Source: Gemmatimonadaceae bacterium
Lineage (GTDB): Bacteria > Gemmatimonadota > Gemmatimonadetes > Gemmatimonadales > Gemmatimonadaceae
Direction of reading: 5' to 3'
NCBI GenBank assembly: GCA_013697785.1
Contig: JACCWE010000038.1
Location: 1 to 41,538 of the forward strand
DNA length: 41,538 nucleotides
Below are positions 1 to 41,538 of the stretch, piece after piece. The notes under the pieces are model-generated. The model ran no database searches. It was given only the letters and a program-made list of their open reading frames with translations, and had not been told where the DNA came from. The position numbers were made by a program, and so were the translations under genes. Numbering within the stretch: the first letter of the stretch is position 1; each line of letters starts with the position of its first letter.

Positions 1-1
1 G

Positions 2-241
2 CAGCTCGATTCGGAGCTCGGCTCGCTCGAGACGCCGACGCTGCTCTCGAGCGCCGAGCAGAAGTTCACCTACGTGCGATACAACTGCATGATGGACTCG
101 AAGGACGTCGGCAATCCGCTGACGCCGCCGGAGCTTCAGATTGACAATCTGCGCGCGATCGAGCGGCTGCAATCGATCGGACGAGACTATGCTGCACGAG
201 AGGTGAAGCGCGAGCATCTGCACAGCCGCGTGCAATCCTGA
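2..241 (+). CDS. Patatin-like phospholipase family protein, C-terminal end (partial)
   Basis: The reading frame is open from the left edge to a TGA at 239-241, giving 79 residues. The end resembles the C-terminal tail of patatin-like phospholipases: a YVRYN strand, then a segment of the type LRAIERLQSIGRDYA that precedes the final helix. The Ser-Asp catalytic dyad lies outside the window and cannot be checked. The gene converges with the minus-strand metallophosphoesterase, whose stop is 14 bp away. No terminator hairpin is obvious in that short gap. The family assignment rests on a short tail and is moderate. Confidence 0.55.
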   Translation, partial: QLDSELGSLETPTLLSSAEQKFTYVRYNCMMDSKDVGNPLTPPELQIDNLRAIERLQSIGRDYAAREVKREHLHSRVQS

Positions 242-254
242 CCCGAGTGCGTTG

Positions 255-1103
255 TTATGCGGATCGAAGCGTGAACAGCGTCATCTCCGGGCGCACGTTG
301 AAGCGAGCGCGAATGAGATGTCCCACGCCCCTGCTGATGTACAACGTGCGGTCGGCATCCACTCGCACTTCGCCCGCGACATAACGACGATTCTGAACGG
401 GCAGCAGGGGCGGCGGAAGGAATGGCGGTTTGCACTGGCCTCCGTGCGTGTGGCCAGCGAGCATCCAGCCGCGGAAGTCCGGCCACGGCTGCTGATCGGC
501 GGCATCGGGATTGTGCACGAGCACGATGGCCGCGTCGCTCTCTCGTGCCCGAAGCGCTGCGACCGGATCTCCGCGATGGGACCAGAGGTCTTCCACGCCG
601 ACGAAATCCAGACCACTCACGGCTCGCGACTCGTTCCGCAGCATGCGCACGCCGGCGCGCTCCGCCTCCGCCGCGACGCGATTGGCGAAAGCGAGGTCGC
701 CCCAGCCGCGCCCGTAATCGTGGTTGCCGAGGATGCCGAGCGTGGCGAGGCGGCCGCGCGGTAGATGTGCGAGGACATTCCGGAGCTGCGCGAACTGCGC
801 TTCGCCGCGCGCTCGGCGGTATGTGAGGAAGTCGCCGGTGATGACTATGAAGTCCGGCGCCAGCGCGCGCAGGCGATCGAAGGTGTGGACGATGTATTCG
901 TCGCTTACCTGCGGGCCGATGTGCAGATCGCTCAGCTGTGCGAGACGCGTCCCGTTGAGGGCGAGCGGAAGCTTCTCGATCGCGAGATCGCGCTCGACGA
1001 TCTCGAGCCGGTGCGGCTCGATCTCCGTGGCGAAGGCGAAACAGCCGACGGCCGAGGCCGCGACCGAGAGCGAGGCGCGAGTGAGGAAGGTGCGACGATT
1101 CAC
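255..1103 (-). CDS. Tat-exported metallophosphoesterase (YkuE-like)
   Basis: 282 aa calcineurin-like phosphoesterase. The N-terminus MNRRTFLTRA is a twin-arginine leader followed by a hydrophobic Ala/Val stretch, so export by Tat and action in the cell envelope is likely. The dimetal-site motifs appear in order: SDLHIG (about residue 57), ITGDF (about 88), LGNHDYG (about 124), VHNPD (about 196) and AGHTHGG (about 215). Members of this family hydrolyse phosphoester bonds in lipid or nucleotide-type substrates; the substrate here is unknown. The start is GTG at 1103, chosen because it gives a complete Tat motif. It lies 47 bp downstream of the frameshifted dehydrogenase on the same strand and may be cotranscribed with it. 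Confidence 0.85.
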   Translation of the reverse strand: MNRRTFLTRASLSVAASAVGCFAFATEIEPHRLEIVERDLAIEKLPLALNGTRLAQLSDLHIGPQVSDEYIVHTFDRLRALAPDFIVITGDFLTYRRARGEAQFAQLRNVLAHLPRGRLATLGILGNHDYGRGWGDLAFANRVAAEAERAGVRMLRNESRAVSGLDFVGVEDLWSHRGDPVAALRARESDAAIVLVHNPDAADQQPWPDFRGWMLAGHTHGGQCKPPFLPPPLLPVQNRRYVAGEVRVDADRTLYISRGVGHLIRARFNVRPEMTLFTLRSA

Positions 1104-1150
1104 GATTGTCCGGCTGACTGGCGCTCGGGACGCGGCGGTGCGCCGGGCCG

Positions 1151-2006
1151 TTAGGAAGCAGGACGGATTCCGAAGTCCGCCTGGATGCGATCATACCATT
1201 CGTCGTCGGGGAGCGCGCCCACGTTCACCCATTCCTCATCGCTCATCGCCTTCCGCCAGCCGAGGAAGAAGGCGGCGTCCGGCCCGACGAGATGCCGCAG
1301 CTGCCACGTGTCGCCGGTCGCAATCTCGACGATCTTCTCGGCGACGAGCGTCGGCGGCGTCGGCTGCTGCAGTGCAGTCGAGAACAGCGACGCGACGCTG
1401 CTGCGAGTACGGAGAAGAATCGAGCGTGACGCCGATGTGCCGTGACATTGCGGTGTCGATGATTCCCGGCTCGACGATCGCCACGCGAACTCCAAATGAC
1501 TTCATTTCCTGCGCGAGGCATTCACTTAACGACTCGAGCGCGTATTTCGAGGCCGAGTACGCTGCCATCGGTGCGGTCGCGACGTGCCTTGCGACAGAGG
1601 AGATGTTGATGATGGAGCCGCTGCCGCGCTTCCGCATCGATGGCGCCACGGCTTGAATGCACCGGATGACGCCGAAGTAGTTCGTCTCCATGACCTCGCG
1701 AAAATCGGTGAGCGGAAGCTCTTCGACGGAGCCCATGCGCTCGATGCCGGCGTTGTTCACGAGCACGTCGATCGGGCCTATTTGCTTTTCAATGATCGCG
1801 ATCGCTGCAGCGACCGAGGAGTCGGTGTCGACGTCCATCGTAAACACAGTGATCGGCAGCCCGTCGCGTGCGGCGATTTTCGCTAGCTCCGGAGCGCGCG
1901 CCGGCGTTCGCATCCCGGCCGCGACCTTGTGTCCGGCTCGAGCGAACGCGAGGGCCGTCTCGAAGCCGATTCCCTTGCTGCAGCCAGTCACGAGTACCGT
2001 TGCCAT
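1151..2006 (-). pseudogene. Short-chain dehydrogenase/reductase, interrupted by a frameshift
   Basis: The classical SDR fold is clear: a TGCSKGIG dinucleotide-binding loop near the N-terminus, NNAG, catalytic Ser in INISSVARH, and the YSASK catalytic Tyr/Lys motif, followed by VEPGIIDT. The start is ATG at 2006, preceded by an AAGAAGG ribosome site. The frame carrying these motifs runs into nonsense after about position 1410, while another frame continues a credible SDR C-terminus (VAEKIVEIATGDTWQL to the stop at 1151). A single frameshift between about 1385 and 1410 joins the halves. It may be true gene decay or a sequencing error; the intact motifs on both sides favour a recent change. The substrate cannot be inferred. 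Confidence 0.8.
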
Positions 2007-2120
2007 TATTTTGCCTTCTTTTCGTAGAGTGTGAGTCTGTGGGGTCCTTCTCGCCGCGCCTCGATATCGCACATCTTCCGAAGCAAACATCTTGCTCTCC
2101 CGCGTGTGTTCCCGCCAGCA

Positions 2121-2202
2121 CTAAAAACGCCCCGCCCGAGATTTAGACCTCGCACGGAGCGTGATTTTTTCCGATTCTCGATGGGTCAGCTAAGAGTTGA
2201 AC
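2121..2202 (-). repeat. Terminator-like hairpin plus tRNA-Ile 3'-end remnant (possible decayed att site)
   Basis: Positions 2181-2202 match the 3' end of the intact tRNA-Ile gene (plus-strand 35331 onward) at 19 of 22 bases, in the same orientation. Next to it, 2130-2159 forms an imperfect hairpin (8 of 11 pairs) followed on the minus strand by CGTTTTT, at the same place and with the same CCCCGCCCGAG arm as the terminator beside the real tRNA. The T-stem no longer pairs, so this is not a functional tRNA. I read it as a decayed attachment-site or tRNA remnant; chance similarity is possible. The rest of the 300-bp gap 2007-2306 shows nothing else. Confidence 0.4.
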
Positions 2203-2306
2203 GGCGCGTGGATTGGTAGCGTGATTTCGCGTCGAGGGACTGCGCGCGCGGCGATTCCGAATGACCGCGAGCTTTCCATGAAAAACAAGCGTCGAGACTC
2301 ATGAGA

Positions 2307-2846
2307 TCACAGCGCGCCGCTCGCCGGCTGCACACGAGAAGTTGTCTCTGCGCGTGCAAATTGCCATTCGAGCAGCAGGAAGAGAGCCAGCACCGGTACC
2401 GCAGCAACGATCGCGACGAGAACAAGATTCCCGGGCAGCATGCTCGACAGCTTCCAAAGCAGTCGCTTTCCGAGCGGCACAAAGACCTCGACACGCCGCG
2501 TCATGAAGTAGAACGCATCGATGAGCAACAGAACGCGCCATGGCAGCGAGGTCATTGCCCTTCCCACGTATCGGCTCCTTCGCGACCTCCCGAAGCGGTG
2601 CCATCGTTGCAGCTCGTTGAGCCAGACAAGCAACAGTGCGACCAAGAGAACCGCCCCGCTGTAGAGCAGCTGTATCCGTGCAACGCGATCGAGAAGCGGT
2701 GCTTCTCGGATGCTCATCTGGCGCTGTGGCGATGGAATGGCGTGGCCGTAAACGGCGGCGGTCGCGCGCGCGTATTGCCATTCGACGAACCGTGCACTGC
2801 TCTCTCTCGCCGTCGTGAATGGATCGAACAGAGTAGCGCCCAACAC
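2307..2846 (-). CDS. Hypothetical membrane protein
   Basis: 179 aa reading frame with two convincing hydrophobic segments: about residues 59-80 (rich in Leu/Val, ending in VWLNEL) and about 138-160 (NLVLVAIVAAVPVLAL). A basic stretch between them would form a cytoplasmic loop. I do not recognise the family. No strong ribosome site precedes the first ATG at 2846, and an internal ATG at residue 44 is an alternative start. Its 5' end overlaps the stump of the ADOP permease on the other strand, so this segment has been rearranged and the gene may itself be truncated. Kept because the hydrophobic pattern is better than expected for a shadow frame. Confidence 0.42.
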   Translation of the reverse strand: MLGATLFDPFTTARESSARFVEWQYARATAAVYGHAIPSPQRQMSIREAPLLDRVARIQLLYSGAVLLVALLLVWLNELQRWHRFGRSRRSRYVGRAMTSLPWRVLLLIDAFYFMTRRVEVFVPLGKRLLWKLSSMLPGNLVLVAIVAAVPVLALFLLLEWQFARAETTSRVQPASGAL

Positions 2847-3676
2847 ATCTGGCCATCATCCCGCACTGGAGCGTCGTCGATGTGGGAGGCGCGATGGGCA
2901 TTCGCGTGCTGAGCGGTCGCGGCATCAATCGCTCGGACGACGCCGGGACGCAGCGCGTTGCCGTCATCAATCACTACATGAACGAGCAGCTGTGGCCAGG
3001 CACGGATGCCGTTGGCCAGGAGATCACGATCGACTCGGTGCGGTGGACCATCGTGGGCGTGGCGTCGGACGTCCATCACGGCGGGCTCGACGATCCGATG
3101 CGCTACGAGATCGATCCTCCGATCGCGCAGGCGACCACGCATACCAGCAGCCTGGTCGTCTGGACCGATGGCGATCCCGCTCGAATGGTGGACGTCGTTC
3201 GCGATGCCGTGGCCACCGTCGACCCCAGTGCTGCCGTGGGCAGCGCCATGTCGATGCGCGACATCGAAGCTCGGCACATCTCGCCATTAAAGCTGATCGC
3301 CCGCCTGCTAATGGTATTCGCCGCCGTGACGCTTGTGATCGCGATCGTCGGGCTGTACGGCGTGATCGCCTATGGCGTCGCGCAGCGCACGCGCGAGATC
3401 GGCGTGCGCCTCGCGCTGGGCGCGCAGGCGCGCGACATCCTCTCCAACGTTGCCGGCGGCGCACTCCGCATGACGGCGGTGGGCATTCTGATCGGCGGCG
3501 CCGGAGCCTTCGCGTTCGCGCAACTGCTGCGCGCCATGCTCTATCGCGTCACGGCGAATGATCCGACGACTCCCTTGCTCGTGGCGACGGCGCTGCTCGG
3601 CGTCGCGCTGATCGCTGCGCTGATCCCTGCATCGCGCGCGATGCGGACGGACCCGAGTGTGGCGTTGCGAGAGTAG
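2837..3676 (+). pseudogene. ADOP/MacB-type ABC permease, C-terminal remnant
   Basis: About 280 codons of the C-terminal part of an ADOP-family permease (MacB_PCD plus FtsX domain). Visible features are the periplasmic-domain segment AMGIRVLSGRG...VAVINHYMNEQLWPG, a transmembrane segment LVIAIVGLYGVIAYGV, the signature QRTREIGVRLALGA, two further hydrophobic helices, and the usual end SRAMRTDPSVALRE. Family members are about 800 aa with an N-terminal FtsX copy. Here the frame is closed by a TAG at 2834-2836 and nothing upstream resembles the missing part. A GTG at 2882 could start a shorter product, but it would lack most of the protein. I treat it as a decayed fragment. Confidence 0.8.
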
Positions 3677-4113
3677 GAGCCAGTCGATGCGCCGCTCTCG
3701 AATCTGAAAAGGAACGAGCGAGTGCATGAGTCCGCTGCACTCCTCCGCGCCGCGGACATGTCAAAAACGCACTCGATGCCGAAGTGCGCTTACGCTTCGA
3801 TGCTACTCATGCGATCTGGGATTCGCAGTTCGGGCATCGCTATCGGAGACGACTACTATTCGAGAGAAGAGAGCGCCACTCCCAGCGTATGATGCGCTCT
3901 CGAAGATCCGCGCGGGCGCATATATTTTCGCCTCTTCGTCTGACAGGATGAGTGCTTCTCCGGGCTACGCGAGAGCGTGCTCACCTGCCACGCCGCGCTT
4001 CCGTAAGACGTCGCAACATCTCGATCCCGAAACCGTCGTCCCCTCGAAGGACGTTGCCGAATCCGGCGATCAGTGTGGCGATAGACGCTCGCCCGCCGAT
4101 TCCTGGCTGCCGC
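3677..4113. other. Non-coding stretch, no recognisable feature
   Basis: About 440 bp between the permease remnant and the DUF417 gene. Open frames here are short and lack ribosome sites or recognisable motifs. I see no RNA gene, terminator or repeat. Given the truncated permease beside it, this is probably decayed sequence. Confidence 0.5.
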
Positions 4114-4641
4114 TCAGGCGCGTGGCATGTCGGAGTTCATGACCGCTCCATGCGCGCCGCGCGCCGATGCGATCAAGGCCTCGCCCGCCGTCCAGACCGC
4201 AGCGCCGAGCATCAGAACATCCTTCGCCAGAAACCCACCGGGGTTGCCCGAGAGAAATGGGAATCCATATCCTTCCTGCCATACTCCCGGCGTGGTGAAG
4301 AGTAGGCTCAAGGTGATCAATGACATCACGATGGCGCCCATGCTGCCAATGGCCGAGAGCTTCGGCGCGAACGCTCTGCAAGCAATGAGAATACCGAGGG
4401 TGATCTCCACAACGCCCAGCACTTCGGCAAAGGCCTGCACGCTCATCAGGCTATAGCCCCAACTGAGAAGCGGGCTGTGCATGGCCAGCATGTGAACGCC
4501 CTCTGCCTCGTACTTCGCGAACTTGAGCGCACCGATCCACACCAGCATCATCACCAGCCCGTAACGAAGAATGATGCCCCCGATGCGCACGAGCGACTGC
4601 CCCCGATCATCATCCCGCGCGGTATTCATGGTGTGTTGCAT
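4114..4641 (-). CDS. DUF417 (YkgB/RclC-like) inner-membrane protein
   Basis: 175 aa with four hydrophobic segments and the features of the DUF417 family: an N-terminal RYGLVMMLVWIGALKFAKYEAEGV block, a PLLSWGYSLMS loop, VEITLGILI, and the late FTTPGVW and FLAKDVLMLGAA segments. In E. coli RclC is part of the reactive-chlorine response; the molecular role of the family is not established. The start is ATG at 4641, with a GAGGAACG ribosome site just upstream. It is followed upstream on the same strand by an MsrA gene, which repairs methionine oxidised by hypochlorite and peroxide, so an oxidative-stress role fits the context. No regulator of the Rcl type is nearby. Confidence 0.82.
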   Translation of the reverse strand: MQHTMNTARDDDRGQSLVRIGGIILRYGLVMMLVWIGALKFAKYEAEGVHMLAMHSPLLSWGYSLMSVQAFAEVLGVVEITLGILIACRAFAPKLSAIGSMGAIVMSLITLSLLFTTPGVWQEGYGFPFLSGNPGGFLAKDVLMLGAAVWTAGEALIASARGAHGAVMNSDMPRA

Positions 4642-4931
4642 AAGTACGTTCCTCGTAGAGAAGACTGTGGGTTGCAGCGGTGAACAGCACGGGACGCGAT
4701 TTGCGCTCGCCGTCCATTGCTCCTGCCGGCGCGACAGGCATTTCGCGAGCCACGCACGCGATTTCGTACGAAAGCAGATGCTCCCCCGACTGTCATCTGG
4801 AGCTGATCGCTACGCCGCGCGCGGTTGTCCCGACAGCGCGGAAGTCAGCGTGCCCTCTTCCGGCGGCGTGGCCCCAGAGCAGCGGCAGCGGAAGACCTGA
4901 CCAAACTCAGCGATGAGCGTTCGCGTCCACG

Positions 4932-5589
4932 TCACTTCGCCGGCACATACGGAGACGCAGCGTCTCCCCACAGCTCCCGCAGTCGCGCGTCGCGACCGCA
5001 ACCCCGGCGATAGGCGTCGTACCGGTCCGGGTTTCGGTCGGCAAAGTGTTGATGGTACTCCTCGCCGCGCCAGAACGGAGTGTCGGCAATGATCTCGGTG
5101 ACGACCGGCGCCTTGAAGTGCCCGGATTTCTCGAGCGCCTCCCTGGAGCGAAGTGCTGCCGCCTGCTGCACCGCGCCGTGCGTAAAGATCACGGTACGGT
5201 AATCCGGGCCGACATCGCAGAACTGACGGTCCTTCGTCACCGGATCGATATTGTGCCAGTACACGTCGAGCAGCTTCTCGTAGGTCACCTGGGCCGGGTC
5301 GTATTCAACCAACACAGTTTCGGTGTGCCCCGTGGTCCCCGTATTCACCTGCTCATAGGTGGGATTCTTCGTGTGGCCACCAGCGTAGCCCACGGTCGAG
5401 GAGACTACGCCGGGCACATGCGCGAACGGCCGCTCCATGCTCCAGAAGCAGCCGCCCGCGAACATCGCGGTGTCACGCGACCCCGCCGCGGCGGCAGCAC
5501 TGGTGGCCTTGGGGCCTCGCGTAGGACTTCCCACAGGCAGCCACGCTCGCCATCAGCAGGGATGCAGCGAACACGCGGGACGGGCGCAT
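4932..5589 (-). CDS. msrA: Peptide-methionine (S)-S-oxide reductase MsrA, lipoprotein form, with frameshift after the signal peptide
   Basis: The catalytic domain is complete: FAGGCFWSME with the nucleophilic Cys, GYAGG, the GHTETV block, YHQHF near the end, and a C-terminal Arg/Lys-rich tail. It reduces methionine S-sulfoxide in proteins. Upstream, an ATG at 5589 with an AAAGGAAC ribosome site opens a different frame encoding MRPSRVFAASLLMASVAACG, a classic lipoprotein leader with lipobox SVAAC. The two frames are offset by one base and can be joined only by a frameshift at about 5505-5535, in a low-complexity Ala-rich linker. Without the shift, translation could start at GTG 5534 and give a cytoplasmic enzyme. 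A periplasm-facing lipoprotein is the likely ancestral form. Confidence 0.85.
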
Positions 5590-5818
5590 GATGTTCCTTT
5601 TGTTGTCGGTACGAGTTGCCAGCTGTTGCTTTACGCCGACCCCGCGGTGATGCGTTCGCCATAGCCACGTTCAATGCCATTCCCAGCGAGCTCGCCGCCA
5701 TGTTGGATCCACGCGTGCGAATCGGCTCGCTCGCAGCCGCGGGATTCGTCTTCGTCACGGTGCTTGCGCTCTCGCCCCTCTCGCCCGATAGCTCGCCTCA
5801 CGACACACGTCGTAGCGA

Positions 5819-6514
5819 TCACGGCGTGCCGAGCTTCCAGTCGCTCCTGTCACGGAAGGGCGGTGTGAAGTGAGATTCCAGCCACGCGATCCACGCGTCG
5901 ATTCCCTCGCCGGTGCGCCCGGACGTCTCGAGGATGGGAAGCTCGGGCCGCACCTCGTGGATATTCGCATATGCGGCGTCACGATCGAACTCCACAGCGG
6001 AGGCGAGATCGGTTTTCGTGATCAGCGCGCAGTCCGCCGAGTTGAAAAGTGTGGGATACTTCAGCGGCTTGTCCTCGCCTTCGGTCACCGACAGCAGGAC
6101 GACACGAATGTGCTCACCGATATCGTAGCTCGCCGGACACACGAGATTTCCCACGTTCTCGATGAAGAGAACGTCGAGGTCGTCGGCGACCCAGCCGTCG
6201 AGTGCGTTGGAAACCATCCGCGCGTCGAGGTGGCACACGGTGCCGGTGCTGATCTGCTTCACCGGCGCGCCCGACCGTGCGAGACGCTTCGCGTCGTTGT
6301 CCGTCGCGAGGTCTCCGGTGAGCGCCGCCACCCTGTACCGATCGCGCATCGTACGCAGCGTCGTTTCCAGAAGGGCCGTTTTCCCCGCGCCGGGGCCGGA
6401 CACCAGATTCACGACAAGGACGCCCGCATGCGTGAAGCGCGAGCGGAGTTCGCGGGCGAGAACGTCATTCTCCTTGAGAATGTTCTGCCTGACTTCAACG
6501 ATTCGCGGAGACAT
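5819..6514 (-). CDS. hypB: Hydrogenase nickel incorporation GTPase HypB
   Basis: 231 aa SIMIBI-class GTPase that, with HypA, delivers Ni to the hydrogenase large subunit in the cytoplasm. Visible motifs are the P-loop SGPGAGKTALLET (about residue 39), LTGDLATDNDA, the metal-site region TGTVCHLDA, FIENVGNLVCPASYDIGEH (switch and metal site), and the NKxD-type base motif as ITKTDL. No N-terminal His-rich or CTTC nickel-storage extension is present. The ATG at 6514 was chosen because MSPRIVEVRQNILKEND is the usual N-terminus; a longer frame upstream is the overlapping hypA region. It overlaps hypA by 20 bp, so the pair is cotranscribed away from hypF. Confidence 0.95.
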   Translation of the reverse strand: MSPRIVEVRQNILKENDVLARELRSRFTHAGVLVVNLVSGPGAGKTALLETTLRTMRDRYRVAALTGDLATDNDAKRLARSGAPVKQISTGTVCHLDARMVSNALDGWVADDLDVLFIENVGNLVCPASYDIGEHIRVVLLSVTEGEDKPLKYPTLFNSADCALITKTDLASAVEFDRDAAYANIHEVRPELPILETSGRTGEGIDAWIAWLESHFTPPFRDRSDWKLGTP

Positions 6515-6857
6515 CCTCCTCGACCTCCAGCGCAAAGAGCTCGAGCTCGCGACCGCCGATGAGATCGGGCGTGAAGTCGCCGCAAACGGGACAGTGCAGG
6601 TGCTGTGCGCTCGCGAGCACGCGATCGGCCGAGCAGGTCGTGCAGCGCGCGACAATCGGCATCGTTTCGATGACAAGTCGCGCTCCGGCTATTCGCGTGC
6701 CGTCGCACGCGAGCGTAAAGGAAAACGCCAGCGCCTCCGCGACGACGCCCGACAACGGTCCGAGCCGCACATGCAGCGCCTCGACGCGCGCGCCGAGCGA
6801 CTCGGCCTGTTCGCACGCGACGTCCACGAGGCTCATGGCGATCGATAGCTCGTGCAC
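6495..6857 (-). CDS. hypA: Hydrogenase maturation nickel metallochaperone HypA
   Basis: About 120 aa. Starting at GTG 6857 gives MHELSIAMSL, which preserves the family's invariant Met1-His2-Glu3 nickel site; ATG 6869 would add four residues and displace it. A GGGA element lies six bases before the GTG. The zinc site is seen as CTTC (about residue 74) and CPVC (about 93). HypA hands Ni to the large subunit in partnership with HypB, encoded immediately downstream with a 20-bp overlap. The pair diverges from the hypF-led operon, and the 313-bp intergenic region carries a long inverted repeat and a candidate promoter. Confidence 0.93.
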   Translation of the reverse strand: MHELSIAMSLVDVACEQAESLGARVEALHVRLGPLSGVVAEALAFSFTLACDGTRIAGARLVIETMPIVARCTTCSADRVLASAQHLHCPVCGDFTPDLIGGRELELFALEVEEDVSANR

Positions 6858-6984
6858 TACCAATCCCATGGCGTGAGCGCGAACCAGCGGCGGCAAGACG
6901 ATTGCATTCTCCAGGACCTCTCCGGCAAACGAGCAACAGCGCATGGCGGCCAGGCATCTCGCGATCCGGCTCCGCGGTCTCTTG

Positions 6985-7058
6985 CCGGTGCAGGCGACGC
7001 GGTCGTGATGGATGGATTATATCGAATCGTCACACGGTGACACAGTCGCCTGCACCGG
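6985..7058. repeat. Perfect 14-bp inverted repeat in the hypA/hypF divergent region
   Basis: The arm at 6985-6998 (CCGGTGCAGGCGAC) is repeated exactly inverted at 7045-7058, with 46 bp between. The loop contains the smaller palindrome GTCAC-ACG-GTGAC at 7029-7041 and a candidate minus-strand promoter. It may be a regulatory site for a dimeric or looping regulator, or a structured leader. The remaining part of the 313-bp gap shows no gene. Confidence 0.6.
7016..7044 (-). promoter_or_regulatory. Candidate hypAB promoter with overlapping palindromic operator
   Basis: On the minus strand there is a consensus TATAAT (plus-strand 7016-7021). Seventeen bases upstream is TGTGTC, a weak -35 element. 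The palindrome GTCACACGGTGAC at 7029-7041 sits in the spacer, where a bound repressor would block RNA polymerase. The -10 match is seen directly; promoter and operator function are inferred. Confidence 0.4.
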
Positions 7059-7170
7059 GTCATACCGCCCCTGTCCGGATAGTATAGTATGGCCGATTGT
7101 GACGGGATGAGCCACCAGGGCAAAGGCCCGCAGCAGTGCTTCATCTCCCTCCCGTTGCTATCCTCCACTC

Positions 7171-9501
7171 ATGCGCGTTCGTCTGCACATTGACGGTACC
7201 GTTCAGGGCGTCGGCTTCCGGCCGTACGTTTACCGTCTGGCGCACGACATGAACCTCGGCGGGTTCGTCCGCAACGATGCGCGCGGTGCGGTTGTGGAGC
7301 TCGAGGGTTCGTGCGCAGCGATCGACACGTTCGTGCAGCGCCTCGGAATCGAGCAGCCACCACTCGTGCAGATCGAGCACATCACCCGCGAAGACATCTC
7401 CGAACAGGATTCGGATTCCTTCGTCATCCAGACGAGCACCATCGTGCATCCGGACGACGCGGGCGTCGCTCTCGTACCGCCCGATGTCGCGACGTGCGAC
7501 GACTGTATCCGGGAGCTCTTCGATCCCGCAGACCGTCGATACCGGTACCCCTTCGTGAACTGCACCAACTGCGGCCCACGATTCACGATCATCCGCGGAA
7601 CGCCGTACGACCGGCCTCTCACCACGATGGCCACATTTCGCATGTGCCCGGCGTGCCGGCACGAGTACGAGGATCCGGCAAACCGCCGCTTTCACGCGCA
7701 ACCCAACGCCTGCCCGGCGTGCGGACCCCGTGCTCGCCTGACGGATGCCGTGGGTGCCGGCGTCGAAACGCGAGACGCCGCCGATGCGGTCTCCGCCGCG
7801 GCGCACCTGCTGCGCGATGGTGCGATCGTCGCCGTGAAAGGCGTCGGCGGCTATCACGTGGCGTGCCTTGCGCGCGACGAATCGGCGGTCCAACGGTTGC
7901 GCGATCGGAAGCACCGGCCGCACAAGCCGTTTGCCGTCATGGCTCCGGACCTCGTAGTTGCACGGAACCTCATCGAGACGAGTGTGGTTACGGAGCAGCT
8001 CCTGGCTTCACGCGAGCGCCCAATCGTGCTCGCGCGCCGCAGAGACGACGCACCAGTGGCCGGCGCTGTCGCGCCCTGCCTTCTCGACCTCGGCGTCATG
8101 CTGCCCTCTTCCCCACTGCATCAACTGCTGCTCCATGACGTCGGGTCGCCAGTGGTGATGACGAGCGGCAATCTCACAGATGAGCCGATCGCATTTCGCG
8201 ACGATGAGGCGCGCGAACGACTGTCGGGAATCGCCGACTATTTTCTCTCGCACGACCGGACGATCGAAACGCCCACGGATGATTCGGTGGTTCGTGCCGT
8301 CACCGTTGCCGGTCACCAGCGTGCGATGATGATTCGTCGCTCTCGTGGCTATGCGCCGTCCCCGCTGGCGCTTCCCGTTGCCGCGACTACGCCATTGCTT
8401 GCGTGCGGTGCGCAGCTCAAGAACACATTCTGTCTCGCACGCGGCACGCGCGCGTGGGTCGGCCCGCACGTCGGCGATCTGGAGCGCTATGAGTCGCTGC
8501 GGGCCTATCGTGACGGCATCGCACATCACGAGCGCCTGTTTGGCTTGTCGCCCACGCACTTCGCGCATGATCTCCATCCCGAATATCTATCGACGAAGTA
8601 CGCGCTCGAGCGTGCCGAGTCCGGCGCGACCTGCGAGGCGATCGCGGTGCAGCATCACCACGCGCACCTTGCGGCGTGCCTCGCGGAACACGGAGAGACG
8701 CGCCCCGCCATCGGCGTGATCTTCGACGGTACCGGGCTCGGAACGGACGGCGAGCTCTGGGGCGGAGAAATTCTCGTGGGGGACCTCGTATCGTGCGAGC
8801 GAGTGGGCCACCTGCAGCGGGTTCGAATGCCGGGCGGCGAAGGGGCCGTTCGCGAACCGTGGCGCATGGCGTGCTCATGGTTGAGCGAGCTGCACCCCGA
8901 ATCGGTCTCGACCATTCCCGCGATGCTTCGCCGGGATGTGGATGAGCGCTCGTGGCGATCGGCCGTTCACCTCGTGCGGAGCGGTCTTGCATCGCCGCGG
9001 ACATCGAGTGCGGGCCGCTTGCTCGATGCGATGGCGGCACTCTGCGGCATCCGGGCTCGGATCACCTACGAAGGGCAGGCCGCGATCGAATTTGAGGCCG
9101 TGGCCGATTGGGGAGAGAAGGAGCGCTACCGCGTGCTCCTGTGTCCGGTCAACGACCTGATGGTCCTCGACGTCCGATCCCTCGTCGCCGGAGTCGTTGC
9201 GGACTTGGCGCTCCGGGTGCCGGTGGCCGCAATCTCGGCGCGCGTACACAATTCGCTGGCTCGTGCGGCCGCGGATTGCTGCGCGATGCTTGCCGCATCG
9301 CGGTCACTCGGCACCGTCGTGATCAGTGGCGGCGTTTTCCAGAATCTGTTACTACTGCAGCGCACGATACTTGCGGTCGAAGAGAAAGGATTACGGGTCT
9401 TGGTCCCTGAACGTATCCCGCCAAATGATGGCGGCATTGCCTTCGGTCAAACGGCGATCGCTGCTGCACGTGCATTCCATCCTGAACGCGAGCGTCTCTG
9501 A
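7171..9501 (+). CDS. hypF: Carbamoyltransferase HypF
   Basis: 776 aa, normal length. It converts carbamoyl phosphate and ATP to a thiocarbamate on HypE, the precursor of the CN ligands. Domains in order: N-terminal acylphosphatase (GTVQGVGFRPYVYRLA, residues 1-90); two zinc fingers of the CX2CX18CX2C type (CDDC...CTNC and CPAC...CPAC, about 109-187); a YrdC-like domain (KGVGGYHVACLA, about 200-390); and a Kae1-like domain with the metal-binding HHHAHLAACLAEH (about 495) and GVIFDGTGLGTDGELWGGE. It leads the plus-strand maturation operon and shares a 1-nt stop/start overlap with hypC. No strong ribosome site is visible before ATG 7171. Confidence 0.96.
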   Translation: MRVRLHIDGTVQGVGFRPYVYRLAHDMNLGGFVRNDARGAVVELEGSCAAIDTFVQRLGIEQPPLVQIEHITREDISEQDSDSFVIQTSTIVHPDDAGVALVPPDVATCDDCIRELFDPADRRYRYPFVNCTNCGPRFTIIRGTPYDRPLTTMATFRMCPACRHEYEDPANRRFHAQPNACPACGPRARLTDAVGAGVETRDAADAVSAAAHLLRDGAIVAVKGVGGYHVACLARDESAVQRLRDRKHRPHKPFAVMAPDLVVARNLIETSVVTEQLLASRERPIVLARRRDDAPVAGAVAPCLLDLGVMLPSSPLHQLLLHDVGSPVVMTSGNLTDEPIAFRDDEARERLSGIADYFLSHDRTIETPTDDSVVRAVTVAGHQRAMMIRRSRGYAPSPLALPVAATTPLLACGAQLKNTFCLARGTRAWVGPHVGDLERYESLRAYRDGIAHHERLFGLSPTHFAHDLHPEYLSTKYALERAESGATCEAIAVQHHHAHLAACLAEHGETRPAIGVIFDGTGLGTDGELWGGEILVGDLVSCERVGHLQRVRMPGGEGAVREPWRMACSWLSELHPESVSTIPAMLRRDVDERSWRSAVHLVRSGLASPRTSSAGRLLDAMAALCGIRARITYEGQAAIEFEAVADWGEKERYRVLLCPVNDLMVLDVRSLVAGVVADLALRVPVAAISARVHNSLARAAADCCAMLAASRSLGTVVISGGVFQNLLLLQRTILAVEEKGLRVLVPERIPPNDGGIAFGQTAIAAARAFHPERERL

Positions 9502-9779
9502 TGTGTCTCGCAATACCGGGCCAGGTAGTGGGAATCGTCGACGAGGACAAGCGCCTCGCGCGTGTGAGCGTCACCGGCGTCCAGCGCACCGTCAACATCG
9601 CGCTGCTCGATGGGTCCATTCCGCCGGTGGCGCCGGGTGACTGGGTGCTCGTCCACGTGGGATTCGCGATGTCTCGCATCGACGAAGCCGACGCCATGGC
9701 CACGCTCGCGCTCCTCCAGGAGCTCGGATCCGAGTACGAGCTGGAGATCGAAGAGTTCAAGGCGAGCAGCATTCAATGA
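9501..9779 (+). CDS. hypC: Hydrogenase assembly chaperone HypC
   Basis: 92 aa. It begins MCLAIPGQVV: the N-terminal Met-Cys, essential for carrying the Fe(CN)2CO unit from HypD to the large subunit, is intact. The OB-like core ends with GDWVLVHVGFAMSRIDEADA, typical of the family. The start A of ATG at 9501 is the last base of the hypF stop, and its own stop overlaps the next start by 4 nt, so translation of hypF, hypC and the following gene is probably coupled. It acts with HypD encoded two genes downstream. Confidence 0.95.
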   Translation: MCLAIPGQVVGIVDEDKRLARVSVTGVQRTVNIALLDGSIPPVAPGDWVLVHVGFAMSRIDEADAMATLALLQELGSEYELEIEEFKASSIQ

Positions 9780-10018
9780 GTATTGAGGGCCCGGTTGCCG
9801 GTGCATCGTGCGCCGATCCGCATCACTGCATCACGTGCTCTGATGAGGGAGTGCCGATGCGCGTGACGTCGGTCGATGACACGTGCGGCATCGCCGTCTG
9901 TGTCGGCGAACGGGGCTCCGCAATCGAGGTCATGATCGCGCTCGTGAGCGCCGTCCGCATCGGCGACGTGCTGCTCGTGCACGCGGGAACGGCGCTCACG
10001 CGTCTCGCGCCCGCATGA
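9776..10018 (+). CDS. Second HypC/HupF-like protein with an extended Cys-rich N-terminus
   Basis: 80 aa. The C-terminal half (MRVTSVDD...VLLVHAGTALTRL) has the HypC/HupF fold pattern, but instead of an N-terminal MC it carries an extension with CADPHHCITCSDEG, a Cys/His cluster that could bind a metal. This paralogue type occurs beside the canonical HypC in some actinobacterial-type hydrogenase loci; its job is not established. It may be a chaperone devoted to HhyL or an auxiliary iron-site factor. It overlaps hypC and hypD by 4 nt at each side (ATGA), so expression is coupled to both. Confidence 0.82.
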   Translation: MSIEGPVAGASCADPHHCITCSDEGVPMRVTSVDDTCGIAVCVGERGSAIEVMIALVSAVRIGDVLLVHAGTALTRLAPA

Positions 10019-11130
10019 AGTTCGTCGATGAATTTCGCGACGCGGCGCTCGGCGAGAAACTCTCCGCCGAAATTGCGAGCATCGTCGAGCCCGGGCGGCA
10101 CTACAAGATCATGGAGGTGTGCGGAGGTCACACGCATACCATCTACCGGTACGGCATCGATGACTTGCTGCCGGCAAACGTGGAGCTCGTGCACGGGCCG
10201 GGCTGCCCGGTGTGCGTCATCCCCATGGGTCGCGTCGACGACGGCGTGGCGATCGCGCGGCATGCCGATGTGATTCTCACGTGCTTCGGTGATATGATGC
10301 GCGTGCCGGGTGGCAACGGCAGCTTTCTCGACGCGAAGGCCGCTGGCGCCGACATCCGCATGGTCTACTCACCGCTCGATGCGTTGCGCATCGCACGGGA
10401 GCATCCGGACCGGCAGGTGGTGTTCTTTGCCATCGGTTTCGAGACGACCGCGCCGTCGACTGCCCTCACCGTGCTCCGCGCCAGGGCGGAGGGCATCCGC
10501 AACTTCACCGTGATGTGTAATCACGTCACGATTCTGCCGCCGCTGCGTGCGCTGCTCGAATCGCCCGATCTGCGGCTGGACGGCTTCATCGGCCCCGGCC
10601 ACGTCTGCACCGTCGTTGGTGCGCGGCCCTTCGAGTTCATCGCCACGCAGTATCACAAGCCCGTTGCGGTGTCCGGCTTCGAGCCCCTCGACTTTCTTCA
10701 GTCCGTTTACATGGTGCTGAAGCAGCTTGCCGATGGCCGATGCGAGGTCGAGAACCAGTACACCCGCGTTGTGCCGTACGACGGCAATCTGCAGGCACTG
10801 AAGCTGCTCTCGCAGGTATTCGAATTGCGGCCGCATTTCGAGTGGCGGGGACTTGGCTTCATCTCGCAGAGCGCGCTGCAGCTCGCGCCCGAGTTTCGAG
10901 AGTACGATGCGGAAATCCGTTTTGCCGTGCCGGGCATCCGTGTGGCAGATCCCAAAGCCTGCCAGTGCGGCGAGGTGCTCAAGGGCGTGATCAAGCCGTG
11001 GGAATGCAAGGTGTTCGGCACGGCGTGTACGCCCGAGCATCCCATCGGCACGTGCATGGTGTCGAGCGAAGGGGCGTGCGCGGCATACTACAACTTTGGC
11101 CGGGTGGCGCGGGAGCGCGTGGTGGTATGA
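10015..11130 (+). CDS. hypD: Hydrogenase Fe-ligand scaffold HypD
   Basis: 371 aa. HypD carries a 4Fe-4S cluster and assembles the Fe(CN)2CO moiety with HypC and HypE. Visible motifs are MEVCGGHTHTIYRYG with the catalytic Cys (about residue 41), GPGCPVCVIP (about 66-72), FFAIGFETTAPSTA, MCNHVTILPPL, GFIGPGHVC, and the C-terminal cluster-binding region ACQCGEVLKG...WECKVFG...CTPEHPIGTC with the conserved cysteines. The ATG at 10015 overlaps the preceding stop by 4 nt; longer upstream frames are the shadow of the preceding gene. The stop overlaps the hypE start by 4 nt. Confidence 0.96.
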   Translation: MKFVDEFRDAALGEKLSAEIASIVEPGRHYKIMEVCGGHTHTIYRYGIDDLLPANVELVHGPGCPVCVIPMGRVDDGVAIARHADVILTCFGDMMRVPGGNGSFLDAKAAGADIRMVYSPLDALRIAREHPDRQVVFFAIGFETTAPSTALTVLRARAEGIRNFTVMCNHVTILPPLRALLESPDLRLDGFIGPGHVCTVVGARPFEFIATQYHKPVAVSGFEPLDFLQSVYMVLKQLADGRCEVENQYTRVVPYDGNLQALKLLSQVFELRPHFEWRGLGFISQSALQLAPEFREYDAEIRFAVPGIRVADPKACQCGEVLKGVIKPWECKVFGTACTPEHPIGTCMVSSEGACAAYYNFGRVARERVVV

Positions 11131-12230
11131 CGTCCGCGCGCCCGGACGTCACTGAGCGGGATCGCGAGCAGGAAGCGCTCGACAAGATCGATCTCGTGCG
11201 CGCGCGCGCGCCGCGCTTTCGCGACGAGCGGATCACGATGGCGCATGGCGCCGGCGGCAAGGCGACGTCGACGCTGGTGCAGGGGCTGTTCGTCCCTGCG
11301 TTCGATAATGACATTCTGTCGCGCCTCGATGATGCGGGCGTGGTGGAGATCGGCGTCTCACGTCTTGCGATGACGACGGACAGTTTCGTAGTGAGGCCGC
11401 TCGTTTTTCCGGGTGGCTCCATCGGCGACCTCGCCGTGAACGGTACGGTGAATGATCTCGCCGTTGTCGGCGCGCGCCCGATCGCGCTGACGCTGGCGAT
11501 GGTGCTGGAAGAAGGGCTGTCCTCGGAGATCCTCCGTCGCGAAGTCGAGGCCATTGCGCGCGCTGCCCGGAACGCCGGCGTCTCGATTATCGCGGGTGAC
11601 ACGAAAGTCGTGGAGCGCGGGCACGCCGACGGCATGTACATCTGCACCACCGGCCTGGGCCGCGTGGACGAGCGCGCAACGTTGTCGCCGCGGTGCCTCC
11701 AACCGGGCGACCGGGTGCTCGTCTCGGGAAGCATCGGCGATCACGGCACGGCGATCATGCTGGCGCGCGGCGAGTTCGAGCTCGAGGCCGAGATCGTTTC
11801 GGACACACGATCGCTGTGGCCGGTGGTGGACGTCTTACTCGAGGCGGCTGGTCCACACCTCCGCTGCATGCGCGACGCCACTCGTGGCGGGGTGGCCAGC
11901 GTGCTCAACGAGCTCGCGGTCGCGTCGGGGGTCGCCGTGCTCGTGAATGAACGGGCAATTCCCATCCACCCCAACGTGGCCGGGGCCTGCGAAATCCTCG
12001 GCATCGACCCCATGTATGTCGCGAACGAAGGAAAGCTCGTGGCAATCGTGGCGCCGGAGGCGGCTGATCGCGCGCTGGACGCCATCAGGGGAATACCGGG
12101 CTGCGAGGACGCCGCCGACATCGGGGAAGTTCGCACCGAGCCACGGAGCATGGTGCTCGTGCAAACGGCCTTTGGAGGCCGGCGCGTCATGGATCTGCTG
12201 GTCGGTGATCCATTGCCGCGCATCTGTTGA
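11127..12230 (+). CDS. hypE: Carbamoyl dehydratase HypE
   Basis: 367 aa PurM-like ATP-dependent enzyme. It receives the carbamoyl group from HypF on its C-terminal Cys and dehydrates it to thiocyanate, giving CN to iron on HypD. The diagnostic C-terminus PRIC is present with Cys as the last residue. Other motifs: MAHGAGGKAT (about 38), MTTDSFVVRPLVFPGG, VNGTVNDLAVVGARP, SGSIGDHGTAIM, and MRDATRGGVASVLNE. The ATG at 11127 overlaps the hypD stop; a short N-terminal extension (about 30 residues) precedes the canonical start of the fold. It ends the maturation block; hhyS follows after 76 bp, which leaves room for a second promoter. Confidence 0.96.
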   Translation: MTSARPDVTERDREQEALDKIDLVRARAPRFRDERITMAHGAGGKATSTLVQGLFVPAFDNDILSRLDDAGVVEIGVSRLAMTTDSFVVRPLVFPGGSIGDLAVNGTVNDLAVVGARPIALTLAMVLEEGLSSEILRREVEAIARAARNAGVSIIAGDTKVVERGHADGMYICTTGLGRVDERATLSPRCLQPGDRVLVSGSIGDHGTAIMLARGEFELEAEIVSDTRSLWPVVDVLLEAAGPHLRCMRDATRGGVASVLNELAVASGVAVLVNERAIPIHPNVAGACEILGIDPMYVANEGKLVAIVAPEAADRALDAIRGIPGCEDAADIGEVRTEPRSMVLVQTAFGGRRVMDLLVGDPLPRIC

Positions 12231-12306
12231 AGGTCTGATGAAGGTCTGAGCGCACGATTCTCGAAGCACGGCGAGACAGGGCAAACGTCAACCGGACGAG
12301 GAAGCC

Positions 12307-13383
12307 ATGGCCGAGGCAAAGGCGGAGGGAGTGAAAGAGGTCCACGTTCTTTGGATCTCCGAGGGTATGAGCTGTGACGGGGACAGCGTCTCTATCACGG
12401 CGGCGACCCAACCCAGTATCGAAGACGTTCTTCTTGGACTGATTCCTGGGCTTCCCAAGGTGCATCTCCACAACAAGGTCCTCGCCTATTCGCTCGGCGG
12501 CACCTCGAAGTGGGGTGGTCCGGACGACTTCCTTGCCCCATTTCGCAAGGGGCTCACCGGCGAGCTGGGTCCCTTCGTCCTCGTCATCGAGGGATCGATC
12601 CCCAATGAGAACATCGATGGCGAGGGCTTCTGGACGAGCTTCGGAAACGATGAGCAGGGCAATCCGCGCAAGCTGACGTGGTGGATCGATCGCCTCGCTC
12701 CCAAGGCGTGGGGTGTAATTGCCATCGGCACGTGCGCCACGTATGGGGGCATTCACGCCATGGCCGGCAACCCCACTGGGGCGATGGGGCTTGCCGATTA
12801 TCTCGGATGGAACTTCCGGTCAGCTGGCGGACTGCCCATCGTGAATGTTCCAGGATGTCCGGTGCAGCCGGACAACTTCATGGAGACGTTGACGTGGCTG
12901 CTCTTTCAGGCGGCCGGCCTCTCGCCGATGATTCCGCTGGATGCGCAGCTCCGACCCACGTGGCTCTTCGGCAAGACGGTGCACGAGGGGTGCGACCGCG
13001 CCGGCTACTACGAGCAGGGCGACTTCGCGAAGGACTACAACTCGCCCAAGTGCCAGGTGAAGATCGGCTGTTGGGGTCCCGTGGTGAATTGCAACGTGCC
13101 GAAACGTGGATGGATGAACGGCATCGGCGGCTGTCCGAACGTGGGCGGCATCTGTATCGGTTGCACCATGCCGGGCTTCCCGGACAAGTTCATGCCATTC
13201 ATGGATGAGCCGCCTGGAGGAACGATCTCCTCCGCCATCACCGGCGTCTACGGTAAAATGATCCGTAAACTCCGCGCCATCACCAACGAGACGTTGAACA
13301 AGGAACCAAAGTGGCGGCACAACCGGCCCGAACTGACGAGTGGCTACTCGCCGCGTTATCCACAACGGAAAGGAGCTGAGTGA
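12307..13383 (+). CDS. hhyS: [NiFe]-hydrogenase small subunit, actinobacterial type (group 1h)
   Basis: 358 aa electron-transfer subunit, expected to hold three Fe-S clusters. The N-terminal proximal-cluster motif is CDGD (Cys23-x2-Asp26), where most small subunits have CxxC. This Asp ligand is known from the O2-tolerant actinobacterial-type enzyme of Ralstonia eutropha. Further cluster motifs are GTCATYGG, VPGCPVQPDN, HEGCDRAGY, KCQVKIGCWGP and NVGGICIGCTMPG. There is no Tat signal peptide and no C-terminal membrane anchor, so the enzyme should stay cytoplasmic or peripherally bound. The ATG at 12307 follows a GAGGAAGCC ribosome site. The stop overlaps the large-subunit ATG by one base. The usual role of this class is high-affinity oxidation of atmospheric H2 in aerobes. 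Confidence 0.95.
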   Translation: MAEAKAEGVKEVHVLWISEGMSCDGDSVSITAATQPSIEDVLLGLIPGLPKVHLHNKVLAYSLGGTSKWGGPDDFLAPFRKGLTGELGPFVLVIEGSIPNENIDGEGFWTSFGNDEQGNPRKLTWWIDRLAPKAWGVIAIGTCATYGGIHAMAGNPTGAMGLADYLGWNFRSAGGLPIVNVPGCPVQPDNFMETLTWLLFQAAGLSPMIPLDAQLRPTWLFGKTVHEGCDRAGYYEQGDFAKDYNSPKCQVKIGCWGPVVNCNVPKRGWMNGIGGCPNVGGICIGCTMPGFPDKFMPFMDEPPGGTISSAITGVYGKMIRKLRAITNETLNKEPKWRHNRPELTSGYSPRYPQRKGAE

Positions 13384-15167
13384 TGACCACAGCAGCGGCG
13401 CCAGGAAAGGAACGCAAGCTAGTCGACATGCACTGGGATCCCATCACGCGCATCATCGGCAACCTGGGCATCTACACGAAGATCGATTTCGAGAACCGCG
13501 AGGTGGCCGAGTGCCAGAGCACCTCGTCGATGTTCCGCGGCTACAGCGTATTCATGAAAGGCAAGGATCCGCGCGACGCGCATTTCATCACCAGCCGCAT
13601 TTGCGGTATTTGCGGCGACAACCACGCCACCTGCTCGATCTACGCGCAGCAGATGGCGTACGGCATCAAGCCGCCGCCGCTCGCGGAATGGATCATCAAC
13701 CTCGGCGAGGCCGCCGAGTACATGTTCGACCACACGTTGTTCCAGGACAATCTGGTGATGGTGGACTGGTGCGAGCAGATGGTGAAGGAAACCAATCCGG
13801 CCGTGCTCGCGAAGGCGGAGACGACCGCCGCGCCGCACTCGGACATCCATGGGTTCAAGACCATCGCCGACATCATGCGCGCCTTCAATCCTTTTACGGG
13901 ATCCATGTACAAGGAGGCGCTGCACATCAGCCGGGTGACGCGCGAGATGTTCTGTCTCATGGAAGGACGCCACGTGCATCCCTCCACGCTGTATCCGGGC
14001 GGCGTGGGCACGGTCGCCACGCCACAGGTGTTCACCGACTATCTCGTGCGGCTCATGCACGTGCTCGACTTCGTGAAGAAAGTCATTCCGCTCAACGACG
14101 ATCTCTTCGACTTCTGGGTCGACGCCGTGCCGGGTTACGAGGAGGTGGGAAACCGCCGCATTCTGCTCGGCTGCTGGGGCTCGTTCCAGGACCCCAACTA
14201 CTGCGATTACGACTACAAGACGATGGACGCGTGGGGCAAGAAGATGTTCGTCACGCCCGGCATCATCGTCGATGGAAAGATCGTGACGAACAACCTTGTC
14301 GACATCAACGTCGGCATGCGCATCCTGCTCGGCAGCTCGTTTTACGATGGGTGGGAGAACGAGCAGAACTTTGTAAACGCGGATCCGCTGGGCAATCCGA
14401 TCCACAAGAGCCATCCGTGGAATCAGACGACGCTGCCGCATCCGCAGAAGCGCGACTTCAATGGCAACTACAGCTGGGTCATGAGTCCGCGATGGTACGA
14501 CAAACGGAGCGACGATCATCTGGCGCTCGACACCGGAGGCGGCCCCCTCGCGCGCTTGTGGTCCACGGCGCTGAGTGGTCTCGTCGATCTGCCGAACATC
14601 AAGGCGACCGGCAGCAGCGTGAAGATCAATCTTCCCAAGAGCGTCCAACTGCCGGAGATGGAATTCGAGTGGAAGATTCCCACACGCTCGAACACCATCG
14701 AGCGCGATCGTGCCCGTATTTATTTCATCGCGTACTCCGCGGCGGCGGCGATCTATTTCCTGGAACAGGCGATGAAGGAAGTGCGCGCGGGGCGCACCAA
14801 GGTGTTCAACGACTTCAAGGTGCCCGAAGAAGCGATCGGCTGCGGCTTTCACGAAGCGGTGCGGGGCGTGCTCTCGCACCACATGGTGATCAAGAATGGC
14901 AAGATCGCGAATTATCATCCCTATCCCCCCACGCCATGGAACGCGAGCCCCAGGGATAGCTTCGGGACGCCGGGCCCCTACGAGGATGCGGTGAACGGCA
15001 TGAAGATCTTCGAGGAAAACAACCAGGACAACTTCAAGGGGATCGACATCATGCGCACGGTGCGCAGCTTCGATCCGTGCCTGCCGTGCGGCGTGCACAT
15101 GTATCTCGGCAATGGCAAGACCATCAAGACCGTGCACTCGCCGATCTTCGCTGGGTCCGCCAAGTGA
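13383..15167 (+). CDS. hhyL: [NiFe]-hydrogenase large subunit, actinobacterial type (group 1h)
   Basis: 594 aa catalytic subunit holding the NiFe(CN)2CO centre. The L1 motif RICGICGDNHATC provides Cys74 and Cys77; the L2 motif DPCLPCGVH provides Cys566, Cys569 and the cleavage-site His572. All four Ni ligands are present. After His572 there are 22 residues (MYLGNGKTIK...), the C-terminal tail removed by a maturation endopeptidase once Ni is loaded; that protease is encoded downstream in the same operon. The sequence of L1 and L2 fits group 1h. The ATG at 13383 was preferred to GTG 13380 because AAAGGAG lies at good spacing. Confidence 0.96.
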   Translation: MTTAAAPGKERKLVDMHWDPITRIIGNLGIYTKIDFENREVAECQSTSSMFRGYSVFMKGKDPRDAHFITSRICGICGDNHATCSIYAQQMAYGIKPPPLAEWIINLGEAAEYMFDHTLFQDNLVMVDWCEQMVKETNPAVLAKAETTAAPHSDIHGFKTIADIMRAFNPFTGSMYKEALHISRVTREMFCLMEGRHVHPSTLYPGGVGTVATPQVFTDYLVRLMHVLDFVKKVIPLNDDLFDFWVDAVPGYEEVGNRRILLGCWGSFQDPNYCDYDYKTMDAWGKKMFVTPGIIVDGKIVTNNLVDINVGMRILLGSSFYDGWENEQNFVNADPLGNPIHKSHPWNQTTLPHPQKRDFNGNYSWVMSPRWYDKRSDDHLALDTGGGPLARLWSTALSGLVDLPNIKATGSSVKINLPKSVQLPEMEFEWKIPTRSNTIERDRARIYFIAYSAAAAIYFLEQAMKEVRAGRTKVFNDFKVPEEAIGCGFHEAVRGVLSHHMVIKNGKIANYHPYPPTPWNASPRDSFGTPGPYEDAVNGMKIFEENNQDNFKGIDIMRTVRSFDPCLPCGVHMYLGNGKTIKTVHSPIFAGSAK

Positions 15168-15176
15168 GCCACGCGC

Positions 15177-15557
15177 ATGTCGCTCACTGACGCCGAGGTG
15201 CGCGAGCGAGTCGCCGGAATCGACTCGCTGCTGGAACGCGTGGAGGCGATCGCGGAGCCTTCCGCGCATACGGCCGCACTCGAAACGGTGCAGGCGCTGC
15301 TCGACCTGTACGGCGAAGGGCTCGCCCGGATGGTCGGACATGTGGCCGCGGAGTGTCGCGGGGCCACGCAGCAGGACATCGCCGACGCATTCGCTGGCGA
15401 TGAGCTGGTGTCGCATCTGTTGCTGCTGCACGGGCTCCATCCGGCCGGCCACCTGTCGGTCACGCAACCCGAGCAGCCGCCGGCGCTGGTGCCGCTTCGG
15501 CGCGCGCGTCGTGCCGACGCCTCACCAGGTGTGGTTTCGGCCGGCGGTGTGGGATGA
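15177..15557 (+). CDS. Hydrogenase-operon protein with the N-terminal domain of NifU-type hydrogenase accessory proteins, NifU part missing
   Basis: 126 aa. The first 90 residues are helical, with the block LLDLYGEGLARMV and then ELVSHLLLLHGLHP. In related hydrogenase loci, as I recall them, this block is followed by a NifU-like domain with a CxxC Fe-S site. Here the tail after HGLHP is short, Pro/Arg rich and contains no cysteine pair, and neither other frame restores a NifU domain. The gene therefore seems to be a shortened version, perhaps keeping a binding role only. It begins 9 bp after hhyL and overlaps the next gene by 4 nt. Function unknown; a part in Fe-S cluster supply or HhySL assembly is inference. 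Confidence 0.75.
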   Translation: MSLTDAEVRERVAGIDSLLERVEAIAEPSAHTAALETVQALLDLYGEGLARMVGHVAAECRGATQQDIADAFAGDELVSHLLLLHGLHPAGHLSVTQPEQPPALVPLRRARRADASPGVVSAGGVG

Positions 15558-16237
15558 TTGAACTGGCTGGCGGCGGCGCCGAACGAACCATCTACGCGAG
15601 CCGGCTGTACCGTCTCGCGCAGCCGCGCGCCGCGACGACGGTGGCGCCGCAACCGGCCTCGGTGGAGCGCTGTGAGCTGTGCAGCGTCGCGGTTCCCGCG
15701 GAACACCGGCATCTCATCGACACGCAGAATCGGCGGCTGGTATGCTCGTGCCGCGCGTGTTCGGTGCTCTTCGACAACGCGCCCGGCGTGAAGTTGCACT
15801 ACAAGCTGATTCCGCCCGACGTGTTCGATCTGCCCGGCTTCGAGCTGAACGAGCTGTTCTGGGCGAATCTCGCCATTCCCGTGGACCTCGCGTTCTTTTT
15901 TTTCGATACCGTCGCGGCCCGCGTCGCTGCGCTCTATCCCGGTCCCATGGGTGCCGCGGAATCGCAGCTGCCACTCACGGCCTGGGACGACCTCGTGCAG
16001 GCCAATCCTCCCCTTCGCGCGCTCGAACCAGACGTGCAGGCGCTACTCGTCAACCGGACGCGTGGAGCACACGAGCAATGGCTCGTGCCTATCGATGTGT
16101 GCTACTCACTCGTGGGCCTCATTCGCCTCCACTGGAAGGGGCTTGCCGGCGGCGAAGAGGTCTGGACGGCGCTGGACGAGTTTTTTGGCGAGTTGCGTCG
16201 GCGCGCGTCAACGCTTTCAACAGGAGTCGTGTCATGA
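15554..16237 (+). CDS. DUF5947 family protein (hydrogenase-associated, Cys-rich)
   Basis: 227 aa. The family signature is seen at about residues 38-78: ERCELC...HRHLIDTQNRRLVCSC and CRAC, followed by LLF-type strand and HYKLIP. Two CxxC-like pairs plus His suggest a zinc ribbon or rubredoxin-like/Fe-S metal site. The C-terminal half (PVDLAFFFFDT, PYPGPMGA, WDDLV, IDVCYSLVGLIRLHWKGLAGG) has no known function. DUF5947 proteins are found in operons of actinobacterial-type hydrogenases. The ATG at 15554 overlaps the previous stop, and its stop overlaps the next ATG by 4 nt. A role in electron transfer from HhyS is possible but unproven. Confidence 0.85.
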   Translation: MIELAGGGAERTIYASRLYRLAQPRAATTVAPQPASVERCELCSVAVPAEHRHLIDTQNRRLVCSCRACSVLFDNAPGVKLHYKLIPPDVFDLPGFELNELFWANLAIPVDLAFFFFDTVAARVAALYPGPMGAAESQLPLTAWDDLVQANPPLRALEPDVQALLVNRTRGAHEQWLVPIDVCYSLVGLIRLHWKGLAGGEEVWTALDEFFGELRRRASTLSTGVVS

Positions 16238-16449
16238 AGAAAGGACCGATCACCGTCGGCACTCCGGATGTCGACGTGGAACTGCCGTCGCACGTGTCGG
16301 GCGTTCTGCAGGGCAACGACGTTGGGCACTACGGGAAGATGAAAGGACATCTCGCTGACGGCACGTCCACAGCGGCGCGATCCACGGGCATCGGGGCTGA
16401 CAAGCACGGTCCAATCGACCCGCGCATGCCGAATCTCTCGCCTGCGTGA
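16234..16449 (+). CDS. Small hydrogenase-operon protein of unknown function (71 aa)
   Basis: 71 aa, starting at ATG 16234 after a CAGGAG ribosome site. It is polar, Gly-rich and without cysteines or membrane segments. Blocks that look constrained are the N-terminal VELPSHVSGVLQGN, the central GHLADGTSTAARSTGI and the C-terminal PIDPRMPNLSPA. Both ends overlap neighbouring genes by 4 nt, so it is an embedded member of the hydrogenase operon. I do not recognise a named family. Such a soluble, flexible protein could be a chaperone or a structural partner of the complex; this is speculation. Confidence 0.78.
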   Translation: MKKGPITVGTPDVDVELPSHVSGVLQGNDVGHYGKMKGHLADGTSTAARSTGIGADKHGPIDPRMPNLSPA

Positions 16450-17165
16450 CAGCGCCACCCGGCGAACTGCGGCAGCGCGACGTGCTCCCGGTACATCCGG
16501 CAAGTGCGGCGGTGCCGCACCTGTCGTTCGCGGTCGTGAATGCCGAGGCCGAGCCGTACGCCGCTGTGCCAACGTTGCGTTTTATGTTGGCCATCGAATC
16601 GCCCGAACCGCATCCGGCGATCCGGTCGCTGCTGCTCGCGACCCAGATTCGCATTGCCGTGGCGCGACGCACCTATGATGCGCGCGAACATGCACGGCTC
16701 GCGGAGCTCTTTGGGACGCCCGATCGCTGGGGCGAAACATTGAAGAGCCTCCTCTGGACGCATACGACGACGGTATCGCCAGCGTTCGAGGGGAAAACGG
16801 AGTTGGCACTACTCGTTCCCTGTACCTGCGATTTCGACATCGTGAGCGCCAAGTATCTCTCCGGTGTGGAGAGCGGCGACATTCCGCTCGACTTCCTCTT
16901 CAGCGGCAGCGTGTTCTATGATGACGCCGACGGCAGGATGCAGACGGCGCGACTCAGTTGGGAGTCGGAGGCGCGCTACGCGCTGCCCGTGCGCGTGTGG
17001 AAGGACATGATGAACCATTATTACCCCGATAGCAGCTGGATTCGCCTGCGCCGCGACGAGTATGACCGCCTCTATGCGTATCGCGCCGAGCGCTCGCTTC
17101 AGACGTGGGAGCACACGGTCGATGCGTTGCTGTCGGCCGCATCGCGCGAGCCGGAGCACGGCTGA
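16446..17165 (+). CDS. DUF6084 family protein (hydrogenase-associated)
   Basis: 239 aa. Conserved-looking blocks of the DUF6084 family: LSFAVVNAEAE near the N-terminus, PTLRFMLAIES, IRSLLLATQIRI, ARLAELFGTPDRWGETLKSL with LWTHTT, VPCTCDFDI, PLDFLFSGSVFYDD, LPVRVWKDMMNHYYPDS and a C-terminal LQTWEHTVDALL. It looks soluble, beta-rich and without membrane segments. The start GTG at 16446 overlaps the previous stop by 4 nt; the ribosome site is weak, consistent with coupled translation. Members occur with group 1h hydrogenases; the molecular role is unknown. Confidence 0.85.
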   Translation: MTAPPGELRQRDVLPVHPASAAVPHLSFAVVNAEAEPYAAVPTLRFMLAIESPEPHPAIRSLLLATQIRIAVARRTYDAREHARLAELFGTPDRWGETLKSLLWTHTTTVSPAFEGKTELALLVPCTCDFDIVSAKYLSGVESGDIPLDFLFSGSVFYDDADGRMQTARLSWESEARYALPVRVWKDMMNHYYPDSSWIRLRRDEYDRLYAYRAERSLQTWEHTVDALLSAASREPEHG

Positions 17166-17166
17166 C

Positions 17167-18186
17167 ATGGGCGCGCTCGAGCAGATCGCGAAAACCGTGC
17201 TGTACGAGGGATACGTGCTGTGGCCATATCGCCGGAGCGCGGTGAAGAATCAGCAGCGATGGACATTCGGCGGGATCTACCCGCGCGCGTATGCGGACGT
17301 GAGTGGCGGAGCCGACCGGGCGGTCGTGCGCACGGAGTGTCTGATCGAAGCGATGGCCAACGCGCGAGTCACGGTGTCGGTACGCTTTCTTCACGTCGTT
17401 GCTCGGCAGGTCATGCGGTGCGACGCGACGGGTGACGTCGCCGTGAATGAGCTGACGGTGGCGGGGACGCGCTATCTATCGTGGGACGAAGCCACCGAGC
17501 GCACGTTCAACGCGTCGGTTTCGCTCGACTCGGAGGATGTCTGCGTCACGGAGCCGATTTGCGTCGAGTCGGGCAGTCTGCGCGAAGCGCTACCCGAGGG
17601 AAACGAGGAAGCTGGTGCGGTGGTTCGCAGTTGGGACGCGCTGCAGGGCACGATCGAGGTGACGGTTCGCCATTGCGCCGGTCGCGTGCATCGCGTCAGC
17701 GTGGTGGTGACGAACGAGGACACATGGAATGGAAGTGGGCGCGAGCAGGCCGTGCGTCATTCGTTCAATTCCGCACACGTGGTACTACGGGCGGCCGAGG
17801 GGGCGTTCGTCTCGCAGTTCGACCCACCAGCGGAGCTGGCAATCGAGAGTGCCGCAAACCGCAACGAAGGTGTGTACCCTGTGCTCGTTGGCGAGGACGG
17901 CGCGCGCGACACCATGCTCGCGTCGGCCATGATCCTCTATGACTACCCTCGCATCGCGCCTGAGAGTCCCGGCGACCTGTTCGACGGCGGCGAAATCGAT
18001 CAGCTGTTGATCCTCAACATCCTGACCCTTACAGAAGATGAGCAGCGCGAGATGAGCGACAGCGATCCGCGGGCCCGGGAGATTCTCGAGCGTTGCAAGG
18101 CCCTCACCAGCGAGGAGCTCATGCGCCTGCACGGCACCGTGCGCTCGCTGCAACCGCTCTCGATGGGCGCCGGGGCCGGGACGTGA
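17167..18186 (+). CDS. Hydrogenase-operon protein of unknown function (339 aa)
   Basis: 339 aa from ATG 17167, one base after the preceding stop. The N-terminus has VLYEGYVLWPYRRSAVKNQQ and RWTFGGIYPRAYA, strongly patterned and typical of a family that accompanies actinobacterial-type hydrogenases. The middle is beta-rich (VTVSVRFLHVVARQV, TIEVTVRHCAGRVHRVSVVV). The C-terminal part has a helical segment DQLLILNILTLTEDEQREM followed by PRAREILERCKALTSEELMRLHG. No signal peptide, membrane helix or cofactor motif is visible. The stop overlaps the next start by 4 nt. It may act in large-subunit assembly; no direct evidence. Confidence 0.82.
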   Translation: MGALEQIAKTVLYEGYVLWPYRRSAVKNQQRWTFGGIYPRAYADVSGGADRAVVRTECLIEAMANARVTVSVRFLHVVARQVMRCDATGDVAVNELTVAGTRYLSWDEATERTFNASVSLDSEDVCVTEPICVESGSLREALPEGNEEAGAVVRSWDALQGTIEVTVRHCAGRVHRVSVVVTNEDTWNGSGREQAVRHSFNSAHVVLRAAEGAFVSQFDPPAELAIESAANRNEGVYPVLVGEDGARDTMLASAMILYDYPRIAPESPGDLFDGGEIDQLLILNILTLTEDEQREMSDSDPRAREILERCKALTSEELMRLHGTVRSLQPLSMGAGAGT

Positions 18187-19028
18187 ACGACATCTGGGGC
18201 GAGCTGCAGCGTGAACCGCCGACCTCCGTGATGATTGCCGGTACGATGGTGAGGCGTGGCACCCGTGTGCGCCTGGCACCGCGGCCTCGCGGCGACGTCT
18301 TCGACGGCATACTCGCTGGCAAGCTCGGGATCGTGGAGGGGCTGGACGAGAGCCTCGATGGCGAGATTCAGGTGGCCGTCACTCTCGAAGACGATCCGGG
18401 ACGCGACCTTGGCGAGGGCCGCTACCCAGGTCATCGCTTCTTCTTCTCCACCAGCGAGGTCGAGCCAGTTGACGGTGCCGATGCCGAATCATCGCCCGCG
18501 CGCGCGCCGCGCATTCTCATCGCGGGAATCGGCAACATCTTTCTCGGCGACGATGGCTTTGGCGTGGCCGTCGCACAGAAGCTCGTGACGCGCACGCTTC
18601 CGCGAGGCGTGGAGGCGCGCGACTTCGGAATCCGGGGAATGGATCTCGCCTACGCCATGCAGAACGACTACGACGCGGTCATCCTGATAGACGCCAGCCC
18701 TCGCGGACAGGCGCCGGGCACCTTGTACGTGATCGATGCGCAGGTGGACAGCGAAGGGCCAATGACGATGGACACGCACGGCATGGACCCCGTGAAGGTC
18801 CTTGCACTCGCCCGCGCGCTTGGCCGGGTTCCCCCGCGTGTGATCGTACTCGGATGCGAGCCGGAACGGCTGGAGCCTTCGGACTCCTGGTCGGAGATGG
18901 ACATGTCCCTCAGCGCGCCCGTGCGCGCCGCAGTTGATGAGGCCGTTGCGCAGGTGGAAGCACTGGCGCGCGGTGTGCTCGATGAGCTCAACCCCCAAAC
19001 CCCTGTTCTGGAGAACCAAGCGCCATGA
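18183..19028 (+). CDS. Hydrogenase maturation endopeptidase with an extra N-terminal domain
   Basis: 281 aa fusion. Residues 1-95 form a domain with VRRGTRVRLAPRPRGDVFD and EDDPGRDLGEGRYPGHRFFF, found with group 1h hydrogenases. Residues about 105-275 are a HyaD/HybD/HoxM-type protease: ILIAGIGNIFLGDDGFG with the Ni-sensing Glu replaced by Asp or carried nearby, AYAMQNDYDAVILIDAS, the DTHGMDPVKVLALA His, and VIVLGCEPE. It should clip the 22-residue tail of HhyL after His572. The GTG at 18183 overlaps the preceding stop by 4 nt. The added domain may recognise HhyL or tether the protease to the assembly complex. Confidence 0.88.
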   Translation: MNDIWGELQREPPTSVMIAGTMVRRGTRVRLAPRPRGDVFDGILAGKLGIVEGLDESLDGEIQVAVTLEDDPGRDLGEGRYPGHRFFFSTSEVEPVDGADAESSPARAPRILIAGIGNIFLGDDGFGVAVAQKLVTRTLPRGVEARDFGIRGMDLAYAMQNDYDAVILIDASPRGQAPGTLYVIDAQVDSEGPMTMDTHGMDPVKVLALARALGRVPPRVIVLGCEPERLEPSDSWSEMDMSLSAPVRAAVDEAVAQVEALARGVLDELNPQTPVLENQAP

Positions 19029-19132
19029 AAGTCCTTCTGATCGAACTCGCCATTCTCGTCGTCATTGGAATCGCGCTGTTCATCCGCGAGATTCCCGAGT
19101 TGCGACGCTACCTCAGGATGCGATCGATGTGA
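19025..19132 (+). CDS. 35-aa single-pass membrane protein (DUF6893-like)
   Basis: 35 aa: MKVLLIELAILVVIGIALF forms one transmembrane helix, followed by an acidic/basic tail REIPELRRYLRMRSM. The short TM-plus-RYLRMR pattern resembles the DUF6893 miniproteins of actinobacterial hydrogenase operons, from memory. The ATG at 19025 overlaps the protease stop by 4 nt and its own stop overlaps the next start. With no anchor on HhyS or HhyL, this peptide is a candidate to tether the enzyme to the inner membrane. Confidence 0.72.
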   Translation: MKVLLIELAILVVIGIALFIREIPELRRYLRMRSM

Positions 19133-20361
19133 GCACAGGCGTCGAGCATTCACTCCACGCGCACGTTGAGGAGCTGCTCGGCCAGCGTTCTGAGCTCACT
19201 ACTCCATTCTTTCGTCGGGAGTCGCCACGCATTGCTGAGCTCTGCCAACGCATGGCGGATCGCTTTGCGCGCGGCGGACGCCTCATCGCCATGGGCCAAT
19301 CGCCTGCCGCGAGGTCGGATGTTCGCCACATCACCGTGGAGTTCGTGCACCCGGTGATCGTTGGAAAGCGGGCCCTTCCCGCTCTTGGCTTCACCGGCGA
19401 CACGGGCTCTCTCGAGCGACAACTGGATCTGCTCGCGCGCGCCGATGACATGGTCATCGCCTTTGAGGGCGACGCCTCGACACATTCGCACAGCACACGA
19501 AACGCCACCGCTATGGCCCGGGGGCGGGGGTGTCTGACGATCGCTTTTGCGCGGGTAGGTGCCGAATGGGAATTTGCTTCGCCGGTGACTGACGCGTTCG
19601 AGTGGCAGGAGTTGGGAGAGGTGCTCTACCACCTGCTTTGGGAGCTCGTGCATGTGTTCTTCGAGCATGGCGCAGCGTGCGCGGAAGCGGCCAGGCCCGC
19701 GGCAGGAGGTGCGGCGGCCGCGAGTTTTCTCTACCCGTTCCTCGAATCGTCGCAAGCCGATCTGTCGCGCGTGCTGGCGGACGTCCAACAATCGATCGTC
19801 TTCAAGGCCGATGAGCTCACGGCGCTACGCGCGCAGACCATTGGCGAGCGTGAGTCGCCGAACAGGGTAGCATTGCTCGGCGCCGCCACATCACTTCGCG
19901 CCGCATTCGATGCCGGCGGAACGCTGCTCGCGTTCGGCAACGGCGGCTCGGCCACTGATGCTACGGACGCCGCGGCCGACTACCGCTTTCCGCCCGGCGA
20001 GTGGCCCAGCCGGCGTGCGCTCGATCTCTCAGACGATTCGGCGATCATCACCGCGCTCATGAACGACATTGGCGCCGACGTCATCTTCTCCAGGCAGATC
20101 ATCGCGTATGCACAACCGCGCGACGTCGTGATGGCGTTTTCCACGAGCGGCGACTCGCGCAACGTGATCCAGGCGCTCGCCGAGGCACGGGCACGCGGCC
20201 TGAAGTCGATTGCCTTCGTGGGCTACGACGGTGGCCGCATACGTGCGGAACGCCTTGCCGATCACACCATCGTGAGCGAGTCGCAGAACATCCCTCGCAT
20301 TCAGGAGGCGCAGGCCACGGCTCATCACATTCTGAGGTCGCTCGTCGAGCGGGCGTCTTAG
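19129..20361 (+). CDS. Tandem SIS-domain protein, GmhA-like C-terminal half
   Basis: About 410 aa from GTG 19129, which overlaps the previous stop by 4 nt. The C-terminal half matches sedoheptulose-7-phosphate isomerase-type SIS domains: LLAFGNGGSATDATDAAADY (about residue 265), ALMNDIGADVIFSRQIIAYAQPRDVVMAFSTSGDSRNV and SIAFVGYDGG. The N-terminal half has a second, more diverged sugar-phosphate-binding pattern (GGRLIAMGQSPAARSD, ADDMVIAFEGD) and a linker helix with HVFFEHG. SIS proteins accompany several group 1h hydrogenase loci without an explained link to sugar metabolism. No heptose genes are nearby, so a regulatory or small-molecule-binding role is as likely as catalysis. Last gene of the operon. 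Confidence 0.82.
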   Translation: MSTGVEHSLHAHVEELLGQRSELTTPFFRRESPRIAELCQRMADRFARGGRLIAMGQSPAARSDVRHITVEFVHPVIVGKRALPALGFTGDTGSLERQLDLLARADDMVIAFEGDASTHSHSTRNATAMARGRGCLTIAFARVGAEWEFASPVTDAFEWQELGEVLYHLLWELVHVFFEHGAACAEAARPAAGGAAAASFLYPFLESSQADLSRVLADVQQSIVFKADELTALRAQTIGERESPNRVALLGAATSLRAAFDAGGTLLAFGNGGSATDATDAAADYRFPPGEWPSRRALDLSDDSAIITALMNDIGADVIFSRQIIAYAQPRDVVMAFSTSGDSRNVIQALAEARARGLKSIAFVGYDGGRIRAERLADHTIVSESQNIPRIQEAQATAHHILRSLVERAS

Positions 20362-20499
20362 CTGCTGTCCATCCTGACACGGCCAGTTGAGCACGGATGC
20401 AATGCGACGCTACTGCGGTTGTTCGGTCTCGATCCCCCGGTACGAGTTCCAGGCGTACAGGGACACGTTGCCACCAGCAATGGCGTTCCTTCGTGGCCT

Positions 20500-20727
20500 C
20501 GTCAAACGGGCCGCTCCGTCGAGGTCCATGAGGATAATCTCACGGCGGGATTTGGTGCGGCGGTCGCGGCGACAATCGCGAAGGAAGCGTTTTGGCAATT
20601 CGATGCGCCTGTCGATCGGATCGCGGTCGAAGACGTGCCAATGCCCCATCATCCGGTCCTGCTCGAAGCGGCACCGCCCACGGTGGAGCTGATTCGCTCT
20701 CCTATCGAGGCGACGCTGGCGACGTAG
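20500..20727 (+). pseudogene. 2-oxoacid dehydrogenase E1 beta subunit, C-terminal stump
   Basis: Starting near 20509 the frame encodes RSVEVHEDNLTAGFGAAVAA, then TIAKEAFWQFDAPVDRIAVED, VPMPHHPVLLEAAPPTVE and a stop at 20727. This is the C-terminal domain of pyruvate/branched-chain 2-oxoacid dehydrogenase E1 beta (transketolase C-terminal fold). Some 250 residues that should precede it are missing, and upstream codons do not resemble the family. It is a deletion remnant, so this junction marks an old rearrangement just downstream of the hydrogenase operon. The rest of 20362-20839 shows no gene. Confidence 0.8.
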
Positions 20728-20839
20728 CGCAAGAACCTCGCGGAATCGAGTGGGCTCCGCGCGCGGCGGCGCGCGATTCGCAAAGGGCGAGGTGATCACG
20801 AATCATCAGCGATGCACGCACGCTCGACTAGAGGAAACA

Positions 20840-21346
20840 ATGGCAAGACAATCCGTGACCGCAGACATCGTCGAGGGCGCCATCGCTGGCGCCATTGCAA
20901 CGTGGCTCATGGGCAAGACGACGACGGCGCTGTACAAGCGGCAAAGCGAAGCGGTCCGTCGAAGAGAGAATCGCGCCCGGGGCGGAAAAACTGCGTACGC
21001 GGTAGCCGCCGACCGGGTTGCAAAACTCGCCGGCACCAAGCTGACGAAGAAGCAGAGCGAAAAGTATGGATCGGAAATTCACTGGGCGCTCGGCATCGGG
21101 GTCGGCGCCGTGTACGGGGTTCTTCGTCCGCGAAGTCAGCTGCCGACGATGGCGAGCGGTCTTTTGTTCGGGGCGGCTGTATGGTTGCTCACGGACGAGA
21201 TAGCGACACCAGCCTTGGGCCTCACGCCAGGGCCGGCCAAGTTCCCGTGGCAGACGCACGCGCGCGGCCTTGCAGGGCACTTGGTGCTCGGAGGGGCGAT
21301 GAGCGCCACCCTCGCCGCGATTCAACCCGGCGCCCGGGGCAGCTGA
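20840..21346 (+). CDS. DUF1440/YagU-like inner-membrane protein
   Basis: 168 aa. The N-terminal segment IVEGAIAGAIATWLMGKTTT, the later WALGIGVGAVYGVLRP, GLLFGAAVWLLTDEIATPALGL and HLVLGGAMSATLA segments are hydrophobic and match the DUF1440 (YagU) pattern. E. coli YagU has been linked to acid resistance; the biochemical role is unknown. The start ATG 20840 has a GAGGAAACA ribosome site. A long basic loop between the first and second hydrophobic segments would be cytoplasmic. No operon partner is evident. Confidence 0.75.
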   Translation: MARQSVTADIVEGAIAGAIATWLMGKTTTALYKRQSEAVRRRENRARGGKTAYAVAADRVAKLAGTKLTKKQSEKYGSEIHWALGIGVGAVYGVLRPRSQLPTMASGLLFGAAVWLLTDEIATPALGLTPGPAKFPWQTHARGLAGHLVLGGAMSATLAAIQPGARGS

Positions 21347-21420
21347 TCTTGAAGTCCGAGCGTGTCGTCAACGCCGGTCAAGGCGCGTCGCGCTGCGCGT
21401 GTCGATAGCATCGGCGCAAC

Positions 21421-21456
21421 AACGAAAACCCCGCACAACCATAAGGCCATGCGGGG
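21421..21456 (-). terminator. Terminator hairpin, originally downstream of tRNA-Ile
   Basis: On the minus strand a 7-bp stem CCCCGCA/TGCGGGG (21450-21456 with 21429-21435) with a 14-nt loop is followed by TTTTCGTT. It sits beside the displaced tRNA 3' end, where the terminator of the uninterrupted tRNA gene would have been. Confidence 0.65.
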
Positions 21457-21471
21457 CAATCATTTTCGGAA

Positions 21472-21516
21472 ATGGGCCAGCGAGGAGTTGAACCTCGGAC
21501 CTCACGCTTATCAGGC
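21472..21516. repeat. Island attachment site, far end (45-bp tRNA-Ile 3' duplication)
   Basis: Identical over 45 bp to 35331-35375, in direct orientation, and covers the anticodon loop to the 3' end of tRNA-Ile. The match ends abruptly at 21517 (C instead of G). It is the original chromosomal 3' end of the tRNA gene, separated from its 5' half by insertion of the island. Confidence 0.92.
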
Positions 21517-21618
21517 CGCTAGCGTATCGCACCCAAGTCCGGCAAAATCACGGATTACATAGACAATCCGCGCGAATTGTCCGGCGGGCATGGGGGCGAG
21601 GGCGGCGGGAAAACGGGG

Positions 21619-21645
21619 TGAATCGACACCACAATCGACACCATG
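21619..21645 (+). repeat. Arm-type direct repeats, left end of island
   Basis: Two copies of AATCGACACC (21621-21630 and 21633-21642, the second continuing ATG) lie about 105 bp inside the left att core. The same motif is tandemly repeated inside the right end at 35235-35260. This fits integrase arm-binding sites. Confidence 0.6.
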
Positions 21646-21760
21646 CGCAACCCAGTCGTCGGCAGCTACGTGTCGTGCGTAACAGCTAAGCTCCACCGAT
21701 TCGCTCGCGCGAAATCGTCGAACGAGCATTCACAAGTTGCAGCACCGTTGCAACAGAAAG

Positions 21761-22507
21761 TCATACTGACGGGTTCGCACTATCCCGCATGCCCTTTTGC
21801 CAAAGTCGAAATTCAACGTCCATTGGTGCCTCGCCGCGAAATGTCGTTCTGATCCATTTCTGCAACGCAAGATATTCATCGTAGCTCTTGAGGCGACTCC
21901 AAGGCACGCTGATGACCGGGCCGTTAAATGCTGCAAGTTGAGCGAGGATCACACTATCGATGGGAATGTGAAGCCATCGGAAGAGTCGAGAAGCGCCTGG
22001 CATTCGACTCTCGCCGAACGCTATCGCATACTTAAAAGTCATGTTGATCCACTTCTGGGCCTGTCCCACCGTGAAGTCAGCGAAGTCATTGACAAGATAG
22101 CGTTCGCAGAGCGACGCAGTCAGCGAACGATGCCAATCGTCGAACTCTCGTTGTGAAGTTACCGTCGAAGAATTGAGTAGCTGTGTCAATTCAATCTGAA
22201 GTAGCCGAAAAACCTCCGCGTAGATCTTTGCGCGTGAAGGATGAATACGAATTCCGTGAATTGTACGACTGAGATCGCGGTAGGCGCGATTCAGGCAAAG
22301 TGATAGCTTAGACTCGGAGGATGCTCCAAAGTAGAGCATAAGGAGATACTCTTCACGGAGTTCGGCGGACACGTTCAACCTTGATTTGCTCCTAACTGGT
22401 ATCCTGACGCGGCCAGGCAGGAATGCTGACAGCAATAGATGCGGTGCGGAGTCCAGATTCAGAGCGGACTCGCAATGAGCGCTATGATACCGACGCATAA
22501 TGTACAA
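21761..22507 (-). CDS. Uncharacterised island protein (248 aa), distal to hsdR
   Basis: 248 aa, no recognised family. The C-terminal half looks most constrained: DFTVGQAQKWINMTFKYAI, LHIPIDSVILAQLAAF and SRLKSYDEYLALQKWIRTTF, then PMDVEFRLWQ. These are mainly helical, with no membrane segment, signal peptide or nuclease/NTPase signature. Base composition is more AT-rich than the flanking chromosome. It is the last gene of a minus-strand set following hsdR and the 211-aa protein. By position it could be an added defence component or a type I R-M modifier; this is inference. The start ATG at 22507 is uncertain. Confidence 0.65.
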   Translation of the reverse strand: MYIMRRYHSAHCESALNLDSAPHLLLSAFLPGRVRIPVRSKSRLNVSAELREEYLLMLYFGASSESKLSLCLNRAYRDLSRTIHGIRIHPSRAKIYAEVFRLLQIELTQLLNSSTVTSQREFDDWHRSLTASLCERYLVNDFADFTVGQAQKWINMTFKYAIAFGESRMPGASRLFRWLHIPIDSVILAQLAAFNGPVISVPWSRLKSYDEYLALQKWIRTTFRGEAPMDVEFRLWQKGMRDSANPSV

Positions 22508-22682
22508 TCAGTGACCATAGCGTCTTCGGAGAGCTCGCCTAGGCTAGATAATCATTGCTCGGCACCAGACGCTCTGCTGACTCTTCTCCCCCAGAAGGCA
22601 CAAAGCTGATCACTTGCCAGGTAAACGCACCTCTACGCTTCGCGATATTCGCGAACCTAGTTGCATCAAATGCGTGCCGACA

Positions 22683-23318
22683 TCATCGTCCTCGGCGATT
22701 CGATGCCACGATGATTTTGACCGCGCTAGAAACATCTTTGATTGATGCGAGCTTGAACGTTGAGTACCCCGGCCGATCGTTCGAGATGGCGAGACTGGAT
22801 GCTGACACTAGTTGTTCGGGGCGTCCGCGCACCGTTATGCGCAAGGAAACGTCGCGCGGTTGAATCTTTACTGTCCAAAAGTTATCTGGCGATTCTACGT
22901 AGCGTTTCGATCCCTCCACGAACTTAAGCTGGCCGCGAAACTGTTCCCGCACCCGCTCCAGGAGCGCAGTTCCAGTGGGTCGAAGAGCCGCTGGTAGCGC
23001 CCGCAAGAAGACAGCATCGCCATTGGTATTCGTAGGTCGTGACACATTCTGCTCAACTGCCGGGATGCTATCACTCCCAATCGCGCCGATCATTATTGCC
23101 TCCCGCCCTGTTCCGATGTTGAGAGGGCGAACGGATCGAGGATCGAAACTCAGCTGCCGACGGGCAGCTGCATAGTGTGGTTGTTCCGTAAGGAGCAGAA
23201 TCGTGCGCATACCGGCGCGACTTGGAGCGGCGCCGAACATTGCAACATCGCTCGGACTAATGGCAACTCGCCATAGAGCAGATGACAACTCGTCTGCCTC
23301 GTCGATCGTCAATCGCAT
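22683..23318 (-). CDS. Uncharacterised island protein (211 aa) immediately downstream of hsdR
   Basis: 211 aa, family not recognised. The N-terminal half (RLTIDEADELSSALWRVAIS, then a segment with MRTILLLTEQPHYAAARRQL) is alpha/beta. The C-terminal half has a compact pattern DNFWTVKIQPRDVSLRITVRG followed by DRPGYSTFKLASIKDVSSAV with a terminal helix, resembling small domains appended to some endonuclease-type or AAA-associated proteins, but no catalytic residues are clear. It starts 89 bp after the hsdR stop with a GGATGA ribosome site and precedes the 248-aa gene. Cargo of unknown role, possibly functionally tied to the R-M system. Confidence 0.65.
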   Translation of the reverse strand: MRLTIDEADELSSALWRVAISPSDVAMFGAAPSRAGMRTILLLTEQPHYAAARRQLSFDPRSVRPLNIGTGREAIMIGAIGSDSIPAVEQNVSRPTNTNGDAVFLRALPAALRPTGTALLERVREQFRGQLKFVEGSKRYVESPDNFWTVKIQPRDVSLRITVRGRPEQLVSASSLAISNDRPGYSTFKLASIKDVSSAVKIIVASNRRGR

Positions 23319-23407
23319 CAGTTCATCCTGGGAGCGGAGTCGTCAGAACGTACTGATATCAGAACAATGTGTCAAGGATAGCCCTTTTTCTGGCCTACAC
23401 GCAACAA

Positions 23408-26400
23408 CTATTGGCGTGGCTCAGGAGAGGGGAGTCCCTGGCGTGTGATCGCGTACACCATGTCGCCCACGAATCGCTTGAACGATTCGTTCTCCACAAA
23501 CTGCTTATACACTTGCGTGTCTTCCTTCAATAGGTGTTGCATTGCTCTTCCCAGCGCCTCGTCGTGGGCCATGCGCGCCGTGTGCGGTGTATTCTCCTTT
23601 GCATTTTGATAGGCGGCATCGGCGGCGACCTTCGGCGCAATGTCATCGCGAATTCGCTTGGCCACCCGGTCGGTGTCGGTGAACAGCGTAGCGAATTGCT
23701 CATTGAACGTCTTCAGAATGTTGCTCAAACGATCCAGCTCCGGCTCGGGCTTGCGGCCACTCGCCTCAGTAGGCAGAGGCTCGATCTCAGCATTCTCATC
23801 CGCCAGCGCGATCTTCATCGCCGCCTTCTTCTCCACGCGGTAGCTATCCATGTCGATTGCTTCGAGAATACCCCTCGCGAGGTCCTCTTCCTCCGGCGCG
23901 GGTAACTTGTTCGCCAGCAGACTAAGTAGGATCGAAAGCTTTTCCCATTCCGCGTTCCTGTAGGGAATCACCGACGAGAGAAAGCTGTAGGTGCGCAGGA
24001 ACACTTTGGCCTTCCCCTTGAAGTCAACTTGGTCATCCTCGTCAAGCTGCTCCTTATAGACCGCTACGCACACATCGAGGATGGGGTCGAGCGTGTCTCG
24101 ATCGGCGCCGCTAAGGAATAACTCCACCACCTGCCGCACCTGCGCGGGCGAGTACACCTGCGCTGCGTCCAGCGCTGCTTTCAGGTCGTGCAGCTTGTTT
24201 GGATCAGTCTCCTCGGCGAGCAGCGTGGTGCGGTAGTAGTCTTGAAACGCGAACGTGATCGCCTCAGAATTGTTCTGGAAATCGAGCACGAAGCAGTCGT
24301 GCTTCTGTGGATGCGCGCGGTTGAGGCGCGACAGCGTCTGCACGGCCTTGATGCCCGCTAGAGGCTTGTCCACGTACATCGTGTGCAGTAGCGGCTCGTC
24401 ATAGCCGGTCTGGAATTTGTCAGCGCAGATCAGGAAGCGGTACGGGTCAGCCTGAATCTTCCCGGCGATGTCACGACTCGAAAAACCGTTCAACGACGTC
24501 TCGCTTACCTTGGCGCCACCGTACTCGTGCTCACCGGAAAACGCGACAATCGCCTGATACGGGCTTTTGCGCTCTGCGAGATACGTCTTAAACGCGTGAA
24601 AGTACTGGATGGCCCTTTCGATCCCGCTGGTCACCACCATTGCGCGCGCCTGTCCACCAATTTTCCCGACCGCTAGCACCTGCTCGTGGAAGTGATCCAC
24701 CATGATCTCTGCCTTTAGCTGGATCGCGTGGTCGTGGCTCTCCACGTATCGGCGCAGCTTCTTCTTCGCTTTATTGGTGTCGAATTCCGGATCTTCCTCT
24801 GTCTTCTTGACCAGCTTGTAGTAGCTGTTCACCGGCGTATACGCCTCGAGCACATCGAGGATGAACCCTTCCTCGATGGCCTGCTTCATGGTGTAGCAGT
24901 GAAAAGGCCTGTGCTTGACCCTGCCCTCAGCGTCGGCCGGCAGCGCCTCGCCAAACATCTCCAGGGTCTTGTTCTTGGGCGTCGCGGTAAACGCGAAGTA
25001 GCTGGCGTTCGTCATCATTTTCCGCGCGACCATCCGCTGTTCGAGCGCCGCGTTCACCATATCCTCAGGGTCGGCCTCGTCATCATCGCTCACGGCCACG
25101 TTGCCGAGCGCCTGACTCATCGCCGCTGAAGTCTTGCCGCCCTGGCTGGAGTGGGCCTCGTCGATCACGATGGCGAAGGTCTTGCCGCTTTCAGTAGAGA
25201 TTTCGTCAAGGATGAACGGAAACTTCTGCACCGTCGAGACGATGATCTTCTTCCTCTCCTCGATGAACTTGCGAAGGTCACCGGAACGCTCGGCGTGACC
25301 CACGGTCGCACCCACCTGCATGAACTGCTTGATAGTCGCCTGAATCTGATCGTCGAGGAGTCGACGGTCGGTCACTACGATGACCGAGCCGAAGACGTCC
25401 TCGTCGCTGCACTTTACACCAATCAACTGGTGCGCCAGCCAAGCGATTGAATTCGATTTACCGCTGCCAGCCGAGTGTTGGATTAGATAGCGCTTCCCTG
25501 CGCCGTAGGTTCGCACGTCGTCTAGGGACTTCCGCACCACGTCGAGCTGGTGGTATCGAGGCCACACCTGCTTGCGTTTTTTTCGACCGGTGCGTGGGTC
25601 CTTCTCCTCGACAATTTGCGCGTAGTTTTCGAGAATGTTCGTAAGCCCGGCGGGTGTGAGCACGTCCTTCCAGAGGTAGTCGGTCTTGAGGCCGTGCGCG
25701 TTGGGCGGATTTCCTGCGCCGTCGTCGAAGCCCTTGTTGAAGGGCAAAAACCACGAGCCTTTTCCTGCGAGCGCAGTGCACATCCACACCTCGCTGTCGT
25801 CCACGGCGAAGTGCACGGCGCAGCGGCCGAACTCGAACAGCCGTTCACGGAAGTCGCGGTCGCGGCAGTATTGAGCCACTGCGTCCTCAACGGTCTGCTT
25901 AGTAAGACTATTCTTGAGCTCGAACGTGATGGCTGGGAGGCCGTTCACGAACAGGCACAGGTCAAGCGCGCGACGCGTCTCGTCCACGCTGTAGGCAAGC
26001 TGGCGCGTGATGGAGAATCGATTCTGCGCGTTCAACGCCTCGGCCTTTGCGTTTCCGGGCGAAGGTGTGCCATAAAAGAGATCGAAGTGCACCGGCCCGT
26101 GATCCAAGCCCTTACGCAGCATGTCGATGACGCCACGTTTGCCGATCTCACCGGAGAGGCGTGTGAGGAACTTGCGACGGTTTACTTCCGTGTGATCGTC
26201 GGCATTCACCATCGCCAGCTTCTTGAATGCCTCAGGCTGCGTCGCGCGTAGAAAGGCGAAGAGCTGCGGCACGTCGAGCGCGTAGGCGCGGTCGTAGTCC
26301 TTCGGACTTCCGGCCGTGTAGCCGGTGCCACCATACGGCGGCGGGCGCTCGGCCACCAATTTCGGTGTGACCGCAAGGCCGTCTACTCCGGTCATGTGAC

Positions 26401-26446
26401 GCATAATGATTGTTTCAAGCCCCTTCTCGCTGATGTCGGTCGTCAT
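23408..26446 (-). CDS. hsdR: Type I restriction enzyme, motor and nuclease subunit HsdR
   Basis: 1012 aa. The N-terminal PD-(D/E)xK nuclease is seen as LDLCLFVNGLPAITFELKNS (Asp and Glu-x-Lys, about residues 161-178) with QYCRDR after it. The SF2 helicase core follows: Walker A HSAGSGKSNSIAWLAHQ (about 308), VVTDRRLLDDQI, the DEAH box VIDEAHSSQGG, TATPKNKT and the late motifs FQTGYDEPLLHTMYVDKPL and QTLSRLNRAHPQK. The C-terminal helical region ends with FVGDMVYAITRQG. It translocates DNA and cuts unmodified DNA when complexed with HsdM and HsdS. It overlaps hsdS by 4 nt. All catalytic motifs appear intact. Confidence 0.95.
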   Translation of the reverse strand: MTTDISEKGLETIIMRHMTGVDGLAVTPKLVAERPPPYGGTGYTAGSPKDYDRAYALDVPQLFAFLRATQPEAFKKLAMVNADDHTEVNRRKFLTRLSGEIGKRGVIDMLRKGLDHGPVHFDLFYGTPSPGNAKAEALNAQNRFSITRQLAYSVDETRRALDLCLFVNGLPAITFELKNSLTKQTVEDAVAQYCRDRDFRERLFEFGRCAVHFAVDDSEVWMCTALAGKGSWFLPFNKGFDDGAGNPPNAHGLKTDYLWKDVLTPAGLTNILENYAQIVEEKDPRTGRKKRKQVWPRYHQLDVVRKSLDDVRTYGAGKRYLIQHSAGSGKSNSIAWLAHQLIGVKCSDEDVFGSVIVVTDRRLLDDQIQATIKQFMQVGATVGHAERSGDLRKFIEERKKIIVSTVQKFPFILDEISTESGKTFAIVIDEAHSSQGGKTSAAMSQALGNVAVSDDDEADPEDMVNAALEQRMVARKMMTNASYFAFTATPKNKTLEMFGEALPADAEGRVKHRPFHCYTMKQAIEEGFILDVLEAYTPVNSYYKLVKKTEEDPEFDTNKAKKKLRRYVESHDHAIQLKAEIMVDHFHEQVLAVGKIGGQARAMVVTSGIERAIQYFHAFKTYLAERKSPYQAIVAFSGEHEYGGAKVSETSLNGFSSRDIAGKIQADPYRFLICADKFQTGYDEPLLHTMYVDKPLAGIKAVQTLSRLNRAHPQKHDCFVLDFQNNSEAITFAFQDYYRTTLLAEETDPNKLHDLKAALDAAQVYSPAQVRQVVELFLSGADRDTLDPILDVCVAVYKEQLDEDDQVDFKGKAKVFLRTYSFLSSVIPYRNAEWEKLSILLSLLANKLPAPEEEDLARGILEAIDMDSYRVEKKAAMKIALADENAEIEPLPTEASGRKPEPELDRLSNILKTFNEQFATLFTDTDRVAKRIRDDIAPKVAADAAYQNAKENTPHTARMAHDEALGRAMQHLLKEDTQVYKQFVENESFKRFVGDMVYAITRQGLPSPEPRQ

Positions 26447-27843
26447 GCGGTGACCAGTTCGTCAGCTACGTCCGTTTCGTTGTCGAGATTGCTCTCGTCC
26501 TCGGCGCTTGCGAGTAGGGCTTCGTCCGAAATCGAGGACGCCGCCTCGCGCACATCGAGTATCCCGGTCACTACATCGGCGACGAGGCGGATGCGGTATT
26601 CGCGTAGGAGTCCGATCTCGCGATCGAGGCGGGAGATGGCGGTGTCGAGTGGCGCGCTTTCGCGGGATATGTGTTCGAGTACCTGCCTTTGCTCTTGGCG
26701 ATCAGGATACCAGATCAAGCTATTAGCGAGTGCTTCGCGGTTCACCTTCGGCATCGCAACACGCATGGAAGTGTCAATCGCGAATTTCGTGAACGGCTGC
26801 GAGAGTAGAAGAAGCAGGAGAAAGTCGATTGACAATTCTGCTCCGATCGGTGCTATCGGATACATATCTGCGCTGCACAAACAGTCCGACGGAGCAATGG
26901 TAGCTTTGCGAAGGTTTGGGCGAATCTTGCTGTATATGATTTGCCCCTGCCTCGCGAGATATTTCCCGCTGTCTGCTCCCTGCTCGTCAGCGGTTTGTCG
27001 TCTGAGCAACCTCCCGCTACCGCCCTCAACGTGGTTCGGCGCTATCAGGAGGAGATTGCGATATTCGGCCTTTCGCGGATCGACCTGGCCGCTGTTGATC
27101 GCAGCGACGTATTTGAACCTTTTCAGTGACCAATGCTGGGGGATGTCGCCGAGCCAGGGTATACCGGACGGTTTAAGAGGGACGGAGAGATCGAGGCCCC
27201 GAGTCACGCCGCGGTGAATGACAGCCTGCTTCTGCTCATTGAGCAGCGCGACTACCTTGCGCTTCGCCCCGATCGCCCCCTGTAAGCGCACATTCGCCCA
27301 TTCGAGAAACCGCACAATCGCTGCCTGCTCACCCGGTGGGGGCTCTGGGGAGTAGATCATCTTGAAATGTTCCGGTCGCAGGCTCCACATGTCTGAGGTG
27401 ATACCGTAAGACCACCGTTCCGCTTCTCTCGCAAACTGTGGCGTGCGGTAGAGATGATGAAAGTAGCTTGGCATGTCGGCACCAGAGCGCAAGTGCACGA
27501 CGACATAGGCCGGACTGACGATTCCGCGAAGAGCGGACGCTCCGATCGCTCCCTGCCACGCCCGCATCTTGTTGTAGGCGATCTCACCTGGCTGAACAAG
27601 TTTATAAGACGACTTGTCTGGATTGGAGCCGTCTTTTTTGGAGCCGTCTGCAAGCAGCGCCTTCTGGCGAACGATTCCTCTCGTTATCGTAACCGACAGC
27701 ATTTCCTCATCAGGGTGATTGCGCTCTTTCACCTCAGCGAAGAGTGCTCGATTGGGAAGCACCGACCAGTGTTGAGGCACCTCACCCAACCACGCAACTC
27801 CTGAATTCTTGTATAGCGGATATGATCTGAGATCTCCGATCAT
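26443..27843 (-). CDS. hsdS: Type I restriction-modification specificity subunit HsdS
   Basis: 466 aa from ATG 27843. The N-terminus SYPLYKNSGVAWLGEVPQHW and the repeated block in the middle, PSGIPWLGDIPQHWSLKRFK (about residue 232), mark two target-recognition domains. Each is followed by conserved helices: EQAAIVRFLEWANVRLQGAI and, near the end, EQRQVLEHISRESAPLDTAI. The two recognition domains read the halves of a bipartite target and cannot be predicted here. A longer frame to 27939 exists, but its extra residues do not resemble HsdS. GGGACG lies before ATG 27843; ATG 27855 is an alternative. The stop overlaps hsdR. Confidence 0.93.
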   Translation of the reverse strand: MIGDLRSYPLYKNSGVAWLGEVPQHWSVLPNRALFAEVKERNHPDEEMLSVTITRGIVRQKALLADGSKKDGSNPDKSSYKLVQPGEIAYNKMRAWQGAIGASALRGIVSPAYVVVHLRSGADMPSYFHHLYRTPQFAREAERWSYGITSDMWSLRPEHFKMIYSPEPPPGEQAAIVRFLEWANVRLQGAIGAKRKVVALLNEQKQAVIHRGVTRGLDLSVPLKPSGIPWLGDIPQHWSLKRFKYVAAINSGQVDPRKAEYRNLLLIAPNHVEGGSGRLLRRQTADEQGADSGKYLARQGQIIYSKIRPNLRKATIAPSDCLCSADMYPIAPIGAELSIDFLLLLLLSQPFTKFAIDTSMRVAMPKVNREALANSLIWYPDRQEQRQVLEHISRESAPLDTAISRLDREIGLLREYRIRLVADVVTGILDVREAASSISDEALLASAEDESNLDNETDVADELVTA

Positions 27844-27997
27844 CACGCGTCCCATGACAAATGCGCAAGCGGCCAAAACAAAAAGAGGCGATCGTGGGCG
27901 AAGTCGGTCACCCGCGCCAGTGAATGTTCTCTCTTGCACGCTCCCAACAATTCAATCTGCAGATTCACTCCGTGTCGATGATTGGCTCGCACACTCA

Positions 27998-30301
27998 TCA
28001 CGACACCACGGGCCCCAGTATCTCCAAAAGCTGCCCCTTCGCTTCCTGTTCGACGGCGAGGATATTGGCGCCGATCTCCTCGAGGGTGCGCAGTTTCTGC
28101 GGCTTGTAGAAATGCCGTGTGAAGCTAATCTCGTAGCCTATTTTCGAAGCGTTCTCCTTGATCCACGCGTCGGGCGTATAGGGAAGCACCTCGCGGCGGA
28201 TGAACGCCTCGATGCCTCCATCCTCGAGGAGCAATACCTGCTCGGTGTCGCGCAGATCAGGGTCGGGCTCGTATTCGACGATGGCGGCTTTCCCGTCCAA
28301 GGTTGTCTCGAATAGCCCGCGCAGCGGGTCTGCCTTGGCCTTGCTTGGCTTGTGTACCTTAGCGATTACCGGAGGTGCGGTATCGACGCGCCAGCTCACC
28401 GTCTTGAGGATCTGTTTAACGTCAGCGGCGGGGATTCTGATTCCCCCCCTCCGCAGTGCTGCCTCCACGCACTCGCGGAACAGATTGTGGTCCTCGAAGA
28501 GCGTATCGCCAACCAATTCACGTAGCTTCGTGGCGGCTTCAACGAGACGGCTGTCACGCTCCCACGTCTTTGGATCGAGCAGCCTTTTTTTCTTCTTCTC
28601 GGGTAGTCTCTTCTTCGTGCCGCTCCCCTCTCCGTCAGTGATTTCCTCGTCGTCACTGTCCCAGTCGGCGACGCGCGTCTCCAACGAGACGGCGAGCTTG
28701 GCGAAATCGGTGAACAGCTCTTCGCCGAATTCCTCATAGAGTACGGCGCGCAGGTCTTCGTCGCCGGAGGTGAAGCGCAGCGTCTCGATTGCCTTGAAGG
28801 TGAGCTGGCTATGAAGCCGCAGCGGACGCTCTACAGTCACCTTCCAATAGCCGAAGGCGGAATTGGGAAAAATTTTTGATTCGGGCGTTTCCTTGAACTC
28901 GCTGAAGGTGCGGCTAATGCGCTCGATGTCCTCTGGCGAGAGCTCGCAGTTCTTCTTGCCGAGGTTTTTGCGCAGTGGCTTGAACCACTGCGTGGCGTCG
29001 ATGAGCTGCGCGAGGCCCGTACGGTGAGCGGGTTTCTTGTTCGACAGAACCCATACATACGTGGCGATACCTGTGTTGTAGAACAGGTTGAGCGGCAGCG
29101 CGACGATGGCTTCGAGCCAGTCGTTCTCAATGAGCCAGCGGCGGATGTTGCTTTCGCCCTGACCGGCGTCACCGGTGAATAGCGAACTGCCGTTATGAAC
29201 CTCAGCGATGCGACTTCCGAGCGCCGACTTGTCGTTCATCTTCGAAGCCATGTTGGCGAGGAAGAGCATTTGGCCGTCGCTGGAGCGCGTGACAAGCGAC
29301 ATCTCCTCGCCGTTGTGCATCACCTTGAAACGTGGATCACGCATGCCGTCCTTGCCGCCCATCGCCTCAAGATCCTTCTTCCAGCTCTTGCCGTAAGGAG
29401 GGTTGGCGAGCATGAAGTCGAACTCCTGCGCGGGGAAGGCGTCGTGCGACAGGGTTGACCACTCCGCGCCGCCGACGATGTTGTCGGCACTCGCGCCTTC
29501 GCCTTTGAGCAGCATGTCCGCTTTACAGACGGCGTATGTCTCGGGGTTGATCTCCTGACCGTAAAGAAGGGTTTTGACCTGCCGCTTGTGCTTGGCAGCG
29601 AGCGCGCTGAGCGTCTCCTCAGCAACGGTGAGCATGCCGCCAGTACCGCACGCGCAGTCATATAGCAGGTACGTGCCGGACTTGAGCTCGTTCTCGATCG
29701 GAAGTAGGACCAAGTTTGCCATTAGCCGAACCGCATCGCGCGGCGTCCAGTGTTCGCCCGCCTCCTCGTTGTTCTCCTCGTTGAATCTCCTGACAAGTTC
29801 CTCGAAGACCGTACCCATCGCGTGGTTGTCGATGCCCACCGGCGAAAGGTCGATGGTGGGATCGAGGAACTTGTTGATCAACGTACCGATCGCGTCGGCC
29901 TTCGAGAGGGTTTGCAGTTGATTGCGGAACTTGAAATTCTCGAGGATGTCCTGGACGTTCGGCGAGAACCCATTGAGGTAGTCCTCGAAGTCCGCGAGCA
30001 GTTGCTGTTGGCTGCCGCGAGACCTTAGATCGCGCAGCGTGAACTTCGATGTATTGTAGAAGGCCTGGCCCGCGGCATCGCACAGCGCAGCGCGTTGCTC
30101 TGTGATGCGCGCATCGTCGAGCATCTTCCTGGTATCGAGCACCTTTTGCTTGGTCGGCTCGAGCACTACGTCCATGCGACGAATGACGCACATCGGCAGG
30201 ATCACATCGGGATACTTGCCGCGCTTGAAGAGGTCGCGAAGGACATCGTCCGCGATGCCCCAGATAAATGAGACGATTTTGCTATGCGTAGCCTGGTCCA
30301 C
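27998..30301 (-). CDS. hsdM: Type I DNA N6-adenine methyltransferase HsdM
   Basis: 767 aa, long for HsdM. The N-terminal helical domain has DVLRDLFKRGKYPDVILPMC. The SAM-binding motif DCACGTGGM (about residue 217) and the catalytic NPPYGKSW (about 302) are intact, followed by GNLF-type TRD contacts LPLNLFYNTGIATYVWVL. The C-terminal 250 residues include a Lys-rich linker and a domain ending DEIGANILAVEQEA-like helices. It methylates adenine in the HsdS target, protecting host DNA. The ATG at 30301 is 57 bp downstream of the toxin gene on the same strand. hsdS starts about 155 bp further on. Confidence 0.95.
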   Translation of the reverse strand: MDQATHSKIVSFIWGIADDVLRDLFKRGKYPDVILPMCVIRRMDVVLEPTKQKVLDTRKMLDDARITEQRAALCDAAGQAFYNTSKFTLRDLRSRGSQQQLLADFEDYLNGFSPNVQDILENFKFRNQLQTLSKADAIGTLINKFLDPTIDLSPVGIDNHAMGTVFEELVRRFNEENNEEAGEHWTPRDAVRLMANLVLLPIENELKSGTYLLYDCACGTGGMLTVAEETLSALAAKHKRQVKTLLYGQEINPETYAVCKADMLLKGEGASADNIVGGAEWSTLSHDAFPAQEFDFMLANPPYGKSWKKDLEAMGGKDGMRDPRFKVMHNGEEMSLVTRSSDGQMLFLANMASKMNDKSALGSRIAEVHNGSSLFTGDAGQGESNIRRWLIENDWLEAIVALPLNLFYNTGIATYVWVLSNKKPAHRTGLAQLIDATQWFKPLRKNLGKKNCELSPEDIERISRTFSEFKETPESKIFPNSAFGYWKVTVERPLRLHSQLTFKAIETLRFTSGDEDLRAVLYEEFGEELFTDFAKLAVSLETRVADWDSDDEEITDGEGSGTKKRLPEKKKKRLLDPKTWERDSRLVEAATKLRELVGDTLFEDHNLFRECVEAALRRGGIRIPAADVKQILKTVSWRVDTAPPVIAKVHKPSKAKADPLRGLFETTLDGKAAIVEYEPDPDLRDTEQVLLLEDGGIEAFIRREVLPYTPDAWIKENASKIGYEISFTRHFYKPQKLRTLEEIGANILAVEQEAKGQLLEILGPVVS

Positions 30302-30358
30302 TATGAAGTATGCTCCTTTATCTGCAGTAGGGTACCGTTTATGTCGCCTCAGGTCGCG

Positions 30359-30823
30359 TCAAAATCGCCAACCCTCGCGCCTGATCAACTCCAAGAACGG
30401 AATGCACTCTACCCCGACGGCTTCGCATACATTCGGGATCTTGGGTCGCCGGGCGTTGTCAGCTGCGCGCCGCTCACCAGTAATGACAGCGAAACCCGCA
30501 ATTTTCGCCAAAGAGATGACGTATGGATCCGCCCAAATCCCGTCGGGCGATCGCTCGGGCACGAAGCTCGGAAATCGATTCACTATATCAGCGACGCCCC
30601 GTTGAACCTCGTCCGTCGGCGGAAGGAACAAGCTGGCACGATCGCAACACCAACCATAGAGCGCATCGGCACCGCGCTCCAACTCAAACTTTACCTCTTC
30701 GGTCGCCCGCAGACGTCCGTCGAGGACCATGCGATCAACGTTATTCCAAAGGGTGGGAAGGATGTCAGGCGGATAATAGCGCACCCAGCCATCGATTAGG
30801 GCGCTCGAGTCAATGGAATACAC
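30359..30823 (-). CDS. DUF4411 PIN-like toxin
   Basis: 154 aa. The N-terminal YSIDSSALIDGWVRYYPPD, the central GIWADPYVISLAKIAGFAVIT and the C-terminal KIPNVCEAVGVECIPFLEL match the DUF4411 family, a PIN-domain-like RNase fold. Acidic residues Asp5, Asp in ADP and Glu in TGER are candidate metal ligands. It is encoded directly after an Xre-ImmA/IrrE gene and its GTG start at 30823 shares a base with that stop. This pairing is a known toxin-antitoxin arrangement. The pair lies upstream of hsdM and could stabilise the island. Confidence 0.85.
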   Translation of the reverse strand: MYSIDSSALIDGWVRYYPPDILPTLWNNVDRMVLDGRLRATEEVKFELERGADALYGWCCDRASLFLPPTDEVQRGVADIVNRFPSFVPERSPDGIWADPYVISLAKIAGFAVITGERRAADNARRPKIPNVCEAVGVECIPFLELIRREGWRF

Positions 30824-31986
30824 TATCCCTTCCGGCGCGCAAGTGCATGCTCAACGTTTTCTAGATGTCGAAGCTTCATTCCTCCAAGAAGGCGCGAGAG
30901 CTCAATCGAAGTTATCGCATCGATGCGATACGCTTCGACGGCCAGGGCAGTAAAGGCAGAGCCATTGTCCCGCAGGATGCGTCGAAAGTAGGGCATGAAT
31001 CCGCCGGCCGACTCGCTGGTCTCCAGTCGTCGCCGATACTCCTCGCGTTTTCGCCGATAAAAGCTTTGCGACGTACGTTCAAACGTAAGGAGTCGCCGAA
31101 GGATTACTTCGTGGCTAACCGAGAAGCGAGTCGCAAGTTCCCGAATGTCATCATCGTCCCATTCGACGCCACGATGAGTCGCCACAACATCTTGCCCTAG
31201 GATCGCTGCTCTGGGTACCAGCACTTCGGCCGCCACGAGGTTGCAAAAGGTCTCGATGCGAGCCCGATAGTCGTCGCCGGAATCGTGAAGGTCGCACACT
31301 CCCGTGGCGCCGAGAGAGATGTGTGTCAGTTCATGAAAAAGGGTGAAGACTTTGGCACGCGGAGAGTCCTTTCCGTTAAGAGCCACAAGTGGCAGTGGTT
31401 GGTCTCCAATGGAGAAGCCTCGTGCCTCGCTCACATCTACATCGCTGAACTGGGAAACCAGTACGCCGCAAGCCTCCACACCCTCCGTCCAATTTCGAAG
31501 AGCCGCGTATTGCTCACGCCATGTGAGTTGCTCATTCAGGCCTATCCCAACTCTTGCACGAATTCGGTCGGCGAGATCTTCTGGCGCGGCCTCAATGGTT
31601 GCAACAACCCCGAACGCATTGCGCGGTTGCTCAAGGAGAACGGCAAGATCGAGAGCGTCCTCTCTCCGTTGCCTTGACCGCGCGATGGCGTCTCGAAGTT
31701 CGGGGCTTAAGCCGGTGTCAGCATCCGGAAGGCGACGGAAATCTCTCGGCTGCTCCGGTTTAGGCGGTAGCTCCGACGTGTAGAAGAAAGCGGACGGCTT
31801 CCTGTACACTCGGCCTATGCTACGAAGCTGATTGAGAGTCGGCTGGCTAGCGCCATCCTCTAACTCCGCTAAGCGCGCAGCCGAAACGCCGATTCTTCTC
31901 GCCGCGACCTCTCCTGGCATGCCGCGAACTTCACGAGCCCAGACGAGGGTGGCGGGATTGATCCGGGCGACCGTGCGGTCAGACAT
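30823..31986 (-). CDS. Xre-family HTH / ImmA-IrrE (DUF955) protein, antitoxin
   Basis: 387 aa from ATG 31986 (MSDRTVARINPATLVWAREV). Residues about 10-65 are a Cro/C1-type helix-turn-helix (ARRIGVSAARLAELEDGASQ). The C-terminal part has the zinc-peptidase-like HELTH motif (FTLFHELTHISLGATG, about residue 205) with a downstream FCNLVAAEVLVP block typical of COG2856/ImmA. It should repress its own promoter and neutralise the DUF4411 toxin; the HExxH may confer proteolysis under stress. A longer reading frame reaches 32088, but the extra residues do not resemble the family. The 413-bp gap to the plus-strand genes carries their promoter. Confidence 0.88.
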   Translation of the reverse strand: MSDRTVARINPATLVWAREVRGMPGEVAARRIGVSAARLAELEDGASQPTLNQLRSIGRVYRKPSAFFYTSELPPKPEQPRDFRRLPDADTGLSPELRDAIARSRQRREDALDLAVLLEQPRNAFGVVATIEAAPEDLADRIRARVGIGLNEQLTWREQYAALRNWTEGVEACGVLVSQFSDVDVSEARGFSIGDQPLPLVALNGKDSPRAKVFTLFHELTHISLGATGVCDLHDSGDDYRARIETFCNLVAAEVLVPRAAILGQDVVATHRGVEWDDDDIRELATRFSVSHEVILRRLLTFERTSQSFYRRKREEYRRRLETSESAGGFMPYFRRILRDNGSAFTALAVEAYRIDAITSIELSRLLGGMKLRHLENVEHALARRKG

Positions 31987-32345
31987 AGGGGAAGTGTGTA
32001 GGCGTGCCAAGGTAATCGCCAGAGCGCCTATTTGGAGTGCGAATAGTGTCGCGCAAGACTTAGTTAGGCTGCTGAAGGTGCTGTCCACCTCACTGGCTAT
32101 GCGAGCACACGCGTCGCGCGTCTGCTACGCCCGTAGGAGCCGGTCCTACCGTTTCACTGATTCGGGCCTCGCGGGTCGGGCGAGCCGATACCGGCATAGT
32201 AATGCTGAGGATTACACCGACCGCCGATCCTACGTTGACAAACTTCCATACCGTGCTCCCGCTCGTGGACTGTAGCGGACAGGGAGACGATCGGCCCGTT
32301 GTTGTGAACTAGCGTTAGCACCTTAAATGAGCGACCTCTCACGAC

Positions 32346-32374
32346 TTGCGGCGGTTTTCGAATGGGTGTATATA
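32346..32374 (+). promoter_or_regulatory. Sigma-70-type promoter with overlapping palindrome
   Basis: TTGCGG (32346-32351), a 17-bp spacer, and TATATA (32369-32374), 26 bp before the ATG at 32400. The -10 is inside GTGTATATATACTACAC, whose 5-bp arms GTGTA/TACAC are inverted, a possible operator. The rest of 31987-32345 shows no gene. Confidence 0.5.
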
Positions 32375-32399
32375 TACTACACCTTTAACTTTCTTACAC

Positions 32400-32723
32400 A
32401 TGAGCTATTATCAGCCGCCAGAAGCGATCGTGAAGTGGGATAGGGGGGGCGGCGCACGCCAAGGCGTGAGCATCACGCGACTACTAGAGGATGGCAAACA
32501 GTACGTCTGGCGCATCCCCTTCAACGGCGTCGTCACACAGGCAATGGCGGCCGACGTTCTCGGCGTCAGTCTGATGACGATCAACAATTGGGTGAACTCG
32601 GGAGCCTTAATGCACATCAAGCTCAAGGGCCAGCCCTCGGTTATCTCGCTGGGGGAGATCAAGCGAGTTCGCAAAGTACTGCTCGACCATGGGCGCCTAC
32701 GCCGGGATGCACTCGGACGATGA
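32400..32723 (+). CDS. Small DNA-binding protein, excisionase-like
   Basis: 107 aa from ATG 32400. The core VVTQAMAADVLGVSLMTINN followed by WVNSGALMHIKLKGQPS is a winged-helix/MerR-like DNA-binding motif of the type found in excisionases and plasmid-encoded regulators, then a basic tail. An N-terminal 35-residue segment is of unknown type. It is the first gene after the promoter at 32346-32374, overlaps the next gene by 4 nt and lies upstream of the integrase, so a role in excision or control of the island is likely. Confidence 0.65.
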   Translation: MSYYQPPEAIVKWDRGGGARQGVSITRLLEDGKQYVWRIPFNGVVTQAMAADVLGVSLMTINNWVNSGALMHIKLKGQPSVISLGEIKRVRKVLLDHGRLRRDALGR

Positions 32724-33526
32724 GTGAGCCGCTCTCGATCGGTGCGGCCGCCCGCCGCCTCGGCCTCTCCGTGGATATCGTGCGCGCGCTGGAGCAGACG
32801 GGTGAGTTGGAAGTGACGCGCACGCCGGGCGGTCACCGGCGCTTCAATCCGACCGTCTTGGATGCATACCTCGGGCGTCGCGGTAGTCGCGGCGCGCGCG
32901 TGAGCGACGTTCCTGAACAACTACGACAGCACGCCGAGACGCAAAAGCCGGCAACGCCAGTACGCCGAGAGCTACCGCAGCTCGCGACCGCCCCAAAGCA
33001 TAGTCGCGTGCCCGCTGCAAAGCAGCTCGCTCGAACCGTTGATCAAATATTCGACAATGCTAGACTGGACGCGCTGAAGGCACATGCACGATCACTCATT
33101 CCCTACGATGCAACCGCGGGTGCCCGCTCAGCGGTACTCGAAACGATTAACAGCTACGTGAATGCGTCGCGCTTCCCCGCTTCTACGCCGTTGTGGGTGG
33201 CGCACCAAGCAATCGAGGCGAAAATCGATGCGGTCCTTGAGCCATTCAACGCAGAGGCAGCGCGCGCGGCATCGATCAAGCGGGAGGAAGATGCAGAAAA
33301 TGCGGAACGCATTCACGAAGAGCGACAACTGCACTCACTGATCGAACGCGGCAAGTCACACGCCTTCACGGAAACGCTGTTGTGGGATCGAATCGAGGCC
33401 GAAGACGCTCGCGCGGCCGTGCTGGATGCTCTGGAGGAAGAAATCGAGTCCGGCTGGACGAATCGAGACGTGGAAGAGCTGGTGGACGAAGTGCTCGAAG
33501 AATTCGACGAGGAGTCGGACGACTAG
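32720..33526 (+). CDS. MerR/BldC-type HTH protein with acidic helical C-terminus
   Basis: 268 aa. Residues 4-50 form a MerR-like domain: LSIGAAARRLGLSVDIVRAL then TRTPGGHRRFNPTVLDAYLG. About residues 120-250 are helical with a Glu-rich end (EEEIESGWTNRDVEELVDEV). It is transcribed with the preceding 107-aa protein (ATGA overlap at 32720-32723). Unlike typical MerR regulators it has no effector domain recognisable. It may be a control or partition-like protein of the island, or a recombination directionality factor. Function unassigned. Confidence 0.65.
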   Translation: MSEPLSIGAAARRLGLSVDIVRALEQTGELEVTRTPGGHRRFNPTVLDAYLGRRGSRGARVSDVPEQLRQHAETQKPATPVRRELPQLATAPKHSRVPAAKQLARTVDQIFDNARLDALKAHARSLIPYDATAGARSAVLETINSYVNASRFPASTPLWVAHQAIEAKIDAVLEPFNAEAARAASIKREEDAENAERIHEERQLHSLIERGKSHAFTETLLWDRIEAEDARAAVLDALEEEIESGWTNRDVEELVDEVLEEFDEESDD

Positions 33527-33634
33527 CGAGCCAGAGCGGCGCTGCGAATCTGGAAAATCTGAGACTTCCAGATTCCGGCGAAAACCTAGGATTGAGGCCA
33601 GAATCCATCGCATGCGCGAGGGACCGGAGATCGA

Positions 33635-34045
33635 GTGGGAATTCGGGGGGATCGCGACGATGGGACCTCGCTTCGAGCATTCATCTCGAAGTGGAGCGGC
33701 GAAGCGGAAACGCTCCGCCGACTCGGCGCGCATGTCGACGGCGCCAAGCTCATCGACGCGCTCCTCTACGACCTCCACGCCCTGACCCGCGCTGAGGCCT
33801 CCGAATCGCTCACCCTCGAAGAGGCAGCCCGCGAGTCCGGCTACTCGCCAGACCATCTGGGCAAGCTTCTCCGATCCGGCACCATCCCCAACGCTGGCCG
33901 CAAGAACGCTCCTCGAATCCTCCGCAGCCACCTCCCTCTCAAACCCTCAGCGTTGCGCGAAGCGCGCGTCGAGGGCCAACTTGCTAGCGCAACACCCGGG
34001 CAAATCGCGCGGGCTGTCGTGACCTCCTCTGGAGATTTACGATGA
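33635..34045 (+). CDS. HTH protein upstream of the integrase
   Basis: 136 aa from GTG 33635, which has GGAG at a good distance. The block SLTLEEAARESGYSPDHLGK followed by LLRSGTIPNAGRKNAPRILRS is a helix-turn-helix with a basic wing, a layout seen in excisionase-like proteins adjacent to tyrosine recombinases. Residues 1-55 are helical. The stop overlaps the integrase ATG by 4 nt. It probably controls or assists the integrase. Confidence 0.7.
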   Translation: MGIRGDRDDGTSLRAFISKWSGEAETLRRLGAHVDGAKLIDALLYDLHALTRAEASESLTLEEAARESGYSPDHLGKLLRSGTIPNAGRKNAPRILRSHLPLKPSALREARVEGQLASATPGQIARAVVTSSGDLR

Positions 34046-35226
34046 CCCCAATGCGAACACGCCGGTGGAGTTATTCCGCCGGTGAACGGGGCCGAAACCG
34101 GGTACGTGCCTTCGAGCACCCGGCTACCGGCCTCATTTACCTGGAGTTCTCTGACCGCACGAGGCGGCGACGCGTGGCGCTCGGCCACCGGAACCGTAAT
34201 GCGGCCAAGGGAAAGGCGGAGGAGCTGGCCACGGCACTCAGAAACAGCGAGGCGCCTCCTGCTCCCGAGCTCACACTCCAATCGCTGTTTGACAATTACT
34301 TGCGTGAGGTAACCCCCGAGAAGGGGGAGAGCACACAGGACCACGACCGCCGCGCCGCCGCGCTCTTTCTCGATTGTATCGGCTCCTCGAGAAAGGTCGC
34401 GACACTCAACCGGCGCGATTGGGACTCGTTCATCGCGTGGCGCCGGAGACGCGGTGACAAACGCGGCGGCAAGAGAAGCGAGGGTAAACTGCGAGCCCGT
34501 GTGATCGAATACGACCTGAAGTTTCTTCAATCGGCCATCAACTGGGCTGTGATGACGCGGGATACTGCCGGGAAATTCCTCCTGGAGCGTAACCCTCTCA
34601 AGGGAATGCCGTGGCCGAAGGACGGCACTCCGAATCGTCCAACGCTCACCGACGAGCAGTATGAGAAGTTGTTGAGCGCATCGGCGCGTGTGGGCACTCG
34701 CTGCACTCTGGCGCTCGTGCTCGCGCACGAGACGGGACACCGAATCGGCTCGATTCGCTTGCTACGCTGGTCGGATGTCGACTGGAGTACGGGTGTGATT
34801 CGGTGGCGAGGCGAAAACGACAAGATCGGTTTCGAGCACGAAACGCCTCTCACCCGAGACGCCCTCGCCGCGCTGGATGCGGCGCGGCGCGAGAGATCAT
34901 CAGTTGGCGATACGTGGATCTTTACATCATCTAGAACGATCAACGAACCATCCCGGCATCTCTTCCGCGACTGGTGGGTGCGGATGGAGAAAATCGCCGA
35001 ACTGGCGCACGCACCCGGACAAGGCTGGCACAGTCTGCGGCGCCAGTTTGCAACGGAACTGAAGCACACACCCCTTGGAGACCTCTGCCATCTGGGAGGC
35101 TGGAAGGATCCGCAGACCGTCCTCAAGTGCTATCAAAGAGCAGACGAGACGACGATGCGGGCGGCACTGGAAACGCGAGCGAGTCTGCATCCCAACGGAC
35201 TTTTTGCTCGCAGTCGCTCCGCGTGA
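34042..35226 (+). CDS. int: Tyrosine site-specific recombinase (island integrase)
   Basis: 394 aa phage-type integrase. An N-terminal arm-binding region (1-80) and SAM-like core-binding domain (about 85-190) precede the catalytic domain. Catalytic residues are visible: Arg in TGHRIGSIRLLRW (about 233-240), HSLRRQF (His/Arg, about 329-332), GGWKDPQTVLKCY with the His/Trp (about 352) and the nucleophilic Tyr (about 363). Its stop lies 105 bp from the right att core and next to the tandem repeats at 35235-35260. It should catalyse integration into the 3' end of tRNA-Ile. The sequence appears intact, so the island may still excise. Confidence 0.95.
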   Translation: MTPMRTRRWSYSAGERGRNRVRAFEHPATGLIYLEFSDRTRRRRVALGHRNRNAAKGKAEELATALRNSEAPPAPELTLQSLFDNYLREVTPEKGESTQDHDRRAAALFLDCIGSSRKVATLNRRDWDSFIAWRRRRGDKRGGKRSEGKLRARVIEYDLKFLQSAINWAVMTRDTAGKFLLERNPLKGMPWPKDGTPNRPTLTDEQYEKLLSASARVGTRCTLALVLAHETGHRIGSIRLLRWSDVDWSTGVIRWRGENDKIGFEHETPLTRDALAALDAARRERSSVGDTWIFTSSRTINEPSRHLFRDWWVRMEKIAELAHAPGQGWHSLRRQFATELKHTPLGDLCHLGGWKDPQTVLKCYQRADETTMRAALETRASLHPNGLFARSRSA

Positions 35227-35234
35227 TCTGCGCG

Positions 35235-35260
35235 AATCGACACCATGAATCGACACCATC
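35235..35260 (+). repeat. Arm-type tandem direct repeats, right end of island
   Basis: Two adjacent 13-bp copies, AATCGACACCATG then AATCGACACCATC, about 70 bp inside the right att core and just after the integrase stop. The same motif occurs twice at the left end (21621-21645). Confidence 0.65.
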
Positions 35261-35271
35261 GCCACTTTACC

Positions 35272-35315
35272 GAAAAACGAAACGCCCCGCCCGAGGTCGC
35301 AACCTCAAGCGGGGC
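35272..35315 (-). terminator. Terminator hairpin downstream of tRNA-Ile (island-borne copy)
   Basis: On the minus strand GCCCCGC pairs with GCGGGGC (35284-35290 with 35309-35315), with an inner GAGGT/ACCTC stem, then a T-rich tail (GTTTCGTTTTT). It would end transcription of the tRNA and also lies after the convergent integrase. It is in the same position as the hairpin at 21421-21456, so the island restored both the tRNA 3' end and a terminator. Confidence 0.7.
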
Positions 35316-35330
35316 ATAATTTTCGTTGTC

Positions 35331-35405
<75 letters not shown>

Positions 35406-35482
35406 TCCATTCTCTGCCGACGGCACCGTAAAATCGCGGGCTGACCGACAGCCTTCAAGATTAAGACGCGCTGCCCCTTAAA

Positions 35483-36805
35483 TCAATTACCGCAGGCTCT
35501 TAGGAGCCCTCGGGAGGGCGTGCATAGCCGCCGCGCTCGATTCGCCGCGACCCACGCGTAGACTCGCGTCCCCACCCACTCCGATCCTGGCGCATACATC
35601 AGCGGCACCAGCGCCCAAAGCATCGGCAGTCTCCGGCTCACCTCGCGAAACGCGTAGAATCCGCGCAGGACACGGCCCTCTGGCGTCACCACCGCCATCT
35701 GCTCGCGCATCGCCTCCGGGGACAGCCTTGGCACGAGCGCCTGCGCGCGCGCCGACTCCCGCTCGAGATCCACAAAGCGCAGGCGTCGCCCGCCATCCAG
35801 AACGTCGAGTTGCGTCATGGTGCGGATGCAGAGCGGACAGTACCCGTCGTACACGAGCGTCCACACGCGTGCCTCGCTCCGCTCGTGGCCGCTCACACGC
35901 CGCCACTCCCCCCGCAGCGGCTCCGCAAAGGCCGCATACATGCCGACTAGCTGAAAGAACGGCGCCCGCATGAACAGCCAGATCCCCGTGTGCAGCCCCA
36001 CTCCCGTCGTGAGATACGCCGGCAGCGCGCGCGGCCACAGCACGCAGACGACGAACGTCAGCTCGAATATCAGCGCGACGGCCGCGAACGCAATCGTGAT
36101 CCAGTGCACGTGCGCGAGCGCGACGCTCATCGGCAGCTGGTTGCCGGTGCCGTCGAGCAGCAGATAGTACGACATCGTGTAGCCGTTCATCCACGCGGCC
36201 TTCCCCACCGTGATTTTCGAGAGCGCCGCGGAGAGATACACGAGCACGAGCAGCCATTGCGCCGTACGCAGCGGCCAGCGCGCATCTCTGCTCATCACCT
36301 CCGCCCCGGGAGCGAAGCGCTCGCGCCGCCGGCTCTCCGCCACGCGCGCGCGCATCGCATCAACCGAGATCTCGCCCCCACTGGGCGTCGCGATCAGCAT
36401 CCAGAGCACGATCGTCGCCGCCGCCTCCGGATGGCGCAGCGTTCCGTACGAATAAAAGTGCGCGAGCAGAAAGGTGTTCGCGGCCGCGAAGATCGTGAGC
36501 GACCATCGCGTGTGCGCGCCGACGATCGCGCAAATACCCGCAACGCCGGCGAGCATCCATGCACCGACGATCATCGCCGCGCCCGGCCGTGCACCCCACC
36601 CGAAGGGCAGCATCAGCAGCTTGAACGCCGGTATCGGCACGAACCATTCGTCCGGGAGGAGAGTCAGCCGCAGCTGCTGCGCGAGACCGCCCGGCCACAG
36701 CGCATCCGCCAGCAGCACGAACACGATGGCGATGCGCAGACAGGCGAGGTCGCGCACGCGCGCGGGCTCGAACCAGTAGCGATCGAGGCGCTCGCGAAAG
36801 GTCAT
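35483..36805 (-). CDS. HTTM-domain membrane protein fused to a DCC (DUF393) thiol-oxidoreductase-like domain
   Basis: 440 aa from ATG 36805. Residues 1-300 form an HTTM domain (horizontally transferred transmembrane, related to vitamin-K-dependent gamma-carboxylase): RDLACLRIAIVFVLLADAL at the N-terminus, several helices, YLSAALSKI and WMNGYTMSYYL. Residues about 325-440 are a DCC domain, LVYDGYCPLCIRTMTQLDVL with the DxxCPLC signature, FVDLERE, and a helical end. Such fusions may carry out membrane-linked redox modification; the substrate is unknown. The ATG overlaps the stop of the upstream partner gene (ATGA). Confidence 0.85.
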   Translation of the reverse strand: MTFRERLDRYWFEPARVRDLACLRIAIVFVLLADALWPGGLAQQLRLTLLPDEWFVPIPAFKLLMLPFGWGARPGAAMIVGAWMLAGVAGICAIVGAHTRWSLTIFAAANTFLLAHFYSYGTLRHPEAAATIVLWMLIATPSGGEISVDAMRARVAESRRRERFAPGAEVMSRDARWPLRTAQWLLVLVYLSAALSKITVGKAAWMNGYTMSYYLLLDGTGNQLPMSVALAHVHWITIAFAAVALIFELTFVVCVLWPRALPAYLTTGVGLHTGIWLFMRAPFFQLVGMYAAFAEPLRGEWRRVSGHERSEARVWTLVYDGYCPLCIRTMTQLDVLDGGRRLRFVDLERESARAQALVPRLSPEAMREQMAVVTPEGRVLRGFYAFREVSRRLPMLWALVPLMYAPGSEWVGTRVYAWVAANRARRLCTPSRGLLRACGN

Positions 36806-37287
36806 TTGCGCTCCGCTCGCGCGAGCGACCACACCGCGACGCCCTGCATCGGCGCGTGCACGCGATACGTCGACGTGTCCGCGACGAACACGATGCGCAT
36901 CCACGCGGACGCCGCGCAGAATTGCCCCGGATACTGTGCCTCGACGGCGCGGCTCACGCGCGCCGCGGCGCGCTGGCCCGTCTCGCTTTCTGGTGCGCGC
37001 GCAACGCTCAACAGCAGATTGTGCAGCTGAGCACGCGGCGCTCCGAGATCGCGGGCAGAGATGACCTGGTCGACGGCCTCGCTGCCGCAGCGCGCCGCTC
37101 GAAGCTCGGCCACGATCAGCGAATCCGATCGCGCGTGCGACTCCGCGTACATCGGATAGGCGAGAAAGGGCCAGTACCACCCGTGTAAATTCGGCGACAC
37201 CGGCGATGACACGAGCAGCTGCGTACCCAGCACGGCGATACAGACGCCGGTCGCAACGACCTTCGGTAGCGGCATGATCCTCGACAT
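36802..37287 (-). CDS. Membrane-anchored partner protein of the HTTM gene
   Basis: 161 aa from ATG 37287. One N-terminal hydrophobic segment (VVATGVCIAVLGTQLLVSS) is followed by NLHGWYWPFLAYPMYAESH, a motif of small proteins that accompany HTTM genes, then a soluble outside domain with two Cys (ARCGSEAV and GQFCAAS) that could form a disulfide. The downstream HTTM-DCC protein has a thioredoxin-like CxxC, so a redox partnership is plausible. Function otherwise unknown. ATG 37275 and TTG 37299 are alternative starts. Confidence 0.7.
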   Translation of the reverse strand: MSRIMPLPKVVATGVCIAVLGTQLLVSSPVSPNLHGWYWPFLAYPMYAESHARSDSLIVAELRAARCGSEAVDQVISARDLGAPRAQLHNLLLSVARAPESETGQRAAARVSRAVEAQYPGQFCAASAWMRIVFVADTSTYRVHAPMQGVAVWSLARAERK

Positions 37288-37403
37288 CGATGACTGCAAC
37301 GGACGTCTAGGATGCCGCTATTCCGTCTCGCGCACAACGTCTACGAAACGACACGGCCCCCGCCGCGCGAGCGCAACGGAGGCCGACTCGATCCCTCGCA
37401 GCA

Positions 37404-38621
37404 CTAGTGCCGTTCGCGCCGCGGCGTCGCCACGAACGCCAGAAGTCGCCCCGTTCCCGCCTCGACCAGGCGGCCCGTAATCGCCCCCTCCTCGTTGATG
37501 TCCTGCGCCGACACGAGGGAGTCGGTGAATCCCGCAGCCATCAACCCGTTCAGATTGTAAATCCGGCCGTGCTCCCAGATCACCGCCCGGCACACGACGG
37601 CGCCGCACGACTGCCCGGCGATCTGTCGCTCCGAATTGATCCCCATGGCCGTGCTGTTCGTGTCACCTGGCAGGGCGCCGAGATCCCTCGGACCTCCCCG
37701 CCGCGTCCAGAAAAACGCGTGTGGGTTGTATGCGCCATCTACATCGTTGCCAAGATTCGCGAAGCCGACTACATCGCCGGCATCGTTGATGTCCATCGGC
37801 GTGTTCCACGCGATGCCACCCAGCGTCCTGATGAGCGTCGGGTGCCCGTCCTCCCACAGCACCGCGTGCTGCGCGCTGAACTCGCCGATGGCCACGTCGC
37901 ACTCGCCGGAGATGCCGACGACCTGCCCTCGCGCGTTGATCGCCGTCGCCGCCGACGTCGAGTCTCCGCGCAGCGGCGGAAGCTGGTGAATGGCTCTCGT
38001 GCGCGCGTCCCAGAGTGCCGCGCGAAACTGCCGTATCTGGTTCCCCTTGCACGTCGGATCGTGCACGTCATTCTCCGCCCAGCCGACGATGTTTCCGCGG
38101 TCGTTCACGCCCGTGGCGAACCCGTTCACGCCGCCCGGGAATGTCGGCAGAGGACGCATTCCCCCACCCTCGTACACGAAGCCCAGGCAAACGTGATGGA
38201 TCGCAGCCGGAAGAAATCCGGAGCAGCTCCAGTCCTCGTGGAGCGGATCGATGTCGGCTGTCTCCGCGATCCCCACGACCGTGCCCCGATCGTTCTGCCC
38301 CGGCCATGCGACGCTGCTGTTCGGCCCACCAAGCGTGCCCAGATCGGTGAGCGACCCATCACGCCACAGAGCAGCGTGACGCGCCGAATTGTCGGGGAGA
38401 CTTACGTACCCCGCCACCCATCCTCGATCGTTGATGCTGTTCCCGCGATTCGCCCTGCCGCCGAGCGTGGGCAGCTTCTCCACGTCGTAGACTCGCAGTC
38501 GACCTCTGTCGTGCCACGCCGACAACTCGGCGCTTTCGGTGCCCGACGGCGGTGTGATCTGTGCGGCGTCGCCGCACGCACATACCGCAACCACAGTCAG
38601 AATGTACGCTCCGTGATGCAT
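37404..38621 (-). CDS. HAF-repeat lipoprotein
   Basis: 405 aa from ATG 38621, which has the strong ribosome site AAGGAGGGGGGA. The N-terminus MHHGAYILTVVAVCACGD is a lipoprotein leader, so the protein is probably anchored at the outer surface or in the periplasm. The body is made of about seven repeats with NDRGxVVG and LGTLGGxxS elements (for example NSINDRGWVAGYV, GVNDRGNIVGWAE and DINDAGDVVGFA), the HAF repeat, which likely folds into a beta-propeller-like structure. Function of the family is unknown. It is divergently arranged with the Ada-AlkA gene. Confidence 0.85.
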   Translation of the reverse strand: MHHGAYILTVVAVCACGDAAQITPPSGTESAELSAWHDRGRLRVYDVEKLPTLGGRANRGNSINDRGWVAGYVSLPDNSARHAALWRDGSLTDLGTLGGPNSSVAWPGQNDRGTVVGIAETADIDPLHEDWSCSGFLPAAIHHVCLGFVYEGGGMRPLPTFPGGVNGFATGVNDRGNIVGWAENDVHDPTCKGNQIRQFRAALWDARTRAIHQLPPLRGDSTSAATAINARGQVVGISGECDVAIGEFSAQHAVLWEDGHPTLIRTLGGIAWNTPMDINDAGDVVGFANLGNDVDGAYNPHAFFWTRRGGPRDLGALPGDTNSTAMGINSERQIAGQSCGAVVCRAVIWEHGRIYNLNGLMAAGFTDSLVSAQDINEEGAITGRLVEAGTGRLLAFVATPRRERH

Positions 38622-38830
38622 TCCCCCCTCCTTCACATGCGTGAGGCCGGCGCGCATCGGATGCGTGCGCGTCGACGTGGGCATCGTAGAGGCGGGGGTC
38701 GCCGCACGCGTGCCGGAATCGGCCACTCAATCTCGAAATTTCCCGAATTCGATGGCCGAAACCGGCGAGCCTTCGCTCGCGCACCCCGTAATTTTCGGTC
38801 GTGACTTTGGCCCCTGTGACATCGACTTTC

Positions 38831-40501
38831 ATGCTTACGGCTCCGCTGCCTGACGTCGCCGCGACCACGGCAGAGGATTTCTTCACCACGACGCAGGGTC
38901 GCGTCTACGCGCGCGCACTCGACGCACGCGACGCGCGCTTCGATGGTGTCTTCTTCGTCGGCATCACGACGACGCGCATCTACTGCCGCCCCGTGTGCCC
39001 GGCGCGCGTCGCCTACCATAGTCACCGCCGCTTCTTCGCCGCCGCTGCGGCCGCGGAGCAGGCGGGCTACCGCCCGTGCCTGCGCTGCCGCCCGGAGCTC
39101 GCGCCCGGACGCGGCTCGTGCGACTCGGTGTCGCGCATCGCCGGCGCGGCCGAGCATCGCATCGCGGCCGGTGCGCTCAACGGCCACAGCGTGACCGATC
39201 TCGCGCGTGAGCTTCACGTAAGCGAGCGTCATCTCCGTCGGGCGCTCGAGCGCGAGCTTGGCGTCTCTCCGCTCAAGCTCGCGCAGTCGCATCGCCTGCT
39301 CTTCGCGAAGCGGCTGCTCGCGGATACCAAGCTCCCCATCACGCAGATCGCCTACGCGAGCGGCTTCCAGAGCCTTCGCCGCTTCAACGCGTCATTCGCC
39401 GAGCAGTATCGCATGCCGCCGAGCGCGGTCAGGCGCGCGCCGGGTGCGAAGAACACGCCAGCCTCGCGCGCGCAGCGGCCGGACGAGATGCTTCGTCTCA
39501 CGCTCGCGTACCGCGCACCGCTCGCCTGGGATGTGCTCCTCGATTGCCTCGCGGGCGACGCGATCGGCGGAGTCGAGGTGATCGAGGGGCGGCGCTACGG
39601 GCGCACGGTCGAGATCGACGGCCACACCGGCGTCATGTTCGCCGAAGACGCGTCGGCCGCGTCGGCACCCTCCGACAAGACTCACGTGAACGTCGACGTC
39701 TCGGCGTCGCTCGTTCCCGCGCTCATGCCGCTCCTCTCGCGCCTGCGGCATCTCTTCGATCTCGACGCGCAGCCGTCCGCCATCGACGAGCACCTCTCCC
39801 AGGGCGGACTCGAGGCGCTCGTCGCCGCGCATCCAGGGCTTCGCGTTCCCGGCGCGATCGACGGCTTCGACATTGCGCTGCGAACGCTGCTGCGGGGACG
39901 CGCGCGCCCGTGCCGCGCCCAGATGATCGATGCGAGCGGCGCGCAGTCGGACGACGTCGCGGTGCGTGTGACGTGGGCGATCGGCGAGCCGCTCGAGACC
40001 GGCGTGCCGGGGCTCTCCCGTCTCTCGCCGACGGCGTGGCGCGTGGTCGATGCAGGAGTGGAGCGACTGGTCTCGCTCGGCGTGATGCGCGGACGCGCGG
40101 ACGCCGCGGTGGCGGTGGCGAAGCTCGTTGCGGGCGGCACGCTGCGACTCGAGCCCGGCGGCGACGTCACGGCGGCGCGCGCCGCGCTCGCCGCGATCCG
40201 AGGAGTAGGCGATCAGGTCGCGGCGAAGCTCGTGAGCCGTGCGCTTCGTTGGCCCGATGCGCTGTCGCCCGGCGAGACGGCGCTGCAGCGCGCAGCCAAG
40301 GCACGAAGCTCGAGCGCACTGATGGCGATGGCGCAGCGGTGGCGCCCATGGGGCTCGTACGCGGCGCTCCATCTCCGCTTGCACGACGAAGCACAGCAGT
40401 CGAGCCTCACCGCGCGCGCGCGTCGAGGAGCGACACCGGATCTCAACTCGCAGGAGGACGAGTCATGTCGGATGCACGCGCACGCGTCGATGGCAAGCTG
40501 A
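38831..40501 (+). CDS. Ada-AlkA fusion: methylphosphotriester sensor, AraC-type HTH and degenerate HhH-GPD glycosylase domain
   Basis: About 556 aa from ATG 38831; GTG 38801 is an alternative start. The Ada N-terminal zinc domain has CRPVC and CLRC cysteines, the first being the methyl acceptor. Next is an AraC-type pair of helix-turn-helices (SVTDLARELHVSERHLRRAL, ITQIAYASGFQSLRRFNASF). The C-terminal AlkA-like part has the right layout, including GVGDQVAAKLVSRAL, but GQQVS is not found and the residue expected to be the catalytic Asp is Glu in DALSPGETAL. The protein probably senses and signals alkylation; base excision by it is doubtful. Its 3' end overlaps the next gene by 37 bp. Confidence 0.85.
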   Translation: MLTAPLPDVAATTAEDFFTTTQGRVYARALDARDARFDGVFFVGITTTRIYCRPVCPARVAYHSHRRFFAAAAAAEQAGYRPCLRCRPELAPGRGSCDSVSRIAGAAEHRIAAGALNGHSVTDLARELHVSERHLRRALERELGVSPLKLAQSHRLLFAKRLLADTKLPITQIAYASGFQSLRRFNASFAEQYRMPPSAVRRAPGAKNTPASRAQRPDEMLRLTLAYRAPLAWDVLLDCLAGDAIGGVEVIEGRRYGRTVEIDGHTGVMFAEDASAASAPSDKTHVNVDVSASLVPALMPLLSRLRHLFDLDAQPSAIDEHLSQGGLEALVAAHPGLRVPGAIDGFDIALRTLLRGRARPCRAQMIDASGAQSDDVAVRVTWAIGEPLETGVPGLSRLSPTAWRVVDAGVERLVSLGVMRGRADAAVAVAKLVAGGTLRLEPGGDVTAARAALAAIRGVGDQVAAKLVSRALRWPDALSPGETALQRAAKARSSSALMAMAQRWRPWGSYAALHLRLHDEAQQSSLTARARRGATPDLNSQEDESCRMHAHASMAS

Positions 40502-41037
40502 CCATGCGCCCGCGCCGCTTCGCGCGGCCCGCGATCGTGATCGTCGGAATTGCGCTGCTCGGCTTCGGCGCGGTTGCCGTCGCGGCCAAAGCGCCACGCG
40601 CGTGCGCGTCTCCGGAGTACCGGCAATTCGACTTCTTCGCCGGGGACTGGGACACCTATGACGTGGCGGACTCCACGAAGATCATCGCGCGCAATCACGT
40701 GACGCCGATGCTCGGTGGTTGTGCGCTGCGAGAAGAGTACGTGCAGGGAGATGGGCTGCACGGCGAGAGCTTCAGCACCTACGATGCGAGCCGCCGCGGC
40801 TGGCATCAGAGCTGGGTCACGAACCACGGCTCGCTGCTGCTGCTCGATGGCGGGCTTCAGAACGGACGCATGGAGCTAACGGCCACCGAGCGCGCCACCG
40901 ACGGATCGTCATCGCTGATCCGTGCGGTGTGGTGGGCGGCGGGAAAGACGGTGCACGAGCGCGCCGAACGATCGAAGGACGGCGGTGCCACGTGGGCGCC
41001 GGTGTTCGATCTCGTTTTTTGGCCACACTCGTCGTAG
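40465..41037 (+). CDS. Exported DUF1579-like protein
   Basis: 190 aa from ATG 40465, with ribosome site GGAGGACGAG. The N-terminus has a basic stretch (MRPRRFARP) and a hydrophobic segment IVIVGIALLGFGAVAVAAK, a signal peptide or anchor, about 15 residues in. The rest, FDFFAGDWDTYD, GCALREEYVQGDG, SFSTYDASRRGWHQSWV and SKDGGATWAPVFDL, matches the lipocalin-like DUF1579 pattern of exported proteins. Function unknown. It overlaps the Ada-AlkA gene by 37 bp on the same strand and may be cotranscribed with it. Confidence 0.75.
   Translation: MSDARARVDGKLTMRPRRFARPAIVIVGIALLGFGAVAVAAKAPRACASPEYRQFDFFAGDWDTYDVADSTKIIARNHVTPMLGGCALREEYVQGDGLHGESFSTYDASRRGWHQSWVTNHGSLLLLDGGLQNGRMELTATERATDGSSSLIRAVWWAAGKTVHERAERSKDGGATWAPVFDLVFWPHSS

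Positions 41038-41538
<501 letters not shown>

What the first reader, a model, noticed from the sequence alone, without database searches (positions are those of the whole stretch)
15177..20361. Eight-gene accessory cassette of mostly unknown function, translationally chained to hhySL
Every gene from 15,177 to 20,361 lies within 9 bp of, or overlaps by 1-4 nt, its neighbour, which implies fixed stoichiometry and a dedicated function. Apart from the protease, none has a known role: NifU-like N-terminal domain, DUF5947, a 71-aa protein, DUF6084, a 339-aa protein, a 35-aa membrane peptide and a double SIS protein. No cytochrome b or quinone reductase is present, so the electron exit and membrane anchor must lie in this set or elsewhere. 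It is the best candidate for an undescribed system here.
Basis: partly seen in the sequence, partly recalled or inferred. Interest (0 to 1): 0.75.

Follow-up and report, generated by a model that had tools for sequence, protein, structure and literature searches.

The report
Helper genes of atmospheric-hydrogen hydrogenase
The eight chained genes are the known but poorly understood helper set of the enzyme that lets soil bacteria live on hydrogen from air; one of them, a 35-residue membrane peptide found in nearly every such gene cluster, is a good candidate for the enzyme's missing membrane anchor.

Summary
In detail: eight open frames at 15,177-20,361 follow hhySL with gaps of -4 to +9 nt. 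It is not an undescribed system. HhySL is a group 1h [NiFe]-hydrogenase (closest solved relative HofKG of Cupriavidus necator), and five of the genes match its PHG066-PHG070. Across 89 group 1h loci from at least seven phyla, HhyE, DUF5947, the 339-aa protein and the protease recur. Four refinements. (1) The 35-aa peptide (DUF6893) has a relative in 80 of 89 loci, unannotated in C. necator and a Mycobacterium; in 298 genomes of the window's phylum it passes its family cut-off only in the five with a group 1h enzyme. It is the best candidate for the membrane anchor that a July 2026 paper calls unidentified. (2) The 71-aa protein is an unlisted family tied to these hydrogenases. (3) The 339-aa protein plus the protease's N-terminal SH3-like domain equal one known protein; the gene boundary is shifted. 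(4) This HhyE lost its NifU-like domain, and 77 of 89 HhyE lack CxxC, so HhyE is unlikely to be the general electron exit; DUF5947 keeps an invariant Cys/His site. Functions remain inferred.

The parts
12307..13383 (+). hhyS, group 1h small subunit
   Evidence: Best PDB match HofK 5aa5, E 1.7e-167; CDGD motif kept
13380..15167 (+). hhyL, group 1h large subunit; L1 TSRICGICGDNH, L2 SFDPCLPCGVH; 22-aa C-terminal extension after His573
   Evidence: Best PDB match HofG 5aa5, 1057 bits, aligned to residue 573; sequence
15177..15557 (+). truncated hhyE: N-terminal helical domain and a short tail; NifU-like Fe-S domain deleted in frame
   Evidence: Alignment with relatives; no Pfam NifU match; C-terminal domain present in nearly all relatives
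15554..16237 (+). DUF5947 (homologue of PHG067): C40 C43 H51 H53 C64 C66 C69 invariant; N-terminal part weakly resembles treble-clef metal sites
   Evidence: PF19372 E 1.6e-69; 60-row alignment; AlphaFold2 pLDDT 86; weak fold matches Z 4.6
16234..16449 (+). p71: conserved soluble 71-aa protein, no Pfam or NCBIfam family
   Evidence: 60 of 89 group 1h loci; alignment; strong matches in 4 of 298 genomes, all with group 1h HhyL
16446..17165 (+). DUF6084 (homologue of PHG068)
   Evidence: PF19562 E 8.4e-83; 50 of 89 loci
17167..18186 (+). p339: beta-rich body of the PHG069-type protein
   Evidence: Homologous to the C. necator hypothetical protein, E 6.6e-70; AlphaFold2 of a naturally fused relative, pLDDT 84
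18183..18500 (+). N-terminal ~105 residues of the protease gene: SH3-like domain that in 43 ORFs of other loci sits at the C-terminus of the p339 protein instead
   Evidence: fold matches PetP Z 8.2 over 78 residues and NusG/Tudor barrels
18501..19028 (+). HycI/HupD-type hydrogenase maturation protease domain
   Evidence: TIGR00072 127 bits, PF01750
19025..19132 (+). p35: single-pass membrane peptide, DUF6893, C-terminal motif PELRRYLRMRSM-stop; candidate membrane anchor
   Evidence: PF21833 E 1e-9; 80 of 89 loci; over cut-off in exactly the 5 group 1h genomes of 298
19129..20361 (+). double SIS protein (two GmhA-like SIS halves)
   Evidence: PF13580, TIGR00441; SIS genes in 35 of 89 loci, downstream of p35 in Actinomadura
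7171..12230 (+). hypF, hypC, hypD, hypE just upstream of hhyS: general cofactor-assembly genes of the same module
   Evidence: Homologues in relatives, including annotated C. necator hyp genes
5819..6944 (-). hypA and hypB on the opposite strand
   Evidence: PF01155 and PF02492

Best explanation
The eight genes are the dedicated assembly-and-anchoring set of a group 1h (high-affinity, 'Hhy') cytoplasmic [NiFe]-hydrogenase. HhySL splits H2. The protease trims the 22-residue tail of HhyL after His573. The p339 protein with its mobile SH3-like domain, DUF5947 with its Cys/His metal site, DUF6084 and the HhyE N-domain act on or with HhySL during assembly; DUF5947 may also relay electrons. The 35-aa DUF6893 peptide spans the membrane once, with its conserved basic C-terminus on the cytoplasmic side, and holds the HhySL complex at the membrane so that electrons can enter the quinone pool. 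p71 is probably an extended binding or assembly element of HhySL. Shown here: gene identity, conservation, strict association, fold predictions and the loss of the HhyE NifU-like domain. Inferred: every functional step, the anchor role included.
For: HhyL/HhyS match HofG/HofK of C. necator at 1057 and 561 bits; the next PDB relatives score 164 and 148 bits. Same gene order in C. necator pHG1, Methylocystis, Mycobacterium, Kitasatospora and Streptomyces records and in named genomes of many phyla. DUF5947 is on exactly the 12 plasmids with a group 1h HhyL, and in 4 of the 5 group 1h genomes among 298, the fifth contig ending 0.5 kb after hhyL. The SH3-like domain moves between p339 (43 ORFs) and the protease (28 ORFs), tying p339 to large-subunit maturation. 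p35: relatives in 80 of 89 loci, against one comparable hit outside the operons in 2.3 Mb of control strand; hydrophobic segment then basic tail; DUF6893 over cut-off only in the 5 group 1h genomes (Fisher p 5e-11). Group 1h enzymes are membrane-associated and no anchor has been identified (PMC7174314, PMC13332983).
Against: C. necator has the peptide too, yet its enzyme is described as cytoplasmic (PMC4377017), so the peptide alone does not predict a membrane-bound preparation. No interaction, localisation or phenotype was tested. The metal-site fold match of DUF5947 is weak (Z 4.6, rmsd 3.0 over 51 residues; no Foldseek match with E <= 0.001). Methylacidiphilum is reported to have a membrane-associated group 1h enzyme without the homologous hypothetical proteins (PMC7174314).
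Confidence: 0.6

Rival explanations
1. The cassette is an electron-transfer chain: DUF5947 (PHG067, related to MSMEG_2717) takes electrons from HhyS and passes them to quinone, with HhyE as a partner.
For: PHG067/MSMEG_2717 was proposed as electron acceptor (PMC6883350). Its Cys/His site is invariant. HhyE is essential in M. smegmatis (PMC6883350).
Against: Nearest folds of the site are metal fingers and NosL, not redox domains, though the matches are weak. HhyE lacks CxxC in 77 of 89 loci and is cut to its N-domain here and in Actinomadura craniellae. The artificial acceptor NBT does not make up for loss of HhyE (PMC6883350).
Confidence: 0.25
2. All the unknown proteins, p35 included, are transient maturation factors, working like the Hox/Hup accessory proteins of oxygen-tolerant hydrogenases; none is in the final enzyme, which docks to a partner encoded elsewhere.
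For: The solved C. necator enzyme 5aa5 shows HofG and HofK chains. The genes lie among maturation genes, and the SH3-like domain fuses to the protease.
Against: No Hox/Hup accessory family matches any of them. A maturation factor need not be a membrane peptide with so conserved a C-terminus.
Confidence: 0.3
3. p71 or p35 plays the part of HucM: a scaffold that oligomerises HhySL and guides quinone to it.
For: HucM does this for the group 2a enzyme Huc (PMC10017518). In two myxobacterial loci p71 lies directly behind hhyL.
Against: p71 shows no hydrophobic stretch (sequence) and its profile matches no PDB chain at E up to 10; p35 is far shorter than HucM (188 aa); p71 is not found in 29 of 89 loci.
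Confidence: 0.1

Closest known systems
AH module of Cupriavidus necator H16 (hofKG, PHG066-PHG070; group 5 = group 1h)
   Same: Gene order hhyS-hhyL-hhyE-DUF5947-DUF6084-p339 type-protease; HofG 73.7% identical to HhyL; also has a 33-aa membrane peptide, unannotated, at pHG1 66,753-66,854
   Different: The window adds p71, has the SH3-like domain on the protease instead of on p339, a truncated HhyE and a double SIS protein; C. necator has a single SIS gene among the hyp genes
Hhy operon of mycobacteria (MSMEG_2718 = HhyE and MSMEG_2717 in M. smegmatis; examined here on an M. intracellulare plasmid, L010)
   Same: hhySL-hhyE-DUF5947-DUF6084-p339 type-DUF6893 peptide-protease
   Different: Mycobacterial HhyE is full length with three CxxC motifs; no p71
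Streptosporangiales and Actinomadura hhy operons (L015-L017, L064, L066, L077, L082)
   Same: Same order including p71, SH3-like domain on the protease, p35; Actinomadura also a double SIS downstream
   Different: HhyE keeps its C-terminal domain, except in L073
Huc (group 2a) with HucM and HucE
   Same: Cytoplasmic high-affinity hydrogenase with NifU-like and accessory proteins and a membrane link (PMC10017518, PMC6883350)
   Different: HhyL is only a distant relative of HucL (121 bits); HucM is encoded directly upstream of hucS, whereas hypE is in that place here

Membership tests
[quoted passage not shown]
   Both present in the translated hhyL
Group 1h [NiFe]-hydrogenase module | Sequence closest to HofKG rather than to other groups | tested here: met
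   1057 vs 164 bits for HhyL, 561 vs 148 bits for HhyS
Group 1h [NiFe]-hydrogenase module | hhyE, DUF5947 and PHG069-type genes directly behind hhyL | tested here: met
Group 1h [NiFe]-hydrogenase module | High-affinity, oxygen-insensitive H2 uptake | not testable with these tools
   Needs respirometry
HhyE iron-sulfur protein | Conserved N-terminal domain | tested here: met
   E 1.5e-31 to the relative in L005
HhyE iron-sulfur protein | NifU-like domain with CxxC | tested here: not met
   One cysteine, no NifU match, domain deleted
DUF6893 (PF21833) | Score over the curated cut-off | tested here: met
   38.7 against 24.6 bits
HucM-type scaffold | Sequence match to HucM chains in the PDB | tested here: inconclusive
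   p71 profile finds no chain at E up to 10; 68 positions is short for a test
Hox/Hup accessory proteins of oxygen-tolerant hydrogenases | Match to a Hox/Hup accessory family | tested here: not met
   None in Pfam or NCBIfam for the unknown genes; likeness of function not tested

The most novel reading that the evidence does not exclude
The 35-aa DUF6893 peptide is the missing membrane anchor, and quinone-side docking subunit, of the group 1h hydrogenases that oxidise atmospheric H2, overlooked because it is too short to be annotated in the model organisms.
Probability: 0.45. Interest if true: 0.75.

Novelty: new member of a known kind. Interest (0 to 1): 0.55.

Why it matters
Group 1h hydrogenases carry out much of the biological uptake of atmospheric H2. 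Purified enzyme loses affinity when detached from the membrane (PMC7174314), and a paper of July 2026 states that no anchoring subunit has been identified (PMC13332983). A near-universal membrane peptide in the operon, unannotated in C. necator and in the Mycobacterium record examined, turns that open question into a single-gene deletion. The loss of the HhyE NifU-like domain here, and of its CxxC in most loci, argues against HhyE as the general electron exit and points to DUF5947.

Tried and rejected
A genome scan with the DUF5947 sequence alone found nothing; the HhyL alignment was needed. I first thought the peptide was absent from Proteobacteria and Acidobacteria, which would have matched the soluble C. 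necator enzyme; a hydropathy and motif search showed it is present there too, so that argument was dropped. HucM homology of p71: no match. Known folds for DUF5947: no Foldseek match with E <= 0.001, only weak second-look matches. The p339 body resembles a domain of DrmA (Z 11.1 over 185 residues), but no sequence match supports kinship and a shared fold says nothing about function. SIS against HypX: 35 loci with SIS, 19 with HypX, none with both, but the HypX loci are nearly all Streptomyces and kin, so no conclusion. Six genomes of the phylum hold a hydrogenase only 41-43% identical to HhyL; the one looked at (L095) has no DUF5947, p71, DUF6084, p339 or p35 nearby. The window's phylum is not named by the tools.

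Full report
WHAT IS THERE. Eight frames run from 15,177 to 20,361 directly behind hhyS (12307-13383) and hhyL (13380-15167), with gaps of -4, +9, -4, -4, -4, +1, -4, -4, -4 nt counted from hhyS. All frames have G+C-rich third positions (0.72-0.85) and conserved relatives.

THE HYDROGENASE. HhyL and HhyS match HofG and HofK of Cupriavidus necator (PDB 5aa5) at 1057 and 561 bits; the next solved relatives score 164 and 148 bits. The L1 and L2 motifs are those listed for group 1h in PMC5364354. The alignment with HofG ends at residue 573, so a 22-residue tail is left for the protease to remove (inference). Upstream lie hypF, hypC, hypD and hypE, and on the other strand hypA and hypB: a complete module.

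THE CASSETTE IS KNOWN. On plasmids, a group 1h large subunit (about 70-75% identity) occurs in 12 records and DUF5947 in the same 12, in no other of 72,556. Annotated records of C. necator, Methylocystis, Mycobacterium intracellulare, Kitasatospora and Streptomyces show hhyS-hhyL-hhyE-DUF5947-DUF6084-hypothetical-protease. PMC4377017 names the C. necator genes PHG066-PHG070, four of them of unknown function. PMC6883350 shows that HhyE is needed for H2 oxidation and says that MSMEG_2717 is related to PHG067, a proposed electron acceptor; PHG067 is the DUF5947 gene by its position (inference and PMC4377017). PMC13332983 reports the same cluster in Rhodococcus equi.

SURVEY. An HhyL alignment brought in 80 named loci from Actinomycetota, Acidobacteriota, Chloroflexota, Pseudomonadota, Myxococcota, Verrucomicrobiota and Planctomycetota. 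With nine earlier loci, profile searches found HhyE in 89, DUF5947 in 85, p339 in 82, the SH3-like domain in 82, the protease in 78, p71 in 60, DUF6084 in 50 and SIS in 35 of 89. The window's order, p71 included, is also that of Microtetraspora, Streptosporangium, Nonomuraea and Actinomadura. In many Streptomyces the p339 gene lies upstream of hhyS and a protease kilobases away on the other strand, so the chaining is not universal.

GENE BOUNDARY SHIFT. The 339-aa protein equals the N-terminal part, and residues 5-102 of the protease gene the C-terminal part, of the C. necator-type hypothetical protein. Across loci this domain is fused to p339 in 43 ORFs and to the protease in 28. AlphaFold2 of a naturally fused relative (pLDDT 84) gives a beta-rich body and a small C-terminal barrel; the barrel matches PetP (Z 8.2, rmsd 3.2 over 78 residues) and NusG or Tudor SH3-like domains. 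The sharing ties p339 to maturation of the large subunit (inference).

HhyE. The window copy keeps the N-terminal ~90 residues and a short tail, and has lost the NifU-like part between them in frame. Actinomadura craniellae (L073) also lacks it. Only 12 of 89 HhyE carry any CxxC; C. necator and Methylocystis do not. A general role of HhyE as iron-sulfur electron carrier is therefore unlikely; truncated forms were already noted in PMC6883350.

DUF5947. C40, C43, H51, H53, C64, C66 and C69 are invariant in 60 sequences; the Cys motif is seen in 84 of 85. The model is good (pLDDT 86), has no Foldseek match with E <= 0.001, and its residues 37-87 resemble NosL and B-box metal fingers weakly (Z 4.6, rmsd 3.0 over 51 residues). 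It is the best remaining candidate for a metal or redox role outside HhySL.

THE 35-AA PEPTIDE. It is DUF6893. A refined profile finds relatives in 80 of 89 loci, with a single comparable hit outside the operons in 2.3 Mb of control strand (area). The eight loci with no hit at all end before the expected place or run off the fetched stretch (positions). A simpler motif search found 45 loci inside the operons and none outside. Of 62 copies scored, 92% have a clearly hydrophobic segment (mean over 1.6), and they end in a basic tail such as RRYLRMRSM. In C. necator it is 33 aa at pHG1 66,753-66,854, with a good ribosome-binding sequence, between the protease gene and hypF, and not annotated; in M. 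intracellulare it overlaps the end of the p339-type gene and is not listed. In 298 genomes of the window's phylum, DUF6893 passes its cut-off in five, exactly the five with a group 1h HhyL (Fisher p 5e-11). No paper in the library mentions DUF6893. Published fractionation says that group 1h enzymes are membrane-associated without a known anchor, and that detached enzyme loses affinity (PMC7174314, PMC13332983). I therefore propose the anchor role; it is an inference. The counter-fact is that C. necator has the peptide although its enzyme is called cytoplasmic (PMC4377017).

THE 71-AA PROTEIN. No Pfam, NCBIfam or PDB match. Strong matches in the phylum only in four of the five group 1h genomes; two further weak ones look like chance. 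Fourteen columns are invariant. In two myxobacterial loci it follows hhyL directly, which suggests contact with HhySL (inference).

VERDICT. Known system, new member; its value lies in naming a testable membrane anchor and in weakening the HhyE electron-carrier idea.

Noticed in passing
21472-21516 and 35331-35375: 45-bp exact direct repeat of the 3' end of tRNA-Ile (35332-35405) bounding a ~13.9-kb integrated element with a tyrosine integrase (34042-35226), a type I restriction system (23408-30301, minus strand), a DUF4411 gene and an Xre/ImmA-type gene (30359-32088). The hydrogenase genes lie outside it.
   Followed up: partly
L005-L093: SIS genes and HypX never share a group 1h locus (35 SIS, 19 HypX, 0 both), possibly only because the HypX loci are nearly all Streptomyces and kin.
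   Followed up: partly
L024, L026, L032, L040, L049, L074: A second HhyS-like small subunit with a CDGD/CDGE motif is encoded about 3-7 kb upstream of hhyS in acidobacterial loci.
   Followed up: no
L042:5841-5957 (minus): A DUF6893-like peptide on the opposite strand, 4 kb upstream of hhyL, perhaps from a divergent second hydrogenase operon.
   Followed up: no
L095 (G126:C26): A different hydrogenase, 43% identical to HhyL, in the same phylum with two maturation proteases and an HhyE-like gene but none of DUF5947, p71, DUF6084, p339 or p35 nearby.
   Followed up: no
window 17167-18186 (p339), via the fused model, residues 16-264: Predicted fold resembles residues 148-423 of DrmA of the DISARM system (Z 11.1 over 185 residues); no sequence support.
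   Followed up: no
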